Assembly: GCA_001829495.1 (NCBI GenBank)
Contig: MIBJ01000014.1
Span: forward strand, 1-42,653
DNA: 42,653 bases
Source: Spirochaetes bacterium RBG_16_49_21
GTDB taxonomy: Bacteria; Spirochaetota; UBA4802; UBA5550
Reading direction: 5' to 3'
Positions 1 to 42,653 of this stretch are shown one piece after another. The notes under the pieces are model-generated. The model was not told the origin of the DNA, made no database searches, and saw only the letters and a program-made list of their open reading frames with translations. Positions within the stretch are counted from its first letter, which is position 1. Each line of letters opens with the position of its first letter. A program made the translations under genes and the position numbers.

Positions 1-54
1 TTATTTTTCGGGCAAATTGTGAGGCACTCACATTTTTTAACCCCCGTCCCCCGC

Positions 55-239
55 CTAATCATTACCCACATCTCATTCTCTCATGCCCCCCAACCCCCCG
101 GAGGGGGGCTAATATAGATTTCTAAGAAATAATGTAATATTTCAATATATTTCTTCATAATAATACATAATCTCCAAGTCCCCCTCCGGGGGATTTAGGG
201 GGCCGTGAGGCTTGATTTAAAGATGTGGGTAATGAATAG
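55..239. repeat. MITE-like element with terminal inverted repeats (copy 1)
   Basis: The ends at 61-73 and 221-233 are a perfect 13-bp inverted repeat (ATTACCCACATCT / AGATGTGGGTAAT). Pairing continues outward to 55 and 239 with one mismatch, and a C-rich/G-rich match carries on further. Inside are two conserved modules, CAACCCCCCGGAGGGGGG near 91-108 and TCCCCCTCCGGGGGATTT near 179-196. The same modules recur at 7.76-8.01 kb (reversed) and 12.44-12.63 kb. No ORF of transposase size is present, so if mobile it would be non-autonomous. The first 424 bases of the window hold nothing else that I can identify. Confidence 0.7.
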
Positions 240-424
240 CAGGGGGATGGGGGGGGGTCTAAAGTGCGGGATTCCCGAAAATTTAATTCACACCCGTTCC
301 ATACCAAGGTAAAACATTTTTTTTTAATTGACAAATACCAATTCAGAGCCAAAAAGACTAATTTAGTTTTCGGCGATCAGTGGCTTATGGTTACTATTCG
401 CTCATATAAAATAAGAGATGCATC

Positions 425-1438
425 ATGGACATAAGAGAAGCGTTTTCCGGGGAAAAACTGAAATTTTTCGGATCTTTTGTGCGCATTGCGGTTATTTATT
501 TCATCGGTTTTTCTCTTTTCCTGTTTGCTTCAACCATCATCCTTATACTCCTCACCAGACCGGAACGCGAGGTGGTGGTCCCGGAGGTGGAAGGGAGAAA
601 TTTTATCGAAGCATACAGCGGTTTGATCCGTAAGGGGATACAGCCGGAGATCAATTTCAAGGACATAGCCGACCTGGACGACGGCATGATCTTGAAACAG
701 TACCCGAAAAAAGGGACGGTCATTCCCGAAAGCAGGAAGCTTAAACTCCTGGTAAGCAGATCGATGTACACCATTGAAGTGCCGAATCTGATCGGCAAGG
801 AGCTTCCCCTCGCGTTGAATAATCTCAAGAAGATCCACCGCTCCGGCAAGAGCATATCGCTCGGCACCGGCGTCATATCCTATATCCCCTCGGACACGAT
901 CGCGGATAATATCGTCATCGATCAGAGTCCGCTCCCGGGTGAAAAAATTACTCCTGAAAGAAAGATCAATATTCTCATATCAACCGGAAAGCTGGCAGCG
1001 GAAAGCGTCATGCCCGGGATTGTAGGCCAGTCAATCGAGCTCTGCTTTGACCTTGTCCGCTCCCGGGGACTTTCGCTTTCAGAAAAGATACTGCTGACCG
1101 ATGACAAGAATAAAAGCGGCCTGATCGCGGCGCAGACGCCGGAGAATGGGGCGCTCATTCAGAAGGGAGGCGCGGCCACCGTCACGGTGAATTGGCATCC
1201 GCTGGACAAGCATCCGTATGCGGCTTACGAAAAAATTGAATACCCTATCCCGAGCGACGGGAAGCCGGGCCTGTATGAGGCCTATATCGACGATAACCGT
1301 TCAAAGAGAATACGGTTTTCCCAATATGTGCGTCCCGGTCAAAAAATCGTGTTTATCTTCAGGCGCGAGGGGAACGCCAAAATAACCATCCGCTGCAACA
1401 AAAAGCAGATTGATGAAATGGAAGTCAATGTCGATTAA
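425..1438 (+). CDS. Membrane-anchored PASTA-domain protein without a kinase domain
   Basis: 337 residues. A short cytoplasmic N-terminus is followed by one hydrophobic segment (about residues 19-44, RIAVIYFIGFSLFLFAS...), then three PASTA-like repeats outside the membrane (about 48-112, 115-190 and 193-258). Each opens with a V-P-x-[VLI]-x-G type motif (VVVPEVEGR, IEVPNLIGK, VMPGIVGQS) and contains a Q-x-P-x-x-G motif. About 80 C-terminal residues follow that I do not recognise. PASTA domains usually bind muropeptides and sit on Ser/Thr kinases or penicillin-binding proteins; here neither catalytic domain is present. It probably senses or binds the cell wall, but this is inferred. The gene precedes an rpe remnant and the rpsP cluster. 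The stop overlaps the start of that remnant. Confidence 0.85.
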   Translation: MDIREAFSGEKLKFFGSFVRIAVIYFIGFSLFLFASTIILILLTRPEREVVVPEVEGRNFIEAYSGLIRKGIQPEINFKDIADLDDGMILKQYPKKGTVIPESRKLKLLVSRSMYTIEVPNLIGKELPLALNNLKKIHRSGKSISLGTGVISYIPSDTIADNIVIDQSPLPGEKITPERKINILISTGKLAAESVMPGIVGQSIELCFDLVRSRGLSLSEKILLTDDKNKSGLIAAQTPENGALIQKGGAATVTVNWHPLDKHPYAAYEKIEYPIPSDGKPGLYEAYIDDNRSKRIRFSQYVRPGQKIVFIFRREGNAKITIRCNKKQIDEMEVNVD

Positions 1439-1552
1439 GAAGGCGGATAAACTTTTGATCTCGCCTTCCGTCATCGCCACGGATCTGACGGAGCTCGTAA
1501 GAATATCAGGGAACTGCTGGACAGCGCCGCTTTGGAAGAGAAGAATAATTAA
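1428..1552 (+). pseudogene. rpe: Remnant of ribulose-phosphate 3-epimerase gene
   Basis: An ATG at 1428 overlaps the end of the PASTA gene and reads MSIKKADKLLISPSVIATDL, which resembles the N-terminus of Rpe (the usual pattern is I-[AS]-P-S-[IV]-[LI]-[SA]-A-D-[FL]). After about 22 codons the resemblance is lost. In another frame, 1496-1552 reads RKNIRELLDSAALEEKNN and a stop, which looks like a C-terminal helix. The simplest reading is a gene that lost nearly all its middle, leaving head and tail. A PASTA gene followed by rpe is a familiar arrangement, which supports the call. The identity rests on a short match; a small novel peptide gene is the alternative. Confidence 0.5.
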
Positions 1553-1576
1553 TTCGTTGACATCGTCTATTTTCTG

Positions 1577-1606
1577 TTGACAAAAAAACGGCCTTAAAAA
1601 TAAATA
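1577..1606 (+). promoter_or_regulatory. Possible sigma70-type promoter for the rpsP cluster
   Basis: A perfect TTGACA at 1577-1582 is followed by an A/T-rich stretch with TAAATA at 1601-1606 (18-bp spacer). The -10 match is poor. A second TTGACA lies at 1557-1562. Position just upstream of rpsP makes a promoter plausible. Confidence 0.3.
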
Positions 1607-1637
1607 AGTTCCTAATCATTTCAGGAGGGAGGAGATT

Positions 1638-1901
1638 GTGGCGGTAAAGATACGCTTGCAGAGGGCGGGAACGAACAAGAAGCCATTCTACCGGATCGTC
1701 GCCGTTGACGAAAGGAAGAAAAGAGACGGCAAATTCGTTGAGCAATTGGGCCGGTATCAGCCGATTGTCGACGGAGAACAATTTATCATCAATGAAGAGA
1801 AGCTTTTTCGCTGGTTGGGAAACGGTGCTCAGCCGACACATACGATCAAACAGCTGTTAAAGAAAAGGGGGGTGTGGCAGAAATTCAAAAGCAAAAAATA
1901 A
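1638..1901 (+). CDS. rpsP: 30S ribosomal protein S16
   Basis: 87 residues, the normal length. The N-terminus MAVKIRLQRAGTNKKPFYRI is the S16 signature, followed by VDERKKRDGKFVEQLGRY. S16 helps assemble the 30S body. The start is a GTG just after a very strong ribosome binding site (AGGAGGGAGGAG at about 1623-1634). It opens the rpsP-khpA-rimM-trmD-rplS block. Confidence 0.97.
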   Translation: MAVKIRLQRAGTNKKPFYRIVAVDERKKRDGKFVEQLGRYQPIVDGEQFIINEEKLFRWLGNGAQPTHTIKQLLKKRGVWQKFKSKK

Positions 1902-1918
1902 TTCGTCAGGAGGCTGAA

Positions 1919-2155
1919 ATGAACTACAAAGATCTCGTTGACTATATGGTCAAGTCCCTGGTTGATCATCCGGATGAGGTGGAAATACGGGAAGTTGAAG
2001 GAGAAAAATCTACCATCCTCGAATTACGGGTAACCAAAGAAGACATCGGCAAGGTTATCGGGAAACATGGAAGAATAGCACGGGCGATTAGAACTATTAT
2101 CAACGCTTCTGCCACAAAATCGGGGAAGAGGGTCGTATTGGAAATACTTGATTGA
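1919..2155 (+). CDS. khpA: KH-domain RNA-binding protein KhpA
   Basis: 78 residues, one KH domain. The GxxG RNA-binding loop is seen in IGKVIGKHGRIARAIRTII. Members of this family (YlqC/KhpA) bind RNA, often as heterodimers with KhpB, and are almost always found between rpsP and rimM, as here. The start at 1919 was chosen because GTCAGGAGG lies directly upstream; an upstream in-frame start at 1874 would overlap rpsP and lacks such a site. Confidence 0.93.
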   Translation: MNYKDLVDYMVKSLVDHPDEVEIREVEGEKSTILELRVTKEDIGKVIGKHGRIARAIRTIINASATKSGKRVVLEILD

Positions 2156-2688
2156 TGCCAGATGACGATTATATACGTATCGCTGTCGTAACCGGAGTCC
2201 ATGGATTGTCCGGGCGGCTTAAAATCCTGGTTATCTCGGATATCAGCGATCGATTTGAAAGAAAAAAACCTGTTTTTATAAAGATCAACGACAGATATCA
2301 AAAGTTCGCCGTACTCAATTACAGCCTTTACAAGGATAGAGGCGGCCTGCTTGAGCTCGAGGGGATTGACGACCGCAGCACCGCGCTCTCGTTGAAGGGA
2401 TCCGACATCTATATTGAGAAAGCTGAAGCCGAAAGAACGAGAGGCAGAACATTAGAAGAAGAAAGCTATTATTTTTACGATATCATCGGCTGTTCCGTCT
2501 ACTATAAAGGGCGATTGTTCGGCAGCGTAAGCGACATTATGGAGACCGGCGCGGGAGAGATTCTCATAATAGAGATTGACAAGGGGAAAGAGTATATGAT
2601 TCCCTTTGTTGAATCGATGGTGGATACGAACGAGATACGGAAGAACAAGCTTACAATTCATCCTATCGAGGGATTGATTGACATTTAA
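2155..2688 (+). CDS. rimM: Ribosome maturation factor RimM
   Basis: 177 residues from the ATG at 2155, which overlaps the khpA stop as TGATG (a TTG at 2152 is an alternative). The N-terminal RimM domain begins IRIAVVTGVHGLSGRLKIL; the C-terminal PRC-barrel part includes YYFYDIIGCSVYYKGRLFG and ends with YMIPFVESMVDT, matching the family's PF-[VI]-...-[VI] signature. RimM binds S19 and assists 16S rRNA processing and 30S head maturation. Translational coupling to khpA and overlap with trmD fit the conserved operon. Confidence 0.94.
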   Translation: MPDDDYIRIAVVTGVHGLSGRLKILVISDISDRFERKKPVFIKINDRYQKFAVLNYSLYKDRGGLLELEGIDDRSTALSLKGSDIYIEKAEAERTRGRTLEEESYYFYDIIGCSVYYKGRLFGSVSDIMETGAGEILIIEIDKGKEYMIPFVESMVDTNEIRKNKLTIHPIEGLIDI

Positions 2689-3376
2689 GATTGTAACCCT
2701 CTTTCCCGGATTTTTTCATTCTCCCCTCGAGACCGGCCTTCTCGGAAAGGCGATAAAGTCAGGAATACTCAGCGTCCTGCTTATTGATGTGCGGGAGTAT
2801 TCCACGGACAACTACCGGAGTTGCGACGATTACCCTTACGGCGGAGGCTCAGGCATGGTTCTCATGCCGGCTCCTCTGATCAGGGCGGTGAAGGATGTAA
2901 AAGGGGAGCACACAAAGGTAGTGCTCACCGCACCCTCCGGAAGCTTGCTTACGCAGGATATGGTCAAGGAGCTCGCCGCATACGAGGATCTGTGCCTTGT
3001 GTGCGGCAATTACGAAGGGGTTGACCAGCGATTCATCGACGCCTGCGTGGATTATGAGATTTCAGTCGGCGATTATATACTTTCCGGGGGCGAATACGCC
3101 GCGTTGGTGATAATCGATGCGGTCTCACGGTATATTCCGGGATTCATGTCCAATACTGAATCCCTCCGTGAAGAGAGCTTTGAGATGGACTTGCTGGAAT
3201 ACCCGCATTATACGAGGCCCGGAGAGATATTTGGCATGGAGGTCCCCGGCATATTGTTAAGCGGGAACCATAAAAAGATCTCCGAATGGAGGCTCGAGAA
3301 GAGCATAGAGCTGACAAAAAGGGTTCGCCCTGATCTGTATAAAAGATATATCACCAGAAAATTATTAGGAGAATGA
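2678..3376 (+). CDS. trmD: tRNA (guanine37-N1)-methyltransferase
   Basis: 232 residues. The N-terminus TFKIVTLFPGFF is typical of TrmD, and the trefoil-knot SAM-binding region is seen in LVCGNYEGVDQRFID and YILSGGEYAALVIIDAVSRY. The enzyme methylates G37 of tRNAs reading CNN and CGG-type codons, preventing +1 frameshifting. The start is a TTG at 2678 lying inside the end of rimM, with GAGGGAT upstream as ribosome binding site; no in-frame ATG occurs at the conserved N-terminus. The 11-base overlap with rimM suggests coupled translation. Confidence 0.96.
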   Translation: MTFKIVTLFPGFFHSPLETGLLGKAIKSGILSVLLIDVREYSTDNYRSCDDYPYGGGSGMVLMPAPLIRAVKDVKGEHTKVVLTAPSGSLLTQDMVKELAAYEDLCLVCGNYEGVDQRFIDACVDYEISVGDYILSGGEYAALVIIDAVSRYIPGFMSNTESLREESFEMDLLEYPHYTRPGEIFGMEVPGILLSGNHKKISEWRLEKSIELTKRVRPDLYKRYITRKLLGE

Positions 3377-3379
3377 ACA

Positions 3380-3838
3380 ATGGATATCATGCGGGAAGTT
3401 GAACAAAGGATCATGCCGGTCAAACGGAAGCTTAATTTTACAATCGGCGATACCGTCCGTGTTCATTATAGAATCGTTGAAGGGAACAGGGAAAGGATAC
3501 AGGTCTTTGAAGGCATCGTCATAGCGTCGGACAACAAAGGATTGAGTAAGACGTTCACCGTTCGAAAGCTTTCATTTGACGTCGGGGTTGAGCGCATCTT
3601 TCCCCTGTATTCAACACGAATCGCGAAAATCGAGGTTGTCAGGAAGGGGAAAAGCCGCAGGGCAAAACTCTACTATCTGAGGGAACGGAAGGGCAAATCC
3701 GCCAAATTGCGGGAAAAGGGCCCGAAAGCGGAAAAGCACAGCGTCAGCGCGGCGGATGCGCCGGGTGAACATGCCGGCGACGCCGAAAGCGCCGGCGAAG
3801 GAGCGCCTTCCGGAAGCGATCAGCAGAACGAATCCTAA
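3380..3838 (+). CDS. rplS: 50S ribosomal protein L19 with acidic C-terminal extension
   Basis: 152 residues. The first ~115 are a standard L19: [20 protein letters not shown], then [28 protein letters not shown] and the basic [19 protein letters not shown]19 normally ends here; this one adds about 37 residues rich in Ala, Glu, Gly, Asp and Ser ([18 protein letters not shown]). L19 sits at the 30S-50S interface. An AGGAGA site precedes the ATG at 3380. The tail looks disordered and its role is unknown. Confidence 0.95.
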
Positions 3839-3860
3839 AGCTTCTGAATAAGGATATTCG

Positions 3861-4571
3861 TTGAAGGATGTAGCCAACAATTATTCTCTGTCTGAAATCA
3901 AAAAGGCGGCCGCGGAATGCTCCGCCTTTTCTGTTGAGCCGTCATTCGATATTGAAAAGCAGCTGCTCGTCTGCGGGCATGACGTCATTGCGGGCGTCGA
4001 CGAAGCGGGCAGGGGGGCTCTGGCCGGCCCCTTGTGCGTGGGCCTGGTCATATACGACCGATCATGTATCCTCTCCTCTTCCGGCATGCCCGGTATCAAT
4101 GATTCAAAGAAATTAAGCGTCAAAAAGAGGACCGCGGCGCTTGGTATAATCGCCGGCCGCTGCCTCACGGCTTTTTCGGTCCTCGTCTCGCACCGCACCA
4201 TTGACCGGATAAATATCAATCGGGCGACCGAGCTCGCACTGGTGCGGCTTCTCGAGAGGATTCCGATCAGACCGGATGTCGTGCTTCTGGACGGAAATTT
4301 CTCGTTTAAAGTGTCGGTTCCGGTATTATCAATACCGCAGGGCGATACGAAATCGGTGTCGATAGCATCGGCGTCCATCGTCGCCAAGGTGCAAAGGGAC
4401 ATGATCCTTGATAAACTCGATGCCCGGTATCCGGAATATGGTTTTAAAACCAACAAGGGATACGGGACCAGAAGGCATATACAGGCTATTTATGACATCG
4501 GGTTTTCGCCGCTGCACCGGAAATCCTATGAACCGGTCAAAAGCCTGATTTCCGGCGGACGCATATCATGA
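3861..4571 (+). CDS. rnhB: Ribonuclease HII
   Basis: 236 residues. The catalytic DEAGRG motif is at 47-52, with further conserved NDSKKLS, VLLDGNF and IASASIVAKVQRD / YGFKTNKGYGT segments. The enzyme cuts RNA in RNA-DNA hybrids and at single ribonucleotides in DNA. The start is a TTG at 3861 with AAGGAT upstream; about 40 residues precede the core domain, a longer N-terminus than in many homologues, so a later start is possible. The stop overlaps the next gene as ATGA. Confidence 0.94.
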   Translation: MKDVANNYSLSEIKKAAAECSAFSVEPSFDIEKQLLVCGHDVIAGVDEAGRGALAGPLCVGLVIYDRSCILSSSGMPGINDSKKLSVKKRTAALGIIAGRCLTAFSVLVSHRTIDRININRATELALVRLLERIPIRPDVVLLDGNFSFKVSVPVLSIPQGDTKSVSIASASIVAKVQRDMILDKLDARYPEYGFKTNKGYGTRRHIQAIYDIGFSPLHRKSYEPVKSLISGGRIS

Positions 4572-5641
4572 AAATTGAATCGTCAAACATCATCAAGGTA
4601 GCAGGTCGGTCGACCGGCGCCGATTCGATAAAGGATTTGAAAAAGGGCTCGGAACTGCCCGCGCGGATAATTGAGCGCCTGGGCGAAAGGGACGCACTTC
4701 TTGAAATCGGCGGGAAGCGGGTCCGCGCCGAGTTTGTAAAGGGCCTTCCCTCTGCGGGCAGCCTTCTCTTGAAGCTCGAGGATATTAAGAATAGTCTCTA
4801 CATATTCAAAATCGTCGACCCGTACGGATTCGATGAATCGATCAAACGGATCCTGGATTTCACCATTTTCGATCCCAAGGATTTCGCCAAGAATGTCCTG
4901 CATGCTGCGAGCGGCTTTTTTTCGAAACAGCCTTCCGGAATTTTTGAATTGAGCGCTGCTCTCTTGAGTCTGATAGCAAAATCGGAGAAAAGAGAGGATC
5001 GCATGGCGCTCCTCCTCAACAGGCTGCTTGCGCTCGGAATGAGTCATGACCGGGTATCGGAGCTGTCGATTCTATTGTCGGGCGCCGACCTCGGCTCTAA
5101 AACTATATGGGCACTATTGTCTTTGCTCGGATTCGGCGACGGCCTCGACCGATGGTCATCCCGCCGGGGAAAGAAGCCTGATGAACTCGTCAATGATATC
5201 GTGAGCGATATCGACGGCATAGGGGATGAAAGCCGAAAGGAGGAAATTGTACGCGATCTTGTGCGGATTTTGGCCGAGGGGGGCCGCGGGCATCCGGAAT
5301 ATCAGCAGGGGGAACTGGCTTTCTTCCATGAAGGCCTGTTTTATCCGGTGCGGTATATAGGGAAAAAAAACACCTGGGTTTTCAGTATAGAGTTTTCATA
5401 TATTGGCAGGATCGATATCCTTGCCAGGGATCTTGAAGCCGGATACTATCTATCAATTTTTTGCGAACAGAGCGATGTTATCCGTCTGTTGTTCGAAGCG
5501 CAGGATCAGTTGCTGGACGCCATCAAATCCATCAATTCAAATATTCATATAAATTTTTATAATATGCACAGCAGTGTAAATAAAATAGTTGAAATTTATT
5601 CCCGTTACTCACTAAATAGTGTATTTGATGCAAAGGCATAA
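4568..5641 (+). CDS. FliK-like flagellar hook-length control protein
   Basis: 357 residues, start overlapping rnhB (ATGA). The N-terminal ~75 residues form a small beta-rich region (ELPARIIERLGERDALLEIG, then VRAEFVKGLPSAGSLLLKLE). The middle is mainly helical. The C-terminal ~90 residues (WVFSIEFSYIGRIDILARD, then GYYLSIFCEQSDVIRLLFEA) resemble the hook-length control domain of FliK: a Leu-rich line in which an L-G/I-G-x-[VI] core is followed by an amphipathic helix. Followed by an FlhB-like protein, the usual partner of FliK in switching export specificity. The assignment rests on motif pattern and neighbourhood; sequence similarity is modest. Confidence 0.6.
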   Translation: MKIESSNIIKVAGRSTGADSIKDLKKGSELPARIIERLGERDALLEIGGKRVRAEFVKGLPSAGSLLLKLEDIKNSLYIFKIVDPYGFDESIKRILDFTIFDPKDFAKNVLHAASGFFSKQPSGIFELSAALLSLIAKSEKREDRMALLLNRLLALGMSHDRVSELSILLSGADLGSKTIWALLSLLGFGDGLDRWSSRRGKKPDELVNDIVSDIDGIGDESRKEEIVRDLVRILAEGGRGHPEYQQGELAFFHEGLFYPVRYIGKKNTWVFSIEFSYIGRIDILARDLEAGYYLSIFCEQSDVIRLLFEAQDQLLDAIKSINSNIHINFYNMHSSVNKIVEIYSRYSLNSVFDAKA

Positions 5642-5644
5642 TAT

Positions 5645-5820
5645 GGGCTTTGCCCTCAACCCAAACTGGCTCGCAGGAGGCCCTGCGGGGCTGTTAAGGC
5701 CGGCTTTATTGAAACATCCTGTTTCATGCCGGGCGCGGCCAGGACAGCCGCCTGCAAGCGCAACCAGGATGGTTAAAATGCGCTTGCCAGGCGAACCTCG
5801 TGTTCGCTCGGGCTTCGCCC
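5645..5820. repeat. Chain of six short hairpins between fliK-like and flhB-like genes
   Basis: Successive perfect stems: GGGC/GCCC 5645-5655; CGCAGG/CCTGCG 5672-5687; GAAACA/TGTTTC 5711-5725 inside CCGGC/GCCGG 5700-5732; GCAAGCGCA/TGCGCTTGC 5754-5787; GCGAAC/GTTCGC 5791-5807; GGGC/GCCC 5810-5820. No T-run follows, so they are not ordinary terminators. The stretch is not convincing as protein. It may be accumulated small palindromic repeats or a structured RNA. Confidence 0.6.
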
Positions 5821-5880
5821 ATTAGACCCCGTAAAAGATTTTACGCAAGAGACGCAAAAAATGCAGAGTAATACTATAGC

Positions 5881-6162
5881 ATGAAGGACGACAACGTAGG
5901 GGTGGCGCTTGAGTATTCAGGCGATTTACCGAAAATTTTGGCTATCGCTCGGGGGAAATTATTTGAACAATTGATGCGGATCGCAGCGGAACACCGCATA
6001 ACCGTTTATCATGACGTAGATCTGGCTCGTGTGCTATCCACGCTGCCGGTTGGCAGTGAAATTCCTGAATTTTTGTTTAAAGCGGTCTCGGAAGTGCTGG
6101 CGTACTGCTATAGAATAAATGAAAAATTCAAATCAAAATTGGACAGCATGGGTATTTTGTAA
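5881..6162 (+). CDS. Stand-alone FlhB C-terminal-like protein
   Basis: 93 residues resembling the cytoplasmic domain of the flagellar export-gate protein FlhB: VALEYSGDLPKILAIARGKL, then AAEHRITVYHDVDLARVLST and VGSEIPEFLFKAVSEVLAYCY. In FlhB the equivalent region reads V-A-L-x-Y, A-x-G, H-x-I-P-V, L-A-R-x-L and I-P. The membrane part and the autocleavage NPTH segment are absent, as in the small FlhB paralogues found in several bacteria. Such proteins can partly replace the FlhB C-terminal fragment in export switching. It follows the FliK-like gene, and its stop overlaps the next gene as TAATG. The ribosome binding site is weak. Confidence 0.8.
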   Translation: MKDDNVGVALEYSGDLPKILAIARGKLFEQLMRIAAEHRITVYHDVDLARVLSTLPVGSEIPEFLFKAVSEVLAYCYRINEKFKSKLDSMGIL

Positions 6163-7343
6163 TGTCGAAAATGAAAAAAATACCAGTGGAAGAACTCCGG
6201 CCGGGGATGATATACGACAAGCCAATTTATGTGGACAGCAATAATATCCTCATAATGGCGAATGCTCCGATCAAGGAAAGCGATATAAAAAAATTGACGA
6301 CCTGGGGGATCACCGCAGTTGAGACGGCCGGCGTTTTGCTGAAAATGATAGATGTGGCCAACGAAAAAAACCCGCCGTCGGATTCCGAGAGCGAAAAGAA
6401 GATCGTCTCTGAATACAACGACCTTCTTAAAAAACGGAAAACCCTGATCGAAATACACAGCCGGGCCCGCGCCGCCGTCGACGCCGCTTATAAGGCCATC
6501 CGCAACAATACCCCTTTCGAGACCGGGGATCTTGAGGAATCGGTCCAAAATATCGTTAAACTCCTTAAAGAGAACAGCAACATTTTTCTGTTTTTGTACG
6601 GCCTCGACGAGGGAAAGGACCACACCCTGACCCATTCCGTCAATGTAACCTTTTATTCTCTCATAACCGGGATCGCGCTCAAGTATAACCAGATCAAGCT
6701 CACTGAGCTCGGCCTCGGCACCCTCCTTATCGATGCGGGGATGGTGCAGCTTCCGGCGTACATCATCCATAAACAGTCGAACCTGACGGAACAGGAGTTC
6801 AATCAGATTAAAACTCATCCGCTGCTCGGGTACCGGGCATTGAAGGATATGGGGAAAATCAAGGAAAGCTCCGCTACCATCTGCCTTCAGCACCATGAGC
6901 AATTTGACGGCAAGGGGTACCCGCGGGGGCTCCGGGGACACGACATCGATGAATTCGCCCGGATCACCTCCATCGCCGACAGCTATGAAGCCCAAATATC
7001 GAATCGGAGCTACCGGAAAAAGGTCGACTTCTACCATGCGATGCGGAATCTCCTCTCAAGCGGAGTGAATAAATTCGATCCGGTTATCCTGCGCGTTTTT
7101 CTGTCGCGGATGTCGGTGTATCCGATCGGCTCCATCGTTGAGCTGAACGACGGAGCCATAGGGATAATCATAGGCTCGGTGCCTGAGAAACCCCTCCGGC
7201 CGATCATCAAGCTCATCTTCGACAAGAATAAGAGCCGCATAACAGACACGGCCATAATAAATCTCCTGACCGAATCCTCGCTCTATATAGTCAAGGCCCT
7301 GAATGAAAGCGATGTGGGCATCAACATCTTCGACGTGCTCTAG
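6162..7343 (+). CDS. HD-GYP domain protein, probably degenerate
   Basis: 393 residues. Residues ~1-60 resemble the DUF3391-type domain that often precedes HD-GYP. A linker helix is followed by the HD-GYP domain (~150-290): first His in HSVNV (H158), K-T-H-P (H219), the paired H244-H245 and the GYP motif in HHEQFDGKGYP, then SIADSYEA. HD-GYP proteins hydrolyse cyclic di-GMP. However the central metal-binding HDxGK motif here reads IDAGM (190-194), so the His and Lys are replaced. It may be catalytically impaired and act as a sensor, though some spirochaete relatives with a Met at the last position exist. A ~100-residue C-terminal extension follows (GSIVELNDGAIGIIIG). Overlaps the FlhB-like gene as TAATG, suggesting a link to motility. 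Confidence 0.88.
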   Translation: MSKMKKIPVEELRPGMIYDKPIYVDSNNILIMANAPIKESDIKKLTTWGITAVETAGVLLKMIDVANEKNPPSDSESEKKIVSEYNDLLKKRKTLIEIHSRARAAVDAAYKAIRNNTPFETGDLEESVQNIVKLLKENSNIFLFLYGLDEGKDHTLTHSVNVTFYSLITGIALKYNQIKLTELGLGTLLIDAGMVQLPAYIIHKQSNLTEQEFNQIKTHPLLGYRALKDMGKIKESSATICLQHHEQFDGKGYPRGLRGHDIDEFARITSIADSYEAQISNRSYRKKVDFYHAMRNLLSSGVNKFDPVILRVFLSRMSVYPIGSIVELNDGAIGIIIGSVPEKPLRPIIKLIFDKNKSRITDTAIINLLTESSLYIVKALNESDVGINIFDVL

Positions 7344-7351
7344 AGCGCCGT

Positions 7352-7714
7352 ATGTCAAACGAGAGCAGCAAAGAGCTTGGGGAAAGCGGCGAGAAGTGCG
7401 CTGCCGCGTTCCTGAATGAGAAAAGTTTTGATATCCTCAAGCGCAACTTCCGTTACGGTAGATCGGGTGAGATAGACATCATAGCGAAAAGGAATAACCT
7501 CATTGTTTTCGTGGAGGTTAAAAACCGCACCTCCGACCGGTTCGGCGGCGCGCTCTATTCCATCAGCAGTAAAAAGAAGCGGAACCTGAAGCTTGCGGCG
7601 AAAGCCTTTTTAAGCTTCCATCCTGAATATAATCGCCCGGATTATACCTTCCGGTTTGATCTCATATCAATTACGGATAATACGGTGGAGTGGATTGAGG
7701 ATATAGTGAGATAG
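7352..7714 (+). CDS. yraN: YraN/UPF0102 family endonuclease-fold protein
   Basis: 120 residues, normal length for the family. The restriction-endonuclease-like core is visible: GEKCAAAFL, RNFRYGRSGEIDIIAKR (D42), then IVFVEVKNRT (E55 and K57 of the E-x-K motif), and a QxK-type SSKKKRNLKLAAKAFL helix. The family has a Holliday-junction-resolvase-like fold; its cellular role is not settled. It lies close to rnhB, a common arrangement. It starts 8 bases after the HD-GYP gene. Confidence 0.93.
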   Translation: MSNESSKELGESGEKCAAAFLNEKSFDILKRNFRYGRSGEIDIIAKRNNLIVFVEVKNRTSDRFGGALYSISSKKKRNLKLAAKAFLSFHPEYNRPDYTFRFDLISITDNTVEWIEDIVR

Positions 7715-7758
7715 CTGTCTCGTGCGGGCTGTTTGATAAATCCCAGGGGGTTGCTACC

Positions 7759-8010
7759 AATTACCCACATCTTTGAATCAAGTTTCTCGGCCCCCTAAAT
7801 CCCCCGGAGGGGGACTTGACCTCACCCGCGCGCTGCGCACCCTCTCCCATTAAACTCGGAAGAAAGGAGAGGGTTTTCGAAACATTAGGCTTCATCCTTA
7901 GACTCCCCCTCTCCTTTTTTCATTTCTTAATGGGAGAGGGGGCCGGGGGGTGAGGTCGGAAACAGGTTTGGGGGGCATGAGAGAATGATATATGGGCAGT
8001 GGATAACCAG
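7759..8010. repeat. MITE-like element (copy 2, reversed) with a nested inverted-repeat element
   Basis: The left edge (7760-7815) is the reverse complement of the right arm of copy 1, including ATTACCCACATCT. The right edge (about 7965-8010) is the reverse complement of its left arm (GGGGGGCATGAGAGAATGA), with a decayed terminal repeat. Between them, 7818-7957 is a separate inverted-repeat unit: GACCTCACCC / GGGTGAGGTC at its ends and a perfect CCCTCTCCCATTAA / TTAATGGGAGAGGG pair at 7840-7853 and 7927-7940. The junction GGGTGAGGTCAAGTCCCCC occurs again at 25084-25102. This fills the gap between yraN and the next gene. Confidence 0.65.
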
Positions 8011-8068
8011 GGGTTGATGGCTTTTTTTAACAGCCTTATTAAATCGGTTTTTTGACAGGAATACCGCC

Positions 8069-9247
8069 ATGCCGAAAGATAAACTTTTCACTCCCGGCTC
8101 CATTGGCCCGCTCAGGCTTAGGAACCGGAGCATCCGGTCCGCTGCGTTCGAGGGGATGTGCCCCGGTGGAGTTCCTTCCGATTCCCTCGTCAGGTATCAT
8201 GCATCTGTGGCTGCCGGCGGGATCGGCATGACCACGGTTGCGTATGTCTCCGTCACCGACGGCGGCCGCACCTTCAGGCATCAGGCCTGGATGAGGCCTG
8301 AAATCATTCCCTTTTTCAAAAAGCTTACGGATGCGGTGCACCGGCGCGGGGCGGCAGCCTCGATCCAGCTCGGCCACGGCGGCAACATGGCTGACCGCAA
8401 AGTATCGGGCAGGCGCGCCGTTGCGCCGTCCGCCAGGTTCAATCTCTACGGCCTGACTCTGCCGCGGGCGATGTCGGAGGCTGACATCGAGGATATCGCC
8501 CGGGCCTATGCGGACAGCGTGAAGCTTGCGGCCAGGGCGGGCTTCGACGCCGTCGAGATTCATGCCGGCCACGGATACCTGATAAGCCAGTTCCTCTCGC
8601 CCTACACAAACCGGCGGAGGGACCGGTGGGGAGGCTCATTCGAGAACCGGACCAGGTTTTTGCGCACGGTAATGGCGTATGCCCGGAAAGCTTCGGGCAA
8701 ACAGACAGCGCTCCTGGTCAAGACCAATCTTGAGGATGGGTTTCCCGGCGGCATGGGGAGTGAGGATGGGATAGAGGTCGCGCGTATTTTGCAAAACGAG
8801 GGAGCGGACGCCCTGGTTCTTTCCGGCGGATTCGTGAGTAAGACCCCCCTGTATATGTTGCGGGGACTCACCCCTCACCAAGAGCTCATCAGCTGCCAGA
8901 CCGACCCGCTCATCAAGCTCGGGATGGCGGCCTTTTCCCGCATCATGATCCGGGATTATCCTTATACGGAGGCCTATTTTCTCGAGGAGGCGCTTAAAGT
9001 GAGAAAGGCGGTCGCTCTTCCCCTCGTGTATGTGGGCGGCCTCGCGTCAAAGAAAAAAATCGATGAAGTCCTTGATGCGGGTTTTGACTTCATCGCCATG
9101 GCCCGTTCCCTCATAGCGGAGCCCGATTTCATAAACCTCATCAGGAAGAACGATAATCATGTTTCTCAATGCCTGGCCTGCGGCCCCTGCAACAGCTGCG
9201 TCGCCACCATGTACATGGGCGAATGCCGCTGTACCTTTGAGGGATGA
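8069..9247 (+). CDS. NADH:flavin oxidoreductase, Old Yellow Enzyme family
   Basis: 392 residues forming an FMN-binding TIM barrel. Seen are FTPGSIGPLRLRNRSIRSA at the start, IQLGHGGNMADR, the catalytic-site region AGFDAVEIHAGHGYLISQFL followed by SPYTNRRRDRWGGSFENR, and VYVGGLASKKK near the phosphate site. The C-terminus carries a Cys cluster (C368, C371, C374, C377, C386, C388) like the [4Fe-4S] site of 2,4-dienoyl-CoA reductase and trimethylamine dehydrogenase, but the following FAD/NAD domains are missing, so electrons would come from another protein. The substrate cannot be told from sequence. Preceded by a repeat; probably monocistronic. Confidence 0.88.
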   Translation: MPKDKLFTPGSIGPLRLRNRSIRSAAFEGMCPGGVPSDSLVRYHASVAAGGIGMTTVAYVSVTDGGRTFRHQAWMRPEIIPFFKKLTDAVHRRGAAASIQLGHGGNMADRKVSGRRAVAPSARFNLYGLTLPRAMSEADIEDIARAYADSVKLAARAGFDAVEIHAGHGYLISQFLSPYTNRRRDRWGGSFENRTRFLRTVMAYARKASGKQTALLVKTNLEDGFPGGMGSEDGIEVARILQNEGADALVLSGGFVSKTPLYMLRGLTPHQELISCQTDPLIKLGMAAFSRIMIRDYPYTEAYFLEEALKVRKAVALPLVYVGGLASKKKIDEVLDAGFDFIAMARSLIAEPDFINLIRKNDNHVSQCLACGPCNSCVATMYMGECRCTFEG

Positions 9248-9264
9248 TCCCGCCCTTTTAATCC

Positions 9265-10098
9265 TTAAGGCTCCTTGATGAAGAGCTGGCGCGCAATTAT
9301 GTAGAAGGGCATCCTTCTCTTAAATAAAATGTAGTATGACAAAAATAAGAAAATGGGGATTCCGCTCAAATACCCTATCCACATGCTGTCGAATGCCTCG
9401 CCGATTCTCATGACCAGCAGGGACGCCAGGATTGCCAATCCAAGGCAGAGGCCGAATATCGTGCCCAGGACAAGAGTGGCGGTTTTAGCCGCGCCGGGGA
9501 TATCTTCCGGAGAAACGGAGGCGTCCGATCGTAACCCCTCCCTCGTCCAGGTAATGAGAGCATAGATGAACGGCGGAGAGAGGAATATCCCCATTACGAC
9601 AAGGCTCAGGAATACATTGCTTTTCAGGTAGTCTATGCCCATATATTTGCCCGGCGCCCAGAGCTCGCCATTGAACATGGTCGGGTCATAGAGGAGCCTC
9701 TGCCACCCCGTGCCGTCCCATCCGCAGACCAACATGAACCAGAAAACGATCCATGCAGCCATCCAGTTCAGATGGACGACATAGTATCTTTTTTTCCTGG
9801 TAAGCTTGAAGGATATCCAGTATCCCAGAATACCCTGGGTAATATTGGTTGCCGCAAAAAGAATGACCAGCCAGGCCGGGATCTCCTCATGACCGGCCGC
9901 GACCTGCATTGTCTGCCAGTGCGGGAACTTCCAGAGAAAATATATGGTAAAAGGAACGTATAAACACGAGAGGAAAATGAGCAGATAAATATAATACCGG
10001 TTGTTGAACGGATTGTCTTCCTTTTCAATCTGCCGTGCCGAGGCTGCCGCCAAGGTTGCCCCGATTGCGTACGTCAAGATGAAGTCGAGCTGTAACAT
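9265..10098 (-). CDS. Multi-spanning membrane protein of unknown function
   Basis: 277 residues from the ATG at 10098, which has GGAGGATTATA directly upstream. A start further up at 10197 would translate repeat DNA and is rejected. About seven hydrophobic segments are visible, including FILTYAIGATLAAASA, YYIYLLIFLSCLYVPFTIYF, AWLVILFAATNITQGILGYW, WMAAWIVFWFMLVCGW, VFLSLVVMGIFLSPPFIYAL, TLVLGTIFGLCLGLAILASL and IGYLSGIPIFLFLSYYILF. A loop with WDGTGWQRLLYDP follows the fourth. I do not recognise the family. It lies about 100 bases after pncB on the same strand, with repeat debris between, so co-transcription is uncertain. Confidence 0.75.
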   Translation of the reverse strand: MLQLDFILTYAIGATLAAASARQIEKEDNPFNNRYYIYLLIFLSCLYVPFTIYFLWKFPHWQTMQVAAGHEEIPAWLVILFAATNITQGILGYWISFKLTRKKRYYVVHLNWMAAWIVFWFMLVCGWDGTGWQRLLYDPTMFNGELWAPGKYMGIDYLKSNVFLSLVVMGIFLSPPFIYALITWTREGLRSDASVSPEDIPGAAKTATLVLGTIFGLCLGLAILASLLVMRIGEAFDSMWIGYLSGIPIFLFLSYYILFKRRMPFYIIARQLFIKEP

Positions 10099-10202
10099 TA
10101 TAATCCTCCATGAGATTATTTTAATACTCCCGGAGCTGTCTAATTCCCCCCTAAATCCCCCCAAGGGGGCAGACCGCCCCAAGGAATTATTAGTCATTAA
10201 TT

Positions 10203-11672
10203 TTACGAATTTTTATATATCTCATCATACTCGCTTTTTATCTTTTTAATGAGAAGAGTCTTCAACGATTTGAGCTCATCCGACAAGCTGATCTTATATA
10301 TGTGCGGATTCAGGAGCCTTTTGAAGGTGTCATCGAGCGAGTCGATTTCATTCTGGCGGTATTTTTTCATCTCCTCGAGCGACGGCTGACCGCACACGAT
10401 TGCGCCCTTCTGCATGACCGGCTCAAGCATGATTCTCGTCGAGCTGTATTCCGCGAGGGTGAAGCGGGCGTATTCGGTTGCCGGATGGTTAAACCTGATC
10501 GGCTCGCGCCGCGATATCTTCTGTTGCAGCAATTCTCCCTCCTCCTCCAGAAACATCAGGTCGGCAAGAATCTGGTTTTTGCCATTGTAAAAGCGGATGA
10601 TATTCTTCACGCCGGGGTTCGTGATTTTCTCAGCCTGATTGGATATTTTAATGCGCGGCTCAAATACTCCGCCGCTGCTTCTGGCAACGATCTTGTATAC
10701 GCCGGTGAGGGCGGGATCGTCCCATCCGGTCACGAGCCGCGTGCCCACACCCCATGCGTCTATGGGCGAGCCGCTCTGGATAAGCTGGTGAATGATCCAT
10801 TCATCCAGGTCGCTGGACACGAATACCTTCACTTCGGATAGGCCGCTCGCGTCCAGCATGTTTCTTGCCCGCTTGCTCAGATACTCGAGGTCGCCGCTGT
10901 CGATGCGCACTCCCATGAGGGAGGGTTTTTTTTTCTTCAGCTCTTTATATACTGAAATGGCGTTGGGGATTCCGGATTTGAGAGTATCAAAGGTGTCCAC
11001 CAGAAGGATGGAACGGTCAGGGTAGAGCTCGACATATTTTCTAAAGGCCTCGAGCTCGGTATTGAAGTTCATCACCCAGCTGTGGGCCATGGTCCCGCTC
11101 ACGGGAATGCCGAAGGTCTTGCCGGCGAGGGTGTTTGAGGTGGCTGATGCGCCGCCGATAAACGCGGCCCTGCTCGACATGAGCGCCCCGTTTATTCCCT
11201 GCGCCCGGCGCAACCCGAATTCGAGCACCGGCTTGTCCCCGGCAATGGCCGCGATCCGTGCGGTCTTGGTGGCGATGAGGGACTGAAAATTGATTAAATT
11301 GAGCACCATGCTTTCAATGAGCTGGGCCTCCATGAGATTCCCCTGTACCCGCATGATCGGTTCGTACGGGAACACTACCGTTCCTTCAGGTACGCTGTAG
11401 ATGTCTCCCTGAAAGGTGAAATCTTTCAGATAATCGATGAATTCTTTTTTAAAGGTCTTGAGCGAATCAAGGTATTGAAGCTCTTCCTCTGCAAACCGCA
11501 GGTTCTGAAGGGCTTCAAGGAGCGGCCACAGGCCGGCGAATACCGTATATCCGCCCTCAAAGGGCTGCCGGCGGAAGAACATCTCGAACACGCCATGATC
11601 GTACGGGCATGAGAAAAAATATCCCTGCATCATGGTGAGCTCGTAAAAATCCGTTAGGAGGGAAAGATTCAT
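10203..11672 (-). CDS. pncB: Nicotinate phosphoribosyltransferase
   Basis: 489 residues, normal for the bacterial long form. The start NLSLLTDFYELTMMQGYF is the family signature; later come EFGLRRAQG, GTMAHSWVMNF (the conserved His-containing loop, H phosphorylated in the catalytic cycle), LLVDTFDTLKSG and VRIDSGDLEYLSK. It converts nicotinate and PRPP to nicotinate mononucleotide, with ATP hydrolysis, in NAD salvage. It starts 16 bases after pncA, whose product is its substrate, with GGGAG upstream: a clear salvage operon. Confidence 0.96.
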   Translation of the reverse strand: MNLSLLTDFYELTMMQGYFFSCPYDHGVFEMFFRRQPFEGGYTVFAGLWPLLEALQNLRFAEEELQYLDSLKTFKKEFIDYLKDFTFQGDIYSVPEGTVVFPYEPIMRVQGNLMEAQLIESMVLNLINFQSLIATKTARIAAIAGDKPVLEFGLRRAQGINGALMSSRAAFIGGASATSNTLAGKTFGIPVSGTMAHSWVMNFNTELEAFRKYVELYPDRSILLVDTFDTLKSGIPNAISVYKELKKKKPSLMGVRIDSGDLEYLSKRARNMLDASGLSEVKVFVSSDLDEWIIHQLIQSGSPIDAWGVGTRLVTGWDDPALTGVYKIVARSSGGVFEPRIKISNQAEKITNPGVKNIIRFYNGKNQILADLMFLEEEGELLQQKISRREPIRFNHPATEYARFTLAEYSSTRIMLEPVMQKGAIVCGQPSLEEMKKYRQNEIDSLDDTFKRLLNPHIYKISLSDELKSLKTLLIKKIKSEYDEIYKNS

Positions 11673-11688
11673 GCCTACTCCCGTTGAT

Positions 11689-12309
11689 CTATAAATCGCC
11701 TGAGCTGATGATCCCTATTCCCGTATCTTTCATCGCCTGAATTGAGCGCTCGATGTTGTTTTCAGGCACGTCGATGCCGCGGCATGCGTCGATGATGACG
11801 TATGTCTTAAACCCGAAAGATGCGGAATCCATGGCGCTGTAGAAAACGCAATAATCCGTGGCCAGGCCGCACAGGAACACCCGGTCGGCGCCGATCGACT
11901 TAAGATAGCCGTCCAGACCTGTTTTGAGCTTTTTGTCGTTTTCAAGGAATGTTGAATAAGAATCCACTGCCAGATTCACCCCTTTTCGAACCACGAGGTG
12001 GAATTTATCGGTCTGCAGACCGGGATGGAAGTCCGCGCCGGGCGTGCCGGCAACGCAGTGGTCCGGCCAGAGCACCTGGGTTATATCGCCGAGACGTATC
12101 ACGTCATACGGCTTTTTTCCCGGATGATTCGATGCAAATGAAACCTGGTGCTTCGGGTGCCAGTCCTGGGTGGCGACTACGCGGTAAAAGCCTTCCATGA
12201 TATTGTTAACCAGCGGCACAATGGCGTCTCCTTCCTTAACCGCGAGCGCGCCGCCGGGGCAGAAATCATTTTGAATGTCGGTCACGATGAGGACGTCTTG
12301 TTTTGCCAT
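11689..12309 (-). CDS. pncA: Nicotinamidase
   Basis: 206 residues. The catalytic triad of the isochorismatase-like hydrolases is seen: D11 (VTDIQNDF), K109 (VVRKGVN) and C154 (GLATDYC). Metal ligands are in QDWHPKH (D49, H51) and WPDHC (H84). It hydrolyses nicotinamide to nicotinate and ammonia, feeding pncB directly downstream. A strong AAGGAGG site precedes the ATG. Upstream is an AT-rich stretch and then a MITE-like copy. Confidence 0.96.
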   Translation of the reverse strand: MAKQDVLIVTDIQNDFCPGGALAVKEGDAIVPLVNNIMEGFYRVVATQDWHPKHQVSFASNHPGKKPYDVIRLGDITQVLWPDHCVAGTPGADFHPGLQTDKFHLVVRKGVNLAVDSYSTFLENDKKLKTGLDGYLKSIGADRVFLCGLATDYCVFYSAMDSASFGFKTYVIIDACRGIDVPENNIERSIQAMKDTGIGIISSGDL

Positions 12310-12440
12310 AGGACCTCCTTGTTCTATATAGTTGCTTATTGAATAATTGACAATCTTAATTGTTTCATGTTATAAATAAATTAATATAATCGGAAAATTT
12401 AGTCAATTTATAAATATCGACTGTATTGGATCTATATACA

Positions 12441-12629
12441 CTCATGCCCCCCCAACCCCCCAGAGGGGGGCTTACGTTCGCTTGTAAGTCAGCTCATCGT
12501 TTTTCCTGCTCCCCAAGGAGACGATGATATGTGTTTATCAGCTACAAGGTTCTTTTGATAGAATTTTTTAAGTCCCCCTCCGGGGGATTTAGGGGGCCGA
12601 AAAGCGTGATTTAAAAATGGAGGTATTAG
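12441..12629. repeat. MITE-like element (copy 3, eroded ends)
   Basis: Same orientation and module order as copy 1: CTCATGCCCCCCCAACCCCC at 12441, CAGAGGGGGGCTT, then AAGTCCCCCTCCGGGGGATT at 12571 and TTAGGGGGCCG. The middle differs. The right end AAAATGGAGGTATTA (12614-12628) is a decayed AGATGTGGGTAAT. The 12310-12724 gap otherwise holds only AT-rich DNA and the leader of the next gene. Confidence 0.6.
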
Positions 12630-12724
12630 TTAGGAGAAGGGGCCGGAGGATGTGTGGTCCAAGAAAATGTCTTGACACCGCCGTGAATGATAAAAAAGCT
12701 ATTGAACGCCTCAAGGAGTTATAC

Positions 12725-13984
12725 ATGAAGTTCAGGCTCATTTACCCCCGGTGGGAGAAGCTGAAGGAGCAGACGACCTTCAACCTTCCGCCGCACGGCC
12801 CTGCGGTCATGGCGGCGGCCCTGCCCGATTATGTCGAGGTTGATTTCATCGATGATAACCTTGAGAGCTTCAGCTACGACGATCCGGTTGATTTTGTCGG
12901 CATATCCATGATGCTCACCACCCAGGCCAAGCGGGGCTGGGCCATAGCGGACGAGTACCGGAAGCGGGGGGTGAAGGTTATCTTCGGCGGCATATCCGCC
13001 ATGCTCCATGCCGAAGAAACGCTTGAGCACGCGGATTCACTGTTTCTCGGAGAGGCTGAGGGAAGGATGGACCAGATTTTCAATGACTTCAGGACGGGCG
13101 ATCTGAAAAAAGTGTATAACTATCTCAACGATCTGCCGCCCATAGAGATCGTGGGGCCGGCGCGCCGGAGCATTTACAAGCGCGACCTGTATTATTACAA
13201 AGGCGTGCAGATGGTTGACCTCGTCCATGCGTCCAGAGGATGCAGGTTCAGCTGTTATCCCTGCGCCGTGTCCTATCTGGGCGGAAGAAAATTCCGGCCG
13301 CGGCCGATCGATAAGGCGATCGAGGAGATGGCGCTTACCGGCAACAACCGCCTCTTTGTCGTGGATAATTCACTCGCCCAGGACACTGACTGGGAGATGG
13401 AACTTTTCCGTGAGATGATTCCGCTTAAAAAAAACTGGTGCTGCCACACCATCGAGGATAAGCCCGAGGTGCTCGATTGTGCCCGCCGGGCCGGCGCCTG
13501 GTACGTGTACCAGGCGATTTTTGATACCTCCGATTTCATCCGGGAGCGGATCAAGCGCTATCATGATCACGACATCGCGGTTGAGGGCACGATTCTGCTC
13601 GGCATGGACAACCATGATGAGGATTATATCAAGCGGCTCATAGATTTTCTCCTTGATATCCGGCTGGACCTGGCGGAGTTCACGGTGCTCACCCCCTTCC
13701 CGCATACCAAGGCGTACGACGATATGCGCAAGCAGAAGAGGATATTCAACCATGACTGGAACGATTACAACGCGGGCAAGGTCGTGTTTTACCCGAAGCA
13801 GATGACCCCGGCGCGGCTCCAGGAGCTCTACTATTACGCGTGGGAGAAGTTCTACGAGGACGAGCCGCAGCAGTACAAGATGTTCAAGCTCTTGAAAAAG
13901 GCGATCGAGCGGGAAATGGCATCGGGTACTTACAAGCCCCGGCGCAGGGATCTGATGCGCCGGGTTTTTGCGGATACGCTGTGA
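12725..13984 (+). CDS. B12-binding domain radical SAM protein
   Basis: 419 residues. The N-terminal ~150 residues form a cobalamin-binding Rossmann-like domain (PPHGPAVMAAALPDYVEVDF, then VDFVGISMMLTTQAKRGWAI and VKVIFGGISAMLHAEE). The radical SAM domain follows with C173-C177-C180 (RGCRFSCYPC) binding the [4Fe-4S] cluster, and LFVVDNSL, GTILLGMDNHDEDYIKRLID as later barrel strands. This class includes methyltransferases and ring-forming enzymes; the substrate is not evident. The start at 12725 has AAGGAG seven bases upstream; a longer frame to 12617 runs into repeat DNA. No biosynthetic partner lies beside it. Confidence 0.9.
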   Translation: MKFRLIYPRWEKLKEQTTFNLPPHGPAVMAAALPDYVEVDFIDDNLESFSYDDPVDFVGISMMLTTQAKRGWAIADEYRKRGVKVIFGGISAMLHAEETLEHADSLFLGEAEGRMDQIFNDFRTGDLKKVYNYLNDLPPIEIVGPARRSIYKRDLYYYKGVQMVDLVHASRGCRFSCYPCAVSYLGGRKFRPRPIDKAIEEMALTGNNRLFVVDNSLAQDTDWEMELFREMIPLKKNWCCHTIEDKPEVLDCARRAGAWYVYQAIFDTSDFIRERIKRYHDHDIAVEGTILLGMDNHDEDYIKRLIDFLLDIRLDLAEFTVLTPFPHTKAYDDMRKQKRIFNHDWNDYNAGKVVFYPKQMTPARLQELYYYAWEKFYEDEPQQYKMFKLLKKAIEREMASGTYKPRRRDLMRRVFADTL

Positions 13985-14181
13985 GGAGACCTTTTATCGG
14001 TTATCTTTTTTACAATTCTTGTTAAAAAATTGCATATTCATCACACAATAAATATCTTGACTATACCCATATTATGTCATATTTATTACTTGACATAATT
14101 TAAAATATCTATACATTTGATAAGTATAATAATTTTTCAGTGTTAATTCCTAAACTGATTTCATAACAAAAATATTAATGG

Positions 14182-14220
14182 AATACTTCCCCCGCCGCCT
14201 CCGGCGGCGGGGGAAGTATT
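14182..14220. repeat. 39-bp hairpin (18-bp perfect arms)
   Basis: AATACTTCCCCCGCCGCC (14182-14199) pairs perfectly with 14203-14220 around a TCC loop. It stands alone in AT-rich DNA between 13984 and 14275. The arms are unlike the GAAGGCG palindromes elsewhere. It could terminate the radical SAM transcript, or be an independent palindromic repeat. The rest of this gap is AT-rich with no recognisable feature. Confidence 0.7.
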
Positions 14221-14274
14221 TAAAAATAATTTTAAGGAATTATTATTGATAATTTTTATATTATTACTGGAACA

Positions 14275-15130
14275 ATGAAAATCAGATCAAAATTATATCT
14301 TGGTGATGCCAAAGAGGAACTTAGAAAGATCGAAAGCAATACTGTTGATCTTATAGTTACTTCACCTCCTTATGCCGATAGTCGTAATCATACCTATGGA
14401 GGAATAAAACCAAATCAATATGTTGAATGGTTTTTACCTATAACATACGAATTATTAAGAATCTTAAAACCTACGGGCACTTTTATTTTAAATATTAAAG
14501 AAAAAGTCGTCAATGGTGAAAGGCATACCTATGTAATCGAATTGATATTAGAGATGAGAAAACAAGGCTGGATGTGGACTGAAGAATTTATATGGCATAA
14601 AAAAAACTGTTACCCGGGGAAATGGCCCAATCGTTTTCGCGATGCATGGGAAAGACTCTTACAATTCAATAAAAACAAACAATTTACAATGTATCAGGAA
14701 GCTGTAATGCTTCCTATGGGGGATTGGTCAAAAGCTCGGCTAAGAAACCTTAGTGAAATTGATAAACTGCGTGATAATTCTAAGGTAGGCAGCGGTTTTG
14801 GGAAAAATGTATCTAATTGGGTAGGTCGCGACAAGGTTTATCCAACTAATGTTATACATTCAGCTACTGAGTGCGGCAATAGAAATCATAGTGCAACGTT
14901 CCCGGAAGCATTGCCAGAGTGGTTTATCAAATTATTTACAAAAGAAGGTGATATGGTGTTAGATCCATTTATGGGATCCGGTACCCACAATACGAGTTGC
15001 GCAAAGAATGAAAAGAAATTCTATTGGTATAGAAATTATTCCTGAATATTATCATATGGTTGAAAAACAATCAGCGCTTTCAGAATCTTATCTTTTTGAA
15101 ACAAGAGCCCGTTATGCATTGTTCTTATGA
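14275..15130 (+). pseudogene. DNA (cytosine-N4 / adenine-N6) methyltransferase gene with a frameshift
   Basis: The open frame 14275-15045 gives 256 residues. Motif IV is SPPY at 30-33 (VTSPPYADSR), typical of N4-cytosine and some N6-adenine enzymes. The SAM-binding motif DPFMGSGT comes near the C-terminus, a permuted (beta-type) order. After GSGT the frame turns to nonsense (HNTSCAKNEKK). Dropping one C of the run at 14984-14986 restores GSGTTIRVAQRMKRNSIGIE, then IIPEYYHMVEKQ, a proper family C-terminus, ending with TGA at 15128-15130. That stop overlaps the next gene's ATG, supporting the restored frame. The gene is clearly more AT-rich than its neighbours, suggesting transfer. No restriction enzyme gene is adjacent. 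The extra C may be a real mutation or a sequencing error. Confidence 0.85.
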
Positions 15131-15489
15131 ACTACATTGATCAGATTTACCACTTCAAAGGCCGCTGGGATGCCCCCTCCCAATGCGGACTGAAAATCAT
15201 AAAAAATCCCGACCGCCACATCGTCATCGCCACCGAGCTGTATGAGGAAAATCCCGGCACATCGGTGACGGATTTTACCGGCGAGCTGGCTGCGCTTCTG
15301 GTGAAGGAGTTCAGCCTTGACCCGGATAGGATCGTCTTTGTCGAGCACTGCCCGGACCGGGGCTCGAAACTTGAACATTATAAGGAATCGTTCGACCTCG
15401 TGCGTTTCCGCCGGCACGGATCGCGCTTCAGCGATCCGGAGTGGGAGCGGATAAGCAGGCAGGCTGTTGACGCGATGATAGGCGGGTGA
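15127..15489 (+). CDS. Small conserved-looking protein of unknown function
   Basis: 120 residues, soluble, mixed alpha/beta: MNYIDQIYHFKGRWDAPSQC, then HIVIATELYEENPGTSVTDF, RIVFVEHCPDRGSKLEHYKE and DPEWERISRQAVDAMIGG. The ATG overlaps the restored stop of the methyltransferase frame (ATGA), so the two may once have been translationally coupled, but its G+C content matches the native genes, not the methyltransferase. I believe similar small proteins exist in other bacteria, without known function. Converges with the carboxylase gene five bases away. Confidence 0.75.
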   Translation: MNYIDQIYHFKGRWDAPSQCGLKIIKNPDRHIVIATELYEENPGTSVTDFTGELAALLVKEFSLDPDRIVFVEHCPDRGSKLEHYKESFDLVRFRRHGSRFSDPEWERISRQAVDAMIGG

Positions 15490-15493
15490 GCCG

Positions 15494-18400
15494 TTACCGT
15501 TCGGTGCCGAACGCCTCTGCGCATCTTTGAAGAGCAAGCTCGAGCGCCTTGACCAGATGCTCCCTCAGTTCCGCCACTGAAGGGATCGTCCAATCAACCA
15601 GGCCGGATGCAATGCCGTCCCTGCTCGGCCGGGCCTTGTCGAGATAGTTATCGGTGAAGCTCTTCCGGAGCTCTTCAGCCGCGTCCTTTTTGCCCTGATC
15701 CATAAGCCGTCCGTATTTTTTGCCGAAGAGAAGATCGAAGGCGGCATCCACGCCGATGACCGCCATGACGGCCTTCTCAAGCGCCAGATACACGATGCCG
15801 GGCCGTAAGAATTTGTTAAAGGCATGGATAAGCCTGCCGCCGTAATTCTGGCTCAGGAGCACGCTCACCACCGGAATGGTGCCGAGGATATTGACGTCCA
15901 GCGATTCCGCGCCGATGGCCTGGATCCTGAAACGCTCCTGGCAGGATCCCGGCACAAATCCTGACGAGTTTGACAGCATCACGAGCGGAATCCGTTTTCG
16001 GTTCAGGAACTCGGCGAATACCCGGAATTTTTCCGTGCCGAAGGCGTCCGCTCCGCCGCCCTTGATGAGGGGCTGATCCGCTATGACGCCAACGAAGCGG
16101 CCGGCAAGGCCGGCCAGGCCGGTGATCAGGTTCGGGCCGGTCAGAGGGTTGTTCATGTCCCGGTAAAACTCCAGAAACGAATCGGCGTCGAACGCCTTCA
16201 GTATCACCGATTCGATGATCTCATACGGTACCGACGGGTCCGCCGGTATGTCCGGAAGGGCGGCCGGAGCGCTGAATTTTTTTATTGTATCGATGGGATC
16301 GATCATGCGGATGAGCCGGCCGGCAAGGTCAAAAGCCTCGGTGAAGCTCCCGACCGTGAAGGTCGCATTTTTTTCTGCGAGAATCTTCTCGGCGCTCGAT
16401 CCCCCCGCGGTTTTGACATATATGATGACGTCGGCTGCGCTGTTTATGTCGAAGCATTTTAATCCATCCGGATGCGTAATCATATAGATCTTCAGGCCCG
16501 ACTTTTTTTGAACCGTGTTCATGAAATCGAGGTGTGACCGGATCTGGACGCTTTCATGCAAATCCGGAACCTGCTGCCACTTTTTCCCGAAAATGAGTAT
16601 CTGATGGGACGACGTCCGATAGGCCGTTCTCAATATCTCCCGCGCCTTGATGACCGCGGCAAGCGACCGGAGCCCGGACAGGGTGCGGGGTCCCATGATG
16701 AGGACGCGCCTTCCGCCGATTTTGGCAAACCCGCCGATAAGCGTCTCGGCCGCGTAGTAGTCTTCCTTGAAGGGAAGGAAAAATCCGTCATCCACATTGT
16801 TCCGCACCGTGGATTCCGTGAACACGATCGATTCATTCGTTTTTTCCGGGGAAGGCGCACCGAAGGCGGGGTTGCGCAACCCCGCCTTCGGGGTATCTTC
16901 CCCGGAAAAGATTTTATGCACCTGATAGATGCAGGCCGCAAGCTCGATCTTGTCGCCGGCAATGATATCAACGATCCCGGTCCATTTTCCGAGGATCTTG
17001 GCGCCGCCGATATCGTAATTCGTTATATCCTCGCCGATCACCGTATGCACGACTTTTGAGCCGGTGAGCACCCGGTATGATTCCTCCGAGTCGAGCAGAA
17101 TCTGGATCGAGGCCTGGCTTGAGCCGTACACGTCCAATCCGGCGGAGGATCCGATCCCCACGGCAATGAGCTGGAACGACCGGTGCCGGCCGTCGAGCCC
17201 GTCGCTGGAGAGGCCAAATTCCCCGTCCAGCTCCTGAAAGAGCCTGGTGAGTTCCGGATCCGCCGTGTTCGCCGTATAGCGGCGAAAGGTTTCGCCGCTC
17301 GACTTTTCCGTGAGGAGCGCGTTCATCATGAATCCTTGAGCCCCCCTGTTCAGGGAAACGACTCCCTCCATGATGTTCGCGCCGGCGCTGTCGTTCCACA
17401 CGTAGAGCGGCCAGTCGTTCAGGTATGAGAGGTATGCCGCGGCTATATATTTCAAGCCTTCCCTGCTCCCGGTTGACCCGCCGCTGACCCGCGAGTCCTT
17501 CATGTAAAAGCAGGCCGGCGTTCCGTTTATCGCGCCCCGATAGATTTTGGCCGCCACCGGCCTGCTGATAATCTGCAGCGCGCTCGTAGGCTCGGCCCGG
17601 GCATCGTCGATCGACGGGATCCGTATTTCCTTCATCGTGCCCGGATCAAAGCACTCCTGCGCCCATACCTCAATGGGCCACTTGCCTGCGTCGACAAGGC
17701 GCTGATCCGGCAGGTTGACATCCCCCGGCGGATGAAAGGGATTTTTCCGGTCAAAGGGGAGAAGCAGCTCAATGATCACCGCGTCGTTTTTTCGGTGAAA
17801 TAGCACGCTCCTGTTCCTGATCCCCGGTGAATGAGGGTAGGCGACGTCAATGGTTATTATCCCCCTGATGCGGGTCTCTTCCCAGCAGGCGCTGATCGCC
17901 GAGGCGCAGATCTTCTTAAAATCACGATAGTTGATGACCCGGTCGCCCCCTCCATCCCAGGCGAGCGTTGCGCCGAAGACCAGGAGCTCTATCCAGCAGG
18001 TATCGCATGAGCGGATCTTCTGATATATCCGTACGATCTGCGCAGCCCGGGAAAAAACGGATTCTATGGAGCCGGCTGTTCCTGCCTCGGCGCAGGAAAA
18101 GGCGATGTATGATTCTGCGGCGCCTCCAATGGAGTTTAGGCGGTAGACGAGCACGCCTTCATACGGTGAGTGGAGTTTGTGTATCGTGAAATTATTCTCA
18201 AGCTCCGCGAGCCGCTTGCGCACGTGTGTCCCCGCCGGGTCCGGGATCGTCCCGGGGTCGATTGTCAGGTCGGAAGAGGGGGAATGAAGCGATCGCTCAA
18301 ACGGATTGAGCCCTGCCTCATTCCCCGGGCCTGGGGAATCCGCGCTCTGAATGTTTTCCGGATGAGCCTCCTTCAGCGTCTGATTCTGCAGCAGAACAGA

Positions 18401-21343
18401 GCCGTTCAGCGGGAATTTCGACGACAGGATTTTCTTTATGAATTTGAGGAGGGAATCGTCCCGCTCGGCCTGTTCCTGTTCCATGAGCCAGGCGAGCGAT
18501 TGGACGATCTCTTTCCCCGGTTTTTCGATATTTGATATGATCTGAACTATTTTTTTTATGATAGTAGTCCGATCGATGTTGAACTGGTACGATCGCTTGA
18601 GCAGCATGAAGACGTACTGGTGCACCATGCGGCTCATCTCCGACCGGTCCTCCCATCGCAAGACTCCGTATGATTCATACAGCTTTTTGAGCAATGACTC
18701 AAATGATTTTGATCCGGACTGCGCGTTTTCACTGCGGGTCTGCAGGTAGAGGTGCAGTTCTTCCTGGAACGACAGGCCCTCATTACCCACTACCGGCGAG
18801 AATAATCTCTTAATGTCTGCATAGTGCCGGATGATCTTGTTCAGTACCTCAACAACGTCGTCCGCGACCGGGACGGCGGCCGGTATTTTATTCAACGCCT
18901 TCGCGAGGGTTTCGACGATATGCGGCTGATAGATGAACCCCTGCGCCGCAGCGTGGGATAATTCAGAAACTGTTTTGAAGTGCTTTTCAAGGTTTCCCGC
19001 GATCACCTCGTCAAAATTATCATGAAAGATATAATCCAGGGTTGATTCGGGGTTATAGCTCATGCGTCCGTGCGGGTCGGCGCGGGAGCCTTCCGCATGC
19101 AGGTCCTCACGGCCGGCGTCCGTTTCAATGGCCGCCAGGATCTCGTTCTCATGCACGCTCCTGCCGGTGATTCTTACCCTTCCGGGACTCGAGATCAGGA
19201 GCTTCGCGCGCTCCCCCTCCCCGATCAGATAGATGATCTTTCCGCTTACCGGCGCGCTTATGACCGTCTCCATCTTCATCGACGAGAGGATTAAAAGCGG
19301 ATCGCCCGCCGTGACCATAGTTCCGACGCGAAGGTCTTCTTTGCAGAAGGATATGAACGTTCCCTGGAAGGGCGATACTATTTTTTTGATATGCTCCTTG
19401 TCCTCCGCGCCATCGGGCAGGACTTTCATCCGGTAGTAATTGACCTTGTTGAGCTCGTCCCTCATCCTGAGAACGATTAAATTCGCGTGACGGCCCACCC
19501 TGATGCGGTAGGAGCCGTTGCCGAAGATGAGGAGAAAGTCGTCGCAGCGGTCATTGACCGAGGTCAGGATAATGGAGCCGTTGTATGTTCCGTCCACGTA
19601 GGCAAGAAAGGTGTCCATCGCTATTTGCAGAAATTCGACCATGAAGCGCCGGTCGAGGTACTCAAGGGCGTATCTGCATGAAATATTTGATACAGTCGGC
19701 GCGTCGATGATGCTCCCGAGATTGGCGATAACGATAAATTCGTTTATCGCATGCCGGATCATACGCATATGTTCGGCGAAAGCGCCGAACATGATATGTT
19801 TGACGCTGCGGCGGTCGGCTGAAGCGGATCCCCCGGAATCAGGCTCCCGGAAGTTCAGCTCGGGGTGGTCATTGAGCAGGTTGTTGGTGTAGTCTCCCTT
19901 AACGAAGACGGGGTGCCGGACAATGCGCAAAAGCTGGCTTATATTGGTTTTTACGCCGCTGATATATAATTCCTGAAGGGCGCGCTCGAGTCGGATGAGC
20001 GCGTCTTTCCGCGTCGGACCGTGAGCGATAAGCTTTCCGATCATCGGATCGTACATGGGAAGGATCGCGTCCCCCTCGCCGAACCCGAAGTCGCACCGGA
20101 TTCCGTTAAAGGTGGGAAGATCGATCTCGATGATCGTCCCGGGCGAGGGGAGATAGTCGTTCTCCGGCTCCTCGGCATATATGCGGCACTCGATCGAATG
20201 ATCGTTTTCGCCCATGCGGCTTTTGAGAACGTCAAGGCCGACGATCTCGTCTTTCCTTTCGTCATAGTAGAGTATCTGCCATTTGGCTATATCTATGCCG
20301 AGGGATTGGTCCGTGACCGCGTATTCCACTTGGAGCCGGGTGTTCATCTCCATGAATCCGAATCTGCCGGTTTCCGCGTCAAAGAGGAATTCAACGGTGC
20401 CGGCGCCTCCTCCCCTGCCGTAACCGGACACGTGGGCCATCTTTTCCGCGGCGGCCAGGAGCGCCAGGCCGATATAGTCGTCATGGAGGGCGTGTCCGCT
20501 CTCTTCTATGATTTTTTGGTTCCGGCGCTGCACCGCGCATTTGCGTATTCCGATGGCCCGGCCGTTGAAGATCTGGACTTCGATATGGACCGGTTTATTG
20601 ATGAACTTTTCAATATAAAAAGAGGAATCATCATACAGATCCCGGCAGATGCGGGCGGTGGATTCAACGGCGCCGATCAGCTCGGATTCATCGCCCGCAT
20701 GGGAAATCCCCTTTCCCCCGCCGCCGCAGCAGGGCTTGATGATTACCGGATAACCGATTCTCTGCGCCTCTGCCGCCGCCTTCCTTAGCTGATCCGGTAT
20801 TAACGCATGCGAGCTTTCAAACAGGGGGATATCATGCTCCAGGGCGAGCTTCCGGGCGCTCGACTTGTTCCCCACCCTCCGCATGGTTTCATAATCTGGT
20901 CCCATATGGATGATCTCGCGGCCGCAGTTGGCGGATACTGATTCCAGGGCTTCAACAAAGTCCCTGTTCTCGGAGAGGAATCCGTATCCGGAATACACGG
21001 CATTGGCGTTTGCCAGCAGTGCGGCTCCGATAATGACCGGTATGCTGGCATAGTGGTCATCGGCTCCGATGAAAACGACCTCGTCCGCGAATTCATACCA
21101 GGATTGGCCCCGGTCCGGATCGGTCACGACCGCTACCGAGGGTATTCCCTCTTCATGGAGCGCCAGGAAGAACCGCTTCGCGATCTCTCCCCGGTTGGCA
21201 ACCAGCACCTTTTGAAGCCGGTGCGGCCGCGACTTTGTCACTGAAGGGTAATCCGATTTTCTGCTGCCCGAAATGTTCGGATTCAGCGACCGGAGCAGCT
21301 TTTGCGCTTCATCTATTTCCTTTTTGACGCCAGCGTAGTCCAT
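15494..21343 (-). CDS. Single-chain multidomain acetyl-CoA (acyl-CoA) carboxylase
   Basis: 1949 residues. Order: biotin carboxylase (~43-500) with KVLVANRGEIAKRF, the ATP-binding glycine loop KPCCGGGGKG at 203-212, EMNTRLQVEYAVTDQSLGID with catalytic R336; biotin carrier domain with the biotinyl lysine K690 in SSMKME; a long central region (~760-1230); then a two-lobed carboxyltransferase, N-lobe with YVWNDSAGANIMEGVVSLNR and C-lobe with NSSGFVPGSCQERFRIQAIG (~1790). It makes malonyl-CoA from acetyl-CoA, ATP and bicarbonate for fatty acid synthesis. The BC-carrier-central-CT order is that of eukaryotic cytosolic ACC, not the usual four-subunit bacterial enzyme. birA lies five bases upstream. 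About 22 residues (~1479-1501) are encoded by an inserted palindrome. Confidence 0.93.
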   Translation of the reverse strand: MDYAGVKKEIDEAQKLLRSLNPNISGSRKSDYPSVTKSRPHRLQKVLVANRGEIAKRFFLALHEEGIPSVAVVTDPDRGQSWYEFADEVVFIGADDHYASIPVIIGAALLANANAVYSGYGFLSENRDFVEALESVSANCGREIIHMGPDYETMRRVGNKSSARKLALEHDIPLFESSHALIPDQLRKAAAEAQRIGYPVIIKPCCGGGGKGISHAGDESELIGAVESTARICRDLYDDSSFYIEKFINKPVHIEVQIFNGRAIGIRKCAVQRRNQKIIEESGHALHDDYIGLALLAAAEKMAHVSGYGRGGGAGTVEFLFDAETGRFGFMEMNTRLQVEYAVTDQSLGIDIAKWQILYYDERKDEIVGLDVLKSRMGENDHSIECRIYAEEPENDYLPSPGTIIEIDLPTFNGIRCDFGFGEGDAILPMYDPMIGKLIAHGPTRKDALIRLERALQELYISGVKTNISQLLRIVRHPVFVKGDYTNNLLNDHPELNFREPDSGGSASADRRSVKHIMFGAFAEHMRMIRHAINEFIVIANLGSIIDAPTVSNISCRYALEYLDRRFMVEFLQIAMDTFLAYVDGTYNGSIILTSVNDRCDDFLLIFGNGSYRIRVGRHANLIVLRMRDELNKVNYYRMKVLPDGAEDKEHIKKIVSPFQGTFISFCKEDLRVGTMVTAGDPLLILSSMKMETVISAPVSGKIIYLIGEGERAKLLISSPGRVRITGRSVHENEILAAIETDAGREDLHAEGSRADPHGRMSYNPESTLDYIFHDNFDEVIAGNLEKHFKTVSELSHAAAQGFIYQPHIVETLAKALNKIPAAVPVADDVVEVLNKIIRHYADIKRLFSPVVGNEGLSFQEELHLYLQTRSENAQSGSKSFESLLKKLYESYGVLRWEDRSEMSRMVHQYVFMLLKRSYQFNIDRTTIIKKIVQIISNIEKPGKEIVQSLAWLMEQEQAERDDSLLKFIKKILSSKFPLNGSVLLQNQTLKEAHPENIQSADSPGPGNEAGLNPFERSLHSPSSDLTIDPGTIPDPAGTHVRKRLAELENNFTIHKLHSPYEGVLVYRLNSIGGAAESYIAFSCAEAGTAGSIESVFSRAAQIVRIYQKIRSCDTCWIELLVFGATLAWDGGGDRVINYRDFKKICASAISACWEETRIRGIITIDVAYPHSPGIRNRSVLFHRKNDAVIIELLLPFDRKNPFHPPGDVNLPDQRLVDAGKWPIEVWAQECFDPGTMKEIRIPSIDDARAEPTSALQIISRPVAAKIYRGAINGTPACFYMKDSRVSGGSTGSREGLKYIAAAYLSYLNDWPLYVWNDSAGANIMEGVVSLNRGAQGFMMNALLTEKSSGETFRRYTANTADPELTRLFQELDGEFGLSSDGLDGRHRSFQLIAVGIGSSAGLDVYGSSQASIQILLDSEESYRVLTGSKVVHTVIGEDITNYDIGGAKILGKWTGIVDIIAGDKIELAACIYQVHKIFSGEDTPKAGLRNPAFGAPSPEKTNESIVFTESTVRNNVDDGFFLPFKEDYYAAETLIGGFAKIGGRRVLIMGPRTLSGLRSLAAVIKAREILRTAYRTSSHQILIFGKKWQQVPDLHESVQIRSHLDFMNTVQKKSGLKIYMITHPDGLKCFDINSAADVIIYVKTAGGSSAEKILAEKNATFTVGSFTEAFDLAGRLIRMIDPIDTIKKFSAPAALPDIPADPSVPYEIIESVILKAFDADSFLEFYRDMNNPLTGPNLITGLAGLAGRFVGVIADQPLIKGGGADAFGTEKFRVFAEFLNRKRIPLVMLSNSSGFVPGSCQERFRIQAIGAESLDVNILGTIPVVSVLLSQNYGGRLIHAFNKFLRPGIVYLALEKAVMAVIGVDAAFDLLFGKKYGRLMDQGKKDAAEELRKSFTDNYLDKARPSRDGIASGLVDWTIPSVAELREHLVKALELALQRCAEAFGTER
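16842..16909. repeat. GAAGGCG palindromic element inserted in frame in the carboxylase gene
   Basis: Core 16861-16890 is a perfect 30-bp palindrome (CGAAGGCGGGGTTGC and its complement). It is flanked by perfect 13-bp outer arms TTTTCCGGGGAAG (16842-16854) and its complement (16897-16909). Total 68 bp. It is read through by the carboxylase as FSGEDTPKAGLRNPAFG APSPEK, which looks like a linker. The core recurs at 28411-28466, 29112-29141 and 38009-38064. Confidence 0.85.
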
Positions 21344-21348
21344 TAGGA

Positions 21349-22089
21349 TTATTCGAGCTTATAGATAATCTCATCTTTATAAGAGTCGATCCGGTCGCCG
21401 GTTGAGCTGACCAGCACGAGCGAGCCGTCCGGATTGATGCCGGATATGACGCCCGATTCTTCCCTCCCGTTGTTGTAAAAGAGTACTTTTCTCCCGATTG
21501 AGGCGGAGGCATTGATCCACTCATCCAGGAGCAGCCGGTCCAGCGGGACGCGAAAATCGCGCATAAGCACGCCGATCTCGTCGAGGATGCCTTCGCATAT
21601 CGTAAAAACATCGTGCTCTTTTCCGGTGACGGCCTTCAAGGACGACGCCGTCGAGCTGATCTCATCGGGAAAAGCGGTGGTGTTGATGTTTATCCCGATG
21701 CCGATGATCACGGCCGGAGCTCCGTGTTTGGGCACCATCTCGCACAATATACCGCCGATTTTTTTATTTCCGTACAGGATGTCGTTGGGCCATTTCAGGT
21801 TCAGGCCTTTATCGCAATAGCGCCGCAAACACCGGTACACGCCAAGGCCCGCGATGATGGTTATGCATGACGGGTCATTCAGGGGACGCGGCGGGATGCA
21901 GAGGGTCGAAAAGGTCAGATCCAATCCCGGCTCGGAATGCCATTTCCGGGTATGGCGGCCGCGGCCGCCGGTTTGCTCCGCCGCGACCACGGTAATGAGA
22001 TCATGCTCCCACAGCTCAGGATGGTTTTTGAGATAGGTGTTTGTGGAATCGACCTTATCCAGGTATATGATGTGATACGCGGAATTCAT
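21349..22089 (-). CDS. birA: Biotin--[acetyl-CoA-carboxylase] ligase
   Basis: 247 residues from the ATG at 22089 (MNSAYHIIYLDKVDSTNTYL). The biotinoyl-AMP loop GGRGRHTRKWHSEPG and the catalytic LKWPNDILYGNKKIGGIL are clear. No N-terminal helix-turn-helix is present, so this is the non-repressor (class I) type. It activates biotin with ATP and transfers it to the carrier lysine, here K690 of the carboxylase encoded five bases downstream. Pairing enzyme and substrate in one operon is sensible. An in-frame extension to 22254 lacks conserved sequence and is rejected. The ribosome binding site is weak. Confidence 0.94.
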   Translation of the reverse strand: MNSAYHIIYLDKVDSTNTYLKNHPELWEHDLITVVAAEQTGGRGRHTRKWHSEPGLDLTFSTLCIPPRPLNDPSCITIIAGLGVYRCLRRYCDKGLNLKWPNDILYGNKKIGGILCEMVPKHGAPAVIIGIGININTTAFPDEISSTASSLKAVTGKEHDVFTICEGILDEIGVLMRDFRVPLDRLLLDEWINASASIGRKVLFYNNGREESGVISGINPDGSLVLVSSTGDRIDSYKDEIIYKLE

Positions 22090-22148
22090 AATGCCGGCTG
22101 AATGGTCACTAGTATATGCGTGCGGCGGACAATTCAATAATAAAATTG

Positions 22149-22177
22149 GTATTAATAAAAAATAAAGGCACTTGCAA
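22149..22177 (-). promoter_or_regulatory. Possible promoter for birA-carboxylase operon
   Basis: On the minus strand TTGCAA (22177-22172) and TAATAC (22154-22149) are 17 bp apart, 60 bases before birA. A second candidate (TTGAAT, 15 bp, TATACT) lies nearer the gene. Neither is perfect. The rest of 22178-22394 shows no feature I can name. Confidence 0.35.
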
Positions 22178-22394
22178 AGTCGTGTTGCACTCTCACGAAG
22201 GCGCGGACAACCTCTTGCTTTAATCTCGCCCGTTTCGGCACGCAGGGAGCACACTTAGCGACAGGATGAAGTACTATGCGAACTTAATATAACTGCCTGA
22301 TTTATCCACATCAGTAAATCACCGGTGAGGTCGTATTAAATGATCACGGGAGGTCGTGTCTGCGGGAGATTTTTAAATAGTCGAATAGTTAAAA

Positions 22395-22430
22395 ATAAAA
22401 GGGGCGCCTTTTAAAGATGCCCCCCTTTTT
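22395..22430 (-). terminator. Rho-independent terminator after hppA
   Basis: Read on the minus strand, a GGGGGGC...GCGCCCC stem within an A-rich/T-rich frame is followed by TTTTATTTTT. It lies 20 bases past the hppA stop, so it probably ends that transcript and separates it from birA. Confidence 0.6.
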
Positions 22431-22449
22431 ATATATCAGAAAACCGGAG

Positions 22450-24798
22450 CTATTTAACAAAACCGAGCAGTTTTCCGATAACCATTGAGTATTTTACCAC
22501 CACGCCGGAAAATACTACGGAAACCATGCTCATGAGTTTTAAGAGGATGTTGAGCGAAGGACCCGCAGTATCCTTGAAGGGATCGCCGACCGTGTCTCCG
22601 ATGACGCCCGCTTTATGGGCAGCAGAGCCCTTGCCGCCATGATGTCCTTTTTCAATGTACTTTTTGGCGTTGTCCCACGCGCCGCCCGCGTTGTTCAGCA
22701 TGCAGGCGATTGCGAAGCCGCTGGCGAGAGCGCCGGCCAGCAGTCCCATGAGGCCTGATACGCCGAGGATGAGGCCGACCGCAACCGGGACGATGAGCGC
22801 CATGAAAGACGGCACGATCATTTTGGTCTGCGCGCCTTTCGTTGATATTGCGACGCAGCGCGCGTAATCGGGCTTGTCTTTTCCTTCCAGGATACCCGGC
22901 TTTTCCTTGAACTGCCGGCGGACTTCCTCGACCATGGCCCCGGCCGCGCGGCCGACCGCTTTGATGGTCATGGCGCAGAACACGAGCACCATCATGGCGC
23001 CCAGGAACAGGCCACAGAGGACCAGCGGGTTCATGATGCTGATGTCATAGGCGCGCACGAAATCGGCGATGCCCGCCTTGCTGGCGATAACGTTGAACTG
23101 GTCAAGCTTCAGGCCCTCAGTCAAGTTGTAATGGAAAGTGACCGGTCCGACCTTGTAAATCCCGCCGTTTTCCATGGCGTACTTACCTATCCATATCTTG
23201 ATTTCCTCGATATAGGCGGACAAAAGCGCCATGGCGGTGAGGGCCGCGGATCCGATGGCGAATCCTTTGCCGATAGCCGCGGTGGTGTTGCCCAGCATGT
23301 CAAGGGCGTCGGTGCGGGTCCGCACCTCTTTTCCCAGGCCGCTCATTTCAGCGTTGCCGCCCGCGTTGTCGGCGATTGGGCCGTACGCGTCGGTGGCCAG
23401 GGTGATCCCCAGGGTCGCCAGCATGCCAACGGAGGCGAAGCTGATGCCGTACAGGCCCTGGGAAATATTTTCAAAGCCGCCGGACACGCCGAACGCCACG
23501 AGGATGCCGATAACGATGGTTATGACGGGGATTCCGGCGGAGAGCATACCGGTGGAAATACCGTCAAGTATGCCGGTCGCCGGTCCCATGACGTGCTGCT
23601 CCGCAATGCCCTGGGTGGGTTTGTTGTCGTCGGAAGTGTAGTACTCCGTCGATTTTCCGATGACCAGTCCTGCGATAAGGCCGGCGATTGTAGCGCCGAA
23701 CACGCCCCATGATATGATCTTGAAATTCGCCATGACTGCGAGCGCCACGATCAGGAGCAGCGAGGAGCCCCATACGCCGCGGTTCAGCGCGGCAAGCAGA
23801 CTTTTCATGGAAGCGTCTTCTTTCGTTCGTACCAGGAAGATGCCGAATATCGAGAATAATATGCCCAGGCCGGCGACGATCATCGGCGCCATGACGGCGT
23901 TCAGGTTCGCCTCCCCGAGAAGCGGCAGTGCCGCACCGAGGGCGGCCGTGGCCAGGATCGACCCGCAGTATGACTCGTACAGGTCTGCACCCATGCCGGC
24001 TACGTCGCCGACATTGTCGCCCACATTGTCCGCGATGGTGGCCGGGTTCCGGGGATCGTCCTCGGGAATGCCGGCTTCCACTTTGCCGACCAGGTCCGCT
24101 CCGACGTCGGCGGCCTTGGTGTAGATGCCGCCGCCCACCCTGGCGAACAGCGCCTGCGTGGACGCGCCCATGCCGAAGGTGATCATGGTCGTCGTTATCT
24201 CGACGAGCTTGGTGTGCCTGAATTCTTCGGTTTTGATTATGTCTGCCAGTTGGCCGGGATCAAAAACGGCGCCGGCTGCGGTATATTTCTCGAACACTTC
24301 CTTGGCAAGATTCCACACGTTGTGGTCGTACATATAATTCAAGACGAAGTACCAGATCGCTATGTCAAGGAGGCCGAATCCAACCACGACCAGACCCATA
24401 ACTGCTCCTGAGCGGAACGCCACCTTGAGGCCTTTGTTGAGGGATTCGGACGCGCCCTGCGCCGTTCGCGACGAAGCGTTTGTGGCGGTCTTCATACCAA
24501 GAAAACCGCACAGACCGGAGAAGAAGCCGCCGGTGAGGAATGCGAAGGGAACGAACCGGTTCTGGATGCCTATTACCGCCAGAAGCGAGAAAAGGAGGAC
24601 AAGAACAAAAAAGACGATGCCCACGACCTTGTATTGCTGCTTCAAATAGGCATAAGCGCCGTCTCTAACCGCGCTCGCTATCTCGATCATTTTTGAATTT
24701 CCCTCGTTCGCTTTCATCACCAGCTTATAAAACAGAAAAGCGAAAATGAGGGCGATAACTGATCCGATAGGAGCAAGATAAAACAGATTTATCTCCAT
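22450..24798 (-). CDS. hppA: Membrane-bound ion-pumping pyrophosphatase, K+-dependent type
   Basis: 782 residues, about 16 membrane segments. Family motifs: ADVGADLVGKVEAGIPEDDP with the pyrophosphate/Mg-binding DDPRNPATIADNVGDNVGD; GNTTAAIGKGFAIGSAALTA; and KAGVIGDTVGDPFKDTAGPS near the C-terminus. It couples pyrophosphate hydrolysis to H+ or Na+ transport across the cytoplasmic membrane, saving energy from biosynthetic PPi. The Ala in GNTTAA marks the K+-dependent subfamily (K+-independent enzymes have Lys there). Whether it pumps Na+ or H+ cannot be settled by eye. Single gene followed by a terminator. GGGGTGAT precedes the ATG. Confidence 0.96.
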   Translation of the reverse strand: MEINLFYLAPIGSVIALIFAFLFYKLVMKANEGNSKMIEIASAVRDGAYAYLKQQYKVVGIVFFVLVLLFSLLAVIGIQNRFVPFAFLTGGFFSGLCGFLGMKTATNASSRTAQGASESLNKGLKVAFRSGAVMGLVVVGFGLLDIAIWYFVLNYMYDHNVWNLAKEVFEKYTAAGAVFDPGQLADIIKTEEFRHTKLVEITTTMITFGMGASTQALFARVGGGIYTKAADVGADLVGKVEAGIPEDDPRNPATIADNVGDNVGDVAGMGADLYESYCGSILATAALGAALPLLGEANLNAVMAPMIVAGLGILFSIFGIFLVRTKEDASMKSLLAALNRGVWGSSLLLIVALAVMANFKIISWGVFGATIAGLIAGLVIGKSTEYYTSDDNKPTQGIAEQHVMGPATGILDGISTGMLSAGIPVITIVIGILVAFGVSGGFENISQGLYGISFASVGMLATLGITLATDAYGPIADNAGGNAEMSGLGKEVRTRTDALDMLGNTTAAIGKGFAIGSAALTAMALLSAYIEEIKIWIGKYAMENGGIYKVGPVTFHYNLTEGLKLDQFNVIASKAGIADFVRAYDISIMNPLVLCGLFLGAMMVLVFCAMTIKAVGRAAGAMVEEVRRQFKEKPGILEGKDKPDYARCVAISTKGAQTKMIVPSFMALIVPVAVGLILGVSGLMGLLAGALASGFAIACMLNNAGGAWDNAKKYIEKGHHGGKGSAAHKAGVIGDTVGDPFKDTAGPSLNILLKLMSMVSVVFSGVVVKYSMVIGKLLGFVK

Positions 24799-25083
24799 AG
24801 AATCACCCCGTATATTTAAATTTTAGGTACCAAATTAAACTAAGCAATGAAACTGAAAAAGCATACAGGCGTCTCCCTGCCGGGTTTATCGGGAATTGTA
24901 TTTTCCTTTCGGGAAAAACTTATTTTTAAACAATTCTTATCAGGGTGTCGTCATTTTCCATAAGTTAAAATTAGCCTGTATTGTCAACAAATTTTACCGG
25001 TGATACCCATAACCAAAATACATGAAAAAGATAGCAAACTAATTCGCTACCGTGAACAAGAGAACTTATTGAGGAGAAGGGGG

Positions 25084-25147
25084 GGGTGAGGTCAAGTCCC
25101 CCTGCGGGGCCGCTCTCGGCCATCCGTGGCCGTGCATCAGGCCTGCG
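25084..25147. repeat. Repeat fragment and hairpin chain before the nrdG end
   Basis: GGGTGAGGTCAAGTCCCCC (25084-25102) is identical in reverse complement to the element junction at 7.81 kb. It is followed by small stems CCCC/GGGG (25098-25109), GCCG/CGGC (25109-25120) and GGCCA/TGGCC (25118-25131). The rest of 24799-25083 is AT-rich upstream DNA of hppA; a TTGACA on the minus strand (24987-24982) could be its -35 box, but no good -10 follows. Confidence 0.5.
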
Positions 25148-25160
25148 GAATGAGATTATA

Positions 25161-25859
25161 TTATACCCCTCTTACGTCGCACCTATCGGCGAAAGACAGG
25201 ACGAAATCCCTGAACTGGAAGAGCGTTTCTGCGGAATAAGGCTTGAGCCGCTCCCATGAGCTGTCCAGAAGACGGACGGAGGGGTTGAACTGCTGGAGGC
25301 AGTATTTAGTCACATGGCCGATGGCGTTGCCGATGCCGGCCAGATCATCCAGGGTTATGTATCCGGGAATGCAGGTTGAGCGGACCTCATACTCGATTCC
25401 GCTGTTTTTCAAAACATCGACGCTCTCCGCGATCCGGCTGAAATCAATATCCGCCTTCGTCAGCTCCGGGTATTTTTCCGGGGAGGTCTTGATATCAAGG
25501 GCCGCGTAGTCGATGAGTTTTTTGTCGGACAGGCGGGCGATCACCTCCGGATGCAGGCCGTTCGAGTCGAGCTTGACCGCAAGGGACATCTCTTTGATCC
25601 GCTCTATGAAAGAATCGATGTTTTCCGACAATGTCGGCTCGCCGCCGGTGATCGTAACCCCGTCGATAATATTCTTTCTCTTTCTTAATACCTTGAGGGC
25701 TTCTTCATTGCTCAACAGGGCAAGTTGTTTCCAGCTGTCGGCAAGCTCCGGATTATGGCAATATCCGCACCGTAGATTGCAGCCTCCGCAAAAGAGGACG
25801 GTGCTTATTTTCCCGGGGAAATCGATCAGGGAGGTTTTATATATTCCCCTGATATTCAT
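25161..25859 (-). CDS. nrdG: Anaerobic ribonucleotide reductase activating enzyme (radical SAM)
   Basis: 232 residues. C27-C31-C34 (CNLRCGYC) bind the [4Fe-4S] cluster, preceded by C24; GVTITGGEPTLSENI is the SAM-contacting GGEP motif; SLAVKLDSNG follows. It starts GIYKTSLIDFPGKIS, as in this NrdG subgroup. It makes a glycyl radical on NrdD using SAM. Its ATG lies inside the end of the small glycyl-radical ORF (23-base overlap), so enzyme and substrate peptide are co-translated. Confidence 0.93.
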   Translation of the reverse strand: MNIRGIYKTSLIDFPGKISTVLFCGGCNLRCGYCHNPELADSWKQLALLSNEEALKVLRKRKNIIDGVTITGGEPTLSENIDSFIERIKEMSLAVKLDSNGLHPEVIARLSDKKLIDYAALDIKTSPEKYPELTKADIDFSRIAESVDVLKNSGIEYEVRSTCIPGYITLDDLAGIGNAIGHVTKYCLQQFNPSVRLLDSSWERLKPYSAETLFQFRDFVLSFADRCDVRGV

Positions 25860-26004
25860 ATGCGGGTGTCTGCTCTAACCGGTACACTTTTCGCTCACGG
25901 AATTCTTCCTGCTTTCCCTTGTTCCATTGATTGACCGGCCGGAAGTATCCGACCACCCGCGAATAGACTTCAACCGGGACTTTTAGTTCTTTAGCATTGT
26001 TCAT
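25837..26004 (-). CDS. Separate glycyl-radical C-terminal piece of NrdD
   Basis: 55 residues, own ATG at 26004 with GAGGAG upstream. The core VEVYSRVVGYFRPVNQWNKG, then KQEEFRERKVY, matches the C-terminal end of class III ribonucleotide reductases, where R-V-x-G-Y carries the radical glycine (G19 here). The large NrdD polypeptide upstream ends without this segment. The radical domain would therefore be a separate subunit inserting into the NrdD barrel. A repeat element lies between the two genes, so the split could be old and functional or could stem from insertion; the own ribosome binding site and the overlap with nrdG favour function. Confidence 0.85.
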   Translation of the reverse strand: MNNAKELKVPVEVYSRVVGYFRPVNQWNKGKQEEFRERKVYRLEQTPAYEYQGNI

Positions 26005-26025
26005 AAAATCTCCTCTGTACCTATA

Positions 26026-26138
26026 CTCCCTCCCCCTTGACGGGGGAGGGTTGGGGTGGGGGTGATGAATTTACAGCAATCAAATAATCTTTACTCCTCA
26101 TTCACCCTCCCCTCACCCCTCCCATCAAGGGAGGGGAA
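26026..26138. repeat. CCCTCCCC-type inverted element (copy 1)
   Basis: Left arm CTCCCTCCCCCTTGACGGGG and GAGGGTTGGGGTGGGGGTGA; right arm TCACCCTCCCCTCACCCCTC and CCATCAAGGGAGGGGAA. Related units are at 29190-29284 and, reversed, at 33093-33182. It lies between the glycyl-radical ORF and the large nrdD gene. Confidence 0.65.
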
Positions 26139-26182
26139 TGTTTTAATTAAAAATCGCTTAGCTCAATCTCTCCATATCGGCA

Positions 26183-28216
26183 CTACGCGCTGTCTACTTC
26201 AATGCCGTGCTGTATCAGCTCTTCCGCCGTATGATCATAAGGGCAGTACTTATGCTCGCCGGGAATATACCCGTGAACCGGGCACACGCTGAACGTCGGC
26301 GTGATGGTGAAATAGGGCAGCGCGTAGTTGGCGGCGATTTTTTTCACCAAAAGCTTTACCGCCTGCGGGTCATGAATCTTTTCCCCGAGAAACAGGTGAA
26401 CGACGGTACCGCCGGTAAATTTTGTCTGCAGCCCGTCCTGATGATCGAGCACGTCGAACGGGTCATCGGTGTATCCCACGGGCAGGTGTACTGAGTTGGT
26501 GTAGTAGGGCTCTTTTCCGCCCGATGTCTTTATGTTCGGGTACAGCTTCCGGTCATGGAGTGCAAAACGGTAGCTTACGCCTTCAGCCGGGGTGGCCTCC
26601 AGGTTGAACAGGTTGCCGGTCTCCTCCTGGAAGTGCATGATTGTGTCCCTCATGAAATCGAGCACCCTGACGGCGAATTCTCTCCCCTTAGCAGAAGCGA
26701 TATCCTCATTGAGTATATTCAGGCACGCCTCATTCATTCCGATGAGGCCGATTGTGGAGAAATGGTTTATCCAGTATTTTTTCTCCCGCAGGTAAACATC
26801 CGAGAGGTAATATTTGGTGTACGGATACAGATCGTTTTCCGTAAAATTTTCCAATGCCTTACGCTTGATCTCAAGCGAGTATTTCGCCGTGATCATGAGC
26901 TGAGCGAGAGATTCAAAAAATTCATTCTCATTCCTTGACCGGTACGCAAGGCGCGGCAGGTTTATGGTGACCACGCCGATACTGCCGGTAAGCGGATTTG
27001 CGCCGAAAAGGCCTCCGCCCCGCTTGCGGAGCTCGCGGTTGTCGAGCCGCAGCCGGCAGCACATGGAGCGCGCGTCCTCCGGATCCATATCGGAATTGAT
27101 GAAATTGGCGAAATAGGGTATGCCGTACTTGGCGGTCATCTCCCAGATCCGGTCAAGCTTTCGATTTCCCCAGTCAAAGTTTTTTGTGATATTGTATGTG
27201 GGGATCGGGAAGGTGAATATCCTGTTCTTGGCGTCGCCTTCCGACATGCACTCGGCAAATGCGGTGTTGAAAAGGTCCATCTCATTCTGAAACTCGCCGT
27301 ATGTTTTGTCGCGGATTTCCCCGCCTATTATCGCGAATTCGCCGGCGATGTTGGAGGGCACGGTGAGGTCCAGGGTCACGTTGGTAAAGGGGGTCTGGAA
27401 GCCGACTCGTGTGGGGATATTCATGTTGAAGATGAACTCTTGAAGAGACTGCTTGACCCCTTCATAGGAAAGGTTGTCGTAACGGATGAAGGGCGCCAGA
27501 TACGTATCAAAGTTCGTAAAAGCCTGAGCGCCGGCGGATTCCCCCTGGAGGGTGTAAAAAAAATTGACCACCTGCCCCAAAGCGCTGCGGAAATGTTTCG
27601 CCGGGCTGCTTTCAACTTTTCCCTGCACACCTCCGAATCCCTTCAGGAGAAGGTCTTTGAGATCCCATCCCACGCAGTAAGCGGAGAGAAGCCCCAGGTC
27701 ATGGATATGGAAGTCGCAGTTCACGTGGGCGTTCCGTATCTCCGGCGGATATATCCGCTCGAGCCAGTACTTGGCGGTGATAGCGGTGGCGATGTGGTTG
27801 TTCAGGCCCTGGAGGGAGTAGCTCATGTTGCTGTTTTCATTCACCCGCCAGTCGGAGCGGTCGAGGTAGCTTTCTATCAGTGCAAGGCCTTCGGCAAGCA
27901 GGCTTTTTCCCTCGCGGATCTTCCGGTGCTGTTCGCGGTAGAGGATATACGCCTTGGCTACCTTCGCGTGCCCGCGTTCGATGAGCATCTTCTCGACAAG
28001 GTCCTGCACATTTTCAACCGTGGGGATCCTTCCGTCTTTATAGATGATAGTCAGTATCCCCACCACTGAATCCGAGATGGAACGGGAAGTATTCCGGTCG
28101 CTTCCACCCACTGCCTGGACTGCTTTGTAAATGGCCTCGGTGATTTTTTCCGGATTGAAGGGGACGATTCTTCCATCACGTTTTCGTATGAAATTTGAAA
28201 CAGTGCCGTCGGTCAT
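26183..28216 (-). CDS. nrdD: Anaerobic (class III) ribonucleoside-triphosphate reductase, large part
   Basis: 677 residues from the ATG at 28216, preceded by CCGGAG. An ATP-cone regulatory domain opens it (FIRKRDGRIVPFNPEKITEA). The barrel follows, with NFFYTLQGESAGAQAFTNFD, FTFPIPTYNITKNFDW and CCRLRLDNRELRKRGGGLFG. The end reads CPVHGYIPGEHKYCPYD, like the zinc-site region, but each Cys pair has lost its second Cys (CPVH, CPYD). The enzyme reduces ribonucleotides to deoxyribonucleotides without oxygen. The RVxGY glycyl-radical motif is missing and is found in the 55-residue ORF downstream. Gene order nrdD, radical peptide, nrdG. Confidence 0.94.
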   Translation of the reverse strand: MTDGTVSNFIRKRDGRIVPFNPEKITEAIYKAVQAVGGSDRNTSRSISDSVVGILTIIYKDGRIPTVENVQDLVEKMLIERGHAKVAKAYILYREQHRKIREGKSLLAEGLALIESYLDRSDWRVNENSNMSYSLQGLNNHIATAITAKYWLERIYPPEIRNAHVNCDFHIHDLGLLSAYCVGWDLKDLLLKGFGGVQGKVESSPAKHFRSALGQVVNFFYTLQGESAGAQAFTNFDTYLAPFIRYDNLSYEGVKQSLQEFIFNMNIPTRVGFQTPFTNVTLDLTVPSNIAGEFAIIGGEIRDKTYGEFQNEMDLFNTAFAECMSEGDAKNRIFTFPIPTYNITKNFDWGNRKLDRIWEMTAKYGIPYFANFINSDMDPEDARSMCCRLRLDNRELRKRGGGLFGANPLTGSIGVVTINLPRLAYRSRNENEFFESLAQLMITAKYSLEIKRKALENFTENDLYPYTKYYLSDVYLREKKYWINHFSTIGLIGMNEACLNILNEDIASAKGREFAVRVLDFMRDTIMHFQEETGNLFNLEATPAEGVSYRFALHDRKLYPNIKTSGGKEPYYTNSVHLPVGYTDDPFDVLDHQDGLQTKFTGGTVVHLFLGEKIHDPQAVKLLVKKIAANYALPYFTITPTFSVCPVHGYIPGEHKYCPYDHTAEELIQHGIEVDSA

Positions 28217-28410
28217 GTAAAAACTCCGGGGTTGCGGTGATTTCTGCATGTACAAAATTAAAATACGATCCGCCCGTAACCGGATGCGGTTACCGCTACA
28301 GGTATGGGAAACCTAATGAGACATAATACTTGAAAAATAGTACAACTACGTGTACGGCGCAATATAAAAAAAGTCAATAAAATTATGTCTCTTTGAAAAA
28401 AATATAGAAA

Positions 28411-28466
28411 ATATGCTCCGCACCGAAGGCGAGGACGCACGTCCTCGCCTTCGGTACGGAGCATAT
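28411..28466. repeat. GAAGGCG palindromic element (56 bp)
   Basis: 27-bp arms (ATATGCTCCG..., 28411-28437 with 28440-28466) pair with a single mismatch around CA. The inner part CCGAAGGCGAGGACG matches the family core; the outer ATATGCTCCG arms are unique to this site. It lies between the divergent nrdD and 28546 genes. Upstream of nrdD there is also a small stem, GTAACCG/CGGTTAC, at about 28276-28294. Confidence 0.85.
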
Positions 28467-28545
28467 TTAAATGTATTTTCCGGCCATCTTTCCCGATATA
28501 ATATAATGGAATATACCAGATGTCATGTTATTAAGGAGATCTGCG

Positions 28546-29067
28546 ATGAAAAAGGCAATGATTGCTGCGGGTATTATACTTTTTCTGGTGACGCTGACGG
28601 TTTCTAAAGGCAATACCCGGCTAAAATCCACCGTGATCGATACCATCAAGATTACCAGCAGTGACCTGCCTGCGGGCTTTACGTTCGGCAAGGTTCCGGA
28701 GGTATATAAAAAGACGCTCAAGGATAATCCATGGATGATGGACAAGGATGCAATAAAGCGGCTTGCCGATAAAATTTATCCGGGCGGAGATTACCATAAA
28801 ATTGAAAGCATGTATGTAACCATCATAGCGGCCAAGCAGAGACCTTACGGTGATGACATAGTCTGCTATTTGATCCTGTTCAAGGACGATAAATCCACGA
28901 GGGACGAAATCAAAAAGGTGGCCGAATTTACCGGTTTCAACAGCGACCGGTGCATAGTTCTCACCAAAGATAACCTCGCTGTTTTTCTTTTTGTCGACGA
29001 TATCAATAATTTTCACTATATCAGAGACATGGCGGTGACCATGGAAGAAAGGATAAAAAATTTATAG
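28546..29067 (+). CDS. Secreted protein of unknown function
   Basis: 173 residues. The start at 28546 has AAGGAG seven bases upstream. A signal peptide is likely (KKAMIAAGIILFLVTLTVSK). The mature part reads DLPAGFTFGKVPEVYKKTLK, YVTIIAAKQRPYGDDIVCYL and DNLAVFLFVDDINNFHYIRD, an alternating beta/alpha pattern with no motif I recognise. No lipobox. It stands alone between palindromic elements. Confidence 0.75.
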   Translation: MKKAMIAAGIILFLVTLTVSKGNTRLKSTVIDTIKITSSDLPAGFTFGKVPEVYKKTLKDNPWMMDKDAIKRLADKIYPGGDYHKIESMYVTIIAAKQRPYGDDIVCYLILFKDDKSTRDEIKKVAEFTGFNSDRCIVLTKDNLAVFLFVDDINNFHYIRDMAVTMEERIKNL

Positions 29068-29111
29068 CCCGACCGCTTGACGATCGGATAAATTGCTTTT
29101 ATTTTTATATT

Positions 29112-29141
29112 AGAAGGCGAGGATGCGCATCCTCGCCTTCT
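29112..29141. repeat. GAAGGCG palindromic element (30 bp, perfect)
   Basis: AGAAGGCGAGGATGC and its exact complement, with no loop. Only the core is present; outer arms are missing. It lies 45 bases past a stop codon. No T-run follows immediately, but it might still act as a transcription end. Confidence 0.85.
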
Positions 29142-29189
29142 GGTCGATTTCCTTTCCTGTTGCTTTTAATCCTTGCATTTATTTAATAA

Positions 29190-29284
29190 CTCCCTCCCCC
29201 TAGATGGGGGAGGGCCGGGGTGGGGGTGAAAAGGGATTTGCCGCGTAATCACCCTCCCCTCACCCCTCCCATCAAGGGAGGGGA
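29190..29284. repeat. CCCTCCCC-type inverted element (copy 2)
   Basis: CTCCCTCCCCCTAGATGGGG ... AATCACCCTCCCCTCACCCC ... TCAAGGGAGGGGA, the same arms as copy 1 with a shorter centre. Upstream of clpB. Confidence 0.65.
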
Positions 29285-29369
29285 ATAAGATCGTTCCCGT
29301 GTTCCTTTATCTTGCACATAGGGATACAGGAAGAAGAGATCTACATTTTATATTTGGAGCCCCTATGCA

Positions 29370-31952
29370 ATGAGGATGGATAAGCTGACCTTGAAGGCGC
29401 AGAATGCCGTCAATACGGCGCAGAATATCGCGACGGACATGAATCATTACGAGATACAGCCGGAGCATCTGCTGCTGTCGCTCATCGACCAGGAGGGGGG
29501 CATTTTCGGCTCCATAGCGCAGAAGATCGGCGCTTCCGTCCCTGATCTGAGAAACGAGGCGGACGCGGCAGTCAAGTCTCTCCCCCGCCAGGTGGGAGCC
29601 GGACCGGGCGGCGGCGCGCTCTCATCCTCACTGCGGGATATCCTGAACGAGGCCTGGAACGAGGCGGTGGCCCTTAAGGACGATTACCTGAGCACCGAAC
29701 ACATGATCCTTGCCCTTTCATCCAAGGGAAGCGGCAAGGCCCGGAAGATCTTAAACGAGCACGGTTTTATCCGGGATAACATCATCAAGGTGCTGAAAGA
29801 CATCCGCGGAAGCAAGCGGGCCGACGACGAAAACGCGGAGGAAAAATACAACGCCCTCGAGCGGTACAGCAGGGACCTGACCAAGCTCGCGCGCCTGAAC
29901 AAGCTCGACCCGGTGATAGGCAGAAACGAGGAGATACGTCGAGTAATGCAGGTGCTCACCCGGCGCACCAAGAACAACCCGGTGCTCATCGGCGAGCCGG
30001 GCGTCGGCAAGACCGCGATCGTGGAGGGGCTCGCGCGTCGCATAGTGGAGGGCGACGTGCCGGAAAATTTGAAAAACAAGCGCCTGGTCGCCCTGGACAT
30101 GGGCGCGCTCATAGCCGGCGCAAAGTACCGCGGCGAATTCGAGGAGCGGCTTAAGGCAGTGATCAACGAGGTTGAGGAATCGGCGGGCGACGTGATGCTC
30201 TTCATCGACGAGCTTCACACCCTGGTGGGGGCCGGGGCGGCCGAGGGTGCGGTGGACGCCTCCAACATGCTCAAGCCGGCGCTTGCGCGCGGCGATCTTC
30301 GCTGCATCGGCGCCACGACCCTGAACGAGTACCAGAAATATATCGAGAAGGACAAGGCTCTGGAGCGCCGGTTCCAGCCGGTCTTTACCAAGGAGCCGTC
30401 CGTGGAGGACACCATCGCGATCCTGCGCGGCCTCAAGGAGAAATATGAGGTCCATCACGGGGTGAGGATATCCGACTCCGCCTGCGTGGCCGCGGGGGTT
30501 CTGTCCGATCGGTATATAACCGACCGGTTTTTGCCCGACAAGGCGATCGACCTGATCGATGAGGCGGCCTCGCGCATTAAAATGGAGATCGATTCAATGC
30601 CGATCGAGATCGACGAGATCGAGCGGAAGATCCGCCAGCTCATGATCGAGACCGAGGCGCTTAAAAAGGAGAAGGACAAGGCGTCCAAAGAGCGGCTCGA
30701 TAAAATAAAAGAGATGCTCGCAAACCTGAACGAGAAGAAGAACACGCTGGTGGCGCAGTGGAGGAACGAGAAGGGGGTCATCACCGAGATACGCAGGATC
30801 AAGGAGCAGATCGACCAGCTCCGCACCGAGGAGCAGCGCGCCGAGCGCGCGGGGAATCTGAACCTGGTAGCCGAAATCCGTTACGGCAGGATAGCGGAGC
30901 TTGAGAAGAAGCTCACGGCGGCGAACGACAGGCTCAAATCGATGCAGGGCGGCAAGACCCTTCTTAAAGAAGAGGTGACCGAGCAGGAGATCGCCTCAGT
31001 CGTGTCGCGCTGGACCGGAATCCCGGTTTCCCGGATGCTGGAAGGCGAGAAGGAGAAGCTTCTCAGGATGGAATCGATCATCGAGAAGAGGGTCGTAGGC
31101 CAGCGTGAGGCCATAACCGCCATTTCAGACGCAGTCCGGCGCTCCCGCTCCGGCATTCAGGACCCGGACCGTCCCATCGGGTCGTTCATATTCCTGGGCC
31201 CCACCGGCGTGGGCAAGACCGAGACCGCAAAGGCGGTGGCCGAGTTCATGTTCAACGACGAAAAGGCCATCATCAGAATAGACATGTCGGAGTACATGGA
31301 AAAGCATTCAGTGTCCCGGCTCATAGGCGCGCCTCCCGGGTACGTGGGATACGAAGAAGGGGGACAGCTGACCGAGGCGGTGCGGCGCCGGCCCTATGCG
31401 GTCATTCTCTTTGACGAGATCGAGAAGGCGCACGGCGACGTGTTCAATATCTTTTTACAAATCCTTGACGAGGGGAGGCTTACCGATTCCAAGGGCAGGC
31501 TCGTGGATTTCAAGAATTGCCTCATCGTCATGACGTCGAACATCGGCACATCATATATCAGCGACGCCTCGATCCCGTATGAGGAGCGGCGCCGGGGCGT
31601 GGAGCAGGAGCTCAAGCTTCACTTCAAGCCCGAGTTCCTGAACCGGGTGGACGAGGTCATCATTTTCAATCCGCTCTCGCGCGAGAATATCATGGAGATC
31701 GTGAAGCTCCAGCTTCATGAGGTTGCTTCCCGGCTCAGGGAGCGGGGCGTTTCGCTCGAGCTTACCAAGCGCGCCCTTGATTTTCTGGCTCATGAAGGAT
31801 ATGACCCGCAGTTCGGAGCCCGTCCCCTGAAGCGCGGAATCCAGAAGCACCTCCTGAATCCGCTGTCCGTGCAGCTTCTCTCCGGCGAGGCGCTTCCGGA
31901 GCACAAGATCAAGGTCGATTCGGACGGGAAGAAAGTAATTTTCGGCAAATAA
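29370..31952 (+). CDS. clpB: Chaperone ClpB (disaggregase)
   Basis: 860 residues, full length. N-terminal Clp repeat domain ([20 protein letters not shown]); first AAA+ module with Walker A GEPGVGKT and Walker [19 protein letters not shown]; a coiled-coil middle domain (~410-525, [20 protein letters not shown]), which marks ClpB rather than ClpA/C; second AAA+ module with [16 protein letters not shown] and [11 protein letters not shown]; no ClpP-binding IGF loop seen. It pulls proteins out of aggregates with DnaK. The start could be the ATG at 29370 or two codons later. No CIRCE or clear heat-shock promoter is visible upstream. Confidence 0.96.
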
Positions 31953-32087
31953 TCAAAAAAAGAATGGATTTTACTTTTTTTATTTTGTAATTTTGAAGAT
32001 ATTTGGCGGATTTGTTGCAAAATTCAAGAATCATGATTTTGCAATAAATTTAGTCTTCGATTAAACACGATTTTGGGAGGACTTATA

Positions 32088-33083
32088 ATGAAAAAAATAT
32101 TATATAGAGGCATCCTTTCGGCTGCACTGCTCGTGGCGCTCGCCGCTCATAAGGCGAATGCATGGATTATTTTTAACAGCAGTTTCGGCACACCCGCATC
32201 GCAGCAGGCGTTGAACGATGCATTGCTAAAGTATCAACACCAGGCAAAACTGGTGAAGGGATTCGCCAACGCGAGCGCGTATTCTTCGCACACGGCAACG
32301 CAGCGGGGATTTCAGGGATACGATAAATTCGCCATCACCCTGGGTACCATGGCCGGCGCGCAGGTGCCGGCCACCACGTCGAACCTGTCCTATTATAAGC
32401 ATCTTGCCGATAAGCTCAATAAGCAGGGAGACGTGTATGTGGGCCTGGCATGGAACGCCTGGGCGCTCAACGTAGGAGTGAAGCTTCCCGCGGACCTGTA
32501 CCTGTCGGGAAAATTCGGAAAGCTGAAATACTCTTACCAGGAGTATGATTTCGACGGCACCAACACCGGCTTCATGATCAATTACCAGGTCATCAAACCG
32601 GTGTCGCCGCCGGTCAAGATCATCCTGTGGCGGGGCATCTCCATCGGTACCGGCTTTCTCTGGCAGTACAACAAAACCGCCTATAATTATAAGGCGGGCT
32701 CCATAACCTCGGGCCCGTTTCTCATTAAACCCAATATGAAAATTTTTTCCCGGAGCGAATCGTACGTCATTCCGGTGGAGGTATCGACTGCGCTCCGCCT
32801 TTTCTGGTTCCTCAATCTCCATGCAGGCGGCGGCATCGACTTCGCTCTGGGATCATCGCGGCTGAATTATTCAGGTACCGGCCTTGTCATCAATACCGCA
32901 GGCCCGAGTATCGGCTTATACACGCTATACGGAAGGCAGGGCGGCACCGGACCGACCAACTTTTTGCCAAAGATATTTTGCGGCCCGGGCTTAAGCCTGG
33001 GACCGGTCATTATCGACATTCCCTTCACCTATTACTTTAACGACGGCTTTAACGTCGGCGTTACCGTGGGCGTAGTGTGGTGA
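32088..33083 (+). CDS. Probable outer-membrane beta-barrel protein
   Basis: 331 residues. GGGAGGACTTATA precedes the ATG. A classical signal peptide ends ALAAHKANA|W (about residue 25). The mature protein is rich in Gly, Tyr and alternating hydrophobic strands (LYLSGKFGKLKYSYQEYDF, ISIGTGFLWQYNKTAYNYK, LSLGPVIIDIPFTYYFNDGF) and ends VGVTVGVVW, with a terminal aromatic residue, as outer-membrane barrels do. Family not recognised. It is the gene before an AsmA-like protein, with a repeat element in between. Confidence 0.72.
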   Translation: MKKILYRGILSAALLVALAAHKANAWIIFNSSFGTPASQQALNDALLKYQHQAKLVKGFANASAYSSHTATQRGFQGYDKFAITLGTMAGAQVPATTSNLSYYKHLADKLNKQGDVYVGLAWNAWALNVGVKLPADLYLSGKFGKLKYSYQEYDFDGTNTGFMINYQVIKPVSPPVKIILWRGISIGTGFLWQYNKTAYNYKAGSITSGPFLIKPNMKIFSRSESYVIPVEVSTALRLFWFLNLHAGGGIDFALGSSRLNYSGTGLVINTAGPSIGLYTLYGRQGGTGPTNFLPKIFCGPGLSLGPVIIDIPFTYYFNDGFNVGVTVGVVW

Positions 33084-33092
33084 TTAAAGTAG

Positions 33093-33182
33093 TTCCCCTC
33101 CCTTGATGGGAGGGGCAAGGGGAGGGTGAGCTTTGGCATACAGAATAATCCACCCCAGCCCTCCCCCATCAAGGGGGAGGGA
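33093..33182. repeat. CCCTCCCC-type inverted element (copy 3, reversed)
   Basis: TTCCCCTCCCTTGATGGGAG, GGGGAGGGTGAG ... CCACCCCAGCCCTCCCCCAT and CAAGGGGGAGGGAG. Arms as in the copies at 26.0 and 29.2 kb but in the other direction. Confidence 0.65.
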
Positions 33183-33259
33183 GAAAAAGAATTTAACCAA
33201 ATTAGCTTATATCGAGTAATTACATAAACAAAATTTCTGATATAAAGGAGAAGCGCAAA

Positions 33260-34705
33260 ATGGGGAAAAAGCTTGTAAAGATTTTTGGCGGCATACTGGC
33301 GGTTATCGTCCTACTGGTCATTATAGCGAGTGTTGCACTGATCCTTATCGTGAATAAAGGGATGGTTGAGAATCAGATGGAGAAGGCCCTGAGCAGGCGC
33401 GTGCAAATAGAAAAGATCAGAGTGGGCATATTCTCGATAGTTTCGGGAATTGAGGTGAAGAACGTAAAAATCTCGAATTTCAAGACTGAAAAGCAGCTTG
33501 CGATGCTCAAGGGAAAGCCGGTTCCCCCGGGCGATATCTTCGTCAGCATGGAAGCATTGCGGCTGAAGTTTCGTCTCATGCAGCTTCTGAGGAAAAAGTT
33601 CGAGCTTACGGAACTTGTTATGTACGCCCCGTTCGTCAATGTGACGAAGAGCAGGGATGGCGTGTTCAATTTCGACGATCTCCTTCGTCCGAAAAAGCTG
33701 ACGAAGGAGGAACGGGAGGCGCTTGAGAAAAAGAAGGCCGCGGAAGCAGCCAAGCCGAAAAAGCCGTTTACCGCGGATGATCTGCCGGTGGCGGTCACGG
33801 TCGGCGAGCTGGGCATAAAGAACGGGAGCGTCAACTATTACGACGGCAAGCTCGACCAGAGATTCAAGGTTTATAAGCTCACCGCGCTCGTTTATGACAT
33901 ACGGATCGATCCAAAAAATTTGGAGAAGAATGATGACGTCAAGGTAAAGATATACATGGCGATTCAGTCAGTCGGCCCGGTTAAAACCGGAAGCGTCAAG
34001 TCGTTCGACATTACCTTTGACGTAACCGGGAACGTGAAGCCTTTCGACCTTAAGACCCGGAAACTCGATCCGGAGGCACGGCTCCACGCCGGGTCGCCCG
34101 AGGGGCAGTTTACCGGGCTTCAGATCTTCAACACCATGGCGGCCGACACCGTCCTGACCAAATATATCGGGGATCAGCTTTCCTTTCTGAAAGGGAAACA
34201 GGAGTGGAAGGGCTCCAAAGCCGCCTCCGTGGATATATGGTATAAGGCTGATCGTGCAAAGCTTTCCAACGGCAATCTCAGTATCAAGGATGCGAGCCTT
34301 CTGTTCGCCGGCACCGTCAATACCGCCACCACGGCTCTTGACGCCGACCTGGACCTGGAGCTGAGCAAGGCCCGTAACAGCGCGGTCATGGCCGGCATCA
34401 GGAAACAGGTGGAATCCGGCCTGAAGCGCCTCGGCGTGAAGAAATACGCAAATCCGGAAAAGATAGCTGAAACGGCGTCGAAGCCGCTTGTCAATGACCG
34501 CGGGATGATATATATGAAGTTCAAGGTTACCGGCACCATGAGCAAACCGGATTCAAAGCTCGTTCATCCTTCGCTCGGCTCGCTTGACGCCGTCATCAAG
34601 CAGGTTGTCGGGAATGTCCTGATCGAAGCCGGCAAGGAAGAGGGCAAGAAGGCGGTTGAAAAGGAAGGCAAGAAGCTGATTAAAAAACTGCCGAAGCTGT
34701 TTTAG
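33260..34705 (+). CDS. AsmA-like inner-membrane-anchored protein
   Basis: 481 residues. One N-terminal membrane segment (KIFGGILAVIVLLVIIASVA) anchors a periplasmic part. The following region, QMEKALSRRVQIEKIRVGIF and EVKNVKISNF ... VSMEALRLKFRLMQLLRKKF ... ELTELVMYAPFVNVTKSRDG, is the typical start of the AsmA/TamB superfamily, thought to bridge lipids between the membranes. A Lys/Glu-rich linker (about 145-170) and a more variable C-terminal half follow, ending in a Lys-rich tail. AAGGAGAAG precedes the ATG. Its stop overlaps the convergent hydrolase gene by four bases. Confidence 0.78.
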   Translation: MGKKLVKIFGGILAVIVLLVIIASVALILIVNKGMVENQMEKALSRRVQIEKIRVGIFSIVSGIEVKNVKISNFKTEKQLAMLKGKPVPPGDIFVSMEALRLKFRLMQLLRKKFELTELVMYAPFVNVTKSRDGVFNFDDLLRPKKLTKEEREALEKKKAAEAAKPKKPFTADDLPVAVTVGELGIKNGSVNYYDGKLDQRFKVYKLTALVYDIRIDPKNLEKNDDVKVKIYMAIQSVGPVKTGSVKSFDITFDVTGNVKPFDLKTRKLDPEARLHAGSPEGQFTGLQIFNTMAADTVLTKYIGDQLSFLKGKQEWKGSKAASVDIWYKADRAKLSNGNLSIKDASLLFAGTVNTATTALDADLDLELSKARNSAVMAGIRKQVESGLKRLGVKKYANPEKIAETASKPLVNDRGMIYMKFKVTGTMSKPDSKLVHPSLGSLDAVIKQVVGNVLIEAGKEEGKKAVEKEGKKLIKKLPKLF

Positions 34706-35451
34706 AACATCTGCAGCCACGACACGATTTCATGGCGCAGCACCTCTATATCGGAATCCCGGGTAAGGCTATGATCGCCGCCTTCTATGATGATTTTTTT
34801 CAGGGGATACGTAAGATATTTTTCCAGCAGATCAACGTTCGCAGGATCAACCACCGCGTCCCTGCCTCCATGGATAGCCATGACCGGGACCGTAATTTTT
34901 TTGAGCGCCTCAGCCATGGCGATTGCGCTGATTTCCCTGAAAAATGTATTGTTGATCGCCGTATTTTCAATTGTCGTGGATCCGTTTTCGGGAAGCGAAT
35001 CGATATCGGTAACCCCGGCATCGGAAAGGAAGATTTGTTTTATGTCAACCGGCGCGGCGATCAGGATCAGGGACGCGACGGTTTTGCCGTGCCGGGAGGC
35101 GTAGATAAGGGTGACGAGAGCGCCCATGCTGGAGCCCATCAGGTGGATTGTTTTAGCACCCCGGCGCCGTGCATATTCCACGGCGCATGCAAGATCGTTC
35201 GCCTCTTGCAGTATTGACAATTCCGAGATGCTGCCGCCCGATTCTCCGGAAAAGGAAAAATCGAAGGTCAAAAGCATTTGGCCCGTTGCCGCAATATCCT
35301 TTGCGAGCCTGGTTATTTTATATCCGTCCTTATTTGAGAAGAGTCCGTGGCTGAACACGACCCCGGAATCCGGCGCTCCTCCTGTTTTATAGATTCTTCC
35401 GGCAAGACGCTGCTTCAGGTTATTGTAAAATTCAATGTCTTCGACGATCAT
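34702..35451 (-). CDS. Alpha/beta hydrolase
   Basis: 249 residues. The nucleophile elbow GSSMG is at 106-110 (S108); HG at 35-36 forms the oxyanion region; MAIHGGRDAVVDP supplies the acid and EGGDHSLTRDSD the His. The fold is that of small serine esterases/peptidases of the dienelactone hydrolase-like group. The substrate is unknown. No signal peptide, so cytoplasmic. The start overlaps the upstream gene's stop as TAATG. Confidence 0.88.
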   Translation of the reverse strand: MIVEDIEFYNNLKQRLAGRIYKTGGAPDSGVVFSHGLFSNKDGYKITRLAKDIAATGQMLLTFDFSFSGESGGSISELSILQEANDLACAVEYARRRGAKTIHLMGSSMGALVTLIYASRHGKTVASLILIAAPVDIKQIFLSDAGVTDIDSLPENGSTTIENTAINNTFFREISAIAMAEALKKITVPVMAIHGGRDAVVDPANVDLLEKYLTYPLKKIIIEGGDHSLTRDSDIEVLRHEIVSWLQMF

Positions 35452-35984
35452 TACGGCTCTTTTGCAAGCTTTATGCTGGGTTCAAAATATCCGTCGGAAT
35501 TGTTACCGTCGATTACGATGGCGCGCGGCTGGAGGTTCAGGGCGGCCCTGTTGTTTTTTTTGACTCTATATCCGGCAAAAAGAAAGTATGACGATTTCGC
35601 CTTCATGAATCCTTTGTACAGGTTGAGCGCGGTAACCCGGGGCTCGTCTTTCATCTCTGAGATGTTTATTCTTAATTTATTCTCGTCGTTTATCGTGTAC
35701 ACCCCCCTGAATATCAGAGCCTGCGTGTTCAGGTAGATGATGACGAGTGCGCGGTAGTTTGGAGACAGGCTGAAGTAGTAGCCGTAGTTTCCGGAATATT
35801 TCAACCGCCAGTTGCCGATGACGTTCTTAAAGGACAGGGGTACTTCGGCATCCTCTTCCGACGATTGTCCGGATTTTCCCAAGGGGGGATTTTTTTTCTT
35901 CTGATTATTCGCTGAACTCGAGGAGGTGTTAATGCAAAATATAAACAGAGACGCCAGCACTATTATTGAAATGATCTTTTCCAT
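35451..35984 (-). CDS. Small exported protein of unknown function
   Basis: 177 residues. An N-terminal hydrophobic segment (IISIIVLASLFIFC) looks like a signal peptide; the Cys at its end could be a loose spirochaete-style lipidation site, but Phe before it is unusual. A Ser/Asn/Lys-rich linker follows, then a beta-rich domain with IGNWRLKYSGNYGYYFSLSP and LIFRGVYTINDENKLRINIS, recalling lipocalin-like 'I-G-x-W' stress or copper-resistance domains; this is only a resemblance. Coupled to the hydrolase gene. Confidence 0.7.
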   Translation of the reverse strand: MEKIISIIVLASLFIFCINTSSSSANNQKKKNPPLGKSGQSSEEDAEVPLSFKNVIGNWRLKYSGNYGYYFSLSPNYRALVIIYLNTQALIFRGVYTINDENKLRINISEMKDEPRVTALNLYKGFMKAKSSYFLFAGYRVKKNNRAALNLQPRAIVIDGNNSDGYFEPSIKLAKEP

Positions 35985-36072
35985 TCGGAGATTATGCGAG
36001 GCGGAGCTTTGGATTGTAAAGAAAAAATTCCGATGAACCGTTAAAAATTCCGGGATAAATATCGATCATGCC

Positions 36073-36101
36073 TTGACTCAAAAACGGGATTGCTATATAT
36101 T
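36073..36101 (+). promoter_or_regulatory. Promoter of ssrA
   Basis: TTGACT (36073-36078), 17-bp spacer, TATATT (36096-36101), with tmRNA starting 10 bases later. This is a near-consensus sigma70-type promoter, the best in the window. Confidence 0.85.
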
Positions 36102-36110
36102 GTACGTGCA

Positions 36111-36464
36111 GGGGACGATTTTGGTTTCGACTGCGATAGCGGTTTTACAGCTGCATGCCGAGTGCGCTGGCAACTCGTAAAAAATGGCAGGCTTAAACAT
36201 ACGTGCAAACAATAATCTTGCACTGGCAGCTTAATTAACTGTCACGTCTTTAGGCCGTTTGCTCCTCTGGGACATCTAAAGGCGTCATATACAGGGGATA
36301 GCCCGATTCTCCCGCCCCGGGGAAGAAGGCGAATCAATACGGGGCTCGGATGTTCATAACGGCGCCTTTTCCCGGTGGGACATTCTAAATAAAATGAAAA
36401 GGATAAGCATGTAGAGGTTGTAGGGCTGGATTGTAGGACGCGGGTTCGACTCCCGCCGTCTCCA
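36111..36464 (+). ncRNA. ssrA: Transfer-messenger RNA
   Basis: The 5' end GGGGACGATTTTGGTTTCGA and the 3' end GGGTTCGACTCCCGCCGTCT are the conserved tmRNA termini. The acceptor arms GGGGACG and CGTCTCC pair with a G-U at the third position, the alanine identity element, followed by A36464; CCA is not encoded. The resume codon GCA is at 36205 and the tag reads ANNNLALAA with TAA at 36232-36234. The tag's LALAA end is the usual ClpXP degron. tmRNA rescues stalled ribosomes. About 354 nt, a normal length. Confidence 0.97.
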
Positions 36465-36472
36465 CATATTAT

Positions 36473-37105
36473 TTATATTTCTTCAGAATAGTCCATCTTT
36501 ATCATTAATTCCACAAATCTATTACTCATCTGATCGAGCAGATTTTCTTTTAAAAATTGGCTGTCGATTTCGTACACATTGTAGGTGTCGAACTGATGAT
36601 CCATGTATAAAATCTGATATTTGGCGTTGAGTATCACGATCATCGAGCTGAAATTGATAACCTGCATCTCGGATGAGAGAAAGCTGTCAACTTCGTATAT
36701 GATGAAGCTGTCGAGGCCATATTCATTTTGAATTTTCTCAATCTCATCTTTGTTTTTTGTTATATAATTTGTAATAATTCCCACGGCTTGATTGTATTGG
36801 AAATCGCCGTCAATCGAGAATTGCAAAAAACGGTCGTACTCTCCTTTTGATATTGTCAGATTTTCAGGCGCGGCTTCGATAATTTTAAGATTGTTGATCT
36901 TTTTATATGGCTGAAGCCAGTTAGTGAGGCTTTCAGTTAATCTTTCAACGGGGATAGGGCTGTTGTGGGGTATGCGGAACAATATTCCGCTGTTCTTCAA
37001 TTGGGACAGGCCGGATCCTTCTCTTATTTCCCTGGTCACATGGAAGTGCGAGCAGGATAGGGCGAGCATGATCGCGCAGACCATAATGCTATGTTTTTTG
37101 ATCAT
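36473..37105 (-). CDS. Putative lipoprotein of unknown function
   Basis: 210 residues. The start at 37105 overlaps the previous gene's stop as ATGA. Signal peptide MIKKHSIMVCAIMLALSCSH with a lipobox-like LALSC (C18), so probably lipidated. The mature part reads LKNSGILFRIPHNSPIPVER, YDRFLQFSIDGDFQYNQAVG and VINFSSMIVILNAKYQILYM; I do not recognise the family. Low in G+C compared with most of the window. It faces tmRNA, ending 8 bases from it. Confidence 0.72.
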   Translation of the reverse strand: MIKKHSIMVCAIMLALSCSHFHVTREIREGSGLSQLKNSGILFRIPHNSPIPVERLTESLTNWLQPYKKINNLKIIEAAPENLTISKGEYDRFLQFSIDGDFQYNQAVGIITNYITKNKDEIEKIQNEYGLDSFIIYEVDSFLSSEMQVINFSSMIVILNAKYQILYMDHQFDTYNVYEIDSQFLKENLLDQMSNRFVELMIKMDYSEEI

Positions 37106-37923
37106 AGGACTAAATTCAGTATTTTTCTTCCTACATCGGTCACTGCTATGCACACCGGAGCATGCGCGGTACCATCCGTATAAAGGATCATATTAAAGTG
37201 CTTCAGCCAGGTGAAAAAATAAAAATCAAGGAATGATATCATGATCAGATCATTGCAGCAGGCGAACCCGGTCATGTCGAAAAATTCATTGGCGACCCGG
37301 TCTAATCTTGTTTTTCCATAATTTTTAAGGATGAGATCCTTTAAAATGTTTCTGTTTATTTTTAATTCCCTGGCGGAATCAACATCTGACGGGAATATGA
37401 TTTCCCAGTCCGCCTTGTCCCAGAAGGCAGTGAAAAGCCTGAAATATACGCTGTTTCCGGAAATTCCGGCGTCGCTTATCATCGCATATCCGCCGCTCTG
37501 CCTTAAAATTCCGCTCAGCCGCAACAGGTGCAGGCATTGTTTGGTATATATGATGAACAGCTCATGGTCGTCAATTGTATCCAGCAACTGATCTTCAGAT
37601 GCCTTATTCATGCATTGATTATAAAATTTTTTTTTGAAACATCCGCTCTTGGTGACCGGAAATCTGCCTTTTGATATAACATCAATCAAAAGGAGCGCGA
37701 GACGGACTGCGAAACAGCCGTTTAATTCGATATCTGTTCCATTTTCGCGAGAATTGCCCAGTATGTTATAATACCGGCTGATTGATTCTACGGTAACGAT
37801 GCTTTGGAAGCGGTCTGTCTGGATTTTCTGGTTCTGGAAACACTCTCGGGTAAGCGTGGAATTATTATTTGATTGTGCAATTTCTATGGATTGATCTGAT
37901 TTTTTCTCTCGAGTGGTTTTCAT
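37102..37923 (-). CDS. Unknown cytoplasmic protein, possible winged-helix type
   Basis: 273 residues. A polar N-terminus (~45 residues) is followed by a helical protein: FAVRLALLLIDVISKGRFPV, TKSGCFKKKFYNQCMNK, LFIIYTKQCLHLLRLSGILR and QSGGYAMISDAG. The 'K-G-x-x-P-x-T-K-x-G' and 'L-x-L-L-R-x-S-G-I-L-R-x-x-G-G' pattern resembles winged-helix-like repeats in uncharacterised proteins, but I cannot name a family. Translationally coupled to the lipoprotein gene (ATGA), so the two likely work together. Confidence 0.7.
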   Translation of the reverse strand: MKTTREKKSDQSIEIAQSNNNSTLTRECFQNQKIQTDRFQSIVTVESISRYYNILGNSRENGTDIELNGCFAVRLALLLIDVISKGRFPVTKSGCFKKKFYNQCMNKASEDQLLDTIDDHELFIIYTKQCLHLLRLSGILRQSGGYAMISDAGISGNSVYFRLFTAFWDKADWEIIFPSDVDSARELKINRNILKDLILKNYGKTRLDRVANEFFDMTGFACCNDLIMISFLDFYFFTWLKHFNMILYTDGTAHAPVCIAVTDVGRKILNLVL

Positions 37924-38008
37924 TTATTCTAAATTATTTCACTTAAACTATGCAAAATCACAGCATGAACTCTTATAGATATTATCAGAATTTACAGGTG
38001 AGCGGATT

Positions 38009-38064
38009 ATTAGATTTGCTGTGAAGGCGGGGATGCGCATCCCCGCCTTCACAGCAAATCTAAT
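38009..38064. repeat. GAAGGCG palindromic element (56 bp, perfect)
   Basis: Two 28-bp arms pair without mismatch or loop. Inner part GTGAAGGCGGGGATGC is the family core; the outer ATTAGATTTGCT arms are unique to this site. It lies in the 278-bp gap between two genes. The rest of that gap (38065-38201) has a CCGCC/GGCGG stem at about 38140-38161 and nothing else clear. Confidence 0.9.
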
Positions 38065-38201
38065 GAACACGTTATTTAAAATTAATTTAAAGTCAAGATA
38101 AATCCCACATTTATTAAAAAATTTTTTTCTCTTTGTCTCCGCCCAGCCCAGGCGGGCGGTGAGTCTGATCGGAACACGACGGCTATAAGAGACAGCAGAA
38201 T

Positions 38202-40154
38202 TTAATCCTCGCAATGGCCGTTGCTGTTTTTAGTTCCGTTGATGCCGATCCGCTGTTCAGCAGCCAGGAGTATCTCACCCAGCATCTCCGCGTATGAAAG
38301 CCCGTCTATCTTCGCCATCTTTGCCATATGGCCGTCCCAGCACCAGCCGGGATTGGGATTCACTTCCAGGATTTTCGGCTTGCCCTTATGGTCGAGCCGC
38401 CAGTCGAAGCGGCAGTAATCCCTGCATTCAAGCCGCTCAAAAAGCTTGAGGCAGCATTCGACGATAAATTTCCGCGTATCCTCCGATAGGACCGCCGGAA
38501 TGGAGCGCACCTTCCAGTAGGGCGATTCCGGTATCCACTTTGCCTCATACCCGCATATCTTCGGCAGCTCTGAAGGAAGCATCGAGTAGTCCTCCTCGAT
38601 TAGCGGAAGAACCCGGTATGATTCCGGGAGATTGCCGATGATCCCGACGCTGATATCCTTGCCGATAAGGAATTCCTCCACCAGGATCGGCTTTTCATAT
38701 CCCAGCTTGTCCCTGATCTCCGATATGGCGTTGACCAGCTCCTCGATATTGCCGGCTACGCTCCTCTGGGTGATACCGAAGCTCGAGTCGCCGAAATTCG
38801 GCTTGACGATCACCGGAAACCCGAAGGGAAGATCGAAGGTGGTGTCCTCAGGCTTGATGAAAAAGGCCTTGGCCACCGGTATGCCCATCTCCTTGGCTAT
38901 GCCGCGCACCAGCGACTTGTCGTAGCAGAAGGCGAGGCACTGGGGGCCCGAGCCGGTGTATTCGATGCCGAGCAGTTCAAGGAGCGAGGGCACATGGAGC
39001 TCCTTGCGCGCGTCGTTGTTGAATCCCTCATCGCACAGGTTCAGGACGAAATCATTGCCTCTCTTGACCCGGATCAGGTCATTGATCAGCGAATCGTGGT
39101 TGTTGATATAGTTGAAATTATAGCTCTTAAGGCTTTTCAGAGCGTTTTTAAGCTGGTCGATCGTATAAAAATCGTCGTCGTCGAACACTAAGGAGGGCTT
39201 GAGGGGATCGTTTTTGGCGGGATCCCCCAGAAGAACCGTTACGTTCTTAATGTCGGTCTTTTTCTGCCGCGCCGGCGTCCACTCCTTCTTGACGACCGCG
39301 GCCATAATGATCCGCTTCTCCATCATGCCCAGATCCTGGTTCCGCCGCGAATCCGTGTCCATTTCGCCGTGCAAAGCTATGTCGCTGAAGCCGGCGGCAT
39401 TGAGGAGCTCCTGCATGCTCTCGTTGTTATAGAGCCGCTCTGCATAGAATTGGTCCGCTATGACCCCCTTTTCCACGTGGGTCACCACCTCGCGCGTTAT
39501 CAGGCGCTGATTATCCAGAGATATGGAGCGCTCGCGGCACACGAAATGATTTTTGTCGATCCATTCCCATGAGCGGGGCTGAAAGTGCTTACGCAGGTGG
39601 TCGCCGTCGGCCACGTCGATGAGAGTCCTGCCCCATGGCTTGAGCACCCGGAAGACCTCCCGGAGAACGCGCAGATCATCGTTGATGGTCTCGAAATAAC
39701 CGAAGCTGTTTCCCAGGATGAAGATGACGTCGAAGGTGTCGGGCTTGTAGGGGAGGACCCGGGCTTCTCCCTCTCTGAATTTCACGCACAGGTATTCCTT
39801 TTTCGCCTGGGCCTTTGCCTTCTGGATAAGATACCGGGAGCGGTCGAGGCCCTCGACATTCTTAAAGCCCCTCCGGGCCAGCTCCAGCGAATGCCTGCCC
39901 TGGCCGCAGGAAAGGTCGAGTACCTTGTCGTCCTGCTTAAGATTGATGTAGCGGGAAAAAAGGTCGATCTCCTTTACGGTGATGCTGGGGTCGTCCACGA
40001 CATCGGCGTCGGTTTTGAGATACACCGCGTTGAAAATCTTGTTCCACCAGTCGGGAGGGACATATTCCTCCAGGTTGGAGACCGGGCCGTATGATTTTCT
40101 CGACGTCCCGTTTTTCGGCTTGGCAAGCGAAATGCCGATTCCATTCGTTTTCAT
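38202..40154 (-). CDS. Methyltransferase / D-Ala-D-Ala ligase-like ATP-grasp fusion
   Basis: 650 residues. Residues ~60-290 are a class I SAM methyltransferase: motif I VLDLSCGQGRHSLELARRGF (78-97), motif II acidic EGLDRS, and DTFDVIFILGNSFGYF. A linker follows (~295-325). Residues ~330-640 are an ATP-grasp enzyme of the Ddl type: VLNLCDEGFNNDARKELHVP, IEYTGSGPQCLAFCYDKSLV, FPVIVKPNFGDSSFGI and the Mg-binding ILEVNPNPGW. It should ligate an amino acid or peptide carboxylate to an amine, and methylate the same or a partner molecule. It is not a normal cell-wall Ddl. The ATG overlaps the stop of the 83-residue ORF upstream (ATGA). Product unknown. Confidence 0.9.
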   Translation of the reverse strand: MKTNGIGISLAKPKNGTSRKSYGPVSNLEEYVPPDWWNKIFNAVYLKTDADVVDDPSITVKEIDLFSRYINLKQDDKVLDLSCGQGRHSLELARRGFKNVEGLDRSRYLIQKAKAQAKKEYLCVKFREGEARVLPYKPDTFDVIFILGNSFGYFETINDDLRVLREVFRVLKPWGRTLIDVADGDHLRKHFQPRSWEWIDKNHFVCRERSISLDNQRLITREVVTHVEKGVIADQFYAERLYNNESMQELLNAAGFSDIALHGEMDTDSRRNQDLGMMEKRIIMAAVVKKEWTPARQKKTDIKNVTVLLGDPAKNDPLKPSLVFDDDDFYTIDQLKNALKSLKSYNFNYINNHDSLINDLIRVKRGNDFVLNLCDEGFNNDARKELHVPSLLELLGIEYTGSGPQCLAFCYDKSLVRGIAKEMGIPVAKAFFIKPEDTTFDLPFGFPVIVKPNFGDSSFGITQRSVAGNIEELVNAISEIRDKLGYEKPILVEEFLIGKDISVGIIGNLPESYRVLPLIEEDYSMLPSELPKICGYEAKWIPESPYWKVRSIPAVLSEDTRKFIVECCLKLFERLECRDYCRFDWRLDHKGKPKILEVNPNPGWCWDGHMAKMAKIDGLSYAEMLGEILLAAEQRIGINGTKNSNGHCED

Positions 40155-40402
40155 CTTATCCTGTTACCTCCCGGTATTCGATTCAAGAAAAACCATCGCA
40201 AATCATAAGAATAAGCGTGCATATCTGATTCGCCTATTGCCGTCTGCCGATACGATGTCGGATTGATGAATTGAAAAAGTGCCTGGAGTGCAGAGATGGG
40301 TATGGTTGATATGCTGCTATTGATAAAAGCGCTATATTCCTCATTACCGGGCGGAATGGCGGTTATTTTTTTCCGCCCCTGAGCCTCGCTATCTTCGCTC
40401 AT
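40151..40402 (-). CDS. 83-residue ORF coupled to the methyltransferase/ligase gene
   Basis: Starts ATG at 40402 with CGGAG six bases upstream; its TGA overlaps the next gene's ATG. Sequence pieces: KKITAIPPGNEEYSAFINSS, ISTIPISALQALFQFINPTS, SDMHAYSYDLRWFFLNRIPG. I recognise no family. Coupling and a promoter upstream argue that it is translated. It could be a regulatory or partner peptide, or a modified-peptide precursor; nothing in the sequence proves the last idea. Confidence 0.5.
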   Translation of the reverse strand: MSEDSEAQGRKKITAIPPGNEEYSAFINSSISTIPISALQALFQFINPTSYRQTAIGESDMHAYSYDLRWFFLNRIPGGNRIR

Positions 40403-40530
40403 GACGGCTCCGATAGCAGGCTGGAAATTTTAAAGCTTGGTTTCAATTTTTTCTCCCGCGTCAAATTCTAAATTTAAATTAAACCGGAACAGGGAAGAAT
40501 AAAAAATTTTCTTCCCGCATCTTGAACTTT

Positions 40531-40558
40531 AATATAATACATAATTAAAAAAATTCAA
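40531..40558 (-). promoter_or_regulatory. Probable promoter of the 83-residue ORF / fusion-gene operon
   Basis: On the minus strand TTGAAT (40558-40553), 16-bp spacer, TATATT (40536-40531). About 120 bases of leader follow, containing an inverted repeat GGGAAGAA/TTCTTCCC (40492-40499 with 40509-40516) just after the expected start of transcription, a possible operator or leader hairpin. Confidence 0.5.
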
Positions 40559-40665
40559 CAAAAAATTGAAAAACTATCCTTGCAGAACAAGGATAATAAA
40601 TTTAATACTCTAATAGCCGAGCCGCTGCATAAATCAATAAGAAAATTATGTAATTAAAAAAATAT

Positions 40666-42465
40666 TTACGACAGGCGTTTTTCCAGCGCGGCAAGCTCAT
40701 CATAGAGCTCCTTGGGAAGCCGGGAACCGAACTTCGCGTAATGCTCTTTGATGAGGCCGATTTCCTTCAGCCAGCCTTCCCGGTCGACCGCAAGGAGCTC
40801 TTCCATGTCCGCGTCGCTGATGCCGGACAGGCCGGTGCGGTCAATCGCATCAACGGACGGCATGTAGCCGATCGGCGTTTCAACTGCCGTGCCCTTATTG
40901 TCACAGCGCTCGAAGATCCATTTGAGCACACGGCTGTTTTCACCGTATCCCGGCCAGAGCCATTTGCCGTCCGCGGTTTTACGGAACCAGTTGACGTAGA
41001 ATATCTTGGGAAGTTTGTCCGCGGGGGCTTTTTTTCCGATATCTACCCAGTATTTAAAATAGTCGCCCATGTGGTAGCCGCAGAACGGCAGCATGGCGAA
41101 GGGGTCGCGGCGCACGGTCCCGGCCGCAAGATCGAGGGCGGCTGCGGTAACTTCCGAGCCGACAATGGATCCCAGGAATACGCCATGGTTCCAGGTATAT
41201 GATTGGTGCACCAGCGGTATGGTGCTGGGGCGGCGTCCGCCGAAAAGAAACGCGCTGATCGGTACCCCGGCGGGGTCTTCCCATGCAGGGTCGATGCCCC
41301 GGCATTGCCGCGCCGGGGCCGTGAAGCGCGCATTCGGGTGGGCGGCCGGCCCCGCGCCTTTTCCATCCTCCCATTCCTTTCCGGTCCAGTCGATAAGCTT
41401 ACCCGGCGCCTTGTAACCGATCCCCTCCCACCATACATCACCGTCCCCGGTAAGGGCTACGTTGGTGTATATGGTATTACGGCAGATCGCATTCATGGCG
41501 TTGGGGTTGGATTGCATGGAGGTTCCGGGCGCAACCCCGAAAAATCCGGCTTCGGGATTTATGGCATAGAGGCGCCCGTCTTTTCTGAATTTCATCCACG
41601 CGATATCGTCGCCGACGCATTCCACTTTCCATCCGGGGATGGTGGGGATGAGCATTGCCAGATTTGTCTTGCCGCAGGCTGACGGGAACGCCCCGGCTAT
41701 ATATTTTTTTTGGCCTTCCGGATCAGTGATGCCGAGGATGAGCATGTGCTCGGCGAGCCAGCCTTCTTCCCGCGCGATCACGGAAGCTATGCGCAGCGCC
41801 AGGCACTTCTTACCGAGAAGCGCGTTGCCGCCGTAGCCGGATCCGTATGACCATATCATACGCTCTTCCGGGAAATGAGAGATGTATTTTTTCTCAATCG
41901 GCGCGCAGGGCCATACCCCGTTGTCATTCTGCCCGGGCTCAAGAGGTTTTCCCACCGAATGGAGACAGGGCACAAACTCGCCCTTTTCCCCGAGCGCCTC
42001 GAGTACCGTGCTGCCCACGCGCGTCATAATGTGCATATTAACGACCACGTAGGGCGAATCGGTTATTTCCACGCCGATTTTTGAAATGGGGGATCCTATC
42101 GGGCCCATACTGAAGGGGATGACGTACAGGGTGCGGCCTTTCATGCAGCCCCGGTATAAGCCCTTCATGACTGCCTTGAGCTCCCGGGGATCGATCCAGT
42201 TGTTCGTGGGACCCGCATCATCCGGGGACCGGGACGCGATGTAGGTACGGTTTTCAATCCGGGCCACGTCCGATGGATCGGAGCGGAATAGATAGCATCC
42301 GGGCAGTTGTTTCTGATTGAGGGGCGTTGCCAGCCCCTCATCCACCATCTGCTTTACCAGGCGGTCATATTCTTCTTTTGAGCCGTCGCACCAGTAGATA
42401 TGGTCGGGAGAGGTCATTGCAGCTGTTTCTTCCACCCATTTGGCGAGTTTTTTGTTTTTTATCAT
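40666..42465 (-). CDS. pckG: Phosphoenolpyruvate carboxykinase (GTP)
   Basis: 599 residues from the ATG at 42465, which has CCGGAG upstream (an ATG at 42486 lacks one). The GTP-type signature is [20 protein letters not shown], holding both the P-loop (GKTN) and the reactive Cys; also seen are [11 protein letters not shown] and [14 protein letters not shown]. It interconverts oxaloacetate + GTP and PEP + CO2 + GDP, for gluconeogenesis or, in fermenters, CO2 fixation into oxaloacetate. Single gene with its own promoter. Confidence 0.96.
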
Positions 42466-42497
42466 GCCGATCTCCGGAAATAACAATATAATTTTGA

Positions 42498-42527
42498 AAT
42501 ATACATACGATTCTCGTAAAGTGCCAA
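42498..42527 (-). promoter_or_regulatory. Probable promoter of pckG
   Basis: On the minus strand TTGGCA (42527-42522), 18-bp spacer, TATATT (42503-42498), about 33 bases before the start codon. The last 126 bases of the window show nothing else recognisable. Confidence 0.55.
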
Positions 42528-42653
42528 TTATTTTTATAATCTCAGAAATGACTGAGAAGGGAATGGAGGTATTTAAAGATCATAAAAACTGCGGCACTAC
42601 AATCAAATAACGCAGCAATTTTAAACACGATGTTTAAAAAGGGGTAACTATTT

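Follow-up and report, generated by a model that had tools for sequence, protein, structure and literature searches.

Palindromic elements of Rickettsia are kept in frame within coding sequence, and the quasipalindrome mutagenesis of E. coli is reportedly a related template-switch system. Perfect stems that arise through a single template switch have been described (Monttinen and Loytynoja 2022, PMC8794818). In the available text of that paper, as in the present case, a perfect reverse-complement copy arises beside its source in one event and double changes keep the pairing; those mutations lie at single loci in RNA genes, whereas here many arms surround a dispersed family in one bacterial genome. 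The REP/REPIN elements of the GTAG and CGTC superfamilies, as far as the available part of PMC3733652 describes them, are dispersed palindromes of 20–40 bp, a few families of which lie inside palindromes that fit one consensus. According to the available text of PMC2670323, the palindromic elements of Volvox organelles also form palindromes within palindromes, the nested parts being family members.

The core palindrome analyzed here resembles the REPs in size and dispersal. In contrast to them, its ends lack both the GTAG tetranucleotide and the CGTC tag, no linked RAYT was found, it is loopless and perfect, and the palindrome surrounding it varies by site. Most of its long outer arms are local sequences that occur once, unlike the nested parts in Volvox. 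One copy (site 1), the only one read as a coding case, lies in frame inside coding sequence like the Rickettsia elements, from which it differs in sequence. The general template-switch process is already known; arms around a dispersed palindrome family look new in the literature searched.

The core palindrome and its sites in the window

The window, a stretch of 42,653 nucleotides (contig MIBJ01000014.1 of Spirochaetes bacterium RBG_16_49_21), carries palindromes at all four predicted places, as confirmed by sequence reading (Table 1). Outer arms that differ by site, expected at three of the four, are found at sites 1, 2, and 4, while site 3 consists of the core only. The four arm mismatches at site 1 all lie near the core.

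Table 1. Palindromes and neighboring features in the window
Feature	Position	Strand	Remarks
Site 1, left outer arm (20 nt)	16842..16861		16/20 pair with 16890-16909, unbroken register
Site 1, core palindrome GAAGGCGGGGTTGC/GCAACCCCGCCTTC	16862..16889		In frame inside ORF 15494-21343
Site 1, right outer arm	16890..16909		Pairs with left arm
Site 1 host ORF, 1949 aa: biotin carboxylase, biotinyl, and carboxyltransferase domains	15494..21343	-	Pfam PF00289, PF02786, PF02785, PF00364, PF01039
Site 2, left outer arm (16 nt, one mismatch)	28409..28424		
Site 2, core palindrome, center GACGCACGTC	28425..28452		
Site 2, right outer arm	28453..28468		Whole site 28409-28468
Site 3, core without outer arms	29112..29141		Orthologous positions empty in G001-G004
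Site 4, left outer arm (14 nt, perfect)	38009..38022		
Site 4, core palindrome	38023..38050		Whole site 38009-38064: 28+28 nt, 100% complementary, loop 0; 14 nt per side outside core
Site 4, right outer arm	38051..38064		
GC-hairpin family CCCCGCCGCC..GGCGGCGGGG, unrelated to core	14182..14220		Own locus-specific arms AATACTTC/GAAGTATT
Repeat hairpin ACCCTCTCC..GGAGAGGGT without core	7839..7874		Paralogue of hairpin holding core in six other places

The core (consensus GAAGGCGRGG-N8-CCYCGCCTTC) is a perfect palindrome of 28–30 bp with no loop, present in dozens of copies in this genome: 54 copies are exact, and about 74 forward matches have at most three mismatches. The matches exceed chance: core-like matches numbered 22, compared with 10.1 ± 3.0 in shuffles, and the RNA fold z-scores of the hairpins range from -5.7 to -13.1. 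The core ends read YGAAGG..CCTTCR, with terminal pairs T/A in 44/78 and C/G in 16/78 of the copies read. These 78 copies (68 in this genome and 10 in the congeners G004 and G005) omit cores with insertions or deletions beyond the search rule and some diverged copies; at least two cores left out for indels (L071 and L056:4001) bear arms, and one copy of the 78, which abuts N on one side, was scored as having no arm. The 494 kb examined comprises the stretches around cores and is not a random genome sample. A known RNA family and carriage by viruses are both rejected: an Rfam search at the gathering threshold (14000–38600 of the window) returned one match, a tmRNA, with none at the palindromes, and viral contigs contained 0 exact matches to the core.

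The IS200/IS605- or RAYT-type transposase that the original prediction proposed to look for is present, as four Y1_Tnp genes (IS200/IS605-type, RAYT-like) in this genome, but no core palindrome occurs in the 4.5–4.7 kb around each of the four, that is, within about 2 kb of any of them, which argues against a RAYT-linked REP. Lone half-arm matches (at most one mismatch) lie around three of the four genes, and one gene (L229) has just upstream an AT-rich 27-nt palindrome unlike the core. With Y1_Tnp as the sole transposase type searched, no transposase was tied to the spread of the core.

Register, length, and uniqueness of the outer arms

Complementary flanks flush with the core and 6 bp or longer occur in 33/78 copies (28/68 in this genome and 5/10 in G004/G005), compared with 0.47% of mismatched left/right pairs, in which the two flanks come from different sites; at a threshold of 10 bp, the corresponding values are 22/78 and 0.27%. 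Arms are shorter than 6 bp or absent in the other 45. The prediction had not foreseen that more than half of the copies have short or no arms, or that other palindrome families are also armed. Among the latter, flank pairing of at least 6 bp is found in 4/10 GTAG..CTAC palindromes (control, 0), and of at least 4 bp in 8/9 CCCCGCCGCC palindromes (control, 4%).

In a 12-nt ungapped test, pairing occurs at offset 0 in 25/78 sites and at offsets 1–6 on either side in none; a gapped look at the 45 other copies added one bulged case, L067. Arm length spreads broadly over 7–20 bp outside the ACCCTCTCC repeat-hairpin subfamily, and arms with a score of at least 7 are free of mismatches in 32/35 cases. 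Cores with mismatches account for 1/35 of the copies with such arms and 10/43 of those without (p = 0.019), and any break in the core palindrome for 8/35 and 17/43, respectively (p = 0.15). A single core arm is duplicated beside the core at L058, L061, L069:6397, and L076:4824, and these duplications look like template-switch scars.

The search for a second copy in the 494 kb (full length, at most one mismatch) can judge the uniqueness of long arms, shorter ones lying beyond its reach. Among arms of at least 13 bp outside the ACCCTCTCC subfamily and the nested core described below, 11/12 have no second copy, the twelfth being site 4, with one; likewise, in a set of nine unique-armed cores of this size, 8/9 have no second copy, site 4 again having one. 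With site 1 and L071 added to these nine, and two GTAG-like arms left out, unique-armed cores with arms of at least 13 number 11. Away from the core, 37 palindromes with a loop of 0–1 and arms of at least 9 are listed in the 494 kb. By our reading of these stretches, non-core palindromes with arms of at least 13 nearly all belong to repeat families; L072:3924 is clearly unique and L038:15207 arguably so.

Proposed flank copying and possible insertion at hairpin tips

The palindrome family, the register, the controls, and the empty sites are demonstrated. We favor, at about an even chance, the explanation that the locus-specific arms are reverse-complement copies of one flank, produced when replication switches template at the hairpin. 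After copying the core, the nascent strand would fold back and, for 7–20 nt, be elongated along its own upstream flank before returning to the template, so that a palindrome whose flanks were unrelated becomes longer. The pairing of the arms may then be maintained by further such switches or by selection for a hairpin in the RNA. The arms lie in register with each other and are mostly perfect, as expected of a reverse-complement copy made by a template switch. The restriction of pairing to offset 0 favors flank copying, since insertion into looped hairpins should leave unpaired, often off-center loop remains, as does the broad range of arm lengths, since chance palindromes become four times rarer with each added bp. 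The scarcity of unique long non-core palindromes compared with the 11 unique-armed cores, the arms of the GTAG..CTAC and CCCCGCCGCC families, and the hairpin-free congeners at site 4 and L072 point in the same direction. Conversely, the 45 copies with arms under 6 bp and the lack of an extra arm at L043 and L052 count against it.

Alternatively, the core may enter the center of existing palindromes or hairpins, preferring long ones that extrude cruciforms, a possibility to which we assign a distinctly lower probability. Nesting speaks for it: one core lies at the exact dyad of another (L038:16899), plainly an insertion at a dyad, with CG doubled at the junction by eye; a second (L049) lies within an apparent half-preserved older core; and the ACCCTCTCC..GGAGAGGGT repeat hairpin holds a core in six copies and lacks one in 7/13 listed copies. 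The tip of the same hairpin carries a GTAGAGACG palindrome at L067, and, in the available part of their paper (PMC3733652), Di Nocera et al. report that some REPs lie within palindromes and that T. roseum has empty targets. However, off-center pairing is absent in the 12-nt test, the loops of core-free ACCCTCTCC hairpins (for example, 18 nt in one and 5 nt in another) are missing from the core-bearing ones, the stretches read contain almost no long, unique palindromes that lack both a loop and a core, and site 4, L072, and L043 are hairpin-free in the congeners compared. The arms have a G+C content of 52%, compared with 36% immediately beyond them and 45% in the flanks of copies without arms (p = 0.04), a composition that fits flank copying and tip insertion alike. 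Both routes originally envisaged leave traces, tip entry at L038:16899 and in the six ACCCTCTCC hairpins, and flank copying at site 4 and at L072, where the congeners are empty and hairpin-free.

The congeners are mostly 65–85% identical, and intergenic alignments are therefore weak. The proposal that empty sites would reveal either a hairpin or a single arm received a divided answer. At site 4, G001, G003, G004, and G005 have 19–22 nt compared with 34 non-core nt here, a gain, by length, of the core and one 14-nt arm, and the orthologous position has no hairpin beyond shuffled expectation in 4/4 congeners. At L072, 5/5 congeners lack both 20-nt arms and any hairpin, and the gain exceeds one arm. 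The L043 position (arm 8) is hairpin-free in 4/4 congeners, with no net gain beyond the core, and L052 gained the core and no extra arm relative to one congener. By contrast, other hairpins beyond shuffled expectation occupy the same junction in 2/3 congeners at L063, 2/2 at L044, and 2/3 at L089, and at L084 in 1/4 by a perfect-arm test, with two more by eye; these count against flank copying and are predicted by tip insertion into terminators. Global alignment at site 4 scored 49.9 for both-native, 49.9 for right-native, and 45.1 for left-native arms; it favored one-arm ancestry at L072 (35 versus 26) and did not decide between the alternatives at L043 and L069. Judged from such comparisons, alignment score cannot tell the native arm, and one-arm ancestry is not favored at most sites. 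The stretch around site 1 gave no alignment between six species, nor did the right side of site 2 align to congeners. By eye, site 3 shows no target-site duplication of the kind left by MITE insertion relative to four empty congeners, and direct repeats are seen at L034, L072, and a Peribacteraceae copy, L226.

Less likely explanations, and implications

It is unlikely that the arms arose after insertion through ordinary mutations selected for lengthening a transcription-terminator stem. The hairpins do fold strongly as RNA, and at a junction occupied in both G002 and G004 (L086/L245) the arms differ by two pairing-keeping changes on both sides and one mismatch, as such selection would allow. 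Convergent ORFs flank 17/78 copies (stop-to-stop), but this setting is no commoner for armed copies (7) than for armless ones (10). The T-run of an intrinsic terminator is mostly missing, with TTTT within 10 nt after the stem or AAAA before it at 4/28 arm sites and 3/41 others. Furthermore, the mostly perfect arms surround near-consensus cores, and 20 perfect pairs in young copies are hardly expected from stepwise selection.

Far less probable still is a larger mobile unit that brought the arms from donor to target. Outer sequence is common to the six ACCCTCTCC-type composites, whose arms have 7–13 other matches and which may have spread as a unit; save for these, one larger unit is rejected, because the long arms are unique. 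Coincidence, which copies without complementary flanks were to reveal and for which the 45 with arms under 6 bp could speak, has a negligible probability, since the 33 armed copies far exceed the mismatched-pair control.

More generally, and with slightly less confidence than an even chance, we suggest that dispersed palindromes may act as seeds, at which replication snap-back copies the neighboring sequence in reverse, so that unrelated families across one genome would acquire unique, perfectly paired arms and give rise to new hairpins. If this is true, the dispersed palindromes would amount to a naturally replicated template-switch experiment, with dozens of events in one genome, from whose sequence the length, direction, and failure rate of copying could be read. 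Complementary flanks around a repeat would then not necessarily point to a hairpin as the target, and double changes in a stem would not necessarily reflect selection on RNA. Such a process would explain the origin of long perfect hairpins and of palindromes nested in palindromes.

Outer arms of the core palindrome

The original prediction placed in the window four palindromes with a shared core, three of which bear outer arms, that is, complementary flanks differing between sites. All four palindromes are present at the predicted places, and the arms are found at three sites, with mismatches at sites 1 and 2. The site 1 palindrome lies in frame within the ORF of a biotin-dependent carboxylase/carboxyltransferase (1949 aa) and codes for part of ..SGEDTPKAGLRNPAFGAPSPEK...

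Palindromes and other features located in this study (L-numbers denote fetched loci, with the offset after the colon)
Feature	Location	Strand	Description
Site 1	window 16842-16909		outer arms, 16/20 positions paired
Site 2	window 28409-28468		outer arms, 15/16 positions paired
Site 3	window 29112-29141		no outer arms
Site 4	window 38009-38064		outer arms, 14/14 positions paired
GC hairpin CCCCGCCGCC-NNN-GGCGGCGGGG	window 14182-14220; L232:22-66; L055:9999-10059; L069:270-304		outer arms mostly AT-rich, differing per site
CCCTCACCCC/CCCTCTCCC-type repeats	window 26024-26166, 29177-29293, 33083-33225		many more copies in the genome and congeners
tmRNA gene	window 36111-36467	+	Rfam RF00023
650-aa ORF	window 38202-40154	-	methyltransferase domain joined to a D-Ala-D-Ala-ligase-like ATP-grasp domain

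The source genome (3.80 Mb, 83 contigs) contains 54 exact matches to the core pattern GAAGGCGRGG-N8-CCYCGCCTTC. When the centre was partly fixed and up to three mismatches were allowed, the search gave 74 forward and 72 reverse matches, compared with 0 and 1 for a reversed control pattern. Across the order, 14 of 46 genomes contain the core pattern when N8 is left free, including all six of the genus (exact copies in congeners G001–G005: 3, 6, 2, 15, and 6), while the control pattern has no match in any of the 46. Exact matches were further found on contigs of one Margulisbacteria, one Peribacteraceae, and one Geobacter MAG, and none on the viral contigs searched.

We read 78 copies, each with some kilobases of flank (68 from the source genome, 3 on G005 loci, and 7 on G004 loci). 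Perfect pairing flush with the core extends for at least 6 bp in 33 copies and at least 10 bp in 22, as compared with 0.47% and 0.27% when the left flank of one site is paired with the right flank of another; the outermost pair of the 30-bp element (Y..R) is counted in the arm lengths, in the control alike. Copies without complementary flanks, which the original prediction regarded as a sign of coincidence, do exist (45 of 78 pair for less than 6 bp, 27 of them for 0–1 bp), but the excess over the control argues against coincidence. At least 10 of 12 positions are paired at 25 of the 78 sites at offset 0, and at none when the flank is slid by 1–6 nt. When unpaired nucleotides were allowed beside the core in the 45 remaining copies, arms of at least 6 appeared in six, against 2.2 expected; four are clear, with sites 1, 2, and L031 in register and L067 carrying a 1-nt bulge. 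Both searches thus indicate that the core is the centre of the pairing and that hardly anything looks like a split loop. Cores with mismatches are rarer in armed copies (1/35 versus 10/43 unarmed, p=0.019), whereas breaks of any kind in the core palindrome are not significantly rarer (8/35 versus 17/43, p=0.15).

Corresponding sites in the congeners

Congener identity in the matched stretches is mostly 65–85%. Both sides of site 4 are conserved in G001, G003, G004, and G005, in which the gap between the conserved blocks is 22, 22, 19, and 22 nt, respectively, compared with 34 nt plus the core in the window; the surplus besides the core approximates one 14-nt arm. None of these four congeners has a hairpin there beyond the shuffled expectation. 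At L072, both 20-bp arms and any hairpin are absent from all five congeners (28–30 nt versus 118); the gain is 88–90 nt, and the target stretch is present twice, as diverged direct repeats. Ancestor scoring among both-arms, left-native, and right-native states returned a verdict for this locus only. The armless site 3 is empty in G001–G004, with a net gain of about 25–28 nt as read by eye, and the terminal TTC of the core may be the target's own sequence. The place of the L038 outer core is empty in all five congeners, and the site 1 stretch yielded no alignment across the six species. No gain beyond the core was observed at L043 (8-bp arms, four congeners, all hairpin-free) or L052 (one congener). 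Different hairpins occupy the junction in some congeners at L063 (2/3), L044 (2/2), L089 (2/3), and L084 (1/4 by a perfect-arm test, with two more by eye). At one gene junction (L084:4001, L069:11954, L249–L252), two species have the core, a third has a core-like hairpin, and the remaining species have different hairpins, some of them imperfect; gene-end hairpins seem to be often replaced.

The original prediction proposed that a hairpin at the empty site would support insertion of the core into the tip of a pre-existing hairpin, and a single arm the inverted copying of one flank. The comparison is divided: the surplus at site 4 and the hairpin-free congeners at site 4 and L072 speak for copying, and the hairpin-free congeners at these two loci and at L043 speak against tip insertion, while the absence of gain at L043 and L052 counts against copying, and the hairpins at the L063, L044, L089, and L084 junctions favour tip insertion.

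Where the core is shared by G004 and G002 at one place (L086:4001/L245), the arms are GATATTTC/GAAATATC and GATATGCT/AACATATC, with two pairs altered on both sides, one mismatch, and pairing mostly kept. The double changes, from one species pair, reflect either selection for an RNA hairpin or templated repair.

Proposed flank copying, and insertion at hairpin centres

We favour reverse copying of one flank, by snap-back primed by the core, as the origin of the arms. The nascent strand would snap back and copy the flank, and the resulting arms would be perfectly paired, in register, and variable in length. Single template switches of this type are documented (PMC8794818). Chance does not produce long loopless palindromes, and a process making them is needed in any case. 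Among 37 palindromes listed away from the core (loop 0–1, arms of at least 9), those with unique arms of at least 13 are L072:3924, clearly, and L038:15207, arguably, by reading, yet 11 cores have unique arms of this length. This near absence without the core underlies our preference and counts against tip insertion. At L058:4001-4047, L061:4004, L069:6397-6490, and L076:4824, one core arm is partly duplicated next to the core, which fits replication slipping or switching at the hairpin more than once.

Tip insertion is nevertheless a strong rival. At L038:16899, one core occupies the dyad of a second (GAAGGCGAGGATGCG-T[core]A-CGCATCCTCGCCTTC, CG doubled); at L049, a core with 5-bp arms lies within an apparent older, half-kept core; and of 13 GCGCACCCTCTCC repeat copies listed in the stretches read, six bear the core at the tip and seven have loops or other centres. 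Hairpin centres therefore do serve as insertion sites. In these cases the outer family is recognisable, unlike most long arms elsewhere. If insertion preferred long palindromes that extrude easily, the argument from their scarcity would be weaker. Both predicted routes have thus left traces, with copying favoured.

Mobility and other palindrome families

The transposase genes sought in the original prediction are present, as four Y1_Tnp/RAYT-like genes in the source genome, but no core palindrome lies within about 2 kb of any of them; the only palindrome near one of these genes is rich in AT and does not resemble the core. Nor does the core carry the tags of GTAG and CGTC REPs. Some REPs are described in PMC3733652 as lying within palindromes that share a consensus, the targets being empty in one of the three species compared, whereas the arms of the core are locus-specific. 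Among the open-licence PMC papers listed in our searches, no title or abstract start mentioned locus-specific arms around a dispersed bacterial repeat, which is weak evidence of absence.

Arms also surround other palindromes. In the stretches read, 4 of 10 GTAG..CTAC elements have arms of at least 6 bp (control 0), one being the L067 element inside a ACCCTCTCC hairpin; the longest are perfect over 23 bp (L038:18370; element GTAGGGGCGGGG..CCCCGCCCCTAC, L038:18347-18421). Locus-specific arms flank one of two GTTARCG..CGYTAAC palindromes (control 0), and arms of at least 4 bp flank 8 of 9 GC hairpin copies (control 4%). Although the numbers are small, the occurrence of arms in several families shifts their cause from a single transposition mechanism to a property that strong hairpins may share.
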